Shown here: positions 1 through 64,000 of the stretch, piece by piece
Numbering within the stretch: the first letter of the stretch is position 1
Layout of the letters: each line of letters begins with the position of its first letter
Assembly: GCA_017468395.1 (NCBI GenBank)
Contig: JAFUIR010000018.1
Location: 24,042-88,041, forward strand
Length of the DNA stretch: 64,000 nt
Direction of reading: 5' to 3'
DNA from: Lachnospiraceae bacterium
GTDB taxonomy: Bacteria > Bacillota > Clostridia > Lachnospirales > Lachnospiraceae
Made by a program: the position numbers and the translations under genes
The notes under the pieces: model-generated
What the model was told of the DNA's origin: nothing
Databases searched by the model: none
The model's input: only the letters and a program-made list of their open reading frames with translations

Positions 1-1154
1 TAATCGGTCCTTCGTCAGGACAAGGTTCGGGCGGTGCATCCGGCGTTATGCCGGGAACGGGCGGTTTGCCATACGAATCTCAGGAAGGCGAAAGCCAGAT
101 GCAGGGCGCAGAAGGCGCAGCGGGGCAGCCTGGTTTGCCAAAAGAGTCTTTGGGAGAAAAGGTAAGCCGTGTAGCAGGCGAAATAAAATTTGCAGTGACG
201 GATGTGTATGACAAAATGGTACTGAGCATTCAGGAAATCATTTTGTTAAAAGAAAAGAGTCAATTTGCACCATGGGTTTTAGGTCTGTTTGTGGCTTTAT
301 TTGTAGAAGGACTATTGTATTTGGTGCTCCAAAAGAAGGAGCGTGGCTCCATGTTTCTTTCCGTGGCTACATTTGGCGCACTGATGTCTGTTTTACAGGC
401 ATCTGCAAAAATCGGAGTTCCGTCATTGATGGATGCCAACAGGTGCGGCGTATATTATACGTTTATGATTGGTTTGGAAGTCAGCATGGTTGTGGATGGA
501 ATGCTGGATATTCTGATAGGGAAATTGAAACAAAAATGGGTGTTAAGTGCGGTATCTTTTGCAGTACTTTCACTGTGCTGTTTCTTCTTCTGGAACTATG
601 GCGGTATCAGGAAACCGATTTTGGCAGAGACATTGGAAACAAACGGTGCAGTGGCATGTCTTACCAATATTCTTTTGGAGGAAGAGGATTTTACATGGAC
701 TATTTGTTCGGCAAACGATGAACTTCGTATGGCGGAAGACCATGGATATCACTATGAAATATCGGAACTTCTAAAGAAAATGGAGGGAGTGGGCAGTTTA
801 GGTTCCCTTTATCTTCCAACGGAGACAGTTTACTTTTTTGTTGAGAAAAAGCCTCTTGATTATCTGGTGCCCCATGAACACAGCGGGGAATATATCTCGG
901 AAGAAGGGGCGAAGCAGGATTTTCCTTGGGTAACGGGTATCAGTCTTTATCAGGGAGAAAACCGCTGGATTTATATGTCCAAGATGTATTATTGGGCGCA
1001 GGCATTTAGGAAGGCCTACCCCAACGAGATGAAAGTTTATATGGAAACGGATGATTTCATTTGCTATAAGTTGGAGCAGAATGTAAATCACCTTTACAAT
1101 TTATGTATTGATTACGGATACAATAATGTTGCGCAGACAAGTGTGAATCAGTAA
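1..1154 (+). CDS. Polytopic membrane protein of Pel-like locus, 5' truncated
   Basis: The frame is open to the left edge of the window (codons from base 3), so the true start lies outside; the ATG at 48 is internal. The visible N-terminus is rich in Gly/Ser/Ala/Gln and looks disordered. It is followed by about four hydrophobic helices (from FAPWVLGLF to FAVLSLCCFFFWNYGG) and then a roughly 170-residue soluble C-terminal part containing YFFVEKKPL and KVYMETDDFICY. That tail resembles the extracytoplasmic end of some large membrane glycosyltransferases, but no catalytic motif is visible. The next gene starts 16 bases after the stop and pelF/pelG follow, so a role in exopolysaccharide assembly is inferred from context. 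It could instead be the C-terminal half of a larger polymerase or a PelE/PelD-position protein; I see no GAF or GGDEF domain. Confidence 0.6.
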   Translation, partial: IGPSSGQGSGGASGVMPGTGGLPYESQEGESQMQGAEGAAGQPGLPKESLGEKVSRVAGEIKFAVTDVYDKMVLSIQEIILLKEKSQFAPWVLGLFVALFVEGLLYLVLQKKERGSMFLSVATFGALMSVLQASAKIGVPSLMDANRCGVYYTFMIGLEVSMVVDGMLDILIGKLKQKWVLSAVSFAVLSLCCFFFWNYGGIRKPILAETLETNGAVACLTNILLEEEDFTWTICSANDELRMAEDHGYHYEISELLKKMEGVGSLGSLYLPTETVYFFVEKKPLDYLVPHEHSGEYISEEGAKQDFPWVTGISLYQGENRWIYMSKMYYWAQAFRKAYPNEMKVYMETDDFICYKLEQNVNHLYNLCIDYGYNNVAQTSVNQ

Positions 1155-1170
1155 AAGGACGGTGTGCCCA

Positions 1171-2982
1171 ATGATATCCCGCAGGAATTTTTTGAATGTG
1201 ACATTGATGATGATGGCACTGTTTTTCCTGTTTCAGTTTACAGTGGTTGTCAAAGAAAATTGGAAACAGTACGAAACAAATGAATATATGTCGGAAAAAA
1301 ATACACTGCCGGAAGAAACGCCGGAGGCGTCTTTGGGGGACGGGGATTTTGTAGGAGAAAGCCAAAAGACGTACATAGTGTTAGTTAGCGATACGTCGGA
1401 TGAAAGTCTGGTAGATGTAGTTAAGCAGTGGTGTAAGTATTCAAAGAGAACGTTATATGTTTACGATGATTTGGAGGCATATACAAAAGCCGGAAAAAGT
1501 GAGCCGGAACTGTTGCTTCTTGACAAGGTGGGAGAAGAAGACATTCCCCAATTGCAACAATTGGTAAAAGAGGGAATATCACTTTGTTTTTGCCATATGC
1601 CGGATTACGCAGTGGTATCCCAAAATGAAACTTTACGAAGCATTTTGGGAATAAAAGAGTGCATACTGGAGGAAACAACCCTTACCGGTATACATTTGTT
1701 TGAAGGATTTTTACTTGGCGGAGAAGCCATATACGAACCGGAAAAAGAGGAAGAGCAGAAACTTCAGGATATGGATTTGAAGGTGCCCTGGTATGTGCTG
1801 GACAGTGAAACCAAGGCATATATGGTAGGCCTGAAAAGTGATATGGTCAATGCACCGAAAAATGAGCAGCTTCCGCCTGTTATTTGGAGACATAGTGCGG
1901 ACGGAACCATGGTCTTTGCGGTTGTGGGAGACTATATGCAGCAGATAACCGGTATGGGTATTTTGAGTGCTATGGTGGCTGAGAAAAACGTTTATGAACT
2001 GTATCCGGTGGTCAATGCACAAAATATGACTATTGTAAATTTTCCCGGTTTGGCTTCGGAAAACAAAGAGGAAATGGAGCAAATTTATGCCCGTACCCAA
2101 CAGAAATTGATGAGGGATGTTATTTGGCCCGGTTTAGAAATGATCCGGGAAAGGTCAGGAGTGAAGTATACATATTTGTTTGCGACTCAATTTGACTATA
2201 CGGATGGAAATGAACCCCAGACAGAAGACTTAATCTATTATCATAAGTTGATGAAAGAAGGCGGTGCGGAAGCAGGAATTTCCTTGGACCACAAAGAAAG
2301 TATTTCTCTTTCCGAAAAAATGGAGCGGGATGCTCTTTTTTGGGAAAGCACCGAGAACAGTTATATATATGGCAGTTATTACGTTAAACCGGGGGAACTG
2401 AGACAGTTTGCCGGCGGACTTGAATTGCCAAAGGAAGTACGTACGGTTGCTTCTGATTATGAGGAAGGAAGCGAACTTTTTTCCTTTTTAACAGAAGACA
2501 TTACGGTACAGAGGGCTACTGCCAACGGATATAAGCATACTTATCAGGATAACTTTAAATTGAGAAGTCTGGAGACCGCGCTGGGCTATTCCCACATAAT
2601 GGTGGATTTGAATGACATTTATTGGCCCGACACAAAAGACGACCGGTGGGAAATTTTGAGTGATGAATTAGCCAAAAACACAGGAACTTATTGGAAGGCT
2701 TTTAAAGAATTTGAACAGACAGTGCTTTTGGAGAGCGATACAAGAGTGAGAAACTTTTTGGCTCTGGATTATGAACATTACCGGCTGGAAAATTGTATTA
2801 CCCTGCAGGTAGAAAACCTGGAACAGCAGGCATGGTTTATTCTTAGGATGCACGGTGAGGATATTGCGGATGTTCAAGGAGGCACTTATAAACAGATAGA
2901 AAAAGATGTCTATCTGATTGAAGCCACCGGTGAACGTGTGGAAATTGTTTTGGAAGAACAGAAGATAAGGGTTGAGCCCTAA
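1171..2982 (+). CDS. DUF2194 domain protein, membrane anchored
   Basis: About 603 residues with one N-terminal transmembrane helix (MMMALFFLFQFTVVV), then a large soluble part expected outside the membrane. Overall sequence and position match the DUF2194 proteins that accompany pelF and pelG in Firmicutes Pel-like clusters. A role comparable to the polymer-modifying hydrolase/deacetylase PelA is an inference; no metal-binding deacetylase motif is obvious. A GTG at 1162 opens the frame, but AAAGGAC at 1154-1160 is only one base from it and ten bases from the ATG at 1171, so 1171 is preferred. It lies between the truncated membrane protein and pelF with short gaps, consistent with one operon. 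Confidence 0.7.
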   Translation: MISRRNFLNVTLMMMALFFLFQFTVVVKENWKQYETNEYMSEKNTLPEETPEASLGDGDFVGESQKTYIVLVSDTSDESLVDVVKQWCKYSKRTLYVYDDLEAYTKAGKSEPELLLLDKVGEEDIPQLQQLVKEGISLCFCHMPDYAVVSQNETLRSILGIKECILEETTLTGIHLFEGFLLGGEAIYEPEKEEEQKLQDMDLKVPWYVLDSETKAYMVGLKSDMVNAPKNEQLPPVIWRHSADGTMVFAVVGDYMQQITGMGILSAMVAEKNVYELYPVVNAQNMTIVNFPGLASENKEEMEQIYARTQQKLMRDVIWPGLEMIRERSGVKYTYLFATQFDYTDGNEPQTEDLIYYHKLMKEGGAEAGISLDHKESISLSEKMERDALFWESTENSYIYGSYYVKPGELRQFAGGLELPKEVRTVASDYEEGSELFSFLTEDITVQRATANGYKHTYQDNFKLRSLETALGYSHIMVDLNDIYWPDTKDDRWEILSDELAKNTGTYWKAFKEFEQTVLLESDTRVRNFLALDYEHYRLENCITLQVENLEQQAWFILRMHGEDIADVQGGTYKQIEKDVYLIEATGERVEIVLEEQKIRVEP

Positions 2983-3018
2983 GCATAGAAGCGGCATAGG
3001 ATAGGGTAGAGGTGAATT

Positions 3019-4434
3019 ATGAGAATATGTATTGTGGCAGAAGGCTGCTATCCGTATGTGGTAGGCGGTGTGTCCGGCTGGATTGACAGTTTAATCCGCT
3101 CTTTTCCGGAGCATGAATTTGTACTGCTGGCAATTGTAGCCAACCGCTCCCAGAGAGGTAAGTTTGTTTACAAACTGCCGGAGAATCTGGTGGAGATTTA
3201 CGAGCACTACCTGGAAGATGTGGACTGGGGAAAAGAGTCTAAAAAGAAATTGCATTTAAGCCAGAAAGAATACAAAGCCCTCAGAAGCCTTTTGTTAAAC
3301 CAAAAGGTAGACTGGGATGTGCTTTTTGACTTGTTCCAAAACAGAAAATTCTCCATAGATGCCCTGCTTATGGGACCTGACTTTTTGCAGGCGGCCATGG
3401 AATGTTATCAGCAGCAGTATTCCCAGATTGTGTTTTCGGATTTTTTGTGGACACTGCGTTCCATTTATTTACCTTTGTGTCTGACTTTGCAGATGGAATT
3501 GCCTAAGGCGGATGTGTATCATTGTGTGGCTACCGGATATGCAGGTGTGCTGGGCAGTATGGCGCAATATAAACATGGTTGTAAACTACTGATTTCGGAG
3601 CACGGAATTTACACAAGAGAACGTGAAGAAGAATTGGTAAAGGCCACTTGGGTAGTGGGAATCTACAAAAATATTTGGATTGACCAATTTAAAAAAATGT
3701 CACGTCTGGCATACGAAAGGGCGGATATTGTAACAAGTCTTTATGCCCATGCCAGAGAATTACAAATTGAACTGGGATGTCCCGCAGAGAAAACAAGGAT
3801 TACACCTAATGGAATTAAAACTGCCCGCTTGGCGGATTTGCCCGGAAAAACAGAGGAAGATGAAGATAAAATCAATATAGGTGCCATTCTTCGTGTAACA
3901 CCTATTAAGGACGTTAAGAGTATGATTCAGGCATTTGCCTTTGCCAAGGGTAAGCAGCCGAATCTGAAATTGTGGATTATGGGTCCTTGTGATGAAGAGG
4001 AAGAGTATGCCCAGGAGTGCTATGATTTGGTGGAGGCGCTACAGGTGGAAGATGTGGTGTTTACAGGCCGAATTGATATTAAAGATTATTTAGGGCGTAT
4101 GGATGTTACGATATTGACCAGTATCAGTGAAGGTCAACCTTTAACTATATTGGAAGGCTTTGCGGCTCATAAGCCCGTGATTGCCACTGATGTAGGAAAT
4201 TGTAAGGGGCTGATTTTCGGGGAGGATGACGGCATCGGTCCTGCGGGAATACTGACCCACGTTATGAATATTGAAGAAATATCCCAAGCCATGGTGGATA
4301 TGGCAGTGCGTCCCCAGATGCGCATAGAGATGGGTGAAAACGGTTATCGCCGCGTAATGGCTAAATACCGGATTGAACAGATGGTGGAAACCTATAAAAA
4401 TATTTATTTGGAATTGAAGGAAGAAAAGGAGTAA
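3019..4434 (+). CDS. pelF: PelF-type GT4 glycosyltransferase
   Basis: 471 residues. The N-terminus (MRICIVAEGCYPYVVGGVSGW) is typical of PelF, the cytosolic retaining GT-B transferase that uses a UDP-sugar to build the Pel polymer. The C-terminal Rossmann half carries the donor-site region ILRVTPIKDVK and the EX7E motif in SISEGQPLTILE, whose two glutamates are intact. Length is close to that of known PelF proteins. The start is supported by AGAGGTG seven bases before the ATG. The stop codon is followed at once by the pelG-like gene, whose ribosome-binding site (AAGGAG) lies at the very end of this coding region, so the two are probably translationally coupled. Function as polymer synthase is from family knowledge; polymer identity is unknown. 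Confidence 0.9.
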   Translation: MRICIVAEGCYPYVVGGVSGWIDSLIRSFPEHEFVLLAIVANRSQRGKFVYKLPENLVEIYEHYLEDVDWGKESKKKLHLSQKEYKALRSLLLNQKVDWDVLFDLFQNRKFSIDALLMGPDFLQAAMECYQQQYSQIVFSDFLWTLRSIYLPLCLTLQMELPKADVYHCVATGYAGVLGSMAQYKHGCKLLISEHGIYTREREEELVKATWVVGIYKNIWIDQFKKMSRLAYERADIVTSLYAHARELQIELGCPAEKTRITPNGIKTARLADLPGKTEEDEDKINIGAILRVTPIKDVKSMIQAFAFAKGKQPNLKLWIMGPCDEEEEYAQECYDLVEALQVEDVVFTGRIDIKDYLGRMDVTILTSISEGQPLTILEGFAAHKPVIATDVGNCKGLIFGEDDGIGPAGILTHVMNIEEISQAMVDMAVRPQMRIEMGENGYRRVMAKYRIEQMVETYKNIYLELKEEKE

Positions 4435-4436
4435 CT

Positions 4437-7088
4437 ATGGCCGGAATTGGTGTGAAACTGAACCGCATATATGAAAAAAATACCATTACCACCAATTTGG
4501 TAGGCTTCGGCTACAGTCTGGTTATGACGGTAGCCCCTATGTTTCTGGTAATTCTTTCTGTGTTTGCTGTGGGAAAAATCGTTGAACTTAATTCCGTGGG
4601 ATATGCGCAAAGAGAATTGTTGTCCTGCACCACGCTTTACATATTTATTTTTTCCATGCTTGTAACCACACCTTTTAATGCGGTTTTGTCCAGGTATTTG
4701 GCGGATGTTATTTACGAGGAACAGTATGATGATATCCAGCCTTGCTTTCATGTGGGACTTCTTTTGAATGTGGTGCTTGGGGCGGCTGTGGGAGTGCCTT
4801 TTTGTATTTGGCAATACATAGTCAGTGACACGCCGATTCATTTTATTTTTACGGGCTTTTGTGCCTATATGGCCTTGATTTTGGTGTTCTATTCCATGCT
4901 GTATTTGTCAGTTTGTAAAGACTATCAGAAGATATTTGTGTTCTTCTTTGCGGGAACCGTGACCACCATTTTAACGGCAGTGTTATTTAACAAAGTGCTG
5001 GGATGGGAACCTACCTATACAGTATTGCTCTCTTTGACGTTAGGATTTGTTGTAACAGCAAGTCTGGAACTGAGTCTGGTAAGATGCTATTTTAAGAGAA
5101 ACAGCGGTAAATATGCGGCAGTGTTAAAGTATTTTGTGAAATACTGGCAACTTGCGGCGACCAACTTGTTGTTTACTTTGGGAATGTATATTCACAACAT
5201 GGTATTTTGGAATTCCGATATGGGAATTAAGGTAAACGGCTGTTTTTTCAGTGCGGGGCCTTATGATATGGCGACTTGTCTGGCCATGTTTACCAATATT
5301 ACATCCACGGTTATTTTTATGTCCAGAGTAGAAATGCACTTTCACGCAAAGTATAAGGCCTATTCTGAAGCGGTTATCGGTGGCAGACTGATGGATATCG
5401 AAAATGCCAAAAAGCGTATGTTCCGTCAGTTAGGTGCGGAAATTATGAATCTGGTCCGCATACAGTTTATTATTTCGGTCATTTTGTATTTGCTTTGTAT
5501 TATCTTTTTGCCGCAACTTGGCTTTTCGGGATTAACCTTACAGATTTACCCTTGTCTTGCGGCAGGCTATTTTATTTTATTTATCATGTATGCTGCTATG
5601 ATTTTCCTGTTTTATTTTAATGATATGACAGGATCACTGCTTACGACCATTGTATTTTGCGGAACGGTTCTGGTAGGCAGCATAGTTGCCATGAATGCCC
5701 AGCCTGTCTGGTACGGAGCCGGAGTGGTAATCGGAGGTTTCAGTGGATGGTGCGTGGCTTATTACCGGTTAAGGTGGGTAGAGCGCAATCTGGATGTACA
5801 CATTTTCTGCAATGGTCACCTGATGAAAAAGGGCAGAGGAACAAAACCGCCTGCACAGGTATTGTTTAGCAGGGAAAAAAATGAAAAGAAAAAATGGTTG
5901 TTTGTTATAAACACCCTTGGAAGAGCAGGGGCAGAAACTGCGCTTTTGGAATTACTGCGACATTTAGATGAAAAAGAGAATGAAATATCACTTTTGGTTA
6001 TGATGGGCCAAGGTGAGATGCTGGGAGAAATTCCGGAGCATGTGAAATTATTGAATAAGAAGTATTCGGAAAAGTCGGTGCAGACAAAGGCAGGACGCCG
6101 CAAGATGTACGGATATGCCCTGAAGATGCTGTTTAAAAGAGGAAGTATTTTCCGCAGGTTTATGTATCTGTGCAAGAATTTTGCCGAGATGAAAAAGAAG
6201 GGTTGCGTGATGCCCGATAAGTTATTGTGGCGGTTGATTGCAGATGGAGCGCCCCGGTTGAAAGAGGAATTTGATGTGGCGGTGGCCTACTTGGAGGGGG
6301 GCGCAGCCTACTATGTGGCGGATTACGTGAAAGCACAAAAAAAAGTGGCTTTTGTACATGTGGATTATGAACAGGCAGGATATAGCCGTTTATTGGACAA
6401 AAGTTGCTATGAAAATTATGATCGGATATTTACTATTTCCGGTGAGGTGCAGGAAAGTTTCCTGAAAATCTATCCCGAGCATGCTTCTAAAACGAGAATT
6501 CTCCATAATTTGCTGGATCAGGAATTGATTAGGAAAAAGGCAGAGGAAGCAGGCGGATTTACAGATGATTATGAAGGAATACGCCTGTTGACGGTTGGAA
6601 ATCTCATTGAGCAAAAGGGCTACGATGTGGCAATAGAAACAATGTATCTGCTGAAACAGGCAAATGCACCGGTGCGCTGGTACGTTATCGGTGAAGGGAA
6701 ATGCAGAAAAAAACTGGAAAAGAAAATCGAAGAACTGGGCTTGAAAAAAGATTTTCTGCTTCTTGGATATAAAGAGAATCCCTATCCTTGGATAAAACAG
6801 TGCGATTTGTATGTGCATGCTACCAGATATGAAGGAAAAAGTATGGCGGTGCAGGAGGCACAGGTTTTGGGGAAAGCCATTGTGGTGTCAGATTGCAGCG
6901 GCAATCGGGAGCAAATTTGCGGCGGTACGGATGGTGTGCTGTGTGAATTTGATGCGCAGAAGTTGAAAGAATGTATTATGCAACTGGCGGAAGATTCAGC
7001 GCTGCGCCAAAAATTGGGCGAGGCGGCTGCATGCAAAAATCAGGCAGGACAGGAAGAAATAGATAAATTACTTTCCGTTTTGGAGTAG
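4437..7088 (+). CDS. pelG: PelG polysaccharide transporter fused to GT4 glycosyltransferase
   Basis: 883 residues, roughly twice the usual PelG length. Residues 1 to about 460 are a polytopic membrane protein of about twelve helices beginning MAGIGVKLNRIYEKNTITTN, the recognisable PelG (MOP/Wzx-like) start; it would carry the polymer across the membrane. Residues about 480-883 form a complete GT-B glycosyltransferase: KKWLFVINTLGRAGAETALLE at the N-lobe, LLTVGNLIEQKGYDVAIE at the donor site and EX7E in RYEGKSMAVQE. No stop or frame change separates the two parts, so this is a true in-frame fusion. It starts two bases after pelF stops. The fused transferase may act on the polymer or a linkage unit at the export site; this is inference. 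Confidence 0.85.
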   Translation: MAGIGVKLNRIYEKNTITTNLVGFGYSLVMTVAPMFLVILSVFAVGKIVELNSVGYAQRELLSCTTLYIFIFSMLVTTPFNAVLSRYLADVIYEEQYDDIQPCFHVGLLLNVVLGAAVGVPFCIWQYIVSDTPIHFIFTGFCAYMALILVFYSMLYLSVCKDYQKIFVFFFAGTVTTILTAVLFNKVLGWEPTYTVLLSLTLGFVVTASLELSLVRCYFKRNSGKYAAVLKYFVKYWQLAATNLLFTLGMYIHNMVFWNSDMGIKVNGCFFSAGPYDMATCLAMFTNITSTVIFMSRVEMHFHAKYKAYSEAVIGGRLMDIENAKKRMFRQLGAEIMNLVRIQFIISVILYLLCIIFLPQLGFSGLTLQIYPCLAAGYFILFIMYAAMIFLFYFNDMTGSLLTTIVFCGTVLVGSIVAMNAQPVWYGAGVVIGGFSGWCVAYYRLRWVERNLDVHIFCNGHLMKKGRGTKPPAQVLFSREKNEKKKWLFVINTLGRAGAETALLELLRHLDEKENEISLLVMMGQGEMLGEIPEHVKLLNKKYSEKSVQTKAGRRKMYGYALKMLFKRGSIFRRFMYLCKNFAEMKKKGCVMPDKLLWRLIADGAPRLKEEFDVAVAYLEGGAAYYVADYVKAQKKVAFVHVDYEQAGYSRLLDKSCYENYDRIFTISGEVQESFLKIYPEHASKTRILHNLLDQELIRKKAEEAGGFTDDYEGIRLLTVGNLIEQKGYDVAIETMYLLKQANAPVRWYVIGEGKCRKKLEKKIEELGLKKDFLLLGYKENPYPWIKQCDLYVHATRYEGKSMAVQEAQVLGKAIVVSDCSGNREQICGGTDGVLCEFDAQKLKECIMQLAEDSALRQKLGEAAACKNQAGQEEIDKLLSVLE

Positions 7089-7119
7089 AAAAAGGCAGAT
7101 TTATAACTACCGGAAAGGC

Positions 7120-8463
7120 GTGAAACAGGTGAACATAAAGAAGTTGTTTCAAAAAAACAGTCACGGTTTTTCCAAAGCGTGGGAATTTGAGACGGAACTA
7201 TCAAAAGAAGAGAATACAAGTTTGGGTAATCCCGGGAGAGGCTGGTATCAACTTTATTCTTTTGCGGTGGAGCAAAAGATTGATCCGAAGGAACTGAAAT
7301 GGTCTTTGGATGCACAGGATGAGATAGCCCTTGTTGTGGTTGATATCGGCGCTTATCGTTCCCAACCTTTGGACGAAGAAGCATTGCATAATCTTAGGGA
7401 AATTTTGAAATTTTTTGCCCATTACCAAAAAGATATGATTCTTCGGATTGTATACGACAGAGAAGGAAAAGGGATGGAGCGAGAGCCGGGGCTGTATGCA
7501 AGGGTTACAGAGCATATGGAACAGGTAGGACCTATTCTGGCTGAGTATGCCCGGTCTATCTTGACTTTGCAAGGACTTTTTGTGGGAAATTGGGGCGAAA
7601 TGCATGGTTCTAAGTATTTGTCCAGGGAGCAGATGCAAGGTCTGGTTCAGACAATGGAAGAAGTTACAAAGGGCTTGTGCCCGTTGGCAGTGAGGCGTCC
7701 CGTGTTTTGGAGATGGGTTTCGGGACAGACTGCGTTTGGCGGAGAATATGCGGGAAATATTGGATTGTTTGACGATGCCATGTTTGCATCGGCTACTCAT
7801 CTGGGAACTTTTGGAGAAAAAGCAGCCAAAGAAGCCGGCTGGCAACTGCCTTGGAGAACGCAGGAAGAACTGCTTTTCCAAAAATGGTTGGGGGATTTTG
7901 TCCCTTGCGGCGGCGAAGCGGTAATGCCGGAAGATGGGGCGGAATCGGAAGATGCCCAAAATCCCGGTGCAGTTATAGACCGGCTTAAAACAATGCACAT
8001 AACCTATTTGAATCGAATTTATGATGGACGGTTATTGGAAAAGTGGAGACAGATTCCTTGCGGCGTGCCGGGACTGTGGCAGGAAAAAAGTTTGTATGAT
8101 TACATTGGTGGACATTTGGGCTATCGCTTTGTAATCACCGATGTCAAGGTAAGAAAAAAGCAGTCATTACAGATAGAAGTGATAATAGAAAATAAGGGTT
8201 TTGCAGGAATTTATGCCGAAACAGAGGTTTGGCTGGTGGTTGAGGGACAGTCGCCACAGGAAAGCCGGAGAGAGAAAATAGACTGTGACCCGAGAACTTG
8301 GAAAAGTGGAAGCCAAAATGTGATTGTGGGCTGTTTGCCGGAAGAAAGCGGCAGAGTTTATCTGGAACTGCATAGAAAATGGGACAAAAAAACCATCCGG
8401 CCCGGAAATAAATGTGAGCCGGATGGAAAGGTTTACTTGGGAAGGCTTACTTGGAAACAGTAA
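7120..8463 (+). CDS. DUF4874/DUF4832 domain protein, cytosolic form
   Basis: 447 residues with no signal peptide or membrane helix visible. The N-terminal phrase NPGRGWYQLYSF and the later segments LQGLFVGNWGEMHGS, VRRPVFWRW and NRIYDGRLLEKWR are hallmarks of DUF4874/DUF4832 proteins, predicted to have a glycoside-hydrolase-like barrel followed by a beta domain. No enzymatic activity is established for the family to my knowledge. The GTG at 7120 lies two bases after GGAAAGG; a second in-frame GTG at 7129 has better spacing and may be the true start. It follows pelG by 31 bases, so it probably ends the operon. Its last 17 bases overlap the end of the opposing paralogue. A role in polymer hydrolysis or modification is inferred from context only. 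Confidence 0.7.
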   Translation: MKQVNIKKLFQKNSHGFSKAWEFETELSKEENTSLGNPGRGWYQLYSFAVEQKIDPKELKWSLDAQDEIALVVVDIGAYRSQPLDEEALHNLREILKFFAHYQKDMILRIVYDREGKGMEREPGLYARVTEHMEQVGPILAEYARSILTLQGLFVGNWGEMHGSKYLSREQMQGLVQTMEEVTKGLCPLAVRRPVFWRWVSGQTAFGGEYAGNIGLFDDAMFASATHLGTFGEKAAKEAGWQLPWRTQEELLFQKWLGDFVPCGGEAVMPEDGAESEDAQNPGAVIDRLKTMHITYLNRIYDGRLLEKWRQIPCGVPGLWQEKSLYDYIGGHLGYRFVITDVKVRKKQSLQIEVIIENKGFAGIYAETEVWLVVEGQSPQESRREKIDCDPRTWKSGSQNVIVGCLPEESGRVYLELHRKWDKKTIRPGNKCEPDGKVYLGRLTWKQ

Positions 8464-10117
8464 ATTCTCCTAAGAAATAGTAGCCGTCAGAAATAGTTTC
8501 CTCTTGGACATTGGCAAACTTAATGGGCTTATTGCTTATGGGGTCTATGATTTCCAAATAAACAGAGTAATGTCCCGTACCTAAGGTGCTGATTGGTATC
8601 GGGAAAGAAAGGGTGGCGGTTTCACCGCTGTTCCAAAATCTTGTATCATTACAGGACTTGTCGGAAACGCCGGTGTCCGGTGTATAGGAATAGAGTACAT
8701 TACTTTCTTCATTCCGTATATGCAGTGAAATGGGGAAAGAAACATAACTGTTGCTAAACCCTACATTTTCCACTGTGATTTCAAAAGTTGCATCGCGGTT
8801 TAGTAATCCTTGCGGGGACAAGGCGCCGCAGCGAAGTACATAGCGGTAGCCCAGGTGGCGTTCAATGTAGTCGTAGCCGGTAATATCCCCAAAAACGTCG
8901 TCATAATAGTAAGTGGACTTCCATTTATTTAAAACCGCGTCATCGTGAATGCTGCTCAAATAAGATACATGCATTTGGGACAGGGAGGCAACTGCTGATT
9001 CAAAATCGTTGTAAGTATTGTTGATTACAACTTCACCGCCGTTTGGCACATAGCGGCATAATTCGTTTTGAAAAGCAAGTTCTTCTTCCCGTGTGCCTTT
9101 TAAGGAGAGGTTGTCACCGGAGAGGTTGTCTGTGCCGTAGGTTCCAAGGTCGTTTTCGGAGCCGAGCATGCCATCGTTATAAAGTCCCAGGCGTGACAAC
9201 ATACTGCCGCTATAAGCCTCATTTTCGGACAGAGGCGCAATAGTGTTGGCTATCATACGCCACTGCGCAGGAGTGCGGGTAGACAGATAAATAGAAGAAT
9301 CGGTTGCTTGTGCAAGGTGCTCAAAAAGCGGAATCATATTTTCTTCTATAGAAAAACGTGAGCCGTGCATTTCCGCATGGTTGCCCAAAAAGATGCCCTG
9401 CATAATATAAATGGAATCGGCATAACGGTTGACGGTGGGAGCTAGTTGGTCTATGTGCTCATAGACGGTATCGATATTTTGCGGCTCGGTTTTGGTGGCT
9501 TTGCCATCCCAATCGTAGAGAAAACGAAGCAAAATCTGATGTTCGCAGCTGCTCCAGACGGAAAGAATTTCATCCAGTTGTTCCAGGGCAGCAGAACTGA
9601 TGGAACGATTACTGTAGTTTTTTAAATTGATTTCAATAAGCACAAGATTGTGGGTGTCCTTGGCGGCTGCCTGACGGATGTCAGTTATTTGCTTTTCCAA
9701 GGCATGTTCATCCAAATTTTGTAAAGTATAGCCATACAAACGATAGAATCCCTGATAAGGATTATCGAGATATTCACCGCTCTCTTTAAATTCTGCCGGA
9801 GAATAATCCACATGGTAACGGGAATCTTCATAGAGTTTCTGTAAAGTGAAACCGTATAACCGGTAAAATTCCTGATAAAAATTGCTGTGGGAGTTGCCGG
9901 TTTGAGCAACCGTTTCCGAAGAATCTTCCGCGGACTCTGTTTCGGGCGGGATTTCGGACGAAGACTCCAAGTCTGCCGTAATGTATCCAGAAAAAATTTC
10001 TAACGTGCGGGGAAGAACATCCGGATTGTAATAAAGTAACAGTACTAAAAGTGTTGTGGGAAGCAGTATAAGAATTGCTGTTACAAATGTCATTAAAATG
10101 CGAAAAAGGCGTTTCAT
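8447..10117 (-). CDS. DUF4874/DUF4832 domain protein, membrane anchored paralogue
   Basis: 556 residues starting at an ATG preceded by GGAGGA at 10121-10126; an upstream in-frame ATG at 10147 lacks a good site. The N-terminus has one transmembrane helix (LMTFVTAILILLPTTLLVLLLYY), so the bulk is expected outside the cell. After an acidic, Ser/Glu-rich stretch comes a duplicated motif: FYQEFYRLYGFTLQKL and then NPYQGFYRLYGYTLQNL. The rest parallels the convergent neighbour (IYIMQGIFLGNHAEMHGS; YLSSIHDDAVLNKWK). The stop codons overlap tail to tail by 17 bases and no terminator separates them. The two proteins probably act on the same substrate inside and outside the membrane; this is inference. 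Confidence 0.7.
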   Translation of the reverse strand: MKRLFRILMTFVTAILILLPTTLLVLLLYYNPDVLPRTLEIFSGYITADLESSSEIPPETESAEDSSETVAQTGNSHSNFYQEFYRLYGFTLQKLYEDSRYHVDYSPAEFKESGEYLDNPYQGFYRLYGYTLQNLDEHALEKQITDIRQAAAKDTHNLVLIEINLKNYSNRSISSAALEQLDEILSVWSSCEHQILLRFLYDWDGKATKTEPQNIDTVYEHIDQLAPTVNRYADSIYIMQGIFLGNHAEMHGSRFSIEENMIPLFEHLAQATDSSIYLSTRTPAQWRMIANTIAPLSENEAYSGSMLSRLGLYNDGMLGSENDLGTYGTDNLSGDNLSLKGTREEELAFQNELCRYVPNGGEVVINNTYNDFESAVASLSQMHVSYLSSIHDDAVLNKWKSTYYYDDVFGDITGYDYIERHLGYRYVLRCGALSPQGLLNRDATFEITVENVGFSNSYVSFPISLHIRNEESNVLYSYTPDTGVSDKSCNDTRFWNSGETATLSFPIPISTLGTGHYSVYLEIIDPISNKPIKFANVQEETISDGYYFLGEFTVSK

Positions 10118-10145
10118 ATTTCCTCCAACTAAAAAACTTAATGAC

Positions 10146-10178
10146 ATTATAGCATTAGTTGCAGAAAAATGCTATGCT
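10146..10178. promoter_or_regulatory. Symmetric divergent promoter element, copy 1
   Basis: Between the divergent DUF4832 and Stealth genes. On the minus strand TAGCAT (10169-10174) and TATAAT (10146-10151) are separated by 17 bases, with TGC before the -10. On the plus strand TAGCAT (10150-10155) and TATGCT (10173-10178) are also 17 bases apart. The two promoters overlap completely because the element is nearly palindromic. It matches the element at 16024-16056 in 27 of 33 positions. Transcript starts would fall about 20 bases before the minus-strand ribosome-binding site and about 45 bases before the plus-strand start codon. Confidence 0.65.
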
Positions 10179-10231
10179 GTCACTGATAAGATAGGATAGT
10201 TTTGGGAAAAAGGACGCCGGGGGACAAAACC

Positions 10232-12436
10232 ATGAGAAAAGAAAACCAAGAAATAGATTTTGTGATTACCTGGGTAGATGGAAGTGACCGGGAGTGGCTG
10301 CAGGAAAAACGTATCCACGAAAGTCAGGCTACGGCACAAGGGAGAGAAATTGACAGCCGCAAGGAAAGATACCGGAATTGGGGCTTTTTGGTGTATTGGC
10401 TGAGAGGCGTGGAAAAGTATGCTCCGTGGGTGCGGAAAATACATCTGGTAACCAGCGATATTGTTCCGGCATGGTTAAATACAGAGCATCCCAAACTTCA
10501 CATTGTGCGTCATGGAGATATTATTCCCAAGGAATTTTTGCCTACCTACAACAGTAATGTAATTGAATTGTATTTGCACCGCATAGAAGGGCTGGCGGAG
10601 CAGTTTGTATATTTTAATGATGATATGTTTTTGACGGGAGAGGTTGCCCCTTCTGACTTTTTCAGAAAAGGTCTGCCCTGTGATATGCTGGCTTTCCAGC
10701 CCGTTGTGGCAAATCCCGCAAATCCGGTCATGTCACATCTTTATTTAAATAATATGATGGTTTTAAGTAAATACTTTGGCAAGCGGGCGAATGTAAAGAA
10801 GCAGCCGGGGGCTTATTACCATTTTGGATACCCTGTTTTGTATTTTGCATATAATATATTAGAAATGATGTTTCCGCAATTTACCGGCTTATACACGGTC
10901 CATGACCCTTTTCCGCTGTTAAAGAGTATTTACAGCGAAGTTTGGGAAAAGGAGAAGGAGCTGCTTTGTCAGGTGTCTTCCCATAAATTCAGGGAAAAAG
11001 AGGATGTGACACCCTATCTTATGAGAGAGTGGCAGAAACTGTCCGGCAAGTTTTGTCCCTGCAATATTACCCGTAGATTCCGGTATTTTGAAATCGGACG
11101 GGAGAATGGCAAACTGCTGAAAGCCATGGGACAAAAGAAGGTGCGGATTATCTGCATGAACGATGTAGACGGGGAACTGGATTTTGCGAAGGTAAAAAGC
11201 GAAATTAGTAATGCTTTTGAAAAAAAATTGTCCAAGAAATCCTCCTTTGAAAAGACTGATGGTACTTTTTTATTCCAAAGTCTGAGAGAGGCGTTAAAGC
11301 CGGAGCAAGAACGGGAAAGTCTGAATGAAAACGAGGTGGGGGACTGGAATTCTTTTCTTAAGGTTGCGGAGAAACATAAAGTATTATCTTTGCTTTATGA
11401 TGTTCTGCAACCAATGAATTTGTCTGCAGAAAGCAGAAAAGTTTTAGATAAGGTGTCCAAAAGAATTGTAAAGCAAAATTACCGGCTGCTTTTTTTGAGC
11501 AGGGATGTGCAGGAAATTTTGCAAAAAGAGAATATAAAATCGGTTTTATTAAAAGGCGTGGCCACGGCATCTTTTTATCCGGTACCGGAACTGCGTAAGT
11601 CCGGAGATGTGGATTTGTTGCTTCCTTATGAGGGAGATGTGGAAAAAGGCTGTGAAATTTTGCAGGAAAAAGGCTATAAAGTGAAAGAAATCCAGCATGC
11701 CCATCATCATGTGGTGCTGGTATCGCCGGATGGAATTGATGTGGAATTGCACGGAATGTTGGCAGAACCTTTTGATAATGAGAAAATGAACCGATATTTA
11801 AAAGGCAAACAGGAAAGTTGTGCCTCGGAATGTGAAAAGGCGCAGGTTATGGGACTTTCTCTTTGGGTATTAAAGCCCGGTTACCATGCCTATGAATTAT
11901 TATTGCACATGCTACAACATTTTCTGCGTTCCGGTTTCGGGCTGAAGTTACTTTGTGACTGGGTCGTATTTTGGAACAGCGAAGTGCCGGAAACGGAGCG
12001 GGAAAAATATCTGGAGTTAATCCGGGAAAGCGGACTGGAAGGATTTTCAGCCATGGTGACAGCCGCCTGTGTGGAATATCTAGGGTTAAAACGTGAAAAT
12101 GCCTGCCACAAAAATCTGCCGGATGCTCACTTGGCGGAGCAGTTTATCCTTGAAGTTTTGCAAGCGGAGGAGTTCGGAAAATCTGCCAAGAACCGTATGG
12201 TAGCTATGCGGGGAAACGGTTTGTGGGATTATGTAAGAGAGTTTCATCACCAGATGCACCTAAACTTTCCCGGGATGGGAAAAGTCTGGTTATTCTGGCC
12301 GGTGCTATGGGTCATTACCCTTGCAAGGTTTTTAAATAATAACCGGAAACTGAACAGAGGCTCCGGTATGGCGATTATCCGTAAGGCAGGAGAACGAAGT
12401 GAATTAATCCGGCATATGGAATTGTTTGAGAAATGA
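10232..12436 (+). CDS. Stealth-type sugar-phosphotransferase fused to nucleotidyltransferase (NTP_transf_5-like)
   Basis: 734 residues. Residues 1 to about 340 carry the Stealth conserved regions in order: IDFVITWVDGSDREW (CR1), HRIEGLAEQFVYFNDDMFL (CR2), a CR3-like part with HFGYPVLYFAYN and HDPFPLLKSIY, and MNDVDGELDFAKV (CR4). Stealth enzymes move hexose-1-phosphate onto sugars or polymers, as in capsule synthesis and GlcNAc-phosphotransferase. The C-terminal half resembles the uncharacterised nucleotidyltransferase family PF14907: VLLKGVATASFYPVPELRKS, then GDVDLLLP and IDVELHG, which supply the acidic residues of a polymerase-beta-like active site. ATG 10232 follows GGGGGAC by seven bases; an upstream TTG at 10202 is possible. 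Its promoter is the shared symmetric element, tying it to the PqqD-kinase and peptidase genes. Substrate unknown. Confidence 0.8.
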   Translation: MRKENQEIDFVITWVDGSDREWLQEKRIHESQATAQGREIDSRKERYRNWGFLVYWLRGVEKYAPWVRKIHLVTSDIVPAWLNTEHPKLHIVRHGDIIPKEFLPTYNSNVIELYLHRIEGLAEQFVYFNDDMFLTGEVAPSDFFRKGLPCDMLAFQPVVANPANPVMSHLYLNNMMVLSKYFGKRANVKKQPGAYYHFGYPVLYFAYNILEMMFPQFTGLYTVHDPFPLLKSIYSEVWEKEKELLCQVSSHKFREKEDVTPYLMREWQKLSGKFCPCNITRRFRYFEIGRENGKLLKAMGQKKVRIICMNDVDGELDFAKVKSEISNAFEKKLSKKSSFEKTDGTFLFQSLREALKPEQERESLNENEVGDWNSFLKVAEKHKVLSLLYDVLQPMNLSAESRKVLDKVSKRIVKQNYRLLFLSRDVQEILQKENIKSVLLKGVATASFYPVPELRKSGDVDLLLPYEGDVEKGCEILQEKGYKVKEIQHAHHHVVLVSPDGIDVELHGMLAEPFDNEKMNRYLKGKQESCASECEKAQVMGLSLWVLKPGYHAYELLLHMLQHFLRSGFGLKLLCDWVVFWNSEVPETEREKYLELIRESGLEGFSAMVTAACVEYLGLKRENACHKNLPDAHLAEQFILEVLQAEEFGKSAKNRMVAMRGNGLWDYVREFHHQMHLNFPGMGKVWLFWPVLWVITLARFLNNNRKLNRGSGMAIIRKAGERSELIRHMELFEK

Positions 12437-12515
12437 TGGGCTAAACGGGCTGTATGACTAAAAATTATAGTCAAAGATACTAAAAATCAAAGTAAAATCT
12501 TGGTAAAATTATCGC

Positions 12516-12544
12516 TTGCATAATATAAACTGAAAATGTATAAT
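12516..12544 (+). promoter_or_regulatory. Strong sigma-A-type promoter of the peptide gene
   Basis: TTGCAT at 12516-12521, a 17-base spacer and a perfect TATAAT at 12539-12544, in very AT-rich DNA. Transcription would begin near 12551, leaving a leader of about 45 bases before the peptide start at 12596. This gives the small peptide gene its own transcript, separate from the Stealth gene 160 bases upstream. Confidence 0.8.
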
Positions 12545-12595
12545 AAGTACACAATTTGTTTTTTGAGAAATTTTTTCATGTTGGGAGGTAAAATA

Positions 12596-12946
12596 ATGAA
12601 GGAGTACGTAAGACCTATTGTTGTTGTAAATGAAGACGTGGCTGAAGGTGTTTTTGCTGCAAGTGGTGCAGTTGTTGCAGGCGGCGCACCCGGATGTGAT
12701 AGTAAATACATGAACTTTAACTGGCAGGCTGGTACTTTTGCTTGGAATTCAACAGCAAAAGATTACTATGGATGCGTAGGCTGTCCTGCATATCGTCCCA
12801 CCGGTTGTGGTTTGAAGATAGATGAAGCATATCTTGCCGGAGCAACCAGTTATAATGTAGATAACGGAAACCGTATGCCCGATTGGGAAAGAGCAGGTGC
12901 TACTGCTGACAGAATGATTGACGATGCAAACGGTTTGGCATATTAA
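12596..12946 (+). CDS. Small Cys-containing peptide, candidate exported precursor
   Basis: 116 residues, unrecognised as a characterised protein. The start follows GGGAGG by seven bases. The N-terminal 24-30 residues look like a leader: MKEYVRPIVVVNEDVAEGVF followed by AASG and then a Gly-Gly at 29-30. The remainder is rich in Gly, Ala, Asn, Asp, Tyr and Trp with four cysteines (34, 60, 63, 71; the last three in a CVGC...GC cluster), as in secreted or modified peptides. There is no classical hydrophobic signal sequence. A strong promoter and an efficient terminator bracket the gene, implying high monocistronic expression. Convergent to it lie an ABC exporter and a PqqD-kinase, making it the likely substrate of that machinery; this is inference from arrangement. 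Confidence 0.75.
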   Translation: MKEYVRPIVVVNEDVAEGVFAASGAVVAGGAPGCDSKYMNFNWQAGTFAWNSTAKDYYGCVGCPAYRPTGCGLKIDEAYLAGATSYNVDNGNRMPDWERAGATADRMIDDANGLAY

Positions 12947-12960
12947 TCAGTAAATTTTAA

Positions 12961-12990
12961 GGGTTGTCGCAATGTGCGGCAACCCTTTTT
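12961..12990 (+). terminator. Rho-independent terminator after the peptide gene
   Basis: An 11-base stem (GGGTTGTCGCA with TGCGGCAACCC, one G-T pair) closed by an ATG loop and followed by TTTTT. It lies between the convergent peptide and ABC transporter genes; on the minus strand the A-rich flank (AAAATTTAC region) gives a weaker T run, so it may work both ways. Confidence 0.9.
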
Positions 12991-13028
12991 GGTATGTAAA
13001 AATATTAACTTCCAAGGAGTTTTCATTT

Positions 13029-14798
13029 CTAAAATGCTTTTAGCATTTCTGCAATTTCTGTTTCATCCAACGTTCTGCAACTTAAATTCTCCAGTTTATA
13101 TACCTTATTACAAGCAGAAAGCACGGTAGGTCTGTGGGTGGTCAAAATGCAAATTCTGGGAGAATCATCCTGTATAATATTGCGTAAAACCTGTCGTTCC
13201 GTAGCTACGTCCAAAGCTGATGTGGCTTCGTCTAAAAGTAAGATGGGGGCCTTTCTAAGAAGTGCCCTGGCAATACTCAGGCGCTGTGCCTGACCTTCCG
13301 AAAAGCCGCCGCCCCGTTCCATAACCGTGCTGTGAATACCTTCCGGCAACTTTGAGACAAAATCATAGGCACAGGCGAGTTTCAAAACCTGCCATATTTC
13401 TTCTTCGGTGGCATCCGGTTTGACGCTTCGCATATTTTCAGCGATAGTACCCGAAAACATGGTGTTTCCCTGAGGAACGTAAGAAAAGAGTTTGCGGGTG
13501 GCCGGAGAGAGCGGAATATGTTCCGCAGGTGAAGCAGCCCCGTATAAATAGGTTTCGCCGGATTGAGGTTGCAGCAATGACAGTAAGAGCCGCAACATGG
13601 TGGTCTTTCCTTCGCCGGAGGGACCCACAAGCGCAATCATTTCCCTTGGAGCAACGCTTATAGAAATTTTACGGAAAACCTGTGTGCCGGAATGATAGGT
13701 GTAGTCTGCTTCGGAAACACATAAGCCGATGCCCTGCTGTTTATTTTCTTCATAAAATTTATCGACACTGTCGCTTGCTGAAAAATCCTCCTGGGGCATA
13801 TTTAAAATGTCAATCAGACGGCCTGCGGATGTGGTCAGGCTGATGGCGGTAGGGACTAAAGAAATCAGTGAGTTCAGTGCCCCAGTGAGCATTCCGGAAA
13901 GGGAGAGAAAAAGGGTCATGGTACCATAACTGATGGCTCCGCTCCACACTCTGTAAATTCCCCAACCGTAAGAACTGTAGGTTACTGCCAAGCCAATCAG
14001 GGACATGAGGATGGAGGTGAGCATGGACATACGCTGGAAATCCAACTTCATACTAATGTATTCTCCCTGTAAACTGCGCAGGCGATTGGTGTATGTTTTT
14101 ATAAGGTCAAAAGCCTTGATGGTTTGGATGTTGGAAAAAGATTCCTGATTAAACCCGGACATTTTTGCGTTCATGGCAGCACTTCTTTGGTTGTTGTTCC
14201 GCATACGCTTCATCAGTGTACGGGACATAAGCATTGTGACGGGAACGCCGAGCATGGCAATCAGTGCAAACGTGACATCGTGGTATACCACAATGGCAAA
14301 AGCGCCAATAAAGCGGAAAAGGTTAATAATCAGGTTGGGAATCCAGTTCAGGAGACCGCTTGAAACGGCAGAAGCGTCCCCGCTCCAACGGACAAGCAAA
14401 TCCCCGGTGTGATAGGAAGCAATGGACTCCCAATCGGTAGTAAGCATTTGTGAAAAAATGTCTGCCTTAATTTCCGTATCTACTTTTAAACTAATCCAAT
14501 TGGAAGCATAGGTAGATAACTGCGTTACAACGACATTTGCCACTGCAAAAGTAATCATCATAACAAAAGTCCGGATGAGACGACCGGTCTGATAGCCGGT
14601 AATAATATCCACCAAATCACGGGAAAGGAGACTGGCTATCAAAGAAACACCTGTACCAAGCAGTCCCAGCAACGTATAAAGGATAATGTGTTTGTGGTAT
14701 TTGCGGGCATACTGGTAAATCCATTTTGTTTCCTGCCACATTTCACGGAGCATGCCTTCTTTTATTTTTGTAATAATTTTATTTATTGTTTTTTTCAT
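13029..14798 (-). CDS. ABC exporter, fused membrane and ATPase domains
   Basis: 589 residues. An N-terminal six-helix ABC membrane domain (about residues 25-310) is followed by an ATP-binding domain: Walker A GPSGEGKTT, signature FSEGQ in place of LSGGQ, Walker B ILLLDEATSALD and the switch His in TTHR. There is no N-terminal C39 peptidase domain, so leader cleavage, if any, needs a separate protease. The start is the ATG at 14798, preceded by AAAGGA; upstream in-frame starts lie inside the end of the PqqD-kinase gene. It begins 20 bases after that gene stops, so the two form one operon. Likely exports the nearby 116-residue peptide; lipid or drug export cannot be excluded by sequence alone. 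Confidence 0.85.
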   Translation of the reverse strand: MKKTINKIITKIKEGMLREMWQETKWIYQYARKYHKHIILYTLLGLLGTGVSLIASLLSRDLVDIITGYQTGRLIRTFVMMITFAVANVVVTQLSTYASNWISLKVDTEIKADIFSQMLTTDWESIASYHTGDLLVRWSGDASAVSSGLLNWIPNLIINLFRFIGAFAIVVYHDVTFALIAMLGVPVTMLMSRTLMKRMRNNNQRSAAMNAKMSGFNQESFSNIQTIKAFDLIKTYTNRLRSLQGEYISMKLDFQRMSMLTSILMSLIGLAVTYSSYGWGIYRVWSGAISYGTMTLFLSLSGMLTGALNSLISLVPTAISLTTSAGRLIDILNMPQEDFSASDSVDKFYEENKQQGIGLCVSEADYTYHSGTQVFRKISISVAPREMIALVGPSGEGKTTMLRLLLSLLQPQSGETYLYGAASPAEHIPLSPATRKLFSYVPQGNTMFSGTIAENMRSVKPDATEEEIWQVLKLACAYDFVSKLPEGIHSTVMERGGGFSEGQAQRLSIARALLRKAPILLLDEATSALDVATERQVLRNIIQDDSPRICILTTHRPTVLSACNKVYKLENLSCRTLDETEIAEMLKAF

Positions 14799-14818
14799 TT
14801 TAGCGTTCCTTTGAGGTT

Positions 14819-15991
14819 TCAATAGGGCGTATCCAAGCACTTGTCAATTTCCCCTTGGATGGTATCCAGGGCTTCACGTTCCGGGGTACAAAGCAGACGG
14901 AATACAGAGGCTTTTTGGGCAAGTTCTTTTGCAAAATTTAAGTTTTGTTCCAACATTTCTTCCGTCCATGCAGGCGAGATGAAACGCTGGCTTACCAGTA
15001 AAATTTTGCGGTCTGTTTCCAGATTCTCACATAGGTTGGACGGGTGCTGTTTTAGCAGTACAATGCCTCCGAGCGGATAAGTTTCTACCGTGGAAATTTG
15101 GGAAGTGCCACACCATGGAATGCCATGGATTACGGGGCCGTTGGAAGTAAGTTCCATCAAATTCAAGTCTCCGTTTAGGATAGGAACCCCTAAATATTTG
15201 TTCCAAAGCCCGGCATGGGTAGATTTTCCTGTGCCGGAAACTCCGGAAAAAAGCCATGCTTTATCACGGTATAAAACAGAGGAAGAATGAATCATGAACA
15301 TGCCTTTTCTCTGGGCCAGTAATAAATAGGTAAAACGGATTCCGTGAAAAAGCGCCTGTTGTAATTCGGTATCAAAAGGGGGAATGCAATAAAAATCACA
15401 GTGCGAACCATCTTTTGCCAAATGCGCCTCTGTCAGGCGTGGGGTAGAAGGGAACTGTATCAGATAATAATCCTCGGTTTCACTTAAAATCAGTTCTTCA
15501 TTGTGAAGCAAAACCCGTCTGACGGTGTCATGGGAGGGCTTGGATAATAAAATGCGGATTTTTTGGTCCGGTTTGGTTAAGGTGTCCGGTTCCTTTATCA
15601 CAAAGGGTTCAAATTCCGGCGAAAACAGATCCTTGGCACCCAAATAATGTAAAATCAACCCGCCGATTCGTAAGTAGCAGGACAGGGAATGTTCCATAGG
15701 ATTTTGGTCGGGAAAATCCGGCAGTATAATGCCAAGATGCTGTAATTGGTCGAGAAAAGAATTCATGTCCCGTTCCAGTTCCTCACGATTTAAGGCATCT
15801 ACCTGGAAGTTTTCGGCAATCAATGCCAGTAATTCTATACGGTCCGGCTCCTGCGCCAAGGCATTCCAAATAAAAACACCCGTAGCATTTAATTTTACCC
15901 CTTTTCTGTGCGTGGCAATATTTTGCCCAAAAGGCAGTAAATAGGGGACATTTGCAATTTCCTTTAATGTGTATTGCGGACTACGTTTCAT
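14819..15991 (-). CDS. PqqD-like domain fused to HPr-kinase-like domain
   Basis: 390 residues. Residues about 1-90 resemble PqqD/RRE peptide-binding domains (MKRSPQYTLKEIANVPYLLP, GVKLNATGVFIWNAL), which recognise leader peptides in RiPP pathways. Residues about 100-390 resemble the HPr kinase/phosphorylase fold: MIHSSSVLYRDKAWLFSG, then P-loop GVSGTGKSTHAGLW and the acidic NGDLNLMEL segment. In some Firmicutes lasso peptide clusters a related kinase phosphorylates the precursor, which makes peptide phosphorylation a reasonable but unproven role here. The ATG at 15991 follows GGAGGT by nine bases and is preferred to an in-frame TTG at 16012. It is transcribed from the symmetric divergent promoter and followed by the ABC exporter. 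Confidence 0.8.
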   Translation of the reverse strand: MKRSPQYTLKEIANVPYLLPFGQNIATHRKGVKLNATGVFIWNALAQEPDRIELLALIAENFQVDALNREELERDMNSFLDQLQHLGIILPDFPDQNPMEHSLSCYLRIGGLILHYLGAKDLFSPEFEPFVIKEPDTLTKPDQKIRILLSKPSHDTVRRVLLHNEELILSETEDYYLIQFPSTPRLTEAHLAKDGSHCDFYCIPPFDTELQQALFHGIRFTYLLLAQRKGMFMIHSSSVLYRDKAWLFSGVSGTGKSTHAGLWNKYLGVPILNGDLNLMELTSNGPVIHGIPWCGTSQISTVETYPLGGIVLLKQHPSNLCENLETDRKILLVSQRFISPAWTEEMLEQNLNFAKELAQKASVFRLLCTPEREALDTIQGEIDKCLDTPY

Positions 15992-16023
15992 AAAACCTTT
16001 ACCTCCGGACAAAAACTACTATC

Positions 16024-16056
16024 ATTGTAGCATTTTTTGCAGAAAAATGCTACAAT
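16024..16056. promoter_or_regulatory. Symmetric divergent promoter element, copy 2
   Basis: Between the PqqD-kinase (minus) and peptidase (plus) genes. Plus strand: TAGCAT at 16028-16033, 17 bases, TACAAT at 16051-16056. Minus strand: the same boxes with the same spacing (-35 at 16047-16052, -10 at 16024-16029). The centre is an exact 12-base inverted repeat (TGTAGCATTTTT and complement) around TGCAG. It shares 27 of 33 bases with the element at 10146-10178, including the unbroken block TTGCAGAAAAATGCTA. Confidence 0.7.
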
Positions 16057-16089
16057 AGCAAATAGAAATAATGGTCAATGGGAGGGAAT

Positions 16090-16554
16090 ATGGTTTCAAA
16101 AACGGGGGACTTGTCTATCATCGGCACAGATTTGGAGAAAATACTTGCAGAGGGGAATGCTGTCAGAGTGAAACCCCAAGGATTCAGCATGTATCCCATA
16201 GTGGTGCCGGGGCGGGATGAAGTCATTATAGAACCAATAGAAAATAAGAAATTAAAGCGCGGAGATGTGGCACTCTATCGCAGGGAAGGAAGCATTTTGG
16301 TGCTTCATCGCATCTGGAAACGCAGGGGTGATGACTTTTATTTTGTGGGAGATAACCAGACGGAAGTGGAGGGACCTTTGCCCCTGACACAAATAAAAGG
16401 GGTTATGGTATTTCTGATCCGTAAAGGTAAGGAGATTCCGGTGACCCATCCCGGTTATGTGCTGTTAACTCGCGGGTGGCTTTTTTTAAGGCCTTTCCGC
16501 CAGCCTATTAAAAAGGTTGCAAAGTTTTTTAAGAATAGGAAATCCGGTAACTGA
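16090..16554 (+). CDS. S24/S26-type serine peptidase-like protein
   Basis: 154 residues. The order of motifs is that of signal-peptidase/LexA-fold enzymes: VKPQGFSMYPIV with the predicted nucleophilic Ser, LKRGDVALYRREG, VLHRIWKR and FYFVGDNQ. The presence of HRI in place of a catalytic Lys recalls the ER/SipW-type Ser-His signal peptidases. No N-terminal transmembrane anchor is visible; a weakly hydrophobic segment (GYVLLTRGWLFL) near the C-terminus might bind the membrane. The ATG at 16090 follows GGGAGGG; the ATG at 16078 overlaps that site and is rejected. It is expressed divergently from the PqqD-kinase gene and is the only candidate in the locus for leader removal from the 116-residue peptide. 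Confidence 0.75.
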   Translation: MVSKTGDLSIIGTDLEKILAEGNAVRVKPQGFSMYPIVVPGRDEVIIEPIENKKLKRGDVALYRREGSILVLHRIWKRRGDDFYFVGDNQTEVEGPLPLTQIKGVMVFLIRKGKEIPVTHPGYVLLTRGWLFLRPFRQPIKKVAKFFKNRKSGN

Positions 16555-16594
16555 CATATAATGAAAGGAATAGTTGTGTAGGCGGAAATCCGGC

Positions 16595-17122
16595 GTGAAT
16601 ATTCTTTCTGATTTGTCAAATATTTTAATACCTGCGCTGATTTTTTATATAGTGGGTTATGGAATGGTTTCGCGGGTAAAAGTGTATGAAGAATTTGTAA
16701 ACGGAGCCAAAAACGGGCTGAAAACCGTAGTGCAGATTATGCCCACCCTGATTGGTTTAATGGTGGCGGTGGGAGTGCTCCGGGCTTCGGGTTTTATGAA
16801 TTTTTTGGGGGACTTAGTGGGAGGTCTGACAGAGAAAATCGGCATCCCTGCGGATATAGTCCCCTTATTGTTTATTAAAATGTTCTCCTCATCGGCGGCC
16901 ACAGGGCTGGTTTTGGATATTTTCAAAACCCATGGGACGGATTCTTACATCGGGATGCTTACGTCCATTTTGATGAGTTGTACGGAAACAATTTTTTACA
17001 CCATGTCGGTGTATTTCTTGGTAGCCAAGGTCACAAAGACCCGATGGACTTTGGCGGGAGCCTTGTTTAGTATGGTGGTCAGTCTTGTTATGAGTATTAT
17101 TTTGGCGGGCATGACTGTATAA
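16595..17122 (+). CDS. spmB: Spore maturation protein B
   Basis: 175 residues of hydrophobic protein with the nucleoside-recognition/Gate fold: NILSDLSNILIPALIFYIVGY at the start and FIKMFSSSAATGLVLDIF and MLTSILMSCTETIFYTM later, as in SpmB. In Bacillus SpmA and SpmB act in the mother cell during spore core dehydration. A TTG at 16574 also opens the frame, but starting at the GTG at 16595 gives the family-typical N-terminus and length, with AGGCGG nine bases upstream. It follows the peptidase gene by 40 bases and may be co-transcribed with it. No spmA gene is present next to it, although the two are usually paired. Confidence 0.85.
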   Translation: MNILSDLSNILIPALIFYIVGYGMVSRVKVYEEFVNGAKNGLKTVVQIMPTLIGLMVAVGVLRASGFMNFLGDLVGGLTEKIGIPADIVPLLFIKMFSSSAATGLVLDIFKTHGTDSYIGMLTSILMSCTETIFYTMSVYFLVAKVTKTRWTLAGALFSMVVSLVMSIILAGMTV

Positions 17123-17136
17123 AGGAGGAAACAGGA

Positions 17137-18204
17137 ATGAAGTACCCTGAGTTTTTAAAAGAAAAAGGCACTATCGGATTTGTGGCCCCCTCTTTTGGAT
17201 GCGCTACAGAACCTTATAAAACGGAATTTGAAATTGCGCAGAAGAAGTTCCGGGACATGGGATACAATCTTATGTTGGGACCTAACTGTTATGCTGCGGA
17301 GGGAATCGGTATCAGTAACACCCCGGAAAAATGTGGCGCAGAGTTGACCCAGTACTATGTACGCCGGGACAATGATGTGCTGATTTCCTGCGGCGGCGGG
17401 GAACTGATGTGTGAAACCATGGATTATGTGGATTTTGACCAGATAAAAAATGCACCGGCGAAGTGGTACATGGGTTATTCGGACAACACTAATATGACTT
17501 TTTTGCTTGCTACGCTTTGCGATACGGCTTCTGTTTACGGTCCCTGCGTGTCCAGTTTTCATATGGAGCCGTGGCATCCTTCTTTGCAGGATGCTTTTGG
17601 GATTTTAAACGGGACAAAGGCTACGGTAAATGCCAAAGGGGAAACAACCATTACGGTAAAAAATTATGACGGATGGGAAAGAGAATCCTTAAAATCGGAG
17701 GAAAATCCCGTTGTTACTTATCATATTACGGAGCCTTTCCTCATGAAGTCTTTTGTGGGGGATAAAGAAACGAAAGAGAAGGTCACCATGGAGGGAAGAC
17801 TGCTGGGTGGCTGTGTGGACTGTCTGATTAACATGATAGGAACGAAGTATGATAACGTAAAAGCCTTCAAGGAAAAGTATAAAGAAGAAGGTGTGGTTTG
17901 GTTTCTGGAATGCTGCGATTTGAATGTGTTATCTATCCGCCGTGCGCTTTGGTCCATGGAAAATGCAGGTTGGTTTGAAGGAGCAAAGGGATTTATTTTC
18001 GGAAGACCCCTCTGCTTTGGGCAGGAAATCATGGGACTTGACGCATACAATGCAGTGACAGGCATTTTAGGCAAGCATAATGTGCCTATTTTGATGGATG
18101 TGGATTTGGGACATCTGCCGCCTATGATGCCTATGATTACTGGTAGTTACGGGAAAATTGCGGCTGCGGACAACAGTGTCAGCGTGGAAATGATTTTGAA
18201 ATAG
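17137..18204 (+). CDS. S66 family carboxypeptidase (LD-carboxypeptidase/MccF-like)
   Basis: 355 residues. The N-terminal GTIGFVAPSFG, the nucleophile motif WYMGYSDNTNMTF (Ser in GYSD), the Glu in VWFLECCDLN and the His in VDLGHLPPMMP reproduce the Ser-Glu-His triad of the S66 family. Members cleave L,D-peptide bonds of cell-wall peptides or, as MccF, inactivate microcin C-type peptide nucleotides. The sequence alone does not separate the two, although the length and GYSDNT context lean to the MccF-like branch. AAAGGAGG precedes the start by ten bases, and the gap to spmB is 14 bases, so it is likely in the same operon. Confidence 0.85.
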   Translation: MKYPEFLKEKGTIGFVAPSFGCATEPYKTEFEIAQKKFRDMGYNLMLGPNCYAAEGIGISNTPEKCGAELTQYYVRRDNDVLISCGGGELMCETMDYVDFDQIKNAPAKWYMGYSDNTNMTFLLATLCDTASVYGPCVSSFHMEPWHPSLQDAFGILNGTKATVNAKGETTITVKNYDGWERESLKSEENPVVTYHITEPFLMKSFVGDKETKEKVTMEGRLLGGCVDCLINMIGTKYDNVKAFKEKYKEEGVVWFLECCDLNVLSIRRALWSMENAGWFEGAKGFIFGRPLCFGQEIMGLDAYNAVTGILGKHNVPILMDVDLGHLPPMMPMITGSYGKIAAADNSVSVEMILK

Positions 18205-18220
18205 GAAGATAAAAAAGTAA

Positions 18221-18251
18221 GGGAGGATTCTTAAATGAATCCTCCCATTTT
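18221..18251. terminator. Bidirectional terminator between convergent genes
   Basis: Perfect 10-base stem (GGGAGGATTC with GAATCCTCCC), six-base loop, ATTTTT on the plus side and TTACTTTTTT on the minus side. It contains the stop codon of the AEC transporter gene. Confidence 0.9.
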
Positions 18252-19175
18252 TAGTATGAAAAGCCATAAAGTCATGGTAATGGAACTAAGAAATGTAGTG
18301 GCCACAACAGTGCTGGATGTGAGAGTGCCCTCGTGCCCCATATTTTTTGCCATAATATAGCAACTTACAGTGGTAGGGGCGCCCAGCATAATAAGGATTG
18401 CCACCAGTTTTTCATCCCTAAATCCCAAGTGAATTGCTAAAGGAATAAACAGTGCGGGCAACAATAATAGTTTCACAAAAGAGCAGAAAAACGTAGGTTT
18501 TAGCCGCTTTAGGGCTTTGGTGCCCTCAAAGCCTGCGCCCAGCCCGATAAGAGCCAGGGGCGTGGCAAGGACCGCCACATTACTTACGGTTTTATCAATG
18601 ATTGCGGGAAAATCTATACGGCAAAAAGATACCACCATTCCGCAAAAGATTCCCCAGATAATAGGATTGGTAAGAATCCCGAAGATAGATTTTTTGAGTG
18701 TGGATTTATTAAAGCCCTTGCCGGGACCCGTAAAAGAAAGTACCAGCACGGCGGCTACGTTATAAAGGGGCACGGTTCCGATAATCATAAGAGGTGCCAT
18801 GCCGGAATTGCCGTAAATGTTTTGGATAAAAGCAATACCGAGAACTGCTGCGCTACTGCGGTAAGAGGCTTGGATAAATTCACCCCGCGCGTCCTTATCC
18901 CGGTAAAAAAGCACTGTAAGGAGCCAAATAACCATAATGCTGATGAGAGTGGCGAAAAAGCAAAACAGAACATACCCTGTGTCCCACACATCATAAAAGT
19001 CTGATGTGGAAATATCCCGGAATAACAAAACCGGAAGAGTGATTTTGTAATTAAAGGAATTTAAAGTTTTTACAAAAGGTTCATCCACCACTTTCAGGTT
19101 TTTTAAGATATAGCCAAGCACCATAATCAGGAAAATAGGCACTGTGGCATTGAGACTGAACATTAAGTGTTCCAT
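18231..19175 (-). CDS. AEC family transporter
   Basis: 314 residues with about ten transmembrane helices in the auxin-efflux-carrier arrangement: MFSLNATVPIFLIMVLGYIL at the start, a central NPIIWGIFCGMVVSF, and the C-terminal LIMLGAPTTVSCYIMAKNMG that is very characteristic. Bacterial AEC members include malate and malonate permeases; the substrate here is unknown. The ATG at 19175 is preceded by AAGGAAGG with seven bases spacing; the frame opens further upstream without a site. It stands alone on the minus strand, convergent with the S66 peptidase and separated from it by the bidirectional terminator. Confidence 0.85.
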   Translation of the reverse strand: MEHLMFSLNATVPIFLIMVLGYILKNLKVVDEPFVKTLNSFNYKITLPVLLFRDISTSDFYDVWDTGYVLFCFFATLISIMVIWLLTVLFYRDKDARGEFIQASYRSSAAVLGIAFIQNIYGNSGMAPLMIIGTVPLYNVAAVLVLSFTGPGKGFNKSTLKKSIFGILTNPIIWGIFCGMVVSFCRIDFPAIIDKTVSNVAVLATPLALIGLGAGFEGTKALKRLKPTFFCSFVKLLLLPALFIPLAIHLGFRDEKLVAILIMLGAPTTVSCYIMAKNMGHEGTLTSSTVVATTFLSSITMTLWLFILKMGGFI

Positions 19176-19292
19176 GGGTACGCCTTCCTTACATACATAT
19201 TTCGTGAAAAAGTATAGGCGTTTCAAAAAAAATTGTCAACGCCAACAAAAAATCTTTTGAGTTTCAAAATGTTTTGGTGGCAAAGTAAATGC

Positions 19293-19307
19293 CTTTTGTG
19301 GTAAAAT
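19293..19307 (+). promoter_or_regulatory. Extended -10 promoter abutting a start codon
   Basis: CTTTTGTGGTAAAAT, with TGG directly before the -10 TAAAAT (19302-19307). The start codon of the next gene is at 19314, about where transcription would begin, and there is no Shine-Dalgarno sequence between. The same 15-base pattern with one change occurs before the transketolase genes. Confidence 0.45.
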
Positions 19308-19313
19308 AGATCT

Positions 19314-19772
19314 ATGAAGAAAGAAGTGTTAATAATCTGTGTAATAATTTCTATATGTCTGTTGGTAGTATGTGTACTTTTGTTTCGCTGGATTGCGGGG
19401 AAAAGACGCAGGGGTTTTTCTGCGCTGGATGAAATGGAAGGTCATGATTTTGAGTATTTTTGTGCGCAGTTACTGGAGCGCAGAGGCTTTTTGGAGGTGG
19501 AAGTCACCAAAGGAAGCGGTGATTATGGCATTGACATTTTGGCGGAAAAAGACGGTGTGACCTATGCTATCCAGTGTAAGTGCTATTCTGCTCCGGTGGG
19601 AGTGAAAGCGGTGCAGGAGGCCTATGCGGGAAGGGATTATTACGACAGAATGGTGGGAGCGGTGTTAACCAACCAATATTTTACAACCCCGGCTGTGGAG
19701 GCTGCGAAACGACTGAAAATTTTGTTGTGGGACAGAGGGTATTTGGAACGAATGATGGAGGAAGAGACGTGA
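19314..19772 (+). CDS. Membrane-anchored Mrr-like restriction endonuclease-fold protein
   Basis: 152 residues. One N-terminal transmembrane helix (VLIICVIISICLLVVCVLLF) is followed by a compact Mrr_cat domain: GHDFEYFCAQLLERRGF, then GSGDYGIDILAEKDGVTY and AIQCKCY, giving the D-(Q/E)xK pattern of the PD-(D/E)XK nuclease fold. Mrr proteins cut modified DNA, but small membrane-tethered versions are widespread in Firmicutes and their role is unclear. The last bases overlap the start of the MarR gene by four (GTGA), so they are translationally coupled. No Shine-Dalgarno site is visible, suggesting a leaderless or very short leader mRNA. Confidence 0.75.
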   Translation: MKKEVLIICVIISICLLVVCVLLFRWIAGKRRRGFSALDEMEGHDFEYFCAQLLERRGFLEVEVTKGSGDYGIDILAEKDGVTYAIQCKCYSAPVGVKAVQEAYAGRDYYDRMVGAVLTNQYFTTPAVEAAKRLKILLWDRGYLERMMEEET

Positions 19773-20254
19773 GTATTAAGGCGACGCTGAATGAAGTGCT
19801 TGTCAAATTATTCAGGAATATTAACAACATTGAGGAACAAGCCGTAAAACAGAGCAGTTTTAAGGATATTACCGTGAATGATATGCATGTGATGGAGGCG
19901 GTGGGAATCAGCGCCCCCCAAAACATGTCCACTGTGGCCAAGGCACTAATGGTTACTACCGGTACACTGACTATTTCCGTAAACGGTCTTGTGAAAAAAG
20001 GATATGTGGAGCGTGTCCGAAGTGAGGAAGACCGCAGAGTGGTGCTGGTTTCCCTGACGGAAAAGGGCAAGAAAGCTTTCCGCGACCATCAACGTTTTCA
20101 CGAGGAGATGGTCACGGCGATTATTGATAAGTTGTCAGTTGAGGAACAGAAAGTGTTGGAACAGGCACTGGGCAATTTGAGCAAATTCTTTTATGAAAGA
20201 GTCATTTCCAATGTCTCAAAGTCGGAAGGCCCGCAGTCCAGCAAAAATTCGTGA
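19769..20254 (+). CDS. MarR family transcriptional regulator
   Basis: 161 residues from a GTG at 19769, with GGAGGAAG just upstream inside the nuclease gene. The winged-helix core is clear: MSTVAKALMVTTGTLTISVN as the recognition helix region and GYVERVRSEEDRRVVLVSLT as the wing with the MarR-typical D-R-R. The position of the first helix and the dimer helices at both ends fit a complete protein of normal length. Its target and ligand are unknown; the immediate partner is the upstream nuclease-like gene. The last 64 bases overlap the end of the opposing DUF885 gene, an unusually long convergent overlap. Confidence 0.85.
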   Translation: MSIKATLNEVLVKLFRNINNIEEQAVKQSSFKDITVNDMHVMEAVGISAPQNMSTVAKALMVTTGTLTISVNGLVKKGYVERVRSEEDRRVVLVSLTEKGKKAFRDHQRFHEEMVTAIIDKLSVEEQKVLEQALGNLSKFFYERVISNVSKSEGPQSSKNS

Positions 20255-22044
20255 AAACGCATATCGCTGTAATTTTCCTGCCAGAGCGCCATGGCTTTTT
20301 CTTTCAGGTTTAAGATTTCCAGGTAGCCAAGATAATATTTTAAGTAATTGGCAGGTTCTTCGGCGATGTAGTCATAAACCGCCCTTGTGGTGGCAGCATC
20401 TTTAATGCCCATAGAGCACAGTACGTTATGTATCTGCTCATAGGAAGCGTTGTCATAGTGAATAGAAACATCTAAGAGAGAATAAAGGCATAACTGCATA
20501 CTGCGGTTGTGCTTTTCTATTTCATAGGCATAAGCAAGAGCATCGTTTCCCTGTTCTTTGGCCAGGTCAATGGCATAGTCGTAGGAGATAAATTCCACGT
20601 AGAGTGCCCAGCCCTCCTGATATCCGCCGTACCACAAAATCTGGCGGACGGGGTGCGTATCTTTTAGGTTACTGTTTGCATTGTTGTAGACAGACTGATA
20701 CAGGTGCCCGGGGTAACCTTCGTGGGCAAGTGTGGTGTAAAGTTCCAGCCCCGCAGAGGTGGACAGTGGGTTAATATATATCACGTTGTTTAAGGTATCG
20801 TCCAAAGGCGGCGTCAAATAAAAAGCGGGGGCACAGTAGGCTGCCAGACTGTTACTTACGGTTTTGACGGAAGGGGCAGGAAGAAATTTATCGGTATTTC
20901 CGGTTTCCGTGCCCGCAGTGGGAAGCAGAGGGAAATCTACAGCCATTCTCGTGGTCAAATCCGCCAAAATATCTGCTTCACTGTGGTAGGGAAAAGACGT
21001 GTCATTTTTTATTTGTGTCCAGGCGGTTATGGACTGGGGATTTTCTCTTAAAAGAGTTTGTAAAGCCCCATATTCTGCCCGGAAAGTAGGGTAGAGCAAT
21101 TCTTTTATGGCATCCGGGGATAGGTTGCTGCCGGTGGTTTCTTTTACCAGATGGGAATAGTATTCTTTTCCTGAGGGGAAAGATGCAAGCCCTTTGGGCA
21201 GGGAGGAACCGTCACCAACAAGCAGGAGAAGGTCATCTGCCAGTTTGTCGTAGGCCGGTTGCATAACCGTGGTCAGCAGCCTGTCATTTAAAGAAAGATA
21301 GTATTCGGCGGCCTCTTGGGTGATGATATTGTTTTGCAGCAAATTATTAAGCCTTTCTGCAAAAGTGGTTTGCAGAAAATGGGTGCCACTGTCCAGTTCC
21401 GTTTTGGAAAGAATGGTAGAACACTGTTCGATTACCTGATTTAAAGAACTGTCGGCCTGGCAAAGTCCTGCCGCTTTTTTGTCGGCTTCATATAAGGCCA
21501 GGGAAGAAAAATATTCATCGGTCTGGTCTAAAATAGACAGGTAATCAGTAATGTCTCTTTCGCAGCGGAAGGTGTATTCCGCCAAAAGGATAGGGAGTTG
21601 GGACTGCATACCGGAGGAGGGGGAAAGGGGTTCCTCAAAGTAGGAAAAAGAACTTCCCTCCAAAGAGCCTTCCAGAGAGCGCACCAATAACTGATATGTA
21701 TAGCGGTTATCTTCGGAGAGTTTCTCTGCATCAATTTCATATAGATTATCCAAATAGTCTGTCAGGATTTGGGAGGAAAAATCTTCTTCCATGCCAAAGT
21801 AGCAGGGCAGCACCACCTCGTAGTCCGTAATGCCGTAATTTTCGGGGTATGCCAAAGTATAGTGCATGTTTAGTGTGTTTGCCAGCATTTCCTCTTGGAA
21901 TATCCGGTCCGCCTGTTTTTGGAATTTTTTATCTTCGTTCGCCCACGGAAACAGGAAAAAGATTCCAAGAACTGCGGCAATTAAGGCTATCGGCAGCAGT
22001 AATTTTGTCCGTTTTGATTTTATGATTTGAGAGAGAATTTGCAT
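20191..22044 (-). CDS. DUF885 family metallopeptidase-like lipo/membrane protein
   Basis: About 617 residues. An N-terminal transmembrane segment (LLLPIALIAAVLGIFFLF) suggests an extracytoplasmic location. The family signature is the zinc-binding HEGYPGH near residue 440 with a downstream glutamate-rich helix (YQEGWALYVE), as in DUF885 proteins related to M32-like gluzincin peptidases. The enzymatic substrate is not known. Start is uncertain: ATG at 22044 or GTG at 22056, each with a weak ribosome-binding site. It stands alone on the minus strand between the convergent MarR gene and the divergent transketolase operon, with no terminator seen at its 3' end because it runs into marR. Confidence 0.8.
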   Translation of the reverse strand: MQILSQIIKSKRTKLLLPIALIAAVLGIFFLFPWANEDKKFQKQADRIFQEEMLANTLNMHYTLAYPENYGITDYEVVLPCYFGMEEDFSSQILTDYLDNLYEIDAEKLSEDNRYTYQLLVRSLEGSLEGSSFSYFEEPLSPSSGMQSQLPILLAEYTFRCERDITDYLSILDQTDEYFSSLALYEADKKAAGLCQADSSLNQVIEQCSTILSKTELDSGTHFLQTTFAERLNNLLQNNIITQEAAEYYLSLNDRLLTTVMQPAYDKLADDLLLLVGDGSSLPKGLASFPSGKEYYSHLVKETTGSNLSPDAIKELLYPTFRAEYGALQTLLRENPQSITAWTQIKNDTSFPYHSEADILADLTTRMAVDFPLLPTAGTETGNTDKFLPAPSVKTVSNSLAAYCAPAFYLTPPLDDTLNNVIYINPLSTSAGLELYTTLAHEGYPGHLYQSVYNNANSNLKDTHPVRQILWYGGYQEGWALYVEFISYDYAIDLAKEQGNDALAYAYEIEKHNRSMQLCLYSLLDVSIHYDNASYEQIHNVLCSMGIKDAATTRAVYDYIAEEPANYLKYYLGYLEILNLKEKAMALWQENYSDMRFHEFLLDCGPSDFETLEMTLS

Positions 22045-22159
22045 GTAGTGTTCCACAAAGTTTTTTTACAAGTATATGTGACAGGCAGAAAAATATAATC
22101 ATTGCTAAAAAATAGTCAATCCTTGCTTTGTTTGTATCTGGGTTATAGACGAAGAAATT

Positions 22160-22247
22160 CTTTTGTGGTACAATCATGCTGAAAATGCGGTCAAAACGGA
22201 TTGGCTGCTGATGAGAGAATATGGATAAGCGCTACGTCCATATTTTT
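22160..22247 (+). promoter_or_regulatory. Promoter and leader hairpin of the transketolase operon
   Basis: CTTTTGTGGTACAAT at 22160-22174 gives an extended -10 (TGG then TACAAT). About 45 bases later ATATGGA (22219-22225) pairs with TCCATAT (22237-22243) around an 11-base loop and is followed by TTTTT, looking like a weak terminator 39 bases before the first start codon. No alternative antiterminator fold was found by eye, so attenuation is only a possibility. Confidence 0.4.
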
Positions 22248-22285
22248 AGTGTAACGAAAAAGACAGCGCAGAAATGAGGAGAAAG

Positions 22286-23125
22286 ATGAACAATTTAGAA
22301 TTGCAAAAACGTGCGAATGATGTTCGTAAAGGCATTATTGCTTCTGTTCATAGTGCCAAGGCAGGACATCCCGGCGGATCTCTTTCCGCAGCGGATATGT
22401 ACACATTCCTGTATTTTGAGGAGTTGAACATTGATCCCGCAAATCCTGATAAGGAGGATCGTGACAGATTTGTCCTTTCCAAAGGTCATACGGCTCCCGG
22501 CCTTTACTCTGCGCTTGCTAACAGAGGATTTTTTCCTGTGGAAGATTTGACTACTCTCCGTAAACTTGGTTCTTACTTACAGGGTCATCCCTGCATTCAT
22601 ATTCCCGGTGTGGACATGTCCTCCGGGTCCTTGGGACAGGGTATCTCCGCAGCAGTAGGTATGGCACTGGCTGCAAAAATGAGTGACAAAGACTTCCGTG
22701 TATATACACTGCTTGGTGATGGTGAGTTGGAAGAAGGCCAGGTTTGGGAAGCCGCTATGTTTGCAGGACACCGCAAACTGGATAATCTGTGTGTAATCGT
22801 TGACAACAATGGTTTGCAGATTGACGGACCTGTTGATCAGGTATGCTCTCCTTACCCCATTGATAAGAAGTTTGAAGCATTCAATTTCCATGTAATCAAT
22901 ATTGATGCCCATGATTTCGACCAGATCCGTGCAGCCTTCAAAGAGGCCCGTGAGACAAAAGGTATGCCTACAGCTATTGTAATGCACAGCGTAAAAGGTA
23001 AGGGCGTTTCCTTCATGGAAAACTCTGTAGATTGGCATGGTAAGGCACCTAATGATGATGAATTTGCTGTGGCAATGGCAGATTTGGAGAAAATTGCACA
23101 GCAGTTAGAAAAGGAGGGCAAATAA
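22286..23125 (+). CDS. Transketolase, N-terminal (thiamine-diphosphate) subunit
   Basis: 279 residues covering the PP domain: HSAKAGHPGGSLSAADMYTF, VLSKGHTAPGLYSAL, and the TPP motif LLGDGELEEGQVWEAAMFAG ending near VDNNGLQ. It combines with the following gene to make a full transketolase, which moves two-carbon units in the non-oxidative pentose phosphate pathway. The split form is common in Clostridia and archaea. GAGGAG precedes the ATG at 22286; an ATG at 22274 overlaps that site. The C-terminal subunit starts two bases after the stop. A pentose-phosphate grouping continues with rpe 1.7 kb downstream. Confidence 0.95.
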   Translation: MNNLELQKRANDVRKGIIASVHSAKAGHPGGSLSAADMYTFLYFEELNIDPANPDKEDRDRFVLSKGHTAPGLYSALANRGFFPVEDLTTLRKLGSYLQGHPCIHIPGVDMSSGSLGQGISAAVGMALAAKMSDKDFRVYTLLGDGELEEGQVWEAAMFAGHRKLDNLCVIVDNNGLQIDGPVDQVCSPYPIDKKFEAFNFHVINIDAHDFDQIRAAFKEARETKGMPTAIVMHSVKGKGVSFMENSVDWHGKAPNDDEFAVAMADLEKIAQQLEKEGK

Positions 23126-23127
23126 TA

Positions 23128-24069
23128 ATGGCTGATGTTAAAAAGATTGCAACAAGAGAAAGTTATGGTAATGCCCTGAAAGAACTGGCAGAAGAATTTC
23201 CCGAATTGGTAGTACTGGATGCAGACCTTGCAGCGGCTACTAAAACAGGTATTTTTAAGAAAGCATATCCCGACAGACATATTGATTGCGGTATTGCAGA
23301 ATGTAACATGGTTGGTATTGCCGCAGGTATGTCTACTATCGGTAAAATTCCTTTTGTAAGTTCCTTTGCAATGTTTGCAGCAGGACGTGCTTACGAACAG
23401 GTTAGAAACTCTGTTGGATATCCTCACCTGAACGTGAAAATCGGTGCAACACATGCAGGTATCACTGTAGGAGAAGACGGTGCAACACACCAGTGTAACG
23501 AAGATTTGGCTCTTATGAGAACTATCCCCGGCATGGTTGTTATGTGTCCTTCCGATGATGTGGAAGCGAGAGCGGCTGTCCGTGCGGCTCTTGAGTACAA
23601 CGGTCCTGTTTACATCCGTTTCGGACGTGCGGCAGTTCCCGTAATCAATGACCATCCCGGTTACAAATTTGAAATCGGTAAAGGTACTGTTGTAAGAGAA
23701 GGTAAAGACGTAACAATCGTTGCTACCGGTATCTGTGTGGACAGTGCTCTGGGTGCGGCTGAGAAATTGGCAGCAGAAGGCATTGATGCAGAAGTAGTAA
23801 ACATCTGCACCATTAAACCCCTTGATGAGGAAATCATCATTGCAAGCGCTAAGAAAACCGGCAAAGTTGTAACTGTGGAAGAGCATTCCGTAATCGGTGG
23901 TCTTGGTAGTGCAGTATGTGATTGCCTGTGCGCAAACTATCCCGTTCCGGTGAAAAAAGTTGGTATGCAGGATGTATTCGGCGAGTCCGGTTCCGCTGCT
24001 GCCCTTGTTCAGAAATACGGTCTGGATGCAGAAGGCGTATACACAAGCGTAAAAGAATTCATGAAATAG
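23128..24069 (+). CDS. Transketolase, C-terminal (pyrimidine-binding) subunit
   Basis: 313 residues holding the pyrimidine-binding and C-terminal transketolase domains: LVVLDADLAAATKTG, HIDCGIAECNMVGIAAGMS with the catalytic Glu, FASFAMFAAGRAYEQVRN-like region, and the late VVTVEEHSVIGGLGSAV. It must pair with the upstream subunit to bind thiamine diphosphate. Codon use in both halves is strongly biased toward a restricted set (many CGT, GGT, GTA), consistent with high expression. A terminator follows 14 bases after the stop, closing a two-gene operon. Confidence 0.95.
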   Translation: MADVKKIATRESYGNALKELAEEFPELVVLDADLAAATKTGIFKKAYPDRHIDCGIAECNMVGIAAGMSTIGKIPFVSSFAMFAAGRAYEQVRNSVGYPHLNVKIGATHAGITVGEDGATHQCNEDLALMRTIPGMVVMCPSDDVEARAAVRAALEYNGPVYIRFGRAAVPVINDHPGYKFEIGKGTVVREGKDVTIVATGICVDSALGAAEKLAAEGIDAEVVNICTIKPLDEEIIIASAKKTGKVVTVEEHSVIGGLGSAVCDCLCANYPVPVKKVGMQDVFGESGSAAALVQKYGLDAEGVYTSVKEFMK

Positions 24070-24082
24070 AATAGTTAAAGTT

Positions 24083-24142
24083 CCCCCGGCGTCATCGTGA
24101 TATGATTTGAAAAGAATCCACAGATGAGACCGGGGGTTTTTA
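24083..24142 (+). terminator. Terminator after transketolase operon
   Basis: CCCCCGG at 24083 pairs with CCGGGGG ending at 24136, extended by GTCATC with GATGAG-AC, leaving a long loop of about 25 bases, then TTTTTAT. Confidence 0.75.
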
Positions 24143-24249
24143 TGTCTTGGATTTTTCTGTCATAATGTGTTATACTCTGTGTGGAAGGTAGAAATAGAGA
24201 AACAGTGCAAAAGAATCGGGTAAGGTTCTTTTGCAGACGGGAGGTACAT

Positions 24250-24861
24250 ATGGGTTCACTTAAGGGAATGAAATGGCAGTCCATGCTGACGGCGGCGCTT
24301 TTTGTAATTATGGGAATTGTTTTGATTATTTATCCTGAAACGACGGCGGAAACAATTTGTTATGTGGTTGGTATTTCCGGCGTGGTTATCGGTATTTTCA
24401 CGGTGCTGGCATACATGTTCAGGGATGTGGAAAAAAATTATTATCGAAATGATTTCATAGTAGGCATGATGGAAATACTTCTTGGCGCATTTGTGCTTTA
24501 CAAAGCAGATTTGATTATAGAACTGATTCCCTGTGTTCTCGGTATGCTGGTGGTGTTCAGTGGTATCAGCAAATTGCAGAATTGCATTAATCTTCGCCAG
24601 ATGAACTGCGGAAACGGACTGGTTTTCTTTATTATGGCAGTGGTTAATATGCTATGGGGCATTTTGTTGGTAATAGATCCCTTTGATGATACGGAGTTAC
24701 TCTTTATTTTGATTGGAGTAGGTCTTTTGATTAGCGGCATTACAGATACTTTTGCAACTTTATATATGGCCAAAAAGATGAGAGATTATATGAAGGTTAC
24801 AGAGGCCATGACTAAAGGTGTAAGAGAAATCGAATGTATAGAAGAAAGTAAAGAAAAGTAA
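24250..24861 (+). CDS. DUF308/HdeD-like membrane protein
   Basis: 203 residues made of about six transmembrane helices in repeated pairs (AALFVIMGIVLIIYPETTAET; FIVGMMEILLGAFVLYKADL; FFIMAVVNMLWGILLVIDPF), as in the DUF308 short-repeat family that includes HdeD. HdeD is linked to acid tolerance in enterobacteria, but the function of Firmicutes members is not known. A charged tail of about 30 residues ends the protein. The ATG at 24250 follows GGGAGG by five bases, whereas the frame opens 69 bases earlier without a site. rpe begins 11 bases after the stop, so it probably heads an rpe-PAP2 operon. Confidence 0.8.
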   Translation: MGSLKGMKWQSMLTAALFVIMGIVLIIYPETTAETICYVVGISGVVIGIFTVLAYMFRDVEKNYYRNDFIVGMMEILLGAFVLYKADLIIELIPCVLGMLVVFSGISKLQNCINLRQMNCGNGLVFFIMAVVNMLWGILLVIDPFDDTELLFILIGVGLLISGITDTFATLYMAKKMRDYMKVTEAMTKGVREIECIEESKEK

Positions 24862-24872
24862 GGAAGAAAAAG

Positions 24873-25532
24873 ATGAATATTTTATCCCCTTCAATTTTGT
24901 CGGCAGATTTTACAAAGTTAGGCGAACAAATCATGGCAGTAGATAAAGCGGGAGCGCAGTATATTCATATTGATGTGATGGACGGGCTTTTTGTACCGTC
25001 CATCTCTTATGGTATGCCTGTAATACGCTCTATCAGACCTGTTACGGATAAGGTTTTTGATGTGCACCTTATGATTGAAAAACCGGAAAGGTATATTGAT
25101 GAATTTGCAGATTGCGGTGCAGATATTATTACTTTTCATTTAGAAGCCACAGATAAGGCAGGCGAAGTCATTGACATGATTCACGCAAAAGGATTGAAAT
25201 CGGGGCTGTCCATTAAGCCGGGAACCCCTGTAGAAGAAGTGCAGCCTTATCTGGAAAAAGCGGATATGATTTTGGTTATGACTGTGGAGCCGGGTTTTGG
25301 CGGTCAATCCTATATTGATGCCTGCACAGATAAAGTGCGCAAAATGAGAGAAATGATAGTAAATTGCGGCAGAGATATCGATATCCAGGTGGATGGCGGA
25401 ATAAATATTAAAAATGTGAAGGTTGTTTTGGAAGCCGGGGCTAATGTAATTGTAGCCGGTTCTGCTGTGTTCAAAAATGACATCGGAGCAAATGTGAAAG
25501 ATTTCTTGCAAATTATGGAGGAAAATAAATAA
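24873..25532 (+). CDS. rpe: Ribulose-phosphate 3-epimerase
   Basis: 219 residues, full family length. The TIM-barrel motifs are intact: LSPSILSADFTKLGEQI, HIDVMDGLFVPSISYG with the metal-binding His and catalytic Asp, DVHLMIEKPERYI, MTVEPGFGGQSYI, and DIQVDGGINIKN with the second catalytic Asp, then GANVIVAGSAVF for phosphate binding. It interconverts ribulose 5-phosphate and xylulose 5-phosphate in the cytosol, supplying substrate to the transketolase encoded upstream. Its stop codon overlaps the next start (TAATG). Confidence 0.97.
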   Translation: MNILSPSILSADFTKLGEQIMAVDKAGAQYIHIDVMDGLFVPSISYGMPVIRSIRPVTDKVFDVHLMIEKPERYIDEFADCGADIITFHLEATDKAGEVIDMIHAKGLKSGLSIKPGTPVEEVQPYLEKADMILVMTVEPGFGGQSYIDACTDKVRKMREMIVNCGRDIDIQVDGGINIKNVKVVLEAGANVIVAGSAVFKNDIGANVKDFLQIMEENK

Positions 25533-26041
25533 TGGAATTGGAAATTTTACATGCCTTGCAAGGCTGGCATGCAAATTGGCTGGATACCATTATGGTGTGG
25601 ATTACCAATCTGGGTGACGCCGGTTTGATTTGGATAGCCATGGGATTAGTGCTGGCTATTATTCCTAAGACGCGTAAATGTGGTGTACAGATGCTTATCA
25701 GCATGGCTGTAACCTTTGTGCTTGGTAATTTGATTTTGAAGAATATTGTTGCCAGACCCAGACCTTTTCATGTGGACTCCTCAGTGACGCTTTTGATTCC
25801 GGAGCCCAGTGAATATTCCTTCCCCTCCGGGCATACCATGAACAGTTTTACCAGTGCCACCATGCTATTTTTGCATTATAGGAAACCGGGAATTGCGGCA
25901 TTTATATTGGCAGCACTCATTGCTTTTTCCAGAATGTATCTGTTTGTGCATTATCCCACAGACATTTTGGGCGGAATTGTGCTGGGCGTGGTAGATGCGT
26001 TGGTTGTTTATCTTTTGGCAAAACGGTTTAAAAAGGCGTAA
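25532..26041 (+). CDS. PAP2-family membrane phosphatase
   Basis: 169 residues with about five helices. The three phosphatase motifs are complete: KNIVARPRPF, then PSGHTMNSF with the catalytic His, and SRMYLFVHYPTDILGG. Members dephosphorylate lipid phosphates such as undecaprenyl pyrophosphate or phosphatidic acid at the outer membrane face; which one applies here cannot be told. The start codon shares one base with the rpe stop, so translation is coupled, although the functional link to rpe is unclear. Confidence 0.9.
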   Translation: MELEILHALQGWHANWLDTIMVWITNLGDAGLIWIAMGLVLAIIPKTRKCGVQMLISMAVTFVLGNLILKNIVARPRPFHVDSSVTLLIPEPSEYSFPSGHTMNSFTSATMLFLHYRKPGIAAFILAALIAFSRMYLFVHYPTDILGGIVLGVVDALVVYLLAKRFKKA

Positions 26042-26082
26042 ATGGTTAAGTGAATTATATAAATTAAGAAAAAGGTGTCTTT

Positions 26083-29000
26083 ATGTGTAGAGAAAGATTG
26101 TTTAACGATGGATGGGAATTTGCCAAGACGGTTTTGGGCACGGAAATAGAGGATTTGACCAAGGAAGGCATTTCTTTTGAACCGGTGGATTTGCCTCATG
26201 ACTGGCTGATTTATAATACAAAAGATTTGTATGAAGACGGAACCGGATGGTATCGCAGGAGATATCATGCGCAGGAGATAAGCGGCCATGTGATGCTGCG
26301 TTTTGATGGTGTTTATATGGATTCCACCGTATATGTAAACGGGCAAAAGGCAGGGGATTGGAAATATGGTTATTCTGCCTTTGAATTTGAAATTACTCAT
26401 CTGCTGAAAACGGGAGACAACGAAATTTTGGTGCAGGTGCGTCATCAAAGTCCCAACTCCAGATGGTACTCCGGTGCAGGTATTTACCGCAATGTGTGGC
26501 TGAAGCAACTGCCGGAAAGTTATTTGGTATCTGATGGGGTTTACATAACTCCGAGAAGAGACGGAAGCGATGGACAGGAAAACCTTTGGAATGTGGGAGT
26601 GGACGTAGAACTTTATTGGCAGGGTGAAAAGAAGATGGCAGAACTCTGTTGCCGGATTTATAGAGCAGACAAAGAGGGAAAGCCTTGCGGCGATGTTGTA
26701 GCTACCGGTTGTGTCACCGATATTTGGGGAAAAGAGAAAGTGCATCTTGACATGGCATTGGACAATCCGCAGGTTTGGGATTTGGAAAATCCGGCCCTTT
26801 ATGTCATGGAAGTATGCTTAAAGGCGGAAGACCAAAAAGAGGATGTGCAGCAGGTTACTTTCGGTTGTAAAAGTGTGGAATTTTCGCCGGAAAAGGGATT
26901 TTTATTAAATGGAAGAAAAGTGAAACTGAATGGTGTCTGCGAGCATCACGATTTGGGATGTCTTGGGGCGGCGTACAGTCAGGCGGCTATGCGCCGTAAA
27001 CTGGTAACGCTGGGCAAGATGGGAGTAAATGCCATCCGCACCTCCCACAACATGCCTGCGGCAGAGTTTATGGATTTGGCAGACCAAATGGGCTTTCTGG
27101 TGGTATCAGAGGCCTTTGACATGTGGGAAAAATCCAAGACACAATATGACTATGCCCGTTTCTTTAAAGAGTGGGCGGCAAAAGATGTGGCATCTTGGGT
27201 GCGAAGGGACAGAAACCATCCCAGCCTGATTATGTGGAGTATCGGAAACGAAATCTATGATACCCACGCAGACGAGCATGGGCAGGAGATTACCCGGATG
27301 CTAAAAGAACTGGTGGAAAGTCACGATCCTTTGGGCAACGGTGCAGTTACCATCGGCTCTAATTACATGCCTTGGGAAAATGCCCAGAAGTGTGCGGATA
27401 TTTTGAAAATGGCGGGATATAACTATGCAGAACGTTATTATGAAAAGCATCATGAACAGTATCCTGATTGGGTGATTTACGGAAGCGAAACTTCTTCTGT
27501 GGTACAAAGCCGCGGTGTATATCATTTCCCTTTGGAACAGCCTATTTTGACGGATGATGATGAGCAGTGTTCCTCGCTTGGAAACAGTACCACCAGCTGG
27601 GGCGCAAAATCAGCGGAGTTTTGCATTTATGCGGACCGTGATGCAAAGTTTTCCATGGGGCAGTTTATTTGGACGGGACATGATTATATCGGGGAGCCTA
27701 CGCCCTATCAGACCAAGAACTCCTATTTTGGACAGATAGATACCGCAGGTTTTCCGAAGGACAGTTATTATATTTATCAGGCAGAATGGACGGATTATAA
27801 AAAAGCGCCCATGGTGCATTTATTCCCCTACTGGGATTTTAACGAAGGACAGATGATAGACCTTCGGGCCTGCACCAATGCGTCTTCTGTAGAGATTTTT
27901 TTGAATGATAAGTCTTTGGGCGTTACGCATATCGACCATGAGAAGGGGCAGGATTTGGTGGCTCATGTAAAAGTTCCCTATGAAAAGGGGACCATCCGCG
28001 CCGTGGCTTATGACGAGACCGGAAAAGCCATTGCAGAGGATATTCATAAATCCTTTGGAGAGAGTAGCCGTATCACATTGAAGGCAGACCGCATGTGGAT
28101 GCGTGCAGATGGCGAAGATATGATTTTCGTGGAAATCGGTATGCTGGATAAAGACGGAAATCCGGTGGAAAACGCTTCTGATTATGTGGATGTATGGGTT
28201 ACCGGTGCAGGCAGACTGCTTGGTCTGGACAACGGCGACAGTACTGATTACGATCAGTATAAAGGAACTTGTAGAAAACTGTTTAACGGTAAATTGCTGG
28301 CAGTAATCGGCGCAGGAGTAGTGCCGGGTGCTGTTGGTATCACGGTTACAGACATTGGTGAGAAAGAAAAAATTGCACCGGCTTCGCTGGCTGTACAGGC
28401 AGTTGCAGCCGAGGTGCGTGAAGGCGTCAGCGCCAATACGCGCAATCAGAAAATGCCGCTTGTGATAGGAAGCGAAGACCAGATTACCGTAAGAAAAATA
28501 GAGATAGTAAGTCCGGCGGGACAAAATTTTGGTGAGGGAAGAGAAGAAATAGAAGTATGCGCATATCTTCACCCTGCCGATGTTACAGTGAAAGACGTGG
28601 AATGGTCTGTGGTAAATGATGCGGGAATTCCCACAAATCTGGCGGAAATTGAACTTTTGCCTCTCGGAGAGGAAGAAATTTCCGATGACACAAGGGTTTT
28701 AGCGGGAAAAGTGCGTATCAAAGCCTTGGGAGACGGTCATTTCCGTGTGCGCTGTATATCCAGGGACGGCAGTGAAAAAGTGCGCCAGATTTCGGAACTG
28801 GAACTTACCGCAGAGGGACTTGGCCAGGCTTTTATCAATCCCTATGAATTTGTGGTTGGAGGACTTTACAGCGATTCCAAAGGCGATGTCAGTGGATATA
28901 ATGAGCGTGGCGTAGGTACGGGAAGGGAAGGAGAAACCTGGATTGGTTACAGTAATGTAGATTTTGGTGATTACGGCTCCGATGAAATTTCCATTCCCAT

Positions 29001-29595
29001 TTTTGCCATGAATGATGACCCCTACGGATTACAGATTTGGGAAGGTATGCCTGACGAAGAGGGTAGCCGTCTTTTGGCAGATGTTGTATATCAGATGCCC
29101 TGTATTTGGGATGTGTACCAGACAGTGACCTATAAACTTTCCCGCCGTGTCCGTGGCATTAAGACTATTTGTTTTGTGACAAAGGACCAGAAATTCTTCA
29201 TAAAAGGATTTTCCTTTAAGAAATATAATAAAGCCTTTGAACAGTTGCAGGCACTGGAATGTAACCGCATTTACGGAGATACCTATAAAAAGGTCACGGA
29301 CGCGGTGGAAGGCATTGGAAATAATGTGTCTTTGGAATATGAGAACATGGATTTTGGAGAAAATGGTATTAGCAAAATTACCATTTGCGGCAAAACTCCC
29401 TTGGAAAACAATACCATTCATATCCGCTTCTTTGGAGAGGACGGACAGGGCGTCAACCAGTTGGTAGAGTTCCCGGGGGCTGCAGAATATGAGGAGCATA
29501 CCTTTGAACTTGCTCCTGTTTTGGGCAAAAAGAAGGTGGTGTTTGTATTCCTGCCGGGATGTGACTTTGACTTTAAGTGGTTTAGATTTTCATAA
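26083..29595 (+). CDS. Glycoside hydrolase family 2 beta-galactosidase-like enzyme
   Basis: 1170 residues. The N-terminal sugar-binding domain (VDLPHDWLIYN, DGTGWYRRRY, RFDGVYMDSTVYVNG) leads to an Ig-like domain and the TIM barrel. Glu390 in SIGNEIYD is the predicted acid/base and Glu469 in YGSETSS the nucleophile. After the barrel come DUF4982- and Big-like beta domains and a C-terminal carbohydrate-binding-like module (about residues 940-1020, GDYGSDEISIPIFAMNDDPY), which make it longer than LacZ. No signal peptide is present, so it acts on imported oligosaccharides, probably beta-galactosides. AAAAAGG lies eight bases before the ATG. It stands 41 bases after the PAP2 gene without a visible terminator. 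Confidence 0.9.
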   Translation: MCRERLFNDGWEFAKTVLGTEIEDLTKEGISFEPVDLPHDWLIYNTKDLYEDGTGWYRRRYHAQEISGHVMLRFDGVYMDSTVYVNGQKAGDWKYGYSAFEFEITHLLKTGDNEILVQVRHQSPNSRWYSGAGIYRNVWLKQLPESYLVSDGVYITPRRDGSDGQENLWNVGVDVELYWQGEKKMAELCCRIYRADKEGKPCGDVVATGCVTDIWGKEKVHLDMALDNPQVWDLENPALYVMEVCLKAEDQKEDVQQVTFGCKSVEFSPEKGFLLNGRKVKLNGVCEHHDLGCLGAAYSQAAMRRKLVTLGKMGVNAIRTSHNMPAAEFMDLADQMGFLVVSEAFDMWEKSKTQYDYARFFKEWAAKDVASWVRRDRNHPSLIMWSIGNEIYDTHADEHGQEITRMLKELVESHDPLGNGAVTIGSNYMPWENAQKCADILKMAGYNYAERYYEKHHEQYPDWVIYGSETSSVVQSRGVYHFPLEQPILTDDDEQCSSLGNSTTSWGAKSAEFCIYADRDAKFSMGQFIWTGHDYIGEPTPYQTKNSYFGQIDTAGFPKDSYYIYQAEWTDYKKAPMVHLFPYWDFNEGQMIDLRACTNASSVEIFLNDKSLGVTHIDHEKGQDLVAHVKVPYEKGTIRAVAYDETGKAIAEDIHKSFGESSRITLKADRMWMRADGEDMIFVEIGMLDKDGNPVENASDYVDVWVTGAGRLLGLDNGDSTDYDQYKGTCRKLFNGKLLAVIGAGVVPGAVGITVTDIGEKEKIAPASLAVQAVAAEVREGVSANTRNQKMPLVIGSEDQITVRKIEIVSPAGQNFGEGREEIEVCAYLHPADVTVKDVEWSVVNDAGIPTNLAEIELLPLGEEEISDDTRVLAGKVRIKALGDGHFRVRCISRDGSEKVRQISELELTAEGLGQAFINPYEFVVGGLYSDSKGDVSGYNERGVGTGREGETWIGYSNVDFGDYGSDEISIPIFAMNDDPYGLQIWEGMPDEEGSRLLADVVYQMPCIWDVYQTVTYKLSRRVRGIKTICFVTKDQKFFIKGFSFKKYNKAFEQLQALECNRIYGDTYKKVTDAVEGIGNNVSLEYENMDFGENGISKITICGKTPLENNTIHIRFFGEDGQGVNQLVEFPGAAEYEEHTFELAPVLGKKKVVFVFLPGCDFDFKWFRFS

Positions 29596-29632
29596 GATTG
29601 GACGATAAGTACATTAGACAAGTCTTATGAAA
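29588..29632 (+). repeat. Inverted repeat across a stop codon and the next ribosome-binding site
   Basis: TTTCATAAGA (29588-29597) and its exact complement TCTTATGAAA (29623-29632) flank a 25-base loop. The left arm contains the GH2 stop codon and the right arm runs into AAAGGTGG, the ribosome-binding site of the next gene, so folding could limit its translation. Confidence 0.6.
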
Positions 29633-29643
29633 GGTGGTGTGGT

Positions 29644-30174
29644 ATGCGGATTGACAGTGTAAATAGTGCTCAGTACACAACGGTGCAGACAGTCAGGTTG
29701 CAGCCCCCAGACCGCCCGGAAAGTGTGGCCAATACGCAGCCGCCGGAAAAACTCCAACCCGAAAAAGTTCAAAGCCAAAAAGAGCAGCAAAATTTGGGGC
29801 AACGCATGAAGGAACAGTTAAAAAGAGACTGGAAAGCCATGGGAGAGTGGATGAAAAAACTGTTGCAGCAGGGGAGAGAAATGCTCTCTAAGGTGGCACA
29901 GATGCTTGCTAAACTGGGAAATTTTTGGGCACAGCCCGCCGAGAAACCTGCGGAAAACGGCATAGTGCCGCCTACATGGCAGGAGAATTTTAAGCAGAGG
30001 GTGAAAATGTTTTTCGATGCTGTGGCAGGATTTTTCTCCAGACATCTGCCTATGAATAACGGCAGTTTTTCGGGAACCAAGAAAGAAGATGGGCAGGAGG
30101 ATTTTACCGGAAAAAGCGAAAAACGGGAAGAATCCACGGAGCAGCCCAATTCCCATATTGACATCCGGGGATAA
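29644..30174 (+). CDS. Unrecognised helical, charged protein
   Basis: 176 residues, not recognised. It starts at ATG 29644 behind AAAGGTGG. The first 60 residues are Pro/Gln-rich. Residues about 50-130 form strongly amphipathic helices with many Lys, Met and Trp (LKRDWKAMGEWMKKLLQQGR; KMFFDAVAGFFSRHLPMNNG). The tail is Ser/Glu/Lys-rich. There is no signal peptide and no transmembrane helix. The opening MRIDSVNSAQY recalls the N-terminus of the EF-hand-like protein at 48181 (MRIASSAVAMSS), but only over a few residues. It sits between the GH2 gene and the metG T-box. Confidence 0.6.
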   Translation: MRIDSVNSAQYTTVQTVRLQPPDRPESVANTQPPEKLQPEKVQSQKEQQNLGQRMKEQLKRDWKAMGEWMKKLLQQGREMLSKVAQMLAKLGNFWAQPAEKPAENGIVPPTWQENFKQRVKMFFDAVAGFFSRHLPMNNGSFSGTKKEDGQEDFTGKSEKREESTEQPNSHIDIRG

Positions 30175-30182
30175 ATTTGCGT

Positions 30183-30211
30183 TTGACAGAAAACAAGGTA
30201 TGTGCTACCCT
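30183..30211 (+). promoter_or_regulatory. Promoter of the T-box/metG transcript
   Basis: TTGACA at 30183-30188, 17 bases, then TACCCT at 30206-30211 preceded by TGC (extended -10). Confidence 0.6.
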
Positions 30212-30217
30212 AAATCT

Positions 30218-30494
30218 ATATTTAGAAAAGCAATGATGAAGAGAGTATGTATGGAACGGTCTTACAGAGAGAAACCTATAGGCTGAGAAGGTTTGGATAC
30301 AGAACATACAGAACATGGCTTCGGAGCAGCGCACCGAACTGCAAAAGCGGCAAGGCTGCGACAGGTTTCGCCTGTTATAGCGACAGAGTATCAAGGGTAC
30401 TTAGTGAGGTCTGTTTCGTGAGAAGCAGATGAAAAGAAGTGGTAACGCGGTATATCCGCCTTCTTGTGCATAGGGCATGAGAAGGCGGTTTTTT
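30218..30494 (+). ncRNA. T-box leader, methionine specific
   Basis: A tRNA-sensing leader upstream of metG. GAAG at 30238-30241 pairs with CTTC at 30319-30322 to close Stem I, and the codon directly before that closing strand is ATG (30315-30317), matching Met. The T-box core AGAAGTGGTAACGCGG is at 30435-30450; its TGGT would pair with a tRNA end carrying discriminator A. The terminator is CCGCCTTCT (30456-30464) with AGAAGGCGG (30480-30488) followed by TTTTTT. Uncharged tRNA-Met should favour the antiterminator and raise metG expression. Stem boundaries are by eye. Confidence 0.9.
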
Positions 30495-30518
30495 ATTTCC
30501 GCAGAAATGGAGGAAAAA

Positions 30519-32516
30519 ATGGACAAACAAAAGTATTACATTACCACGGCGATTGCCTACACATCAGGCAAGCCTCATATCGGCAACAACTATGAAATTG
30601 TGTTGGCGGACAGTATTGCGAGATTTAAAAGAGCGCAGGGTTACGATGTGTTCTTTCAGACAGGAACTGATGAACATGGTCAAAAAATTGAGTTGAAGGC
30701 AGAGGCAGCAGGGGTGACACCCAAAGCCTTTGTTGACGATGTGGCAGGTGTAATCCGCGGACTGTGTGATCAACTGAATATTTCTTATGACAAATTTATC
30801 CGCACAACAGACGATTATCATGAGAAACAGGTACAGAAGATTTTCAAGCGTCTGTATGACCAGGGCGACATTTACAAAAGTGCTTATGAAGGATTGTACT
30901 GTACACCTTGCGAATCCTTCTGGACGGAGTCCCAGCTTGTGGATGGTAAATGCCCGGACTGCGGCAGAGAAGTAAAGCCTGCAAAAGAGGAGGCATATTT
31001 CTTCAAGATGAGTAAATATGCGGACAGATTGATTGAGCATATTAATACTCATCCCGAATTTATCCAGCCCGTATCCCGTAAGAACGAGATGATGAACAAT
31101 TTCCTGCTTCCCGGTTTGCAGGATTTGTGTGTATCCAGAACCTCTTTTAAATGGGGAATCCCCGTAGACTTCGATGACAGACATGTGGTTTATGTGTGGT
31201 TGGATGCACTGACAAACTATATTACCGGTGTGGGCTATGATGCAGAAGGAAACAGCACAGAGCAGTACAAAAAATTATGGCCTGCTGATCTTCACTTGAT
31301 TGGTAAGGATATTATCCGTTTCCATACGATTTATTGGCCCATCTTCCTGATGGCTCTCGGCGAGCCCCTGCCCAAGCAGGTGTTTGGTCATCCATGGCTT
31401 TTACAGGGTGATGGAAAAATGAGTAAATCCAAGGGCAACGTTATTTACGCGGATGACCTTGTAGATTTTTTTGGTGTGGATGCGGTGCGTTATTTTGTGC
31501 TTCACGAGATGCCTTTTGAAAATGACGGAACCATCACATGGGATTTGATGGTGGAACGTCTGAATTCCGATTTGGCAAATACATTAGGAAACCTTGTAAA
31601 CCGTACCATTTCCATGAGTAATAAGTATTTTGGCGGTGTGGTTGCTGACAAAGGGGTAACTCTTACGGAAAGCGATATCGCTGTGGATGCGGATTTAAAG
31701 GCGGTAGCAACAGGAGCCCTTGACAAGGTGGCTGCCAAGATGGAAGACCTCAGAGTGGCAGATGCGTTGACAGAAATTTTTGCTGTATTTAAACGTTGCA
31801 ATAAATACATTGACGAGACAGAACCTTGGGTACTTGCAAAAGACGAAGCAAAGGCAGACAGACTTTCCACAGTTCTTTACAATCTGGTGGAAGGTATTAT
31901 GATTGGAACATCTCTGCTTCAATCCTTTATGCCTGAAACAGCAGAAAAAATTGCTGCCCAGTTAAATACCGGTCTTAGAAGTTTTGAACAGTTGAAGACT
32001 TTTGGTCTGTATCCCAACGAAAATAAAGTGACGGAAAAACCTGAAATTCTTTTTGCAAGACTTGATATGAAAGAAGTGCTGGAAAAAGCGGAAGCAATGT
32101 TTGCGGAAAGAAGGGCAGAGGCACAAGCACAATCGGGTGCCGGTGAAGAAGTAAAAGAGCAAGCCAATGTAATTGACATTGAGGCAAAGCCGGAAATTTC
32201 TTATGACGACTTTGCGTCACTGCAATTCCAGGTGGGTGAAATCATTGCCTGCGAGGCAGTTCCCAAGTCCAAAAAACTGCTCTGTTCCAAGGTGCGTATC
32301 GGCAGTCAGGTAAAACAGATTGTTTCCGGTATTAAAATGCACTATACTCCGGAAGAAATGGTGGGCAAAAAAGTAATGGTTCTGGTGAACTTAAAGCCTG
32401 CGACATTGGCTGGAGTACTTTCCGAGGGTATGCTTTTGTGTGCGGAAGATGCAGACGGAAATCTGGCACTGATGAAACCTGAAAAAGACATGCCGGCAGG
32501 TGCAGAAATCTGCTAG
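30519..32516 (+). CDS. metG: Methionyl-tRNA synthetase
   Basis: 665 residues. The class I motifs are HIGN in SGKPHIGNNYE and KMSKS near residue 300. A zinc knuckle CTPCESF...CPDCGRE lies in the connective peptide. The last 110 residues form the tRNA-binding (Arc1p/EMAP-like) dimer domain: FQVGEIIACEAVPKSKKLLC and LVNLKPATLAGVLSEGMLLC. The ATG at 30519 follows GGAGG; a GTG/ATG opening at 30477 lies inside the T-box terminator and is rejected. It is controlled by the T-box leader just upstream, and the alpha/beta hydrolase follows after 13 bases. Confidence 0.97.
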   Translation: MDKQKYYITTAIAYTSGKPHIGNNYEIVLADSIARFKRAQGYDVFFQTGTDEHGQKIELKAEAAGVTPKAFVDDVAGVIRGLCDQLNISYDKFIRTTDDYHEKQVQKIFKRLYDQGDIYKSAYEGLYCTPCESFWTESQLVDGKCPDCGREVKPAKEEAYFFKMSKYADRLIEHINTHPEFIQPVSRKNEMMNNFLLPGLQDLCVSRTSFKWGIPVDFDDRHVVYVWLDALTNYITGVGYDAEGNSTEQYKKLWPADLHLIGKDIIRFHTIYWPIFLMALGEPLPKQVFGHPWLLQGDGKMSKSKGNVIYADDLVDFFGVDAVRYFVLHEMPFENDGTITWDLMVERLNSDLANTLGNLVNRTISMSNKYFGGVVADKGVTLTESDIAVDADLKAVATGALDKVAAKMEDLRVADALTEIFAVFKRCNKYIDETEPWVLAKDEAKADRLSTVLYNLVEGIMIGTSLLQSFMPETAEKIAAQLNTGLRSFEQLKTFGLYPNENKVTEKPEILFARLDMKEVLEKAEAMFAERRAEAQAQSGAGEEVKEQANVIDIEAKPEISYDDFASLQFQVGEIIACEAVPKSKKLLCSKVRIGSQVKQIVSGIKMHYTPEEMVGKKVMVLVNLKPATLAGVLSEGMLLCAEDADGNLALMKPEKDMPAGAEIC

Positions 32517-32529
32517 ATAGGAGATTGCC

Positions 32530-33477
32530 ATGAGAGTGGAAGAATTCTATTTTGATTCACGGGATAACCAAACGAAAATCCATGGAATAAGATACATGCC
32601 GGATACACAAAACGTATCCGGTGTGGTGCAAATCATACATGGTATGTCGGAACATGTGGCACGCTATGAGGAATTTGCCCGGTTTATGACGGAAAGAAAT
32701 TTTGTTGTGGTGGGAGAAAACCATTTGGGACACGGTAAAACGGTGGGCGAGAATGGAATTCAAGGATATTTTTGCAAGCAGGATCCCGCTACGGTAGTGG
32801 TCAGAGACAGTCATCGTCTGAAAAAAATGACACAGGAACTGTATCCCGGCGTGCCTTACTTTATTGCGGGACACAGTATGGGTTCTTTTATGTTGCGCAA
32901 TTACATGGCAAAATATGGTACGGGCATTGACGGAGCCATTATTATGGGAACCGGACAGATGTCTGCCGGACTCATTGCAATTGCCAAAATGATAGTTACC
33001 GTCCAAAAGTTGTTTATGGGCGGAAAACACCCCGGCAAACTGCTGGATAACATGGCCTTTGGTTCTTGTAATAAAAGAATTGAAAATCCTAAAACTTCTG
33101 TGGATTGGTTATGCAGCGACGAAACGGTAATAAGTAAATATTTAGAAGATAAAGAGTGCGGCTTTACATTTACTGTAAACGGTTTTGAAACATTGTTTGA
33201 ACTGATTACAAGGGCAGGAAAAAAAGAGTATATTGAGCAGATTCCGAAGGAGTTGCCTGTATTTATTATTGCAGGGACAAAGGATCCTATAGGCGAATAC
33301 GGCAAGGCAGTTAAAAAAGTGTACGAAGGGATGAAAACTGCAAATATACAGGATGTAACCCTGAAATTGTATGAAGAAAGCCGCCATGAAATTTTGAACG
33401 ATATTGAAAAAGAGACTGTGAAAAATGATATTTACCATTGGATAACCGCGCAAATGGCAAAGAAAAGCGGGGAATAA
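32530..33477 (+). CDS. Alpha/beta hydrolase (monoacylglycerol-lipase-like)
   Basis: 315 residues with the alpha/beta-hydrolase order: oxyanion segment VVQIIHGMSEHVARY, NHLGHGKT, nucleophile elbow FIAGHSMGSFML with the catalytic Ser, Asp in AGTKDPIGEYG and His in YEESRHEILND. The HGMSEH start is typical of serine aminopeptidase S33/lysophospholipase-type members; the natural substrate is unknown. AGGAG precedes the ATG by seven bases. It follows metG by 13 bases and is closed by a terminator, so it probably rides on the T-box-controlled transcript. Confidence 0.88.
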   Translation: MRVEEFYFDSRDNQTKIHGIRYMPDTQNVSGVVQIIHGMSEHVARYEEFARFMTERNFVVVGENHLGHGKTVGENGIQGYFCKQDPATVVVRDSHRLKKMTQELYPGVPYFIAGHSMGSFMLRNYMAKYGTGIDGAIIMGTGQMSAGLIAIAKMIVTVQKLFMGGKHPGKLLDNMAFGSCNKRIENPKTSVDWLCSDETVISKYLEDKECGFTFTVNGFETLFELITRAGKKEYIEQIPKELPVFIIAGTKDPIGEYGKAVKKVYEGMKTANIQDVTLKLYEESRHEILNDIEKETVKNDIYHWITAQMAKKSGE

Positions 33478-33517
33478 AAAGAGCGAAAACATATACACTA
33501 TTTAATGAAAGAAGTGA

Positions 33518-33558
33518 CCCCGGCGGGATGGGAATTCTCCTTTCCGCAGGGGCTTTTT
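33518..33558 (+). terminator. Terminator between hydrolase and D-lactate dehydrogenase genes
   Basis: CCCC and GGGG close a stem that continues with GCGGGA against TTCCGC and GGGA against TCCT, followed by CTTTTTC. Confidence 0.75.
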
Positions 33559-33600
33559 CTTTTATGCAACATAAATTACGTTATGGAAAGGATAAGCAAT

Positions 33601-34584
33601 ATGAAAATAGCATTTTACGGAACAAAACCTTATGATAAAAAATGGTTTGAACCCTTGGGAAAAGAATATGGGTTTGATATCCGTTTTATCGATTTGCCCT
33701 GCAATAAAGATACTATCGGTCTGGCCAAAGGTTATGATGCCATCTGCATTTTCGTTAATGATTATGTGGATGCGGCAATGATTGATGAACTGTGTGAAAT
33801 GAAAGTAAAGGGGATTTTGCTGCGCAGTGCAGGTTTTAATCATGTGGATATCCGTGCTGCGGAGGGAAGAATTGCCGTTATGCGCGTACCCAGTTACTCG
33901 CCTGAGGCAGTGGCGGAATTTGCCATGGCACTGCTTCTTACCATCAACAGAAAAACCCATAAGGCTTATGGCAGAACCAGAGAATTTGATATGCGCTTAA
34001 ATGGTCTGATGGGTATTGATTTAAATCATAAAATCGCCGGTGTAATCGGTACCGGTAAAATCGGTCAGGCCATGATCCAGATTTTAAAAGGGTTCCAAAT
34101 GCATGTAATCGCCTATGACCCATATCCCAACAATTCATTAGATGTAGAATATGTGTCAATGGAGGAAGTGATGCGCAGAGCGGATGTGATTTCGTTGCAC
34201 TGCCCTTTGACGGAGGATACAAAGCATCTTATCAATGAAAAAACTATTTCCATGATGAAAGACGGAGTATATCTTATTAATACTTCCAGAGGCGGATTAA
34301 TCGATACGGACAGTCTGATTGATGCACTGCTTCAAAAGAAATTCGGCGGTGTGGGTTTAGATGTATATGAGGAAGAAGAGGGAATCTTTTATGAGGACCG
34401 TTCAAGTGATATTATGGAAGACGAAAACCTTGCAAGACTTATGACATTCCCTAACGTGCTTGTAACTTCCCATATGGGATTCTTTACCGAGGAAGCTATG
34501 CAGGCTATTGCGGTGGAAACTTTGGAAAATGCCTATGCACTGGAAAACGGATTGCCGCTTTTGAACAAGGTGGAGGCTGTGTAG
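33601..34584 (+). CDS. ldhA: D-lactate dehydrogenase-type 2-hydroxyacid dehydrogenase
   Basis: 327 residues starting at ATG 33601 with GGAAAGGA upstream; the frame extends further 5' but across the preceding terminator. The NAD-binding motif is GVIGTGKIGQAM, with Asp in AYDPYPN for the adenosine ribose. The catalytic Arg is in INTSRGGLID, the Glu in YEEEEGIFYED and the His in VLVTSHMGFFT. The substrate-side RSAGFNHVDI is typical of D-lactate dehydrogenases, which reduce pyruvate to D-lactate during fermentation. Stands alone, between a terminator and the promoter of the next gene. Confidence 0.9.
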   Translation: MKIAFYGTKPYDKKWFEPLGKEYGFDIRFIDLPCNKDTIGLAKGYDAICIFVNDYVDAAMIDELCEMKVKGILLRSAGFNHVDIRAAEGRIAVMRVPSYSPEAVAEFAMALLLTINRKTHKAYGRTREFDMRLNGLMGIDLNHKIAGVIGTGKIGQAMIQILKGFQMHVIAYDPYPNNSLDVEYVSMEEVMRRADVISLHCPLTEDTKHLINEKTISMMKDGVYLINTSRGGLIDTDSLIDALLQKKFGGVGLDVYEEEEGIFYEDRSSDIMEDENLARLMTFPNVLVTSHMGFFTEEAMQAIAVETLENAYALENGLPLLNKVEAV

Positions 34585-34598
34585 CAAGGAATAAGACC

Positions 34599-34627
34599 TT
34601 GTAATCTTTCTGCAAATTTGGTATCAT
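34599..34627 (+). promoter_or_regulatory. Promoter upstream of GNAT gene
   Basis: TTGTAA at 34599-34604, 17 bases, TATCAT at 34622-34627, in the gap after ldhA. Confidence 0.5.
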
Positions 34628-34688
34628 TTAAGGTAGGTGTTTTTGACGAGATATTTTAGATACTTTGGCAGAAAATGAGGGAATCAAT

Positions 34689-35171
34689 GTGATAGATGAA
34701 GGCACTTTTCCATATGAAATACGTTGGATGAAGCCGGGAGAATGGAATGAAACCATGGACATGGTCTGGCGGACTTTCATGCGGTTTGAGGCGGAGGATT
34801 ATACTCAGGAAGGTATTAGCAATTTTCATGCGTTTTTGTATGACGGTGCATTACGCCGTTGGTATCTGGAAGGGAAATATCTGATATTGGTGGCGCTTCA
34901 TGAGGGAAAGGTTGTGGGAGAAATATCTGTCCGCAATGGTAATTTTATTTCTCTTTTGTTTGTGGAGGAGGCCTATCACAGAAAAGGAATAGGACGGGAA
35001 CTGCTCAGACGTATGGCGGAATACATGAAGGAAGAGCGTCATGAAATTTATATGACAGTCAAAGCGGCGCCCTATGCAGTGGGATTTTACCGGAAACTGG
35101 GATTTCGGGTAAGCAGACCGGAGGAAGAAATTTCCGGCATCCGTGTGACTTCTATGGAAAAATTCTTATAG
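34689..35171 (+). CDS. GNAT family N-acetyltransferase
   Basis: 160 residues from a GTG at 34689, preceded by GAGGG at seven bases; a TTG at 34665 is less likely. The acetyl-CoA loop is EEAYHRKGIGRELLRRMAEY (Q/RxxGxG/A type), with the preceding strand FISLLFV and the following MTVKAAPYAVGFYRKLGFRV that completes the fold. The N-terminal IRWMKPGEWNETMDMVWRTF is shared by a common Firmicutes GNAT subgroup. The acceptor substrate is unknown. It is followed after 50 bases by the DUF624 gene. Confidence 0.85.
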   Translation: MIDEGTFPYEIRWMKPGEWNETMDMVWRTFMRFEAEDYTQEGISNFHAFLYDGALRRWYLEGKYLILVALHEGKVVGEISVRNGNFISLLFVEEAYHRKGIGRELLRRMAEYMKEERHEIYMTVKAAPYAVGFYRKLGFRVSRPEEEISGIRVTSMEKFL

Positions 35172-35221
35172 ATTGTGGGAGATGGAGTCCATCGCTGACA
35201 GCGCAAAGGAGTAATTGATAA

Positions 35222-35935
35222 ATGGGTAAGATTTTTGATTTAGACAGCCCCTTGGTCCGGGTGCTGAATAAAATAGCGGACCTGATGTGGCTTAATATTT
35301 TGACGATTATTTTCAGCATTCCGATTGTTACATTCGGGGCATCCCTGACTGCGGCTCATTACGTGGCATTAAAAATACTGCGTAACGAGGAGGGATACAT
35401 AGCAAGAGAATTTTTGAAATCTTTTAAGACCAATTTTAAGCAGGCAACAGTAGTGTGGCTGATAGCATTGTTGGCGATTATTATTCTGATAGCGGATTTT
35501 GTGATTATGCGCACCAATCCGGAATTGGAAATCGGTTATTGGGTTGAAGTGTTACTGATGGTAACCGGAATCTTGTTGGCTTTTACATTGGCGTGGATAT
35601 TCCCGCTGATGTCTAAGTTTACCAATACACTTAAGGCGACGTTAAAAAATGCATTAGCTCTCGGAATGATTAAGTTTCCCAGATCTATAGTAATGGTTAT
35701 CTGCTACGTCCTGCCTGTGGTAATGGGTATATTTTTTATACAAACATTTCCTTTTGTATTGTTGTTTGGTTTGTCCTTCCCGGTATTTGTAAGCGCTTTG
35801 CTTTACAATAAAATATTTAAAGGGTTGGAAGAAAAGATTATAGCAAGATTGGAAGCTGAAAAGGGACCTGAGGAGGAAAATCCGCAAGAGGATGAAAGAA
35901 TTTTCAGGGACGTGCCGGAAAATGAGGGAGAATAA
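35222..35935 (+). CDS. YesL/DUF624 family membrane protein
   Basis: 237 residues with about five transmembrane helices. It has the family start (FDLDSPLVRVLNKIADLMWLN) and the LTAAHYVALKILRNEEGYIA segment that mark YesL proteins, often found near carbohydrate uptake or hydrolase genes. The C-terminal 30 residues are highly acidic (EEENPQEDERIF). Function is unknown. AAAGGAG precedes the ATG. The diguanylate cyclase gene begins three bases after its stop codon, so the two are co-translated. Confidence 0.85.
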   Translation: MGKIFDLDSPLVRVLNKIADLMWLNILTIIFSIPIVTFGASLTAAHYVALKILRNEEGYIAREFLKSFKTNFKQATVVWLIALLAIIILIADFVIMRTNPELEIGYWVEVLLMVTGILLAFTLAWIFPLMSKFTNTLKATLKNALALGMIKFPRSIVMVICYVLPVVMGIFFIQTFPFVLLFGLSFPVFVSALLYNKIFKGLEEKIIARLEAEKGPEEENPQEDERIFRDVPENEGE

Positions 35936-35938
35936 GTA

Positions 35939-37447
35939 GTGGCAAAAGCGGGTGAAAAGAAGAAAAAAGCATTTCTGAACCAATGGATCATTTTGTTTTT
36001 CTTGTTTGTCACATTATCTGGGATAACCCTGATGCGGTTTGCAACGGTTACATCTTCTTTGGAAGAGACGGAAGTGGAAACCTGTTTGCAGGATACGGTA
36101 ACCGGGTATGCATCGGAGATGGGGGATGTACTGACAGGTATGCGCGTGCTCGGCGATACGGTAGGCCAGATGGTGGAGAATTTGGAAGACGGAGAGAAAG
36201 AGAGGGCATATTCTGCACTTTCGGCTCTTACAAACGGAAGTTCAGGCTATATGACTGTTCTGTGCGATACTTCCGGAAAAGGCATTTGTCAGGCAAAAGG
36301 GGAAAACACTGTCAAATCTATTCAGATTTCTGAAACGGATTATTTTGGGCAGTTACGCACACTGGGAAACGGATTTATCCTGGTTAAAGATGATGGAACT
36401 TTGGGAAAAAGTGCCGTTGTCTGCGTGTCTGTTATTGAAATAGACAGAAAAATCGAAGGCTTTTTATTGCAGTATTACGATGTCGGTCAATTCCGGAATA
36501 TTGTCAAGAGAGCGGACTTCGATACAGATACTAAGATTTACCTGTTAGACAGCAGTGGCGTAATCATGGCCTATTCAGGTAAAGATGAAAACTATGAAAA
36601 TCATATAGGGGAGAATCTTTGGACTTCGCTGAAAAGCAGGGAAACAAAAAATGGTCAGATTGCAGAACTGCAATATATTGCAAAGAATCAGAACCGTTCC
36701 TTAAAGTATGTAGACCTGACCGATGCAAGCAAGGTGTATTTAACTGCCCGGGTAGGAATTGGGGACTGGAGTGTGGTAACAGAACTTGATAAATCCTATG
36801 TAGATAAACAAATAGGACAGGGGTTGGAAGATAATGGAAATATGCTGACCCAAATGACCTTGTGGTTGATTTTGTTTGCGGGTGCGGTACTGGTACTCAA
36901 TACTATTTCTATGAGGAAAGACGGTGAAGACAAAGCGGAACTGGAAGCAAAAGCGGATACGGATTTGCTGACAGACCTCTACAATAAAGCGGCAACGGAA
37001 AGAAAAATCAGGGAGTACATAGAGGAACATCCCCAGGACCAGGCATTACTGTTTGTGTTGGATATTGATAACTTTAAAAAGATTAACGATACCATGGGCC
37101 ATGCTTTCGGGGACGAAGTACTGCGCACTGTCGGAACTACTATCCGAACGGAATTCAGAGTATCGGATATTGTGGGAAGAACCGGTGGTGACGAGTTTAC
37201 GATTTTCCTGAAATTTGTACAGGAAGAAGACGAAATCCGCAAGCAGGTGGAAAGAATTTTGCGTTTCTTTACGAATCTTCAAGTGGGCGAATACGTAAAA
37301 TATTCTCCCAATGCAAGTATAGGAGCAGCGGTTTTCCCCAGAGATGCAAAGGATTTTGAAAGTTTATATAAAGCTGCGGATCAAGCACTTTATGTAGCAA
37401 AGAATCGTGGCAAAAACCAGTTGGCATTTTATGGTGACGACAAGTAA
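35939..37447 (+). CDS. Membrane-bound diguanylate cyclase
   Basis: 502 residues from GTG 35939 with GAGGGAG inside the previous gene. An N-terminal transmembrane helix (WIILFFLFVTLSGITLMRFA) and a second near residue 310 (LWLILFAGAVLVLNTISM) enclose an extracytoplasmic sensor of about 260 residues, probably dCache-like. The GGDEF domain is complete: DLLTDLYNKAATERKIREY, FVLDIDNFKKIND and GRTGGDEFTIF near residue 417. An inhibitory-site RxxD (RVSD) lies five residues before GGDEF, so product inhibition is expected. It makes c-di-GMP from GTP in response to an outside signal. A Pel-type locus, often c-di-GMP controlled, lies 28 kb away. Confidence 0.9.
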   Translation: MAKAGEKKKKAFLNQWIILFFLFVTLSGITLMRFATVTSSLEETEVETCLQDTVTGYASEMGDVLTGMRVLGDTVGQMVENLEDGEKERAYSALSALTNGSSGYMTVLCDTSGKGICQAKGENTVKSIQISETDYFGQLRTLGNGFILVKDDGTLGKSAVVCVSVIEIDRKIEGFLLQYYDVGQFRNIVKRADFDTDTKIYLLDSSGVIMAYSGKDENYENHIGENLWTSLKSRETKNGQIAELQYIAKNQNRSLKYVDLTDASKVYLTARVGIGDWSVVTELDKSYVDKQIGQGLEDNGNMLTQMTLWLILFAGAVLVLNTISMRKDGEDKAELEAKADTDLLTDLYNKAATERKIREYIEEHPQDQALLFVLDIDNFKKINDTMGHAFGDEVLRTVGTTIRTEFRVSDIVGRTGGDEFTIFLKFVQEEDEIRKQVERILRFFTNLQVGEYVKYSPNASIGAAVFPRDAKDFESLYKAADQALYVAKNRGKNQLAFYGDDK

Positions 37448-37640
37448 ATTGGTTAATGTGTACAGGAAAAGTTTAAAACTTTGTACAACATGACTTAAAA
37501 AAGAGAAAGTGTCCAAGTTTATAAGCATTTTTTACAATCATTGTAAAAATCTTTGTGAAAATGTGGCATGGCATAGAAAATGTTTTTCGGCTATACTTGG
37601 TTCATGTGAAAAAGTTTCATAGTAAGAAAGGAGTCCAACA

Positions 37641-38753
37641 ATGGCTAGTTTAAAATTAAAAAATATCTGCAAAGTATATCCCAACGGATTTGAAGCAGTA
37701 AAAGATTTCAACCTTGAAATCGGCGACAAAGAATTTATCATTTTCGTAGGACCTTCAGGTTGTGGTAAATCTACAACTCTTCGTATGATCGCAGGTTTGG
37801 AAGATATTTCCTCCGGTGAACTTTGGATCGGCGACAGAATGGTAAACGATGTTGAACCTAAAGACAGAGATATTGCGATGGTATTCCAGAACTACGCTCT
37901 GTATCCCCATATGTCCGTATACGACAACATGGCTTTCGGTCTGAAACTTAGAAAAGTTCCGAAGGATGAAATCGATAAAATGGTTAAAGACGCAGCTAAG
38001 ATCCTTGACCTGACTCCCCTGCTTGACAGAAAACCTAAGGCTTTGTCCGGTGGTCAGAGACAGCGTGTAGCTATGGGTCGTGCTATCGTTCGTAATCCTA
38101 AAGTATTCCTGATGGACGAACCTCTGTCCAACTTGGATGCTAAACTCCGTGTACAGATGCGTATCGAGATTGCTAAACTTCACCAGAGACTTGGTACTAC
38201 CATCATCTACGTTACACATGACCAGACAGAGGCTATGACTCTGGGTACAAGAATCGTTGTTATGAAAGACGGCGTTATCCAGCAGGTTGATACACCTCAG
38301 AATCTGTATGAGAAACCTCAGAACCTGTTCGTAGCAGGATTCATGGGTTCACCTCAGATGAACTTCCTGGATGCAACTGTAGAAGTAAGCGGCGATGTAG
38401 CAAGCCTGAAGATTGCAGGTCGTGCTATTCCCCTTCCTCCTGCTAAATCCAAAAAACTTATCGATGGCGGTTATGACGGAAAAGTTGTTACATTTGGTAT
38501 CCGTCCTGAAGACGTATATGATTCCCAGATGTACATCGAATCTTCACCTCAGAGCGTATTCGAGTCTACTGTAAAAGTATACGAATTGCTCGGTGCAGAA
38601 GTATACCTGTACTTCGATATCGAAGAATTCCCTGTTACAGCAAGAGTTGATTCCCGTACAACAGCTAGACCTGGTGACACAATCAAATTTGCTATCGATG
38701 TTGAAAAGATTCACGTATTCGACAAAGAGACAGAGCAGATTATCACAAACTAA
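37641..38753 (+). CDS. msmK: Sugar ABC transporter ATP-binding protein (MsmK/UgpC type)
   Basis: 370 residues. Walker A GPSGCGKST, Q-loop, signature LSGGQRQRVAMGRAI, Walker B VFLMDEPLSNLDA and switch His in YVTHDQ are all intact. The C-terminal 130 residues are the OB-fold regulatory domain of MalK-like proteins (VTFGIRPEDVYDSQ). Such ATPases energise several different sugar permeases, and no permease genes are adjacent, which fits a shared ATPase. Codon use is strongly biased, suggesting high expression. AAAGGAG is well placed. The gap 37448-37640 before it holds the promoter region but I could not fix -35/-10 boxes confidently. Confidence 0.92.
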   Translation: MASLKLKNICKVYPNGFEAVKDFNLEIGDKEFIIFVGPSGCGKSTTLRMIAGLEDISSGELWIGDRMVNDVEPKDRDIAMVFQNYALYPHMSVYDNMAFGLKLRKVPKDEIDKMVKDAAKILDLTPLLDRKPKALSGGQRQRVAMGRAIVRNPKVFLMDEPLSNLDAKLRVQMRIEIAKLHQRLGTTIIYVTHDQTEAMTLGTRIVVMKDGVIQQVDTPQNLYEKPQNLFVAGFMGSPQMNFLDATVEVSGDVASLKIAGRAIPLPPAKSKKLIDGGYDGKVVTFGIRPEDVYDSQMYIESSPQSVFESTVKVYELLGAEVYLYFDIEEFPVTARVDSRTTARPGDTIKFAIDVEKIHVFDKETEQIITN

Positions 38754-38772
38754 TCTGAAATATATGAGTTTA

Positions 38773-38800
38773 AGAGGGATGTGCAAGCATCCCTCTTTTT
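38773..38800 (+). terminator. Terminator after msmK
   Basis: AGAGGGATG and CATCCCTCT form a nine-base stem with a six-base loop, followed by a T run. Confidence 0.9.
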
Positions 38801-38902
38801 GTGATATTTTTATAAAATTCTTTTATAAAACTTGCGGGCGAAAATAAAATAGGATAAGATTTATCTATAGGTTTATAAAACCGCACTGAGAAGGAGAACA
38901 AG

Positions 38903-39991
38903 ATGATTTCCAGTCAGATTATTCAGACCAGTATTGAAGAATTAAAAGCAATTACAAGAGTAGATCTAGGAGTCTATGATTTAAGTGGTCAGTGTGTAGT
39001 AGCCACTACAAATATGTCAGATTTATCTGCGGACTTGATTCGCGGATTTGTATCTTCCCCGGCAGATAGTCAGGTAATGGGGGCTCATCATTTGCTTAAG
39101 ATTTTGGATGATGGGGAACTGTTATATGTTTTGGTTGCCAAGGGATACAGCGAAGATGTATACATGGTAGGAAAAATTGCTGTAAGTCAGTTGCAGCATT
39201 TGATTGTTGCCTACAAAGAGCGCTTTGACCGCAATAATTTTTTCCAAAATCTCTTGCTGGATAATTTGTTGCTTGTGGATATTTATAACAGGGCAAAAAA
39301 ATTACATATTGAAGTAAATGCCAAAAGAGCAGTTTTTCTTGTTGAAACAAAATTAGAAAAAGACGGCATTGTTACGGAAATCTTAAAAGGAATGTTCTCT
39401 AACCAAAACGGCGATTATATTACTGCGGTGGATGAGAGCACTGTCATATTAGTGAAGTCTTTGGAAGAAAATGACAGTCATGAAACGATGATGAATATTG
39501 CCAATACTATTGTGGATATGATGAATGCAGAGGCCATGTTAAATGTAAAAGTGGCTTTTGGTACAGTGGTATCGGAACTCAAGGATGTGTCTAAGTCTTA
39601 CAAAGAAGCAAAGATGGCACTGGATGTAGGAAAGATTTTCTATGTGGAGAAAAATGTGGTGGCATTTACTACATTGGGTATCGGACGATTGATTTACCAA
39701 CTGCCGGTAAATTTGTGCAGAATCTTCATTCAGGAAATTTTTGGTGATGATATTCCGGAAGAGTTGGATGATGAAATGCTGACTACCATCAATAAATTCT
39801 TTGAGAATAACTTGAATGTATCGGAGACTTCCAGACAACTTTTTGTGCACAGAAACACCTTGGTGTATCGTATCGAGAAATTGCAAAAGAGCACCGGCTT
39901 GGATGTCAGAGCCTTTGATGATGCATTGACCTTCAAAATTGCATTGATGGTTGTAAATTATATGAAGTATTTGGAAACGCTGGAATACTAA
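38903..39991 (+). CDS. CdaR/PucR-type transcriptional regulator
   Basis: 362 residues. An N-terminal ligand-sensing part (LKAITRVDLGVYDLSGQCVVA) resembles the sugar-diacid-recognition domain of CdaR. A GGDEF-like middle (KVAFGTVVSELKDVSKSYKE, then AKMALDVGK) follows, and the C-terminal PucR helix-turn-helix is clear: FFENNLNVSETSRQLFVHRN, then TLVYRIEKLQKSTG. Adjacency to msmK is a recurrent arrangement in Lachnospiraceae as I recall it, which suggests control of sugar uptake; the effector is unknown. AAGGAG lies seven bases before the ATG. It is separated from msmK by a terminator. Confidence 0.82.
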   Translation: MISSQIIQTSIEELKAITRVDLGVYDLSGQCVVATTNMSDLSADLIRGFVSSPADSQVMGAHHLLKILDDGELLYVLVAKGYSEDVYMVGKIAVSQLQHLIVAYKERFDRNNFFQNLLLDNLLLVDIYNRAKKLHIEVNAKRAVFLVETKLEKDGIVTEILKGMFSNQNGDYITAVDESTVILVKSLEENDSHETMMNIANTIVDMMNAEAMLNVKVAFGTVVSELKDVSKSYKEAKMALDVGKIFYVEKNVVAFTTLGIGRLIYQLPVNLCRIFIQEIFGDDIPEELDDEMLTTINKFFENNLNVSETSRQLFVHRNTLVYRIEKLQKSTGLDVRAFDDALTFKIALMVVNYMKYLETLEY

Positions 39992-40076
39992 GTCGAAATA
40001 ATTTAGGAATATTTTAGGACAACCCCTGAATACACTTATAGTAAGAGTTGCTGTAAGCGGATTTGGGGGTATTTTT

Positions 40077-40970
40077 ATGGAAAAATATGAAAAACGTATC
40101 AAGTATTTAGATTATATGGAATATGGAAGCAAGATTAAAAACGGCGGATTTATCCGCACAGAAATGCAAGGGGAAAAGTGTAGGGTGCAAATTGGTATCA
40201 AAGGCTTGTACCCCACGGATACATTGGAGGCAGAAGTTTTTTTGCTGAGTGGACGTGAGAGGCGTAAGGTGGACACACTGATGCTGCATTACGGAACAGG
40301 AGACTATGCGGCAGTTTGGAATACATATAACTTGGCGGATAGCGGTACTTCCTATGCGGAGTGGACAGGAATACTCATCAGCGTTTCAGAACACCGGTTG
40401 CTTGAAAATGAATGGGGTGAGTTGCCGGAAAACCTGCAGGAGGCAGAAATGGGGTTGGAAACGAATCCTGAGCCTGAACCGGAAATAGAGGTGGAATTAA
40501 AAGGAGAGGAAGAAACTGAGGAACCGGAACTGAAAGGAGAGGAGGAACCGGAATTTGAACCGGAGCGCTTAGAGACTTTTATGGCGGAATATGAAAGCAG
40601 AGAGCGGTTTGCGGGATTGTATGAAGACAAATGGATGCAGTTGGAACAGTACTATAAAAAAATCCGGCCCTTTGGAGATAAAAAAACATATCTTTCCATT
40701 ACGCCCGGAGATTTTATTGTGCTGGACGAACAGTACCAGAAACTGGTAAGTAATAGTTTTTTGTTGCACGGTTATTATAATTATGGACATCTTGTCCTCA
40801 CCAGGCGGGAAATGGGAGAGGGTTTCCAATATTATCTGGGTGTTCCCGGAATTTACCACGAGAGGGAAAAACAGGTGGCGGGCATGTTTGGGTTTGAAGG
40901 TTTTGAGGGCGCAGCGGAAAGGAACGCAGAAGGCGGATTTGGTTATTATATGTTGCAAGTGGAAATTTAA
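40077..40970 (+). CDS. Hypothetical protein with acidic linker (DUF6128-like C-terminus)
   Basis: 297 residues, no signal or membrane segment. An N-terminal domain of about 115 residues (YLDYMEYGSKIKNGGFIRTE, CRVQIGIKGLYPTDTLEAEV) probably forms a beta fold. A highly acidic Pro/Glu linker of about 45 residues follows (EPEIEVELKGEEETEEPEL). The C-terminal domain contains TYLSITPGDFIVLDEQYQKL, then SFLLHGYYNYGHLVL and YYLGVPGIYHEREKQVAGMF, which I associate with DUF6128, a Lachnospiraceae family of unknown role. The ribosome-binding site is weak (GGGGGT). Confidence 0.65.
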   Translation: MEKYEKRIKYLDYMEYGSKIKNGGFIRTEMQGEKCRVQIGIKGLYPTDTLEAEVFLLSGRERRKVDTLMLHYGTGDYAAVWNTYNLADSGTSYAEWTGILISVSEHRLLENEWGELPENLQEAEMGLETNPEPEPEIEVELKGEEETEEPELKGEEEPEFEPERLETFMAEYESRERFAGLYEDKWMQLEQYYKKIRPFGDKKTYLSITPGDFIVLDEQYQKLVSNSFLLHGYYNYGHLVLTRREMGEGFQYYLGVPGIYHEREKQVAGMFGFEGFEGAAERNAEGGFGYYMLQVEI

Positions 40971-41043
40971 AATCCATTCCCTACTTGTCGGATAATAGTT
41001 CCTTTGATACAATGGAAAATACGAAAGAAAAATGGAGAGATAT

Positions 41044-42336
41044 ATGCTGGAAAAAAATCATACACTGGAAAAAAGCAAGGCAGAAACTAAGAACATTTTA
41101 AAAGAAAGTTCTTTTTCTGCAAAGAGATTAATCCTATGGCTTGTTATTGGTGGCGCAATCGGTGTGATTGTAGGGGCAATCGGTGCATTATTCGGAAATA
41201 TTCTGGTTCGTGCCAATGATTTCCGCGAGCAGAATCCGTGGATTATTTTGTTCTTACCGGTGGCCGGTATTGTAATTGTGTTTTTGTACCGTTTTTTCAA
41301 AAATGCAGACGACAGTGGAACAAATATGGTAATCTCATCCATCCACTCTTCTACCGGAATTCCTTTCCGGATGGCGCCGCTTATTTTTATCACGACGATT
41401 TTGACTCATTTGTGCGGTGGTTCTGCGGGCCGGGAAGGTGCCGCCATTCAGCTTGGCGGAAGTATTGCCAACAGAATCGGCAAAATCATTAAACTGAACC
41501 AAAATGACCAGCACATTATTGTTATGTGCGGTATGAGCGCTGCTTTTTCGGCACTTTTCGGAACACCTATGGCGGCGGCCATTTTTTCACTGGAAGTAAT
41601 CAGCATCGGTATTATGCATTATTCTGCATTAGTGCCCTGCGTAACGGCTTCTATGATTGCTCATTTTATCGCAGTTTATTTTGGGATTGCGCCGGAAAGT
41701 TTTGCGGTGACACAGATACCTTCATTCACACCGGGGCTTTTCTTTGAATTTGTATTGTTCGGTGGGCTGGTAGGTCTGGTGAGCATTGGATTTTGCGTGA
41801 CATTGCACGGTGCGGAATATATATATAAAAGACATTTGAAAAATCCATATATCCGCATTGCGGTAGCGGGATGTGTGATTGTTCTTTTGACGGCTTTGCT
41901 GGGAACGGACAAGTACTTGGGTTCCGGCATGACTATGATTGAGCATATTTTTCATGCAGAAGATGTGAGAATTTATGATTTTATACTTAAGATTGTATTT
42001 ACGGCATTGACTCTTGGTGCAGGATTTAAAGGTGGAGAAATTGTACCGTCTTTTTGTATCGGTGCTGCCTTTGGATGCGCTGTGGCATCCTTGTTTGGGC
42101 TTCCTGTAACTTTGGTGGCGGCCTGCGGCATGGTAGGACTGTTCTGCGGAGTGACCAATTGTCCCATCACATCATTATTGATTTCCTTTGAGTTATTCGG
42201 ATTTGAAGGGATGCCCTATTATCTGACGACCATTGCGGTCAGTTACATGTTATCGGGCTATTACGGACTGTACCATGCCCAGAAAATTATGTATTCCAAA
42301 ACAGAAACAAACTTTGTAAATAAAGCGGCCCGGTAA
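41044..42336 (+). CDS. CLC family anion transporter, possibly fluoride type
   Basis: 430 residues and about ten to twelve helices. The CLC landmarks are altered: the first anion motif, normally GSGIP, reads DSGTNMVIS, and the gating-glutamate motif reads AGREGAAIQLG in place of GREGP. These changes are like those in CLC-F fluoride/proton antiporters, where Met replaces the central Ser. GFKGGEIVPSFCIGA near residue 340 is the later anion loop. It would expel fluoride or exchange chloride for protons in the cell membrane. The ATG at 41044 follows GGAGAG, while the ATG at 41032 overlaps that site. Its stop codon abuts the stop of the convergent radical SAM gene with no base between. Confidence 0.85.
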   Translation: MLEKNHTLEKSKAETKNILKESSFSAKRLILWLVIGGAIGVIVGAIGALFGNILVRANDFREQNPWIILFLPVAGIVIVFLYRFFKNADDSGTNMVISSIHSSTGIPFRMAPLIFITTILTHLCGGSAGREGAAIQLGGSIANRIGKIIKLNQNDQHIIVMCGMSAAFSALFGTPMAAAIFSLEVISIGIMHYSALVPCVTASMIAHFIAVYFGIAPESFAVTQIPSFTPGLFFEFVLFGGLVGLVSIGFCVTLHGAEYIYKRHLKNPYIRIAVAGCVIVLLTALLGTDKYLGSGMTMIEHIFHAEDVRIYDFILKIVFTALTLGAGFKGGEIVPSFCIGAAFGCAVASLFGLPVTLVAACGMVGLFCGVTNCPITSLLISFELFGFEGMPYYLTTIAVSYMLSGYYGLYHAQKIMYSKTETNFVNKAAR

Positions 42337-43263
42337 TCAAATACCTTGGCAGTCAAAATCCGGGATGAAACTTTCCAGACACGTTTCACCCTCTTGGATA
42401 AAACCGTTTTCCACGCCGATGGAGATTGCGTAATCTACCACATGGTCATACTCCACGTCCGTAACTGTGCGGTGCAATTCGGGAAATGCAGCATCTGTGG
42501 TAACGGGAGTGTATTGATTCATGATACTGATATAAATGTGGTCACCGTAGGTTTGGAACAGATACTTTATGACTTGTTTGGAATCCTCTGTTTGACCGGG
42601 GAGTATCAGGTGTCTGACGATGATCCCTCTTTTTAACAGACCGGTAGAGTCATCAAATACAGAATCTCCCACCTGCCTGTACATTTCCGCCAAAGCAGCG
42701 GTTGCCACGGAAAAATAGTCCGGGGCATTGGAATAGCGTTTTCCCAAAACCGGAGAATAATATTTGAAATCCGGCAGGTAAATATCAACGAAACCTTCAA
42801 ACAATTTTAAGGTTTCTACATTTTCATAACCGGAAGTATTATAAACAATGGGCAGTGAAAGTCCATTGTTTTTTGCTGTTTCCAGAGCCTTTACAATCAA
42901 AGGTGCAAAATGTCCGGCGGTTACTAAATTGATATTGTTAGCACCTTTGGCCTGTAGTTCCAGAAAAATTTCAGAAAGCCTTTGCACAGAAATTTCTTTG
43001 CCGGTTTGTCCCAGGGCGATGTTATGATTTTGGCAGTAGACACAGCGCAGATTACAACCGCTGAAAAAAACAGTTCCGGAGCCTTCGTTGCCGGAAATAC
43101 AGGGTTCTTCCCACAGATGCAAGGAGGCTCTTGCAGCGGTAAGGGTGGCTGTTTGTCCGCAATACCCTGTCTGACCCAAAAGCCGGTTGGCACCGCACTG
43201 TCTTGGACAGAGGGTGCAATATTCAAATAAGCGGTTTATATCATTTTCGGACAAATAATTCAT
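42337..43263 (-). CDS. Radical SAM protein (PflA-like activating-enzyme relative)
   Basis: 308 residues. The SAM-binding iron-sulfur motif is CNLRCVYC near residue 65, preceded by an extra N-terminal cysteine cluster (CTLCPRQCGANR, then GYCG) typical of the YgiQ/PflA-like group sometimes annotated as pyruvate formate-lyase activating protein homologue. The barrel segments NINLVTAGHFAPLI, VYNTSGYENVETL and DIYLPDFKYY are present. The activated partner is not visible nearby. GGAGG precedes the ATG at 43263. It lies directly downstream of the SRP RNA gene on the same strand. Confidence 0.85.
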   Translation of the reverse strand: MNYLSENDINRLFEYCTLCPRQCGANRLLGQTGYCGQTATLTAARASLHLWEEPCISGNEGSGTVFFSGCNLRCVYCQNHNIALGQTGKEISVQRLSEIFLELQAKGANNINLVTAGHFAPLIVKALETAKNNGLSLPIVYNTSGYENVETLKLFEGFVDIYLPDFKYYSPVLGKRYSNAPDYFSVATAALAEMYRQVGDSVFDDSTGLLKRGIIVRHLILPGQTEDSKQVIKYLFQTYGDHIYISIMNQYTPVTTDAAFPELHRTVTDVEYDHVVDYAISIGVENGFIQEGETCLESFIPDFDCQGI

Positions 43264-43287
43264 GATGCGCCCTCCTGAAAAAAGAAA

Positions 43288-43500
43288 AACCGTGCTGTAC
43301 CCTTGGGGGGACACTCCTATGCGTTACCTCAGTAGTTAACTGAACCCAGGCGTCCTTGCGGCACATGGAAAATTCTACTTAGTGCTGCTTTGTTCCCAAC
43401 CTGACACGGTTCGTAGATATCCATTGCGCAAGACCCGGGCTTTAGCGCCACTTGCTGAGGCCAGCCATAAGAGCATCCGCCCAAAGGCACATGCACGGCT
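43288..43500 (-). ncRNA. ffs: Signal recognition particle RNA, Bacillus-like with Alu domain
   Basis: Read on the minus strand, this stretch contains the conserved SRP helix-8 tetraloop region GTCAGG...AAAGCAGCACTAAG and the flanking blocks GTCTTGCGCAATGG, CATGTGCCGCAAGGACGCC, then TTAACTACTGAGGTAACGC. All of these align in order with the Bacillus scRNA. The ends pair (GCCGTGC at the 5' end with GCACGGT at the 3' end), and a T run follows. The length of about 213 bases is shorter than the roughly 270 of Bacillus. With Ffh it targets membrane proteins. No protein is encoded here. Confidence 0.9.
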
Positions 43501-43557
43501 TTTTTAGTTTAAAGGTTTTGTGTGCTTTTGTCAAGGAGTAACCTGACAGTAAAGTGT

Positions 43558-45192
43558 TTAATCGTTTTGGATATCGGGATATGCTTCTGCGATATTCAAA
43601 AGATGGTCACCGATTCGCTCATAATCTGTCAACATTTCAGAGTAGAGGATGGAAGTCTCTACATGGCAGCAGCCTCTGCGGATGCGGTCAATCTGATTTT
43701 GACGGTACAATTTTGTGGTGTCATCAATCTGTTGTTCAAAAATAGTGATTTCACCCAAAATCTGATGGGAATCTTTGTCTTCAAAATCTGTCAAATCCTG
43801 AAGGGCAGTCATACAGATTTTTTTCATTTCGTGGACTTCATCAAGGGCTGCTTCGGAAAGATGCAAATTTCTTTTTTGAAGATGCTTTGCAAATTCAGCC
43901 AAATTCATGGCATGGTCACCTACGCGCTCCAGATTGCCGATTACTTTGTAAATCTGGTTGGTTGCAATAGTGTCGTTATAGGACTGTTCCAGTGCAAGGA
44001 CTTTGGAAATACGGCGTGCCAATTTGGCGTTGTACAGGTCGATTTCTTCTTCCCGTTGCTCGATATCCGCAAGATTGGACAGATCGCTGTAAATAATGGC
44101 ATCAAAACTAAGTTCTACGTTTTTGCTTGCCAGCAAGAGCATTTTCTGCATATCTTCTTTCAAGGTTTTTATAGCCATGGTAGATACGCCCAAAGGATGG
44201 TGGGAGTGAGAGTTTACCAGGTCATTAAACCAACGTTCTTCATCAGGTGCAGCGCTCTTTTTGTCGGGAAGAATCCGCTCGGCAATTGTAGCCAGGTATC
44301 CGCCGAAAGGAAGCAGGCACAAGGATGTGGTAATGTTGAAAATGGTGTGCACATTTGCGATTTGCGCAGTGGGACTGTCTGTCAACCCTTGCATCCATGT
44401 AACAAAAGGCGTGGTAAGTGTAAATATTACAAAAAGGATTGTACCGATAATGTTAAACATCAAGTGAATAATTGTAGTACGTTTTGCACTGCGGCTTGTG
44501 CCGATAGAGGCAAGTACGGCGGTGATACAGGTACCGATATTTTGACCGAACAAAACGAACACGGCACCGTCTAAACCAATCAGCCCACTGACAGCCAAGG
44601 TCTGCAAAATACCGACAGATGCGGAAGAGGATTGGATGATGGCGGTAAAAACCATACCAACCAAAATACCGATTAAAGGATTTTTAAACTGGGTCATCAA
44701 GTCAATGAAAACTTGTGATTCTCTAAGGGGATGCATGGAATCGCTCATGAGGTTCATACCTACGAATAGGATACCAAGACCCGCAATGATACCGCCGGCG
44801 CACTGTACTTTTTTGTTTTTCAGAAATACTATCAGTGCTACGCCGATAAAGGCAATCATAGGGGCAATCAGTCCAACGTCCAAAGCAATCAGCTGACCGG
44901 TAATAGTGGTACCGATGTTGGCGCCCATAATAATCCAAACTGCTTGACGCAGGGTCATAAGCCCGGAATTTACAAAGCCCACAACCATAACGGTTGTTGC
45001 AGATGAAGACTGGATGACAGCAGTGATAACAGCACCCACAATAACTCCCAAAATGCGGTTGGAAGTCAATTTTTCCAAAATGTCTTTCATACGGTTTCCG
45101 GCAAGTACTTCCAAGTTGCTGCTCATCATATGCATACCGTACAAGAATAAAGCAAGTCCTCCAAAGAGGGTAAATATAGATTCAATAGTCAT
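43558..45192 (-). CDS. Na/Pi cotransporter family protein with PhoU domain
   Basis: 544 residues. The N-terminal half contains two inverted PNaS repeats with the signature QSSSATTVMVVGFVNSGL and QSSSASVGILQTLAVSG plus GANIGTTITG and GQNIGTCITAV. The C-terminal 200 residues are a PhoU-like helical bundle (IYKVIGNLERVGDHAMNLAEF and YERIGDHLLNIAEA). Such proteins import phosphate with sodium in the cell membrane, with PhoU probably regulating activity. GGAGG lies close before the ATG. It is a single gene on the minus strand between tadA and the SRP RNA. Confidence 0.92.
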   Translation of the reverse strand: MTIESIFTLFGGLALFLYGMHMMSSNLEVLAGNRMKDILEKLTSNRILGVIVGAVITAVIQSSSATTVMVVGFVNSGLMTLRQAVWIIMGANIGTTITGQLIALDVGLIAPMIAFIGVALIVFLKNKKVQCAGGIIAGLGILFVGMNLMSDSMHPLRESQVFIDLMTQFKNPLIGILVGMVFTAIIQSSSASVGILQTLAVSGLIGLDGAVFVLFGQNIGTCITAVLASIGTSRSAKRTTIIHLMFNIIGTILFVIFTLTTPFVTWMQGLTDSPTAQIANVHTIFNITTSLCLLPFGGYLATIAERILPDKKSAAPDEERWFNDLVNSHSHHPLGVSTMAIKTLKEDMQKMLLLASKNVELSFDAIIYSDLSNLADIEQREEEIDLYNAKLARRISKVLALEQSYNDTIATNQIYKVIGNLERVGDHAMNLAEFAKHLQKRNLHLSEAALDEVHEMKKICMTALQDLTDFEDKDSHQILGEITIFEQQIDDTTKLYRQNQIDRIRRGCCHVETSILYSEMLTDYERIGDHLLNIAEAYPDIQND

Positions 45193-45335
45193 GTTTTCCT
45201 CCTAAGTGGCAATAAAAAAGACTTTTATGGCAAGGCGCAATAAGAGTCTTTTTAGGTTTTTACATTTGAAATTATAGCGGAGAAAAAAATACATTACCAT
45301 AAAATCCATGTAAGAGATTGTAAAACTTATGTAAA

Positions 45336-45833
45336 TTATTCTTCTGCAAAAGGTGCTGATTTTCCGGCCTCCAGTTTGTTGCGGATGCGTAAATCCTTAA
45401 AAAAAGTTTTTAACAAACGGCTGCATTCTTCTTCCAAAATGCCTCTGGTGGTATCTACCTGATGATTAAACTCAGGCATATTAAGGACATTTAAAATAGA
45501 ACCGGCGCAGCCTGCTTTGGGATTCATGCAGCCCATGACTACCCGGGGGATGCGGGCCTGAACAATGGCTCCGGCGCACATCTGACAGGGTTCTAATGTG
45601 ACATAAAGGGTGCAATCTTCCAAACGCCAGTCGCCGATTTTTTTGCTGGCTTTGTTTATGGCGGTAATTTCTGCGTGAGCCAGAGTGTTTTTGTCGGTGT
45701 TGCGGCGGTTGTAACCTCTTCCGATAATTTTATCTTCATAAACAATGACACAGCCTATGGGAACTTCTCCCAGCGCCATTGCCTTTAATGCCTGTTTAAT
45801 TGCGGCTTTCATGTATTTTTCGTCGGTTGTCAT
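45336..45833 (-). CDS. tadA: tRNA-specific adenosine deaminase
   Basis: 165 residues. The zinc deaminase motifs are intact: HAEITAI (zinc His and catalytic Glu) near residue 54 and PCQMCAGAI near 84. The tRNA-side features KAMALGEVPIGCVIV and GYNRRNTDKN are those of TadA, which converts A34 to inosine in tRNA-Arg(ACG). Length is normal. The ribosome-binding site is weak. It is divergent from the NrdG-like gene at 45985. Confidence 0.93.
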   Translation of the reverse strand: MTTDEKYMKAAIKQALKAMALGEVPIGCVIVYEDKIIGRGYNRRNTDKNTLAHAEITAINKASKKIGDWRLEDCTLYVTLEPCQMCAGAIVQARIPRVVMGCMNPKAGCAGSILNVLNMPEFNHQVDTTRGILEEECSRLLKTFFKDLRIRNKLEAGKSAPFAEE

Positions 45834-45984
45834 GATATATCCACTCTTTCTGAAATCTTTTTTGTGTGTTGCATGGAAGACAAGAAATCATTATACTGTT
45901 ACCTAGAAGTATTATAACTGTCACGGGCAGTATCGTCAAATATGGCATACAAAGTGGTAACAGAGGAAAAGTGAGGGATGGACA

Positions 45985-46680
45985 ATGCAGATACACGGGT
46001 TAAATAAGACCACACTTTTAGATTATCCGCAGCATGTGGCGGCCACCATTTTTACGGGCGGCTGCAATTTCCGATGTCCTTTTTGCCATAATTCGGGGCT
46101 GGTGCTGAATCCGGCGGGACAGCCAATTATTTCCGAGGAAGAAGTGCTTGCTTTTCTAAAAAAAAGAAAAGGGATTTTGACGGGCATTTGCGTTACCGGA
46201 GGCGAGCCGACTTTGCAGAAAGATTTGAAGGATTTTTTGCGCAAGGTAAAGGCACTTGATTATTTGGTGAAGTTGGATACGAACGGTTACCGCCCGGATG
46301 TACTGGGAGAATTGCTGGAGGAAGGCTTGCTTGACTATGTGGCTATGGATATTAAGTCTTCGCTTAAAAACTATGGGGTTTTGGCAGGAATTAAAGAAAT
46401 TGACACGGATGTCATAAAAGAAAGTGTAGAACTTCTGAAAAAAAGTGGGATTCCTTATGAATTCAGAACTACGGTGGTAAGGGAATTACACACCGGGGAA
46501 GATTTCGAAGAAATCGGAAACTGGCTGGCAGGATGTCCGGCCTATTATTTGCAGGCCTATCGAGAGAATGAATATGTTATGCAGAGGGGATACAGTGCCT
46601 GCACAAAGGAAGAAATGGAGGAATATGCCGGGATTTTGCAAAGAACCATTCCGAAGGTGCTGATTCGTGGATTGGACTAA
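45985..46680 (+). CDS. Anaerobic ribonucleotide reductase-activating-like radical SAM protein
   Basis: 231 residues. It begins MQIHGLNKTTLLDYPQHVAA and carries the SAM cluster motif CNFRCPFCHNS, then GICVTGGEPTLQKDL and VKLDTNGYRPDVL. This is the pattern of the NrdG-like activating family (TIGR02495-like), which makes a glycyl radical in anaerobic ribonucleotide reductase. No nrdD gene is nearby, so its partner may be elsewhere or different. GAGGGATGG precedes the ATG. The MATE transporter follows after 20 bases. Confidence 0.85.
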   Translation: MQIHGLNKTTLLDYPQHVAATIFTGGCNFRCPFCHNSGLVLNPAGQPIISEEEVLAFLKKRKGILTGICVTGGEPTLQKDLKDFLRKVKALDYLVKLDTNGYRPDVLGELLEEGLLDYVAMDIKSSLKNYGVLAGIKEIDTDVIKESVELLKKSGIPYEFRTTVVRELHTGEDFEEIGNWLAGCPAYYLQAYRENEYVMQRGYSACTKEEMEEYAGILQRTIPKVLIRGLD

Positions 46681-46700
46681 GCAGGGCATGAAGATACAAA

Positions 46701-48095
46701 ATGAAATATATGAAGAAATTTATCGGAGATAAGGCATTTTATAAAATGGCACTGACTGTTGCAGTGCCCATTATGGTGCAAAACGGAATTACCAATTTTG
46801 TCAGTTTGCTTGACAATATTATGGTGGGGCGCATTGGGACGGAGCAAATGTCCGGTGTTGCCATTGTCAACCAACTGATGTTTGTGTTTAATATCAGCAT
46901 TTTCGGAGCAGTTTCCGGGGCAGGTATTTTCGGCGCACAGTTTTGGGGCTGTGGCAAGCAGGAAGGTGTGCGGCACACGTTCCGTTTTAAGTGGATAGCA
47001 AGTGTGCTGCTGGTAATTCTTGCAGGGCTTTTGTTTTGGCTGGCAGGAGAGCAGTTGATTACGCTATATCTGCACGGAGATGAAAACATTACTCAGTTGG
47101 AAGAGACATTGTATTACGCAAAGAAGTATTTGCAGGTGATGATTTGGGGACTGCTTCCCTTTGGAGTCAACCAAGTGTATACCAGTACCATGCGTGAATG
47201 CGGAGAAACCATGATTCCCATGAAAGCCGGTATTGTGGCAGTTTGTGTGAATATGTGTCTGAACTACGTGCTGATTTTCGGAAAACTGGGTATGCCGCAA
47301 CTTGGGGTAGTCGGTGCTGCTGTTGCAACAGTAATTTCCAGATATGTGGAAGTGACTATTGTTATTGTGTGGGCACATACCCACAAAGAAAAACAACCTT
47401 ATATTGAAGGAGTATATAAAAATTTCCACATTCCGGGAACTTTGGTTGGAAAGATTTTGTTAAAGGGCGCCCCTTTAATGTTTAATGAAATTATGTGGTC
47501 TTTGGGCATGGCGACCTTGATGCAGTGTTACTCCCTGCGGGGGTTGGATGCGGTAGCAGGTATGAATATATCTTCTACTATATCCAACGTGTTCAATGTG
47601 GTTTATATTGCTATGGGAAGTGCCGTTGCCATTATAGTCGGCCAACTATTGGGAGCCGGAAAAATGGAAGAGGCAAAGGATACGGATACAAAGTTGATTG
47701 CTTTTTCTGTGGCATCCTGCCTTGTGATGGGTGGGCTTTTGGTGCTTGTGGCTCCGCTGTTCCCGTTAATGTATAACACCACGGATGCAGTGCGGCAACT
47801 GGCTACTTCGTTTATAAGAATTGTAGCAATTTGCATGCCGCTGTATGCGTTTGTACACTGTGCGTATTTTACGCTACGCTCCGGTGGAAAGACAATAGTA
47901 ACCTTTTTGTTTGACAGTGTGTTTGTGTGGGGAATCAGTATTCCTCTTGCCTATGTACTCAGCCGTTTTACAACGTTGCCCGTGGTGCCTCTCTATTTTA
48001 TGTGCCAGTCATTGGAGGCTGTGAAGTGTGTGATTGGATTTATTCTTATCAAAAAAGGGGTATGGCTTCAAAATATTGTGCGGGAAGAAAGTTAG
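46701..48095 (+). CDS. MATE family efflux transporter
   Basis: 464 residues in twelve predicted helices. Both halves show the MATE pattern: ALTVAVPIMVQNGITNFVSL with VGRIGTEQMSGVAI in the first, and LKGAPLMFNEIMWSLGMATL with GSAVAIIVGQLLGAG in the second. It would expel cationic compounds using a sodium or proton gradient; the substrate is unknown. The start at 46701 has only a poor ribosome-binding site, so reinitiation after the upstream gene is possible; ATG 46710 is an alternative. The end at 48095 lies 85 bases before the next gene. Confidence 0.9.
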   Translation: MKYMKKFIGDKAFYKMALTVAVPIMVQNGITNFVSLLDNIMVGRIGTEQMSGVAIVNQLMFVFNISIFGAVSGAGIFGAQFWGCGKQEGVRHTFRFKWIASVLLVILAGLLFWLAGEQLITLYLHGDENITQLEETLYYAKKYLQVMIWGLLPFGVNQVYTSTMRECGETMIPMKAGIVAVCVNMCLNYVLIFGKLGMPQLGVVGAAVATVISRYVEVTIVIVWAHTHKEKQPYIEGVYKNFHIPGTLVGKILLKGAPLMFNEIMWSLGMATLMQCYSLRGLDAVAGMNISSTISNVFNVVYIAMGSAVAIIVGQLLGAGKMEEAKDTDTKLIAFSVASCLVMGGLLVLVAPLFPLMYNTTDAVRQLATSFIRIVAICMPLYAFVHCAYFTLRSGGKTIVTFLFDSVFVWGISIPLAYVLSRFTTLPVVPLYFMCQSLEAVKCVIGFILIKKGVWLQNIVREES

Positions 48096-48180
48096 GAATT
48101 GGTTAAAAGATGCCATTCTCATGCCGATATATATTATGCGCAAAAGGATTTGCGTAAAAATAATACAAGGAGGTATTTAT

Positions 48181-49341
48181 ATGAGAATTGCATCGAGTGC
48201 TGTTGCTATGTCTTCTGACAGACAGTACGCCTGCGAGTCGCAGTTTCGGATGGAAGAGCGTATTACCACGGCTGATGTGGCGGCGACTTTGGAGTTTTCC
48301 AAAGAAGGTGGCGATTTACTGAAGCAACTGGAAGAAAACGAGAAGCGGGCAAAGGCGCAGAGAAAGGAGCAGCAGGAAAGAGCACTGGCGGATGCCTTTA
48401 CCCAGCGAAATCAGCAGAGTAAAAAGGTAGAACAACAGGAAACGGCGATAAAATCGCCGGAAGATCTGCAACTGGAAATACTGCGAAAGATGTTGGCAGC
48501 ATTAAAACGATTGCAGAGCGGCAAAAATCCGGGAGAGACCTTCGATGAAATCAAAGATTTGCAGAAGGAGTTTAAGAGAACCCGGTTGGGTCAAACCCAC
48601 GTGGCAACCGGCGGGCAGGCATCCTTTGCCGGAGAGGTGGTGCAGGTATCCACAGCGCCAAGAGTACCCACACAATGGGTAAAGACCACGGTAACGTCAT
48701 CATTTTTCTGTGAGACGGAGAATACGGCATACCAAGCCACCGGCATAGCTAAGACCACGGACGGCAGAGAACTTTCCTTTGGAGTTACGGTGGAAATGTC
48801 CCGGGCCTTTTGCGAAAAGTACGAGAGTTTTGTTCAAGAGGATTACGTGTGCGTAGACCCGCTGGTAATTAATGTGGATGCATCAGTGGCTTCCGTTACA
48901 GACCAGAAGTTTCTGTTTGACTTAGATTCCGATGGACAGGAAGAGCAGATTTCATTTGCAGGTGCAGGAAGCGGATTTTTGGCACTGGACAAAAACAGGG
49001 ACGGAAAAATCGGTGACGGCTCTGAACTATTCGGAACGCAGTCGGGAAACGGCTTTGCAGATTTGGCTAAGTACGATGAAGACGGTAACGGATGGATTGA
49101 CGAAGGGGATTCTGTATTTGCAGACCTAAAAGTATGGACCAAAGATGAAAATGGTAATGACAAACTCATTGGCTTAAAGAAAGCAGATGTGGGAGCTATT
49201 TATCTGGGCTATGCAGAAACAGAATTTTCGCTTAATGAATTAGAGACAAATAAAAAGAATGGAATTATCAGAAGTACCGGTGTTTTCCTAAAGGAAAGCG
49301 GCGGCGTAGGCACGGTACAACATTTGGATTTAGTAGTATAA
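48181..49341 (+). CDS. Calcium-binding-repeat protein of unknown function
   Basis: 386 residues starting at ATG 48181 with AAGGAGG nine bases upstream. Residues about 60-140 are a charged coiled coil (LLKQLEENEKRAKAQRKEQQ). The C-terminal 130 residues carry three Asp-rich loops like EF-hand or dockerin calcium sites: DLDSDGQEE, DKNRDGKIGDGSELFG and DEDGNGWIDEGD. The segment GNGFADLAKYDEDGNGWID recurs in many bacterial proteins annotated only as hypothetical, as I remember them. No signal peptide is present. A terminator follows, so it is probably monocistronic. Confidence 0.75.
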   Translation: MRIASSAVAMSSDRQYACESQFRMEERITTADVAATLEFSKEGGDLLKQLEENEKRAKAQRKEQQERALADAFTQRNQQSKKVEQQETAIKSPEDLQLEILRKMLAALKRLQSGKNPGETFDEIKDLQKEFKRTRLGQTHVATGGQASFAGEVVQVSTAPRVPTQWVKTTVTSSFFCETENTAYQATGIAKTTDGRELSFGVTVEMSRAFCEKYESFVQEDYVCVDPLVINVDASVASVTDQKFLFDLDSDGQEEQISFAGAGSGFLALDKNRDGKIGDGSELFGTQSGNGFADLAKYDEDGNGWIDEGDSVFADLKVWTKDENGNDKLIGLKKADVGAIYLGYAETEFSLNELETNKKNGIIRSTGVFLKESGGVGTVQHLDLVV

Positions 49342-49362
49342 ACCATGAATAATGGAAAAATG

Positions 49363-49396
49363 AAAGCACCCTGACTGTGTAGTTGGGGTGCTTTTT
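49363..49396 (+). terminator. Terminator after the calcium-binding-repeat gene
   Basis: AGCACCC pairs with GGGTGCT around a 14-base loop, flanked by AA and TTTTT. Confidence 0.85.
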
Positions 49397-49460
49397 AGAC
49401 AAAGTGGTAGCCGCTCATACTGAAATAGAGGGGAGGTGATGTGGCGTTCCTTTTTCCACA

Positions 49461-49578
49461 AATAACTCCATTTTTATTACAGAGAACTAGCAATTGTCAC
49501 TGCTATAGAATTAAAGAATAGCATCAAAAAAATCAAAACAAGACATATAATAACAAGAATCTTAAAAAAACGGACATC
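49461..49578. repeat. 118-bp direct repeat, copy 1 (gene-end remnant)
   Basis: Matches 54375-54492 at all but about three of 118 positions. On the minus strand it encodes the last 30 residues of the zinc-ribbon membrane protein found intact at 54391-54822 (ending FNSIAVTIASSL), but the rest of that gene is missing here. Both repeats have the same orientation. The rest of 49397-49650 holds no gene that I can support. Confidence 0.9.
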
Positions 49579-49650
49579 CTTATTTTTCTTTTAAGTGTCA
49601 AATATGGGATTATATCAAAGCCTATCTATATTGTCAAATTTTTTCACTTT

Positions 49651-49854
49651 TTATGGAAAATATTCCCCTAGAACTGCCTGAATAATCTGGTTTTGTTGTT
49701 CCTCTCTCATTGCCTTTTTAACCGGCTTTGCCACCTCCTGTTCCGGCTCCTCCAGCACACATTCCAAGTAGGATTTTACTTCTTTTATAATCTCATCTGT
49801 CTGTTTCTTAAGAATGGTTATTTTTTGTAACAAAATAATTAGTAGGACTCCCAT
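49651..49854 (-). CDS. Small membrane/coiled-coil protein
   Basis: 67 residues, not recognised. A short N-terminal hydrophobic stretch (MGVLLIILL) is followed by a charged helix ([20 protein letters not shown]) and ends [23 protein letters not shown] lies about ten bases upstream of the ATG. It lies in the decayed region just beside the remnant repeat, so it may be a fragment of a once larger gene. Small size and lack of a known relative keep confidence moderate. Confidence 0.45.
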
Positions 49855-49971
49855 CGCAAGTTTTTCACCTTTTCGACAACTTCCTACAATTTCTCTTTGC
49901 TGACACTTTCTCTTTAGTGTATAATATAAAAATAAGAAACATATTTACATACTTTTATAAGAGGACTGCTT

Positions 49972-50908
49972 ATGAAAAAGATTATTATGACCGGCGGCGG
50001 AACCGCAGGTCACGTAACACCAAACCTTGCTCTTATGCCGGCATTGAAAGAAGCGGCTATGAGATAGAATATATCGGATCCTACAATGGCATTGAAAAAG
50101 GGCTGATTGAAGCCAACAACATCCCATATCATGGCATTAACTCCGGAAAACTGCGCAGATATTTGGATTTAAAAAACCTTTCGGATCTGTTTCGTGTAAT
50201 TCATGGATATACACAGGCACTGGGACTTATGCGAAAAATCAAGCCTGATATCGTATTTTCGAAAGGCGGATTTGTTTCCGTTCCTGTCGTTCTGGCTGCA
50301 AAAACCTGTGGAGTACCGGCTCACCAATCCGTCGGGAATTATTCAATGGAGATCGCCGGAAGGCCTATGAATTATGTGGTTTTCCTAAGACTCCAAAGCC
50401 TGTTCTTCTCATTATTGGAGGTAGATTAGGGTCCGTAGCCGTAAATACTGCCGTGCGCAAAGTTCTTCCACAGTTGTTAGAAGAATTCTACATTATTCAC
50501 TTATGCGGCAAAGGCAACTTAGAGGAATCTTTAGTTGGAACCGTAGGTTATGCACAGTTTGAATATGCCAGCTCGGAACTTACCGATATGCTGGCCCTGG
50601 CAGATATCGCTGTTTCCCGTGCGGGCGCTAACTCTATCTGCGAACTGCTTACCCTTCACAAATCAAATATCCTGATTCCGCTCCCTGCTGCCGCAAGCCG
50701 TGGGGACCAGATATTAAACGCAAACTCCTTTGCAAAACAAGGATTCTCTTGTGTTTTAGAAGAAGAAACCTTAACCGACGAACTTCTTCTTAACACCGTA
50801 AAAGAGGTTTACGCCAACCGCCAGCAATATATTGATGCAATGTCGGCCAGCGGACAGATGGATTCTATCGGAACCATTATAAAATTGATTGAAGAAAACA
50901 CCAAATAA
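49972..50908 (+). pseudogene. murG: murG-like glycosyltransferase, frameshifted and internally deleted
   Basis: The start ([20 protein letters not shown]) is the MurG donor-site loop region, behind GAGG. Near 50055 one base is missing in [11 protein letters not shown], moving the frame. The second frame continues through [20 protein letters not shown] to about 50329. There roughly 45-50 codons after the HES-like motif are absent and the third frame resumes at RRELFNGD. It then runs through [18 protein letters not shown] and LADIAVSRAGANSICELL to the stop at 50908. MurG adds GlcNAc to lipid I in cell-wall synthesis. With two lesions this copy cannot make a full enzyme, so another murG must exist elsewhere. 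Confidence 0.85.
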
Positions 50909-50937
50909 ATACTAATGAATCTATGGAGGAAAACTAA

Positions 50938-51825
50938 ATGGAAAAATCAAAAAATTCAAAACTCATGCAACTTATCGTCTGCTGTGCAATTCTTATTGTA
51001 AGCGTATTCATTGGCTTTATAACAGGACTTTTTTCCACGGACGATCTGGAAAACATCAGCATTGATATCACAGCTTACATCAAAGTATTTATTATGGCTG
51101 TCGGTGTTATTACTGCGGAAACACTTCTTGTAGTGCTCCTGGGGATTCCAAAGCCTCACAGCCATCGCGCCCGCTCTGTGCTGTCTATTATTTCCAGCCT
51201 TCTCAAATACATAGCAGGAATTGTAATCCTTTGCTGGGGCTTGTCCATAATGGGAGTCAATGTATCCACAATCGTAGCCAGTGTTGGAATTATTGCTCTT
51301 GTTGTAGGCTTCAGTGCCGAAAGCCTCATTGCCGATGTTGTAACAGGAGCCTTTATGATTTTTGAAAATCAATATAATGTAGGTGACATTGTAGAAGTAG
51401 ACAATTTCCGCGGGACCGTCACAAGTATTGGAATCCGTACCACCTGTATCACCGATGCCGGTGACAATGTAAAAATTGTCAACAACTCTGCCATGAAAAA
51501 CATTCTGAACCGTTCAGACAGATTATCCCGTAGTGTCAGCGATATCGCTGTGCCTTATGCAACGGATTTTGAGAAACTGGAAAGCCAGCTTCCGGCTCTG
51601 ATGCAGTCTATCCATGAAGCACACCCGGATATAATGATAAATCCGCCACAATATCTTGGTATTCAGTCCCTTGGCGACAGCGCTGTAATACTTCGCTTTG
51701 TTGTTGATGTACACGAAAAAGATATTTACTCCGGTGTCCGTGTATTAAATCACGATTTGCTTCTGGGCTTCCGTCGCCTTGGCATAGAATGTCCGTTCCC
51801 ACAGATGGATGTTCATACCAATTAA
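50938..51825 (+). CDS. MscS-type small mechanosensitive channel
   Basis: 295 residues. Three transmembrane helices precede the MscS core: the pore helix region VSTIVASVGIIALVVGFSAE, then SLIADVVTGAFMIFENQYNV and GDIVEVDNFRGTVTSIGIRT of the beta domain. The C-terminal cage has ILRFVVDVHEKDIYSGVRV. It opens under membrane tension to release solutes. TGGAGG lies well before the ATG. Codon choice (many CTT, ATC and GCC) differs from the core genes at 16-48 kb. It is 29 bases after the murG remnant. Confidence 0.9.
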   Translation: MEKSKNSKLMQLIVCCAILIVSVFIGFITGLFSTDDLENISIDITAYIKVFIMAVGVITAETLLVVLLGIPKPHSHRARSVLSIISSLLKYIAGIVILCWGLSIMGVNVSTIVASVGIIALVVGFSAESLIADVVTGAFMIFENQYNVGDIVEVDNFRGTVTSIGIRTTCITDAGDNVKIVNNSAMKNILNRSDRLSRSVSDIAVPYATDFEKLESQLPALMQSIHEAHPDIMINPPQYLGIQSLGDSAVILRFVVDVHEKDIYSGVRVLNHDLLLGFRRLGIECPFPQMDVHTN

Positions 51826-51867
51826 GGTCTACCGGAACATGACTAAGCGAAAGGAGGCGCCATAACC

Positions 51868-52923
51868 TTGAACAATGAACGCAACCAGGAATTTCATGTT
51901 TTATCGGAAGACTGTGTTTTGCCGGACGAATTTCCTTCCACACAGGAATATATAGGGCAGAAGGATGAGTTTCCTTCCTTCCCATCATTTGTACCTCTAA
52001 CAGATGAATATCAGGGAGAATCCGGCAGTCAGGAGGTTAAAGAAGAGAAGCACCGGCGTATCAAGCGTATGCTTTTTATGCCCGTCGCATCTGCCATTGC
52101 AGCAGTCTCTATCGTGTTTGCTTCCTTTGGATACGATCCCTTGGGAAATGACTTTTTAAATTCCTCTTCCGGTGCTCCTTCCTCTCCTTCCGGAGAGAAC
52201 CTTTTTACTGACCATGCAGACAAAGCCTTTCCGGTCTTATCGAATCTGGAGCCGAATGGACCGATTGAAGGCTTTGGCATATTAAACGAAGAATTTATTT
52301 GTATCCAGTCCTCCACCGAAGATTTGTATCTGCTCTCCGGCAGTGCCTGGGGTTATTATGATGAAAACGGAGATTGGCACACTGCTCCGATTAGTACTAT
52401 AGAGGGAATCCGCTATGACCCGGATTCCAATACTCTGACTTTGGATAACTACAATGGCCCTGTGCTTAATGTTAACCTTATGGGAAATAGTTTTACCATC
52501 CGGTTAATCGGGGATAATTCCCTTGACCGCGTGTTCATCTGGGGATTTCATTATGGTGGCAGTGTGAAAATTACAGGTACCGGCAGCCTGACGGTAAACC
52601 GGGATATGAAATTTGATACGGGGATTGAATTGTTGGCAGAATTTAGTGAAACCTGTCTGATGTTAGACAGTGGCATCCATCTGGAAGTCTCCGGAAAAGA
52701 GATGGCTGTTATTGTTCACGCCACCAACATGGAAAAAGCCATTTATTATTTAGAACCTCTGACCTTATACGGCGGTATCCGCAGAGGTGGAGATTATATC
52801 ATACAAATGGATAATCAGTATTCCTCTGCATATGGAGATTTTCATGATTATACCATTGTCGCGGATGAAAAGGGAACACCTTCGAAATTCGTAATCTTCG
52901 AGACTGTGAAGAAAAGTCTGTAA
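51868..52923 (+). CDS. Membrane-anchored protein of unknown function, 3' end in IS element
   Basis: 351 residues from a TTG behind AAAGGAGG (ten-base spacing). The first 65 residues are acidic and polar and should be cytosolic. One transmembrane helix follows (LFMPVASAIAAVSIVFASFG), then a Ser/Pro-rich spacer and an outside domain of about 220 residues with beta-rich repeats (IRYDPDSNTLTLDNYNGPVL; GGSVKITGTGSLTVNRDMKF), as in beta-helix carbohydrate-binding proteins. The last seven codons lie in the left end of the IS256 element, so the original C-terminus may have been replaced. It may share an operon with mscS, 42 bases upstream. Confidence 0.65.
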   Translation: MNNERNQEFHVLSEDCVLPDEFPSTQEYIGQKDEFPSFPSFVPLTDEYQGESGSQEVKEEKHRRIKRMLFMPVASAIAAVSIVFASFGYDPLGNDFLNSSSGAPSSPSGENLFTDHADKAFPVLSNLEPNGPIEGFGILNEEFICIQSSTEDLYLLSGSAWGYYDENGDWHTAPISTIEGIRYDPDSNTLTLDNYNGPVLNVNLMGNSFTIRLIGDNSLDRVFIWGFHYGGSVKITGTGSLTVNRDMKFDTGIELLAEFSETCLMLDSGIHLEVSGKEMAVIVHATNMEKAIYYLEPLTLYGGIRRGGDYIIQMDNQYSSAYGDFHDYTIVADEKGTPSKFVIFETVKKSL

Positions 52924-52948
52924 AAACTGATCTTCTATGATAATGATT

Positions 52949-52988
52949 GGGCTGAAGGCTCTCAGAATGAGCTTTCAGCCCTTATTTT
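52949..52988 (+). terminator. Hairpin terminator in the left end of the IS
   Basis: GGGCTGAAGGCTC pairs with GAGCTTTCAGCCC (13 bases, one G-T pair) around a seven-base loop, followed by TTATTTT. It would stop transcripts leaving the 51868 gene and protect the transposase end. Confidence 0.85.
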
Positions 52989-53053
52989 ATGTATAACAGC
53001 CCTTTATGGGCATGTCAAGTAAGGGCGCATATTTTCGCCCCTCTTTGGGATTT

Positions 53054-54295
53054 CTATTCGGCTAGTCGCCCTTCGTACATGATGCTCAGTTCTCCATATA
53101 CCTGTCCCCAGTTACGAATGGTGGTTGTCCATTTCTTTGTCGCTTCGAATGTAGCCAAATATAATGCCTTAAGGAGAGCTGTGTCACTTGGAAATACACT
53201 TCTCTGACGGTTCAGTTTCCGATAGGTGGAATTCAGACTTTCGATGGCATTGGTCGTATATATGACTTTTCTGACTTCTGTCGAAAACTTGAAAATTGGA
53301 GTAATGGCATCCCAGTTATCGTACCACCTCTTCATGGAATTTGGATATTTTGGAGTCCACTTCTGTGCCACCCGTTCCAGTGCCTCCATTGCCTTCTTTT
53401 CATCCGGGGCATGGTAGATAGTCTTTAAGTCGGTGGCAAATGCCTTTTGATCTTTATCAGGTACATACTTCAAGGTATTACGCACCTGATGGACTATACA
53501 ACGCTGATATTCCGTCTTGGGGAATGCAGCTGCAATTGCCTCTTTGATACCGGCAAGACCGTCTGCACAGATAATTAGGATATCTTTTACACCACGGTTC
53601 TTCAGCTCGTTCAGGATAGAAAGCCAGTATTTGGCGCTTTCATTATCACCTACTGTAATTGTCAGAACTTCCTTTTTTTCATCTGTGTTAATTCCAAGAA
53701 TTACATATGCAGCAAGCTTCCTGATTACTCCATTATCACGAACAGAATAATGAATGGCATCTATGTAGAGAATAGGGTATACCTCAGCCAGAGGCCGGTT
53801 CTGCCAGTCCTCAATCTGAGGTAGAATCTTATCTGTAACATCAGAAATAAATCTTTCTGAAGTTTCAAAACCATAGATATCCTCAATAGTCTCGGATATT
53901 TGTCTGGTGGTCATTCCTTTTGCATACATAGAAATAATTTTCTGGTCAATGTCAGAAATATCCTTTTGGCGCTTTTTCACAATCTGTGGCTCAAAGGTAG
54001 ATTTGCGTTCTTGGGGAACCTGAATTTCCATCGAACCATAGCTGCTGTTTACACGCTTTGGTTTGTACCCATTGCGGTAATCGTCATTATCAGAGCGTTC
54101 TGACTTTTCGTAGCCCAGATGGTCATCCATTTCAGCTTCCATCATTTCCTTGATTGTTCCACCAAGTAAATCTTTGAGCGCTTCCTGGATGTCTTCGGCA
54201 GTCTGGATATCGTATTCTTCCAGAAGCTGATGGATAATGTTACGTTTACCTTCAGTCATTCGTACTTTGTGTACCGGTTTCTTTTCTCTTGCCAT
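53054..54295 (-). CDS. IS256-family (mutator-type) transposase
   Basis: 413 residues, full length and uninterrupted. The DDE catalytic residues appear in LYIDAIHYSVRDNG, ICADGLAGIKEAI and TTNAIESLNSTYRKL. The CIVHQVRN and RWYDNWDAITPIF segments between them are typical of the mutator group. The N-terminal half holds the DNA-binding region (RQISETIEDIYGFETS). GGAGG is placed before the ATG at 54295. The gene appears intact, so the element could be active. Confidence 0.97.
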   Translation of the reverse strand: MAREKKPVHKVRMTEGKRNIIHQLLEEYDIQTAEDIQEALKDLLGGTIKEMMEAEMDDHLGYEKSERSDNDDYRNGYKPKRVNSSYGSMEIQVPQERKSTFEPQIVKKRQKDISDIDQKIISMYAKGMTTRQISETIEDIYGFETSERFISDVTDKILPQIEDWQNRPLAEVYPILYIDAIHYSVRDNGVIRKLAAYVILGINTDEKKEVLTITVGDNESAKYWLSILNELKNRGVKDILIICADGLAGIKEAIAAAFPKTEYQRCIVHQVRNTLKYVPDKDQKAFATDLKTIYHAPDEKKAMEALERVAQKWTPKYPNSMKRWYDNWDAITPIFKFSTEVRKVIYTTNAIESLNSTYRKLNRQRSVFPSDTALLKALYLATFEATKKWTTTIRNWGQVYGELSIMYEGRLAE

Positions 54296-54374
54296 AATAA
54301 TAGGCCTCCTATGAATTTATTTTATCATAGAAGACCTAATATATCTTTATTTACAGAAAAACTTTCACAGACTC

Positions 54375-54492
54375 AATAACTCCACTTTTATTACAGAGAA
54401 CTAGCAATTGTCACTGCTATAAAATTAAAGAATAGCATCAAAAAAAACAAAACAAGACATATAATAACAAGAATCTTAAAAAAACGGACATC
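54375..54492. repeat. 118-bp direct repeat, copy 2
   Basis: Same orientation as 49461-49578 and nearly identical. Here it forms the 3' end of an intact gene and begins immediately at the right end of the IS256 element. Confidence 0.9.
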
Positions 54493-54822
54493 TTTGGCAA
54501 TCTGATGTATATCCTCGTACAATTGATTAGTTTTTTCCTGCATCAGGCCAGTGTAAACTTTCTGCGGTTTGTTTTCACTGTCCGTGTTATGCTCAACAAA
54601 GTCCTTTTGCGGCGTACTTTTCTTCTGCGCTAAACTAACAATTTCCTTTATTGCTTTATCTGTAGCATTAGGAAATCTTGTTAAGTCTGAATATTCATCA
54701 ATGACATCCTTATTACCCCGGAGAACTTCGCTAAATCCTTCATAGCATACATCGCATAATTCTACTCCGAACTTTGCATTCGTTGCTTTTCTTGTTTGAC
54801 ACAATTCACAATTCTTTTTCAT
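54391..54822 (-). CDS. Zinc-ribbon protein with C-terminal membrane helix
   Basis: 143 residues. The N-terminus is a small treble-clef or zinc ribbon (CELCQTRKA...ELCDVCYEGF, two CxxC pairs). A polar middle of about 80 residues (DKAIKEIVSLAQKKSTPQKD) leads to a C-terminal transmembrane helix (ILVIICLVLFFLMLFFNFIA), so it is probably tail-anchored. Function is unknown. GGGAGA lies before the ATG. A truncated second copy of its 3' end lies at 49461-49578. Confidence 0.7.
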   Translation of the reverse strand: MKKNCELCQTRKATNAKFGVELCDVCYEGFSEVLRGNKDVIDEYSDLTRFPNATDKAIKEIVSLAQKKSTPQKDFVEHNTDSENKPQKVYTGLMQEKTNQLYEDIHQIAKDVRFFKILVIICLVLFFLMLFFNFIAVTIASSL

Positions 54823-54995
54823 AAGATTTCTCCCAATGCACTATGCATAACTTCTGTAGATTCAATGTTTATACCTTTTTACTTAACTGTTTACTATCTT
54901 AATGCAGACTTTCGTGATATATTTTTATTTATACTAACACAAGTATAACAGAATTTCCACAGTAATTCCGATTGTATTGTGCGGATAAAGAAAAA

Positions 54996-55034
54996 GAAAC
55001 TCTGATTTCAGAAATACTTTCTGAGCAGAGTTTC
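54996..55034 (-). terminator. Strong hairpin with minus-strand T run
   Basis: GAAACTCTG with CAGAGTTTC outside and TCAGAAA with TTTCTGA inside, loop TAC. On the minus strand it is followed by TTTTTCTTT, so it looks like the terminator of a leftward transcript that begins between here and the tRNA. Confidence 0.7.
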
Positions 55035-55376
55035 CTTTGTCTGTCCATTGCTCTGTCTAACCGAAGTTTTGCTAAAAACTTGTTTCTGTCAATGCCTCAC
55101 TTCTGTTTATTTTGTTTATAAGTAAATATTCCTTGAATTAAATTGCCGATTGTCGCACATAGCTTTCCTATAGGAAGCAAAAAAGAAACTTCATTTTTGC
55201 AAAAATGCAATATGAAAGAATAATTAATCCTACAATTGCTAAACACAAAACCATGGCATTCTTTGTTTTAACCTTCATACATATCGGTATTTCCCAGCAA
55301 CCTTCTTTTAAATGCAATTGCTTTATTTAATACTCCCGTCACATCACCAACCATTTTCTCCAGTCAATCCTAGGCA
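55035..55376. other. AT-rich gap without a supported gene
   Basis: About 340 bases between a leftward terminator and the tRNA terminator. The only candidate is a very short hydrophobic minus-strand reading frame starting at 55278 (MKVKTKNAMVLCLAIVGL...) without a clear ribosome-binding site; it may be a gene remnant. Confidence 0.5.
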
Positions 55377-55410
55377 AAACAAAAAGGACCAGCCACATAG
55401 CCAGTCCTTT
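55377..55410 (-). terminator. Terminator of tRNA-Ser
   Basis: On the minus strand AAAGGACTGGC and the GGTCCTTT complement form a stem followed by TTTTTGTTTT. Confidence 0.75.
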
Positions 55411-55420
55411 CTCGCTAAAG

Positions 55421-55506
55421 CGGAGACGGAGGGATTCGAACCCTCGTGCCCCGGAGGGCAAACGCATTTCGAGTGCGCCCCGTTATGACCGCTTCGATAC
55501 GTCTCC
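55421..55506 (-). tRNA. tRNA-Ser(CGA)
   Basis: 86 bases. The acceptor stem GGAGACG pairs with CGTCTCC and the discriminator is G, as expected for Ser. The anticodon loop ACTCGAAA gives CGA (reads UCG). A long variable arm (GCCCTCCGGGGC region) and the T arm GAGGGTTCGAATCCCTC confirm a class II tRNA. CCA is not encoded. It bounds the accessory region 49.4-55.4 kb. Confidence 0.96.
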
Positions 55507-55704
55507 AAAATGTATGAGTTGCAGAGCAAAATGCAACTTTTTTCCTTGAATAGTATAACACACTTCCTTTGTTTTTCAAGAGTCAAGCACAAAAAGGTTT
55601 TGTAATAGGTTATTAATGATTGCAAATTTTCTCTGAAAAGGGTAAAATTTTATGTAAGATGTTTTCTTGAATCCACACAAAATGTAATCAAGGAGGAACT
55701 ACTT

Positions 55705-56778
55705 ATGAAGAGAATTGGTATGTTGACAAGCGGTGGCGATTGCCAGGCATTAAATGCAGCGATGAGAGGCGTGGTGAAAACTTTAGCCAACAGCGGTAAG
55801 AAATGGGAGATATATGGATTCCTCGATGGTTACAAGGGTTTGATATATGGTAATTACCGTATGCTCACTGCGTCGGACTTTTCCGGCATTTTAACGGTGG
55901 GCGGAACCATTCTGGGCACTTCCAGAACTCCCTTTAAGTTAATCCGGGAGCCGGATGAAAAGGGGCTGGATAAAGTGGAAGCCATGAAGGAAAATTACCG
56001 CAAGTTAAAACTGGATTGTCTGGTTGTATTGGGAGGTAACGGCACTCATAAAACCGCAAATCTGCTTCGTGAAGAGGGGCTGAATGTGGTAACGCTTCCT
56101 AAGACCATTGACAACGATTTGTGGGGAACGGATATGACCTTCGGTTTCCAGAGTGCAGTGGATATTGCAACCAATGCCATTGACTGTATCCATACAACTG
56201 CGGCATCCCATGGAAGGGTGTTTATTGTGGAAGTTATGGGGCACAAAGTAGGCTGGCTTACATTGAATGCCGGCATGGCAGGCGGTGCAGATATTATTTT
56301 GTTGCCTGAAATTCCGTATGATATCAATAAAGTGATAGATGCTATTGAAGAGAGGGACAAGCGTGGCAGCCGCTTCACGATTATTGCAGTGGCAGAAGGC
56401 GCTATCTCCAAAGAAGATGCAAAATTGTCCAAGAAAGAATATAAAGAGAAACTGAAAAACCGCCCGTACCCTTCTGTTTCTTATGAAGTGGCAGCAAAAA
56501 TCCAGGAAAAAACAGGACGGGAAGTGCGTGTTACCGTTCCCGGACATGTACAAAGAGGCGGAAGTCCCTGCCCTTATGACCGTGTGTTTGCCAGCCGTCT
56601 GGGTTCAGAAGCAGGCAATCTGATTTTGAACGGCGAGTATGGCTTTATGGTGGGATATAAAAACAGGGAAATCGTGAAAGTGCCCTTGGAAGAAGTGGCA
56701 GGAAAATTAAAGATGGTTTCACCGGATTCTACAATTGTGAAAGAGGCAAAACTTTTGGGTATTTGTTTCGGTGATTAA
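55705..56778 (+). CDS. pfkA: 6-phosphofructokinase
   Basis: 357 residues. GMLTSGGDCQALNAAMRGVV binds nucleotide. PKTIDNDLWGTD holds the catalytic Asp, and the PGHVQRGGSPCPYDR segment binds the allosteric/substrate phosphate. The motif that is GGDGS in classical ATP enzymes reads GGNGTHKTA here. Gly at the second key position suggests ATP rather than pyrophosphate as donor, while the Lys in PKTIDND is seen in the mixed-substrate (group III) PFKs. It phosphorylates fructose 6-phosphate in glycolysis. AAGGAGG is optimally placed. Followed after 36 bases by dnaX. Confidence 0.92.
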   Translation: MKRIGMLTSGGDCQALNAAMRGVVKTLANSGKKWEIYGFLDGYKGLIYGNYRMLTASDFSGILTVGGTILGTSRTPFKLIREPDEKGLDKVEAMKENYRKLKLDCLVVLGGNGTHKTANLLREEGLNVVTLPKTIDNDLWGTDMTFGFQSAVDIATNAIDCIHTTAASHGRVFIVEVMGHKVGWLTLNAGMAGGADIILLPEIPYDINKVIDAIEERDKRGSRFTIIAVAEGAISKEDAKLSKKEYKEKLKNRPYPSVSYEVAAKIQEKTGREVRVTVPGHVQRGGSPCPYDRVFASRLGSEAGNLILNGEYGFMVGYKNREIVKVPLEEVAGKLKMVSPDSTIVKEAKLLGICFGD

Positions 56779-56814
56779 GTCGAAAAAGATTTTAGGTAGA
56801 GCGAGGAAAAGAGC

Positions 56815-58389
56815 ATGTCATATACGGCGTTATACCGTAAATTCCGCCCGGACAACTTTGGAGATGTCAAAGGGCAGGATCACATAGTTACAACATTAAA
56901 AAATCAAATAAATGCAAACCGTATCGGACATGCCTATCTTTTTACGGGAACCAGAGGAACCGGTAAGACAACAGTGGCAAAGATTTTTGCAAAAACCGTG
57001 AACTGCGAAAATCCGGTAGACGGAAGTCCTTGCGGGGAATGTGCTATTTGCCGGGCTATTGCTTCGGGAGCCAGCATGAATGTCATTGAAATTGACGCAG
57101 CTTCCAATAATGGCGTAGATAATATCCGTGAAATTGTGGATGAGGTTTCTTATTCCCCTGCAGAAGGGAAATATAAGGTTTATATTATCGATGAGGTTCA
57201 TATGCTTTCCATAGGAGCCTTTAATGCACTGTTAAAAACTTTGGAAGAGCCCCCCTCGTATGTTATTTTTATTTTGGCAACTACAGAGGTGCACAAGATT
57301 CCCATCACCATTCTTTCAAGATGTCAGAGATATGATTTTAAGAGAATCAGTATTGATACTATCTCGGCCCGTATGAGGGAACTGGTAGATAAGGAGCAGG
57401 TGCAAATAGAAGAAAAAGCCCTCCGCTATATTGCAAAATTGGCGGATGGTTCTTTGCGTGACGGTCTGAGTTTGTTGGATCAGTGTATTGCATTCCATCT
57501 GGGGCAGGAATTGACCTATGACAAAGTGCTGGATGTGCTTGGTGCGGTGGACACGGAAGTATTCAGCAGGCTGTTTCGCAGTGTGCTTGGCAGAGATGTG
57601 CTTGGCTGTGTAAGTCTTTTGGAAGAAATTGTGATGCAGGGAAGAGAACTGACACAGTTTGTAATTGATTTTGCCTGGTATTTGAGAAATCTGATGCTGG
57701 TAAAGGCTTCCGACGATATAGAGGATGTGATTGATGTCTCTACCGAAAATCTTGCGAGGCTGAAGGAAGAGGCGCAGATGGCAGAGATGGATGCTATTAT
57801 GCGTTACATCCGCATTTTCTCGGAATTGTCAGGACAAATCAGATATGCGTCCCAGAAGAGAATTATGATAGAGATGGCTCTGATTAAATTATGTAAACCT
57901 TCCATGGAAAACAATCAGGATTCCATTTTGGACAGAATCCGTGAGGTGGAAGATAAATTGGAGAATGGTGTGACAGTGCTTCCGGCCGGCTATGAAATGC
58001 CACAGCAAAATGCCGGAAGTGTTGCAGGTGCGCCAAAAGTAAGACCGGAAATGCCCAAGGCAATCCCGGAAGAGGTGCAGACTATTGTTTCCAAATGGCC
58101 GGCCATTGTGGGAAGCGCAGAAAATCCCATGAAGAAGTATATGCAGAGTGCAAAATTGAGCCTCGGCGGAGACAACAGGCTAATGCTTGTTTTGGAAGAT
58201 GGAATTGCTTCGGATTATTTCACAAGGAATGAAAATAATAAGCAGCAGTTGGAATATCTTGTGTCCGATTTTATCGGAAAAGAAGTGGAAGTGAATATTC
58301 AGGTTGTGGGCAGTGAGAGGGAGTTTGAAACTTCTTATATCGACTTAACCCAAATCATTCAGATGGATATTGAGGAAGAAGAATTTTAA
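56815..58389 (+). CDS. dnaX: DNA polymerase III subunit gamma/tau
   Basis: 524 residues. The AAA+ clamp-loader core is complete: MSYTALYRKFRPDNFGDVKG, Walker A TGTRGTGKTTVAKI near residue 45, zinc site CENPVDGSPCGECAIC, Walker B VYIIDEVHML and sensor 1 ILATTEVHKIP with the SRC finger ILSRCQRYDF. The C-terminal tau-like part is short. No A-AAA-AAG slippery site is apparent, so a programmed gamma frameshift is not supported. It loads the sliding clamp. ybaB and recR follow directly, a very conserved arrangement. Confidence 0.96.
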   Translation: MSYTALYRKFRPDNFGDVKGQDHIVTTLKNQINANRIGHAYLFTGTRGTGKTTVAKIFAKTVNCENPVDGSPCGECAICRAIASGASMNVIEIDAASNNGVDNIREIVDEVSYSPAEGKYKVYIIDEVHMLSIGAFNALLKTLEEPPSYVIFILATTEVHKIPITILSRCQRYDFKRISIDTISARMRELVDKEQVQIEEKALRYIAKLADGSLRDGLSLLDQCIAFHLGQELTYDKVLDVLGAVDTEVFSRLFRSVLGRDVLGCVSLLEEIVMQGRELTQFVIDFAWYLRNLMLVKASDDIEDVIDVSTENLARLKEEAQMAEMDAIMRYIRIFSELSGQIRYASQKRIMIEMALIKLCKPSMENNQDSILDRIREVEDKLENGVTVLPAGYEMPQQNAGSVAGAPKVRPEMPKAIPEEVQTIVSKWPAIVGSAENPMKKYMQSAKLSLGGDNRLMLVLEDGIASDYFTRNENNKQQLEYLVSDFIGKEVEVNIQVVGSEREFETSYIDLTQIIQMDIEEEEF

Positions 58390-58407
58390 AATTAGGAGGA
58401 GATAACA

Positions 58408-58755
58408 ATGGCAAAAAGAGGTGGATTTCCCGGAGGCGGAATGCCCGGAAATATGAGTAATCTTATGAAACAGGCGCAGAGAATGCAGCGTCAGATGGAA
58501 GAAAGCCAAAAAGAAATGGAGACAAAGGAGTTTAAGGCGACGGCAGGTGGCGGCGCAGTAGAGGTGACTGTTTCCGGCAAAAGGGAAGTTGTTGGTGTAA
58601 AACTGGCAGAGGAAGTAGTGGATCCCGATGATATTGAGATGTTGCAGGATTTGATTGTGGCGGCTACCAACGAAGCACTGCGTCAGGTGGAAGAGGCTAA
58701 CGCTGCAATGATGAACAAAATGACCGGTGGCATGGGCGGAGGATTTCCTTTCTAA
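58408..58755 (+). CDS. YbaB/EbfC nucleoid-associated protein
   Basis: 115 residues: [40 protein letters not shown] and [20 protein letters not shown], the family core, with Gly/Met-rich ends. It binds DNA as a dimer. AGGAGGAG precedes the ATG. Its stop overlaps the recR start by one base (TAATG). Confidence 0.95.
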
Positions 58756-59351
58756 TGGAAATGTACAGCGGTCATATCAATAAATTAATAGAAGAACTGT
58801 CGGCTCTTCCGGGAATCGGAAGCAAATCGGCACAGCGCCTTGCATTTCATCTTATTAATATGCCGGAGGATAAGGTAAAACGTCTGGCAAAAACAATGGT
58901 GGAAGCAAAAGAAAACGTGCGATATTGCAGCGGTTGTTATACATTGACAGATAAAGAAGTTTGCCCCATCTGTTCCAATCAAAAGAGAAACCGCCGGCTG
59001 ATTATGGTTGTGGAAAACTCCAGGGATTTGGCGGCCTATGAAAAAACCGGGAAATACGAAGGTGTTTATCATGTGCTTCACGGAGCTATTTCCCCTATGC
59101 TTGGCATTGGACCCAGTGACATAAAGTTGAAGGAACTCTTACAGCGCCTTCAGGAAGATGTGGACGAGGTGATTATTGCAACCAACTCCAGTTTGGAGGG
59201 GGAAACTACCGCTATGTATATTAGCAAGTTAATTAAGCCCTTGGGAGTGAAGGTTACACGTATTGCCAGCGGCGTTCCAGTAGGCGGTGATTTGGAGTAC
59301 ATTGATGAAGTGACGCTGCTAAGGGCATTGGAGGGGCGCATTGAATTATAA
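58755..59351 (+). CDS. recR: Recombination protein RecR
   Basis: 198 residues. Helix-hairpin-helix [20 protein letters not shown], zinc finger CSGCYTL...CPICSN and Toprim segment [20 protein letters not shown], then [20 protein letters not shown]. With RecO it loads RecA at gaps during repair. Translationally coupled to ybaB by the one-base overlap. Confidence 0.97.
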
Positions 59352-59369
59352 TTTACGGAGGGTATTATT

Positions 59370-60410
59370 ATGAGTATTGTTACAAGAGAGTTCGGAATTA
59401 CTCCTGATGGAGAGAAAATTACTTTGTATGCCATCAGCAATTCTAAAGGTATGTGTGCAGAAGTCATTAACTATGGTGCAATTTTGGTTGCACTGAAAGT
59501 TCCTGATAAGAATGGTAAAATCGAAGACGTTGTTTTGGGGTATGAAAAATTAGAGGGATATTATGAAAATCCCAGTTTCTTTGGCGCGACAGTTGGTCCT
59601 AATGCAAACCGTATCGGTAATGCTGCGTTTGAACTGGATGGCGTAAAATATGTTCTGGACAAAAATGACGGCGAAAACAACCTGCACAGCCATATAGAGA
59701 AAGGCTATCATAAAGTAGTGTGGAACGCACAGAAAGGTGACAATAGTGTCACATTTACGTTTGAAGATGTGGATGGAAATCTTGGTTTCCCCGGAAACAG
59801 AAAATTTTCCGTAACCTATACTTTGGATGAAGAAAATAAACTGACATTACATTATCACGGAATCAGTGATAAAAACACAATCATTAATTTTACCAATCAT
59901 ACATACTTTAATTTAACCGGACATAACTCGGGAAGAATTGAGGATCATGTACTTTGTCTGAAAGCATCCAATTATACGCCTGCAGTACCCGGTTCCATTC
60001 CTACCGGGGAGATTGCTCCCGTAGAGGGAACACCTATGGATTTCACGAAACCTTGCAGAATTGGTGACAGAATTGATGCAGACTTTGACCAGTTGACAAT
60101 GGCAGGCGGTTATGACCACAACTGGGTAATAGACGGTTGGGATGGAAAAGTACAGTTATTCGCGGAATTGTCTGCTCCGGGAACAGACAGGGTAATGAAA
60201 GCCTATACTGATTTGCCCGGTGTGCAATTCTATGCTGGAAATTTTGTACAGCCTGCGGATGGTAAAGAAGGGGCTGCTTATGGACCCCGTACAGGACTTT
60301 GTCTGGAAACCCAGTTCTATCCCGATACTGCCAATAAAGTCAATTTCCCCAGTGCAGTGTTTGGACCGGACAGAGAATATGATTATACAACAATTTATGA
60401 GTTTATTTAA
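59370..60410 (+). CDS. galM: Aldose 1-epimerase
   Basis: 346 residues, beta-sandwich mutarotase. NYGAILVALKVPDKNGKIED, TVGPNANRIGNAAFELDGV, then NNLHSHIEKGYHKVVW with the first catalytic His. NFTNHTYFNLTGH holds the second His, and GLCLETQFYPDTAN carries the catalytic Glu. It converts alpha and beta anomers of galactose or glucose. GGAGGGT precedes the ATG. It follows recR by 18 bases and is closed by a terminator. Confidence 0.95.
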   Translation: MSIVTREFGITPDGEKITLYAISNSKGMCAEVINYGAILVALKVPDKNGKIEDVVLGYEKLEGYYENPSFFGATVGPNANRIGNAAFELDGVKYVLDKNDGENNLHSHIEKGYHKVVWNAQKGDNSVTFTFEDVDGNLGFPGNRKFSVTYTLDEENKLTLHYHGISDKNTIINFTNHTYFNLTGHNSGRIEDHVLCLKASNYTPAVPGSIPTGEIAPVEGTPMDFTKPCRIGDRIDADFDQLTMAGGYDHNWVIDGWDGKVQLFAELSAPGTDRVMKAYTDLPGVQFYAGNFVQPADGKEGAAYGPRTGLCLETQFYPDTANKVNFPSAVFGPDREYDYTTIYEFI

Positions 60411-60417
60411 AAACATA

Positions 60418-60448
60418 GGACAATCGCTTGTGGCGGTTGTCCTTTTTT
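60418..60448 (+). terminator. Terminator after galM
   Basis: GGACAATCGC with GCGGTTGTCC (one G-T pair), five-base loop, then TTTTTT. Closes the dnaX-ybaB-recR-galM unit. Confidence 0.92.
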
Positions 60449-60566
60449 GTCGTTGAAAATAGGTACAGAGAGGGCAAAATTCTGCAAAAAACGCACATAC
60501 GCGGCGGTATACTGGATGCAAAATGGCAGGGGGAATTGATACCGGCCGGGTGTGGGAGGCGGAAAT

Positions 60567-61838
60567 ATGGAATTACCTAAGAATATTGTACAAATTGGAA
60601 CACCGGATAAGCGTTATAAAGTCTTCGTAGAAGATTATGTTATTTCCTATATGAAGCAGATAAATCGCAATTTACAAGGCGGACAAGCCGGACTTGCTTT
60701 ATATGGTAAACGTTATGCGGAAGAAGATATGCGATACTATTTTCTTTATGGTGCGTGTGAGATTGCGGGGCTGGAAAGCAGAGGACAATATTTATCTGAG
60801 ACGGAAAAAGAGCGCGCAGAGGCCAAAAGGGCAGAATTTTTTGAAGAGCAGGAATTTTTGGCATGGTGTACGCTGACGGGAGAAATGCCTGATGGATTTT
60901 TTTTGCTGGAACAAGGAAAAGGGTTGCCCATAAACGGTTATGCAACCTTTTTTGAAAAAAATGATAATATGCTGAACTTTATGATTATCATGGGAAACCG
61001 TGAGGATAAGCGGATAAATTCAAACGAACAGGAAAACACCGGAGCGGAACTTTATGAGAGAAAACGGGGAGAAACACGCCGCAGTACAACCTACGAATGG
61101 GGACGGCTTGCGGAAGGTGGTAACATAGACCACAGGTTGCTGGAGCGAAGCCGGAAACTGTCGGAAGCCAGAAAAGAAAAAAGCGGTTTACATAGAAATT
61201 ATCGCATGGCATCACAAAAGACGGATAAATATGAAAAAAACGGGAGTTGGAAAACTCTTTTTGCAGGTATGGCGGTTATGCTGTGTGTATTGGGAATTGC
61301 GACTCTCAGCGATGAAGAGAAAATGAAAGAATTGCAGGTGCTGGCCGGGCAAGTAATGCAAAACTTAAGTGAAAAGCAATTGCCTGATGCGGAAAACTTA
61401 CAAACCCAAAGCACAGAGGCAATGTGGCAGGAAACCCAGACATCCACAGAAAGTACGGTTGCCGCAGAAGTCGCGCCTGAAAGTGTGGTAACAGCGGAAA
61501 CTATTGAACAGAATATGGAACAAACCGATACGCCTCCTGTGGCAGAAAGTGAACAGTCTTCAGAAATAGTACCTGAAGAATCAGAGCCACCGGAGAACAG
61601 TGAGCCGGACAAGCCAACCGTGTCGGTAGAGGAAGTCGTTGAGCCGGAAACGCCAGAGAGTGTGGAGGAAACGGTGTCGGGTAAGGTTTCCTATGTGGTG
61701 CAAAAAGGCGACATGCTTTTAAATATTTGTAAGAAACATTATGGAACCGAGGAAAGATTACAGGAAATATGTGAATTAAATGGAATTTCCAATCCGGATG
61801 ATATAAAGGTTGGACAAATTATTTTACTTCCGGAATGA
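60567..61838 (+). CDS. LysM-domain protein with internal membrane helix
   Basis: 423 residues. The N-terminal 150 residues (RYKVFVEDYVISYMKQINRN) form a conserved cytosolic domain. One transmembrane helix lies near residue 235 (TLFAGMAVMLCVLGIATL), then a long Glu/Pro/Ser/Thr-rich linker and a C-terminal LysM (YVVQKGDMLLNICKKHYGTE, then ICELNGISNPDDIKVGQIIL). LysM would contact peptidoglycan or a spore coat layer. The start follows GGGAGG; the GTG at 60552 overlaps that site. A DUF5711 gene follows closely, suggesting a cell-envelope operon. Confidence 0.8.
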   Translation: MELPKNIVQIGTPDKRYKVFVEDYVISYMKQINRNLQGGQAGLALYGKRYAEEDMRYYFLYGACEIAGLESRGQYLSETEKERAEAKRAEFFEEQEFLAWCTLTGEMPDGFFLLEQGKGLPINGYATFFEKNDNMLNFMIIMGNREDKRINSNEQENTGAELYERKRGETRRSTTYEWGRLAEGGNIDHRLLERSRKLSEARKEKSGLHRNYRMASQKTDKYEKNGSWKTLFAGMAVMLCVLGIATLSDEEKMKELQVLAGQVMQNLSEKQLPDAENLQTQSTEAMWQETQTSTESTVAAEVAPESVVTAETIEQNMEQTDTPPVAESEQSSEIVPEESEPPENSEPDKPTVSVEEVVEPETPESVEETVSGKVSYVVQKGDMLLNICKKHYGTEERLQEICELNGISNPDDIKVGQIILLPE

Positions 61839-61885
61839 GTATGTGTTATACTAAAAGAACGAAAGATGTAATACGAGGAAAAATC

Positions 61886-63073
61886 ATGGCGGATATTAAA
61901 AATTATCTGAAGGGAAAGCGGGAACGTCAGGAAATTTCATATACAGAAAAAATACATAGGCATAGATTGTCCAGTGTATATCGGTTCGCACTTCTTGCTG
62001 TGGCAGCGCTGGTAGTGGGCATAATTTTTTGGGTGCAATACCAAAATCAAATATACGAAGGTTATGATGTCCTTTCCGGTCAAAAGAAAGAAGGGGTTTA
62101 TGGTGTGACGGAAATGCGCTTGGCGAAGGGGCTTTTGACCTACAGTAAAGATGGTGCCCATTACACAAATTCCGATGGGGAAGTACAGTGGAACCAGACA
62201 TATCAAATGCAAAGCCCGATAGTTGCTACTTGTGAAGATGTGACGGCCTTTGCGGATTATAACGGAAGAAAAATATATGTATATGATACCGCAACGAAAT
62301 TGGGGGAAATCGACACTATATTGCCCATAAGGTCTTTATGCGTAGCAGCAAACGGTGTTACGGCAGCAGTGCTGGATGACGGAGATGTAACATGGATTAG
62401 AACATTCAGTGCTACTGGAACGGTTTTGGTTGATTTTAAAACTTCTATGAAAGACTATGGTTATCCGGTCTCGGTAAGTCTTTCGCCCAATGGCATTTTG
62501 TGCGCAGTTTCTTATTTATATATGGATATGGGGGAAATGAAATCCAGCGTAGCTTTTTATAACTTCGGTGAAGTGGGAAAAAATCAAGTGGATAATTTGG
62601 TTGGAGGCTACAATCATGCAGACACAATTGTTCCGTTTGTTCAATTCATGAATGCCAATACAGCAATTGCAGTAGGAGATGATAGGCTGGTATTTTACAG
62701 CGGAAACCAAAAACCGGAAAATGTTGCAAATATTTTATTCTCAGATGAATTGCAGGCTGTATATTATAATGAAGAATATGTCGGCTTAGTATTTTTGAAC
62801 AGTGGCGGAAACGGTAAACGTCTGGATATATATGGAACGGATGGAGTAAAAAAAGCCAGCCATGAATTTAATATGGAGCATACAGATATTTTATTTGATA
62901 AAAATGTCTATATTATATATAATGAAACAGAGTTATATATCGGAACCATAGACGGACGGGAAAAATATAACGGAACTTTTACAGAACCGATAAACTTGTT
63001 GGTTCCCACAGGAAAAGATTATTGTTATATGATTGTGACGCAAGATGCGGTAGAGGTAATTAAACTAAGATAA
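61886..63073 (+). CDS. DUF5711 family membrane-anchored protein
   Basis: 395 residues from the ATG at 61886 with GAGG at eight bases. One N-terminal transmembrane helix (FALLAVAALVVGIIFWVQY) is followed by a beta-propeller-like domain with repeated strands (AFADYNGRKIYVYDTATKLG; VAANGVTAAVLDDGDVTWIR; VSLSPNGILCAVSYLYMDMG), which I associate with DUF5711. Function unknown. Located 47 bases after the LysM gene and 14 before the CvpA-like gene. Confidence 0.75.
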   Translation: MADIKNYLKGKRERQEISYTEKIHRHRLSSVYRFALLAVAALVVGIIFWVQYQNQIYEGYDVLSGQKKEGVYGVTEMRLAKGLLTYSKDGAHYTNSDGEVQWNQTYQMQSPIVATCEDVTAFADYNGRKIYVYDTATKLGEIDTILPIRSLCVAANGVTAAVLDDGDVTWIRTFSATGTVLVDFKTSMKDYGYPVSVSLSPNGILCAVSYLYMDMGEMKSSVAFYNFGEVGKNQVDNLVGGYNHADTIVPFVQFMNANTAIAVGDDRLVFYSGNQKPENVANILFSDELQAVYYNEEYVGLVFLNSGGNGKRLDIYGTDGVKKASHEFNMEHTDILFDKNVYIIYNETELYIGTIDGREKYNGTFTEPINLLVPTGKDYCYMIVTQDAVEVIKLR

Positions 63074-63087
63074 AGGATGGAAGGTAC

Positions 63088-63588
63088 ATGAACTGGTTAT
63101 TATTGTTGGTTATATTTATTTTGATATGGAGAATCGCAGAAGGATATAAAAGAGGAATGGTCAAAGAAATAGTTTCCTTTGTTTCGCTGATTGTACTTTG
63201 CTTAGCGGTGGCATTCCTTGGCGGCGCTTTAATCGGTTATCTGGAAAAAGATTTTGTAATCATGGTAGTGGCTATTATTTTGCTATTAGTGTTATGTATT
63301 GCGCACAGAGTTTTGAGTTTCTTTTTCTTTTCTGCAAAACTTGTGGCGAAATTGCCGGTAATAAAATTTGCGGATAAATTGCTTGGAGCGGTTATAGGTG
63401 TTGCAGAAACAATTCTTTTGGTTTGGACATTATATACATTGCTTATAACAGTAGATACAGGAGCTATCGGACAGCAAATTTTGATTTATGTTCAGGAAAG
63501 TAAAATTCTTACATTCATTTATGAATATAATTATCTGGCAAAGTGGGTCAGTATGGCACTTGACCGGTTCAGTATGTTGCCTTTATAA
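63088..63588 (+). CDS. CvpA family membrane protein
   Basis: 166 residues with four helices in the CvpA arrangement: MNWLLLLVIFILIWRIAEGY, then KRGMVKEIVSFVSLIVLCLA, a third helix, and VIKFADKLLGAVIGVAETIL. The family name comes from colicin V production in E. coli; in Firmicutes the role is unclear. GGAAGG is close before the ATG. A terminator closes the operon before the rRNA promoters. Confidence 0.8.
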   Translation: MNWLLLLVIFILIWRIAEGYKRGMVKEIVSFVSLIVLCLAVAFLGGALIGYLEKDFVIMVVAIILLLVLCIAHRVLSFFFFSAKLVAKLPVIKFADKLLGAVIGVAETILLVWTLYTLLITVDTGAIGQQILIYVQESKILTFIYEYNYLAKWVSMALDRFSMLPL

Positions 63589-63603
63589 AGGAAAAGTGTT
63601 TCT

Positions 63604-63636
63604 AAAGGAGTTTGTTTCGGCAAACTCCTTTTTGTT
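63604..63636 (+). terminator. Terminator after cvpA-like gene
   Basis: AAAGGAGTTTG and CAAACTCCTTT make an 11-base stem with a TTTCGG loop, followed by TTTG TTTTT. Confidence 0.93.
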
Positions 63637-63649
63637 TTTATAAAACTAT

Positions 63650-63679
63650 TTGACAAATAAACAGAGCCGATGATATAAT
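63650..63679 (+). promoter_or_regulatory. rRNA operon promoter P1
   Basis: TTGACA at 63650-63655, 18 bases, TATAAT at 63674-63679, both perfect. Confidence 0.8.
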
Positions 63680-63733
63680 AAAAATCCACCGCGAAAAACA
63701 TGTTTTTTGAGGTGAAAATATTTAAAAAAGTTG

Positions 63734-63762
63734 TTGACAAGAAGAAACAGCCGTGATATTAT
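63734..63762 (+). promoter_or_regulatory. rRNA operon promoter P2
   Basis: TTGACA at 63734-63739, 17 bases, TATTAT at 63757-63762. The leader from about 63770 to 63965 follows and ends at 16S. It contains a 15-base repeat of TTGACAAATAAACAG (63822-63836), first seen in P1. Confidence 0.85.
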
Positions 63763-63965
63763 AAACGAGTTGCGGCTCACGGGTCGGCAACAGGCCACAA
63801 CGAAAAGAAGTGGAAAGAACCTTGACAAATAAACAGCAATGCAACCCTGAAAATTCTAAAAAGAATTATTCAGAGAACAAAACCTGAAAAAGCAACTGAA
63901 AGAAGTTGCGCAGTAAATGAACGGGACAAGAACTGCCAGAAGCATTTTGAGGACCTGGACGAAAC

Positions 63966-64000
63966 TTATTATGAGAGTTCGATCCTGGCTCAGGATGAAC
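63966..64000 (+). rRNA. 16S ribosomal RNA, first bases only
   Basis: The 5' end of 16S is seen in AGAGTTCGATCCTGGCTCAG (63974-63993) followed by GATGAAC, and the gene runs off the window. The usual bacterial sequence has T where C stands at 63980. The 5' boundary is approximate. Confidence 0.95.

Follow-up and report, generated by a model that had tools for sequence, protein, structure and literature searches.

A probable LPP-like export pathway for small leader-tagged proteins beside a Pel-type exopolysaccharide locus in Lachnospiraceae

Pathways in which a precursor is recognized, phosphorylated, possibly decorated with a sugar-phosphate, trimmed and exported have been published for linear polyphosphorylated peptides (LPPs; Popov et al., 2026, published in May 2026; PMC13381572), Bsf lasso peptides (PMC10368454) and pseudomycoidin with its enzyme PsmN (PMC9266682). 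The Bsf kinase acts on Ser3 of the core, and the leader motif YxxPxL spans positions -17 to -12 (PMC10368454). PsmN, annotated as a nucleotidyltransferase, works downstream of the kinase and places one or two hexoses onto the phospho-Ser (PMC9266682). The roles of LPPs and of paeninodin were described as unknown by the LPP authors, who considered a part in biofilms tempting but untested (PMC13381572). A second point of reference is the Gram-positive Pel locus, in which DUF4832 genes are contiguous with pel genes (PMC7112168); for Roseburia, a larger cluster that includes capsule or teichoic acid genes has been noted (PMC7112168, PMC12345266).

The DNA analyzed here, called the window, is a stretch of 64,000 nucleotides from a Lachnospiraceae bacterium. 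An earlier note on it had proposed a peptide maturation and export system of the course outlined above, and by analogy with the published relatives such a course is a plausible one. The reading preferred here, to which we give a probability of about 0.6, is that small protein domains leave the cell by an LPP-like pathway whose genes adjoin a Pel-type exopolysaccharide locus.

The gene set and its conservation

Open reading frames and domain scans located the five core genes where the earlier note had placed them (Table 1). Its description of their products also held: the Cys-containing peptide has 116 residues, the domain listing of the ABC protein contains no C39 peptidase, PqqD is fused to a kinase half that libraries match weakly, and the Stealth and nucleotidyltransferase domains share one ORF. 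The best NCBIfam rows for the ABC protein are MsbA_rel and MsbA, both under their cut-offs, and the window peptide has no Pfam or NCBIfam match at E up to 1. The strong expression that had been ascribed to the peptide is not retained, its support being a ribosome-binding-like site (GGGAGG, 12583-12588) ahead of the gene and a terminator-like stem behind it; terminator-like sites in 12300-16700 number 6, vs a shuffle mean of 4.5.

Table 1. Features of the Pel-type locus and of the adjoining peptide genes, in window coordinates
Feature	Position	Strand	Evidence or remark
First protein of the Pel-like operon	48..1154	+	no Pfam match
DUF2194 protein of the Pel-like operon	1162..2982	+	E 3e-20
PelF-like glycosyltransferase	3019..4434	+	DUF3492 + GT1
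PelG-type exopolysaccharide exporter fused to GT1/GT4 glycosyltransferase	4437..7088	+	PF16933 E 2.8e-145
DUF4874-DUF4832 protein	7120..8463	+	
Second DUF4874-DUF4832 protein	8447..10147	-	
Stealth + NTP_transf_5, one ORF	10202-12436	+	PF11380 E 2.5e-42, PF14907 E 1.8e-41
Stealth part (sugar-phosphate transferase-like)	about 10253-11263		
NTP_transf_5 part	about 11342-12085		
Peptide gene	12596-12946	+	116 aa, 4 Cys
Leader of the window peptide, MKEYVRPIVVVNEDVAEGVFAASG	12596..12667	+	residues common to relatives, remainder not
Mature part, A-type 4-Cys protein	12668..12946	+	Cys34, 60, 63, 71
Terminator-like stem, 3' of the peptide gene	12959-12987	+	13 pairs, consensus scan only
MsbA-like ABC exporter	13029-14840	-	ABC_membrane + ABC_tran
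PqqD (RRE)-HprK-like kinase fusion	14819-16012	-	PqqD E 5.1e-12
PqqD part	about 15725-15904		
Kinase part	about 14828-15367		
SipW/archaeal-type signal-peptidase-like protease	16078-16554	+	TIGR02228 E 3e-7, under curated cut-off

With PelG, a PelF-like glycosyltransferase and DUF4832 all present, the window fits a Gram-positive Pel locus. The product of 3019..4434 is presumably PelF, a name we take from its DUF3492 and GT1 pair, and that of 7120..8463 is possibly a Pel-associated glycosidase. Like the window, described Gram-positive Pel loci combine PelF- and PelG-like genes with DUF4832 genes nearby; the passages describing them do not mention peptide export genes of the window type (PMC7112168, PMC12345266).

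The peptide, kinase and partner genes form a conserved unit. Across 250 genomes of the family, the leader was found in 16 and the full-length PqqD-kinase (counted at E<=1e-100) in 14, with 13 holding both (p=4e-18); the corresponding figures for 61 genomes of the window's genus were 25, 25 and 24. Around the kinase genes, 38 regions contained the ABC gene in 36 cases, the leader in 33, the protease in 31 and NTP_transf_5 in 21, so that the association of peptide and partners, which the earlier note had put forward for counting, appears in family, genus and kinase regions. PelG occurs in 15 of the 16 leader genomes of the family vs 42 of 250 overall, and in 22 of 25 vs 25 of 61 within the genus. 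At class level, matches among 291 genomes were confined to the two that belong to the window's genus, and a search of genome contigs with a single kinase sequence returned one locus. A leader match in genome G106 (L161) proved spurious when its sequence was read.

Proposed recognition, modification, cleavage and export

The leader consists of 24 residues, with YxxP at residues 4-7 and Ser23-Gly24 at its end (EGVYAASG here); the leader-like N-terminus of the earlier note is this stretch, the part common to the relatives. The PqqD domain would hold its YxxP. The PqqD part aligns to TbiB1 (5v1u, E 5.6e-5) and LppB (9x8z, E 0.014), and LppB residues N33 and D70, which bind the Pro kink and the Tyr of the leader (PMC13381572), have N and D as their equivalents in the window. 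Among 39 alignment rows, the N33 equivalent is found in 36 and the D70 equivalent in 34, the latter being missing in all three regions with a Tyr-less leader vs 2 of 32 with YxxP (p 0.0015; the regions are not independent). Because of this homology and the covariation of contact residues, recognition of YxxP by PqqD is supported at the sequence level.

The fused HprK-like kinase would then phosphorylate Ser23, the candidate site, which corresponds to core position 3 under the leader numbering of Bsf lasso precursors. The kinase half is weakly matched (HprK_rel_B, E 0.009, under cut-off); its P-loop is intact, its His is conserved, and the window keeps the motif H-G-G-G-K-S. Alternatively, this half could be an inactive scaffold in a pathway that recognizes, cleaves and exports the precursor but leaves it chemically unmodified, an unlikely reading that draws on the DD of the HprK-type motif, read as GD in the window and in every row spanning the site (38 of 39), and on the Ala that replaces the first Gly of the P-loop motif in 11 of 39 rows. 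Against it, the other P-loop residues Gly, Lys and Ser (two rows have Thr for Ser) are retained, as are the conserved His and the second Asp, and Ser23 is constant: this last-but-one leader position is Ser in 58 of 58 leaders counted, with a search pattern that admitted Ser or Gly there.

Within the phosphorylating pathway, the Ser23 phosphate may receive a sugar from NTP_transf_5 and its Stealth, GT2 or flippase partners. The domain fused to NTP_transf_5 is GT2 in region L031 (E 2e-37) and a flippase-like stretch in region L022 (18.2 bits vs a cut-off of 23), and discrete PqqD genes adjoin NTP_transf_5 in regions L028, L031, L034, L035 and L149. Leader removal would fall to the signal-peptidase-like protein, a role supported by sequence: Ser37, His77 and Asp92 are invariant across 16 aligned sequences, a Ser-His-Asp triad of the LppS type, and the TIGR02228 score is under the curated cut-off. 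The cut would lie somewhere between residues 20 and 24. The ABC protein would export the trimmed product into the Pel-type matrix, a role assigned because of its constant linkage. Export of the double-glycine/C39 kind was rejected, as no C39 domain is listed and the leader is of another type; for the 13 window proteins scanned (48-18201), no lasso cyclase, B2 protease or radical SAM enzyme is listed.

Mature proteins, phage carriage and possible functions

The leader alone is common to the substrates, which are about 80-170 aa long, far longer than a lasso core, and whose mature parts belong to unrelated families. The 4 Cys are invariant in 10 aligned A-type (window-type) sequences. When compared by hhalign with the leader removed, the 4-Cys family stood apart from the other five (probability 0.1% or less), and families C and D were linked at 96.8%. 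Pfam CBM_2 matched the substrate of region L025 at 24.6 bits (cut-off 24) and that of L024 more weakly (19.8), and the AlphaFold2 model of a substrate from L021 (pLDDT 74) had CBM2 cellulose-/chitin-binding domains as its top Foldseek matches (E 1.5e-4). Some mature parts are thus predicted to be beta-sandwiches nearest CBM2, the D-type by predicted fold alone. The window substrate had no CBM2 match in the Pfam scan, and its single-sequence AlphaFold2 model (pLDDT 31) was uninformative. Profiles of the D, C and 4-Cys families, like the window peptide itself, gave nothing useful when searched against PDB sequences, the sole match of the protease profile was the unrelated Utp6, and absence of a fold from the VIA list was taken as no evidence.

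Three phage contigs encode leader-tagged proteins, one of which resembles the window peptide more closely, by a small margin, than any other relative seen; machinery genes were not found in the examined pieces of these contigs. A fourth viral-contig match (L195) was a chance match within an unrelated protein. Because stand-alone copies away from the machinery also occur in bacterial genomes, and given the three phage contigs, substrates need not adjoin the machinery. Two phage-borne substrates had no match in the sequenced-phages collection, and the portal of a 137-kb phage had one distant match (28% identity) in the 250 family genomes. Phage-borne substrates would provide a way for a phage to export its own protein through a host RiPP-type pathway, of which no description was found in the open-access papers searched, with queries not aimed exactly at this point.

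The likely role of the exported proteins, of which several are CBM2-like, would be to bind or crosslink the Pel-type matrix or some other glycan of the surface. It is quite unlikely that they are instead secreted antimicrobials (bacteriocin-like RiPPs) that use their variable mature part as a weapon and that phages carry to the benefit of their lysogens: the constant leader, the strongly variable mature part and the patchy distribution agree with such products, as does the precedent of sublancin, a secreted antimicrobial reportedly carried by phage SPbeta, but some mature parts resemble folded CBM2-like binding domains and the tie to Pel genes is strong. Very unlikely is a scheme with the polysaccharide or its carrier as the target of kinase, NTP_transf_5 and Stealth, a lipid-linked sugar as the cargo of the ABC protein, and an accessory regulatory role for the small proteins; the fusions of NTP_transf_5 to Stealth, GT2 and a flippase-like stretch and the MsbA type of the ABC protein would suit it, but the PqqD-kinase fusion and the discrete PqqD beside NTP_transf_5 point to a peptide substrate, and leader and kinase are still paired in three genomes (G008, G032, G060) where PelG was not found. 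A defence system and spread by plasmids or sequenced phages were also considered: the only PADLOC matches were those of the ABC protein to ATPase models, and neither the plasmids, searched with the window peptide, nor the phages collection, searched with two phage-borne substrates, gave matches.

Dedicated enzymes probably read, trim and export shared-tag proteins beside Pel-type genes. A bolder extension of this LPP-like pathway, itself rather improbable, makes the leader a general export and decoration tag: phosphate and then sugar from NTP_transf_5 with Stealth on Ser23 would join small carbohydrate-binding proteins covalently, through a phosphodiester, to a Pel-type or other surface glycan, and phages would send tagged proteins of their own through the host pathway so as to change the surface or matrix of the infected cell, swapping cargo at one genomic slot.

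Comparison with described pathways

The SynChlorMet cassette (NCBIfam ScmC, ScmD) has an HprK-like and PqqD pair, as here. Of the split relatives, L168 and L166 have weak ScmC scores, under cut-off, and L169 and L081 have radical SAM enzymes by Pfam, unlike the window proteins scanned. The likeness to pseudomycoidin is at the level of annotation, NTP_transf_5 being fused here to Stealth, unlike PsmN (PMC9266682). Phosphorylated lasso peptides (paeninodin, Bsf) share a YxxP leader, a PqqD-type B1 protein, an HprK-like kinase, a nucleotidyltransferase and an ABC protein, and with a core beginning at residue 21 the leader spacing here would equal that of Bsf (PMC10368454); the kinase is putative in the window, which differs by the lasso cyclase missing among the proteins scanned and by GD for DD in the kinase.

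The window set is best read as a variant of the LPP type. Differences are several: the RRE is discrete in LPP, but the window protein and its aligned full-length relatives have it on one chain with the kinase, some relatives carrying a discrete PqqD besides the fused one; of the LPP leader YxxPxVLxHQxIxFETxxS, YxxPxV is present here and HQ and FET are not; and protein domains as substrates, including CBM2-like ones, a Pel locus in one family, and stand-alone and phage-borne substrates set the present system apart from LPP as described (PMC13381572), the main text of which never uses the words phage, prophage, carbohydrate-binding or clostridia. The earlier note lacked the diverse substrates sharing only the leader, the Pel-type locus and the phage carriage; its pathway agrees with that of published relatives and the co-occurrence it put up for counting is positive, but its strong expression and its unnamed class find no support, the LPP type having been named in May 2026. 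LPP and window have in common, in the parts of the LPP description that concern the pathway, a SipW-type Ser-His-Asp protease, a PqqD-family RRE, an HprK-like kinase (a putative one in the window), an NTP transferase, an MsbA-like exporter, a YxxP leader, a polysaccharide locus, the lack of a macrolactam cyclase, and precursors (35-200 aa in LPP) with a constant N-terminus and a variable C-terminus (PMC13381572). With its presence tracking Pel genes and its sugar-binding-like products, the present system makes the biofilm idea raised for LPPs directly testable.

Gene content and co-occurrence of the locus

All five genes that the earlier note had claimed were found in the window, and the observation is real and beyond chance. 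Upstream of them lies a Pel-type exopolysaccharide operon encoding a protein without a Pfam hit, DUF2194, a PelF-like glycosyltransferase, a PelG-glycosyltransferase fusion, and two DUF4874-DUF4832 proteins.

Coordinates of features in the window and within retrieved sequence regions (L-numbers)
Feature	Location	Strand	Basis or remark
Stealth-NTP_transf_5 fusion	window:10202-12436	+	domain searches
Peptide	window:12596-12946	+	
ABC exporter without peptidase domain	window:13029-14840	-	domain searches
PqqD-HprK-like kinase fusion	window:14819-16012	-	domain searches
Signal-peptidase-like protein	window:16078-16554	+	domain searches
Large SRP RNA, bacterial type	window:43290-43498	-	Rfam RF01854
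Leader-tagged phage proteins	L189:6246-6653; L192:9995-10393; L193:9995-10393		slot after exonuclease gene
Stand-alone leader proteins	L151:8762-9175; L152:9473-9955		one further cargo type
Second short 4-Cys substrate family	L038:793-1050; L150:9339-9587; L155:8390-8635		unlike window type by reading
Protease genes	L141:8022-8495; L146:8095-8556; L154:8504-8977		profile search; overlapped by opposite-strand ORF
Response regulator and histidine kinase	L028:9053-10564		between discrete PqqD and peptide; regulation possible
Short peptides of split systems	L168:7747-8037; L168:16056-16442; L167:9840-10139		YxxP-like start

The peptide leader and the machinery genes form one unit. The co-occurrence count proposed in the earlier note was positive: among 250 family genomes the leader was present in 16, the kinase (E<=1e-100) in 14, and both in 13 (p 4e-18), while the figures for 61 genus genomes were 25, 25, and 24, the genus kinase count having been 26 before a short relative (G039) was removed. 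Family leader genomes without a kinase at this threshold were G106 (spurious leader), G205 (68% complete), and G272, which has a diverged kinase (248 bits); G155 has the kinase and no leader-profile match, and on reading a divergent leader. Weaker or shorter HprK relatives occur in 25 further family genomes, giving 39 at E<=1e-30. In the genus, the locus of G001 (leader without kinase) runs into a contig edge, and the contig of G012 (kinase without leader) is cut.

A kinase scoring 240 bits or more was found in 38 of 62 retrieved regions, lower-scoring split relatives being excluded. Its neighbors were ABC (36), leader (33), protease (31), NTP_transf_5 (21), DUF4832 (18), Stealth (9), and PelG within the region (7), and in the 28 regions with at least 5 kb on each side 27, 26, 23, 18, 15, 9, and 6, respectively; neither set represents natural frequencies, because the regions were picked by leader or kinase hits. 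Among 291 genomes sampled across the class, only two gave matches, both being the sample's members of the genus to which the window belongs, and the system is therefore confined to one family in this sample, which we infer to be Lachnospiraceae from one relative, an Acetatifactor MAG.

A shared leader on varied proteins

At the level of sequence, conservation among the peptide relatives is limited to the leader. The whole peptide gave 23 matches in 17 of the 61 genus genomes, 15 of these matches stopping by residue 33, and the tagged relatives, of ~80-170 amino acids, when read out, have MKxYxKPVVLxNEELAEGVYAASG in common and then diverge. Within the retrieved regions, 58 ORFs matched a profile of the leader, and two of them fell outside the end pattern (L144, which also ends in SG, and L161, a spurious match); with the window and L160 put in by hand, 58 leaders were counted. 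Ser-Gly ends all 58, under a pattern that demanded Gly and permitted Ser or Gly before it, and Ser23 is the sole invariant hydroxyl residue within them. At the YxxP place, Tyr is present in 53 and Pro in 54 of the 58. For the stand-alone protein of L151, Pfam gives ubiquitin as a weak match under the cut-off (E 1.5e-3).

Stand-alone and phage-borne substrates and the tie to Pel genes

Most leader ORFs of the retrieved regions (47/58) lie <=10 kb from an ABC gene. The remaining 11 include L147, on a short ABC-less contig, and the spurious L161, leaving nine stand-alone copies in seven genomes, one of them (L039) in the window's own genome; six of the seven have the kinase elsewhere, the seventh being G205. 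No phage hallmark was found by Pfam in ten ORFs near eight of the nine copies; these belong to metabolic, transport, regulator, or unknown families, two lacking a Pfam hit.

Scans of IMG/VR yielded three contigs with true leader proteins. The A-type (4-Cys) protein of L189 is identical to the window peptide at 67 of 116 residues (58%; 56% by tblastn), slightly above the best bacterial relative aligned (54%). Those of L192 and L193 are D-like, belonging to another cargo family, and are 88% identical to each other. All three occupy the same place after exonucleases that are 51-54% identical, and in L192, which is part of a contig of 137 kb, the tagged gene lies shortly upstream of terminase and portal genes; related phages thus carry different cargo under one leader. 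The three pieces contain no machinery gene, a kinase scan of viral contigs likewise found none, and a search for portal relatives in family genomes gave one distant match only. The phage hosts presumably possess the export pathway.

PelG was found in 42/250 family genomes, including 15 of the 16 with a leader (the exception, G106, has the spurious one), and in 25/61 genus genomes, including 22 of 25. Leader and PelG share a contig in 12/15 family and 15/22 genus genomes having both. Against this tie, G008, G032, G060, and G155 have the system and no PelG match, and PelG occurs without the leader in 27 family and 3 genus genomes.

Comparison with LPP and lasso systems

The mechanism proposed in the earlier note was largely right in outline, matching the related linear polyphosphorylated peptide (LPP) pathway (Popov et al., 2026, PMC13381572); the note's view that no named RiPP class applies does not stand, this kind having been known since May 2026. 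In that account, LppK adds several phosphates to core Ser3, the protease LppS has the triad Ser29, His68, and Asp93, with leader cleavage aided by the RRE, and LppN was without effect in B. subtilis. The protease triad here is invariant in 16 aligned sequences.

In Bsf lasso precursors, YxxPxL spans -17 to -12 and the kinase targets core Ser3 (PMC10368454). With Tyr4 set to -17 as in Bsf, the core would begin at residue 21, making Ser23 core position 3 and the candidate modified residue; the LPP leader has Tyr at -16 (PMC13381572). Cleavage could instead follow Ala22, with an aromatic at -3 and a small residue at -1 like LppA F-3 and T-1, or could follow Gly24. Pseudomycoidin PsmN attaches hexose to phospho-Ser, according to a review (PMC9266682).

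Among known structures, the PqqD-kinase profile matched TbiB1 (E 5.6e-5), with weak matches to LppB 9x8z (E 0.014) and to 9x90, a lasso RRE (E 0.05). The PqqD domain has counterparts of LppB N33 and D70, of which D70 contacts the leader Tyr (PMC13381572). The D70 equivalent is absent in all three regions with a Tyr-less leader (L076, L078, L160) vs. 2/32 with YxxP (L077, L157; p 0.0015), cases that are not independent because L076, L077, L078, and L160 have one cargo family in common.

Related split systems, in the regions surrounding split HprK genes (L081, L167, L168, L169), have PqqD and a short HprK-like protein, S26-like proteins in most, ABC or NTP_transf_5 in some, and very large proteins in three. 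They include radical SAM enzymes, identified by Pfam in L081 and L169; those of L167 and L168 were assigned solely on reading.

Within reach of our searches, the new elements are a clade that has its RRE fused and is tied to Pel genes, substrates that are protein domains, CBM2-like ones included, and substrates that stand alone or are phage-borne. The kinase has GD where the lasso kinases compared have DD. Unlike in LPP, the RRE is fused to the kinase, the leader end is of another type, and the substrates are protein domains; the system is called LPP-like rather than LPP because two defining LPP features fail here.
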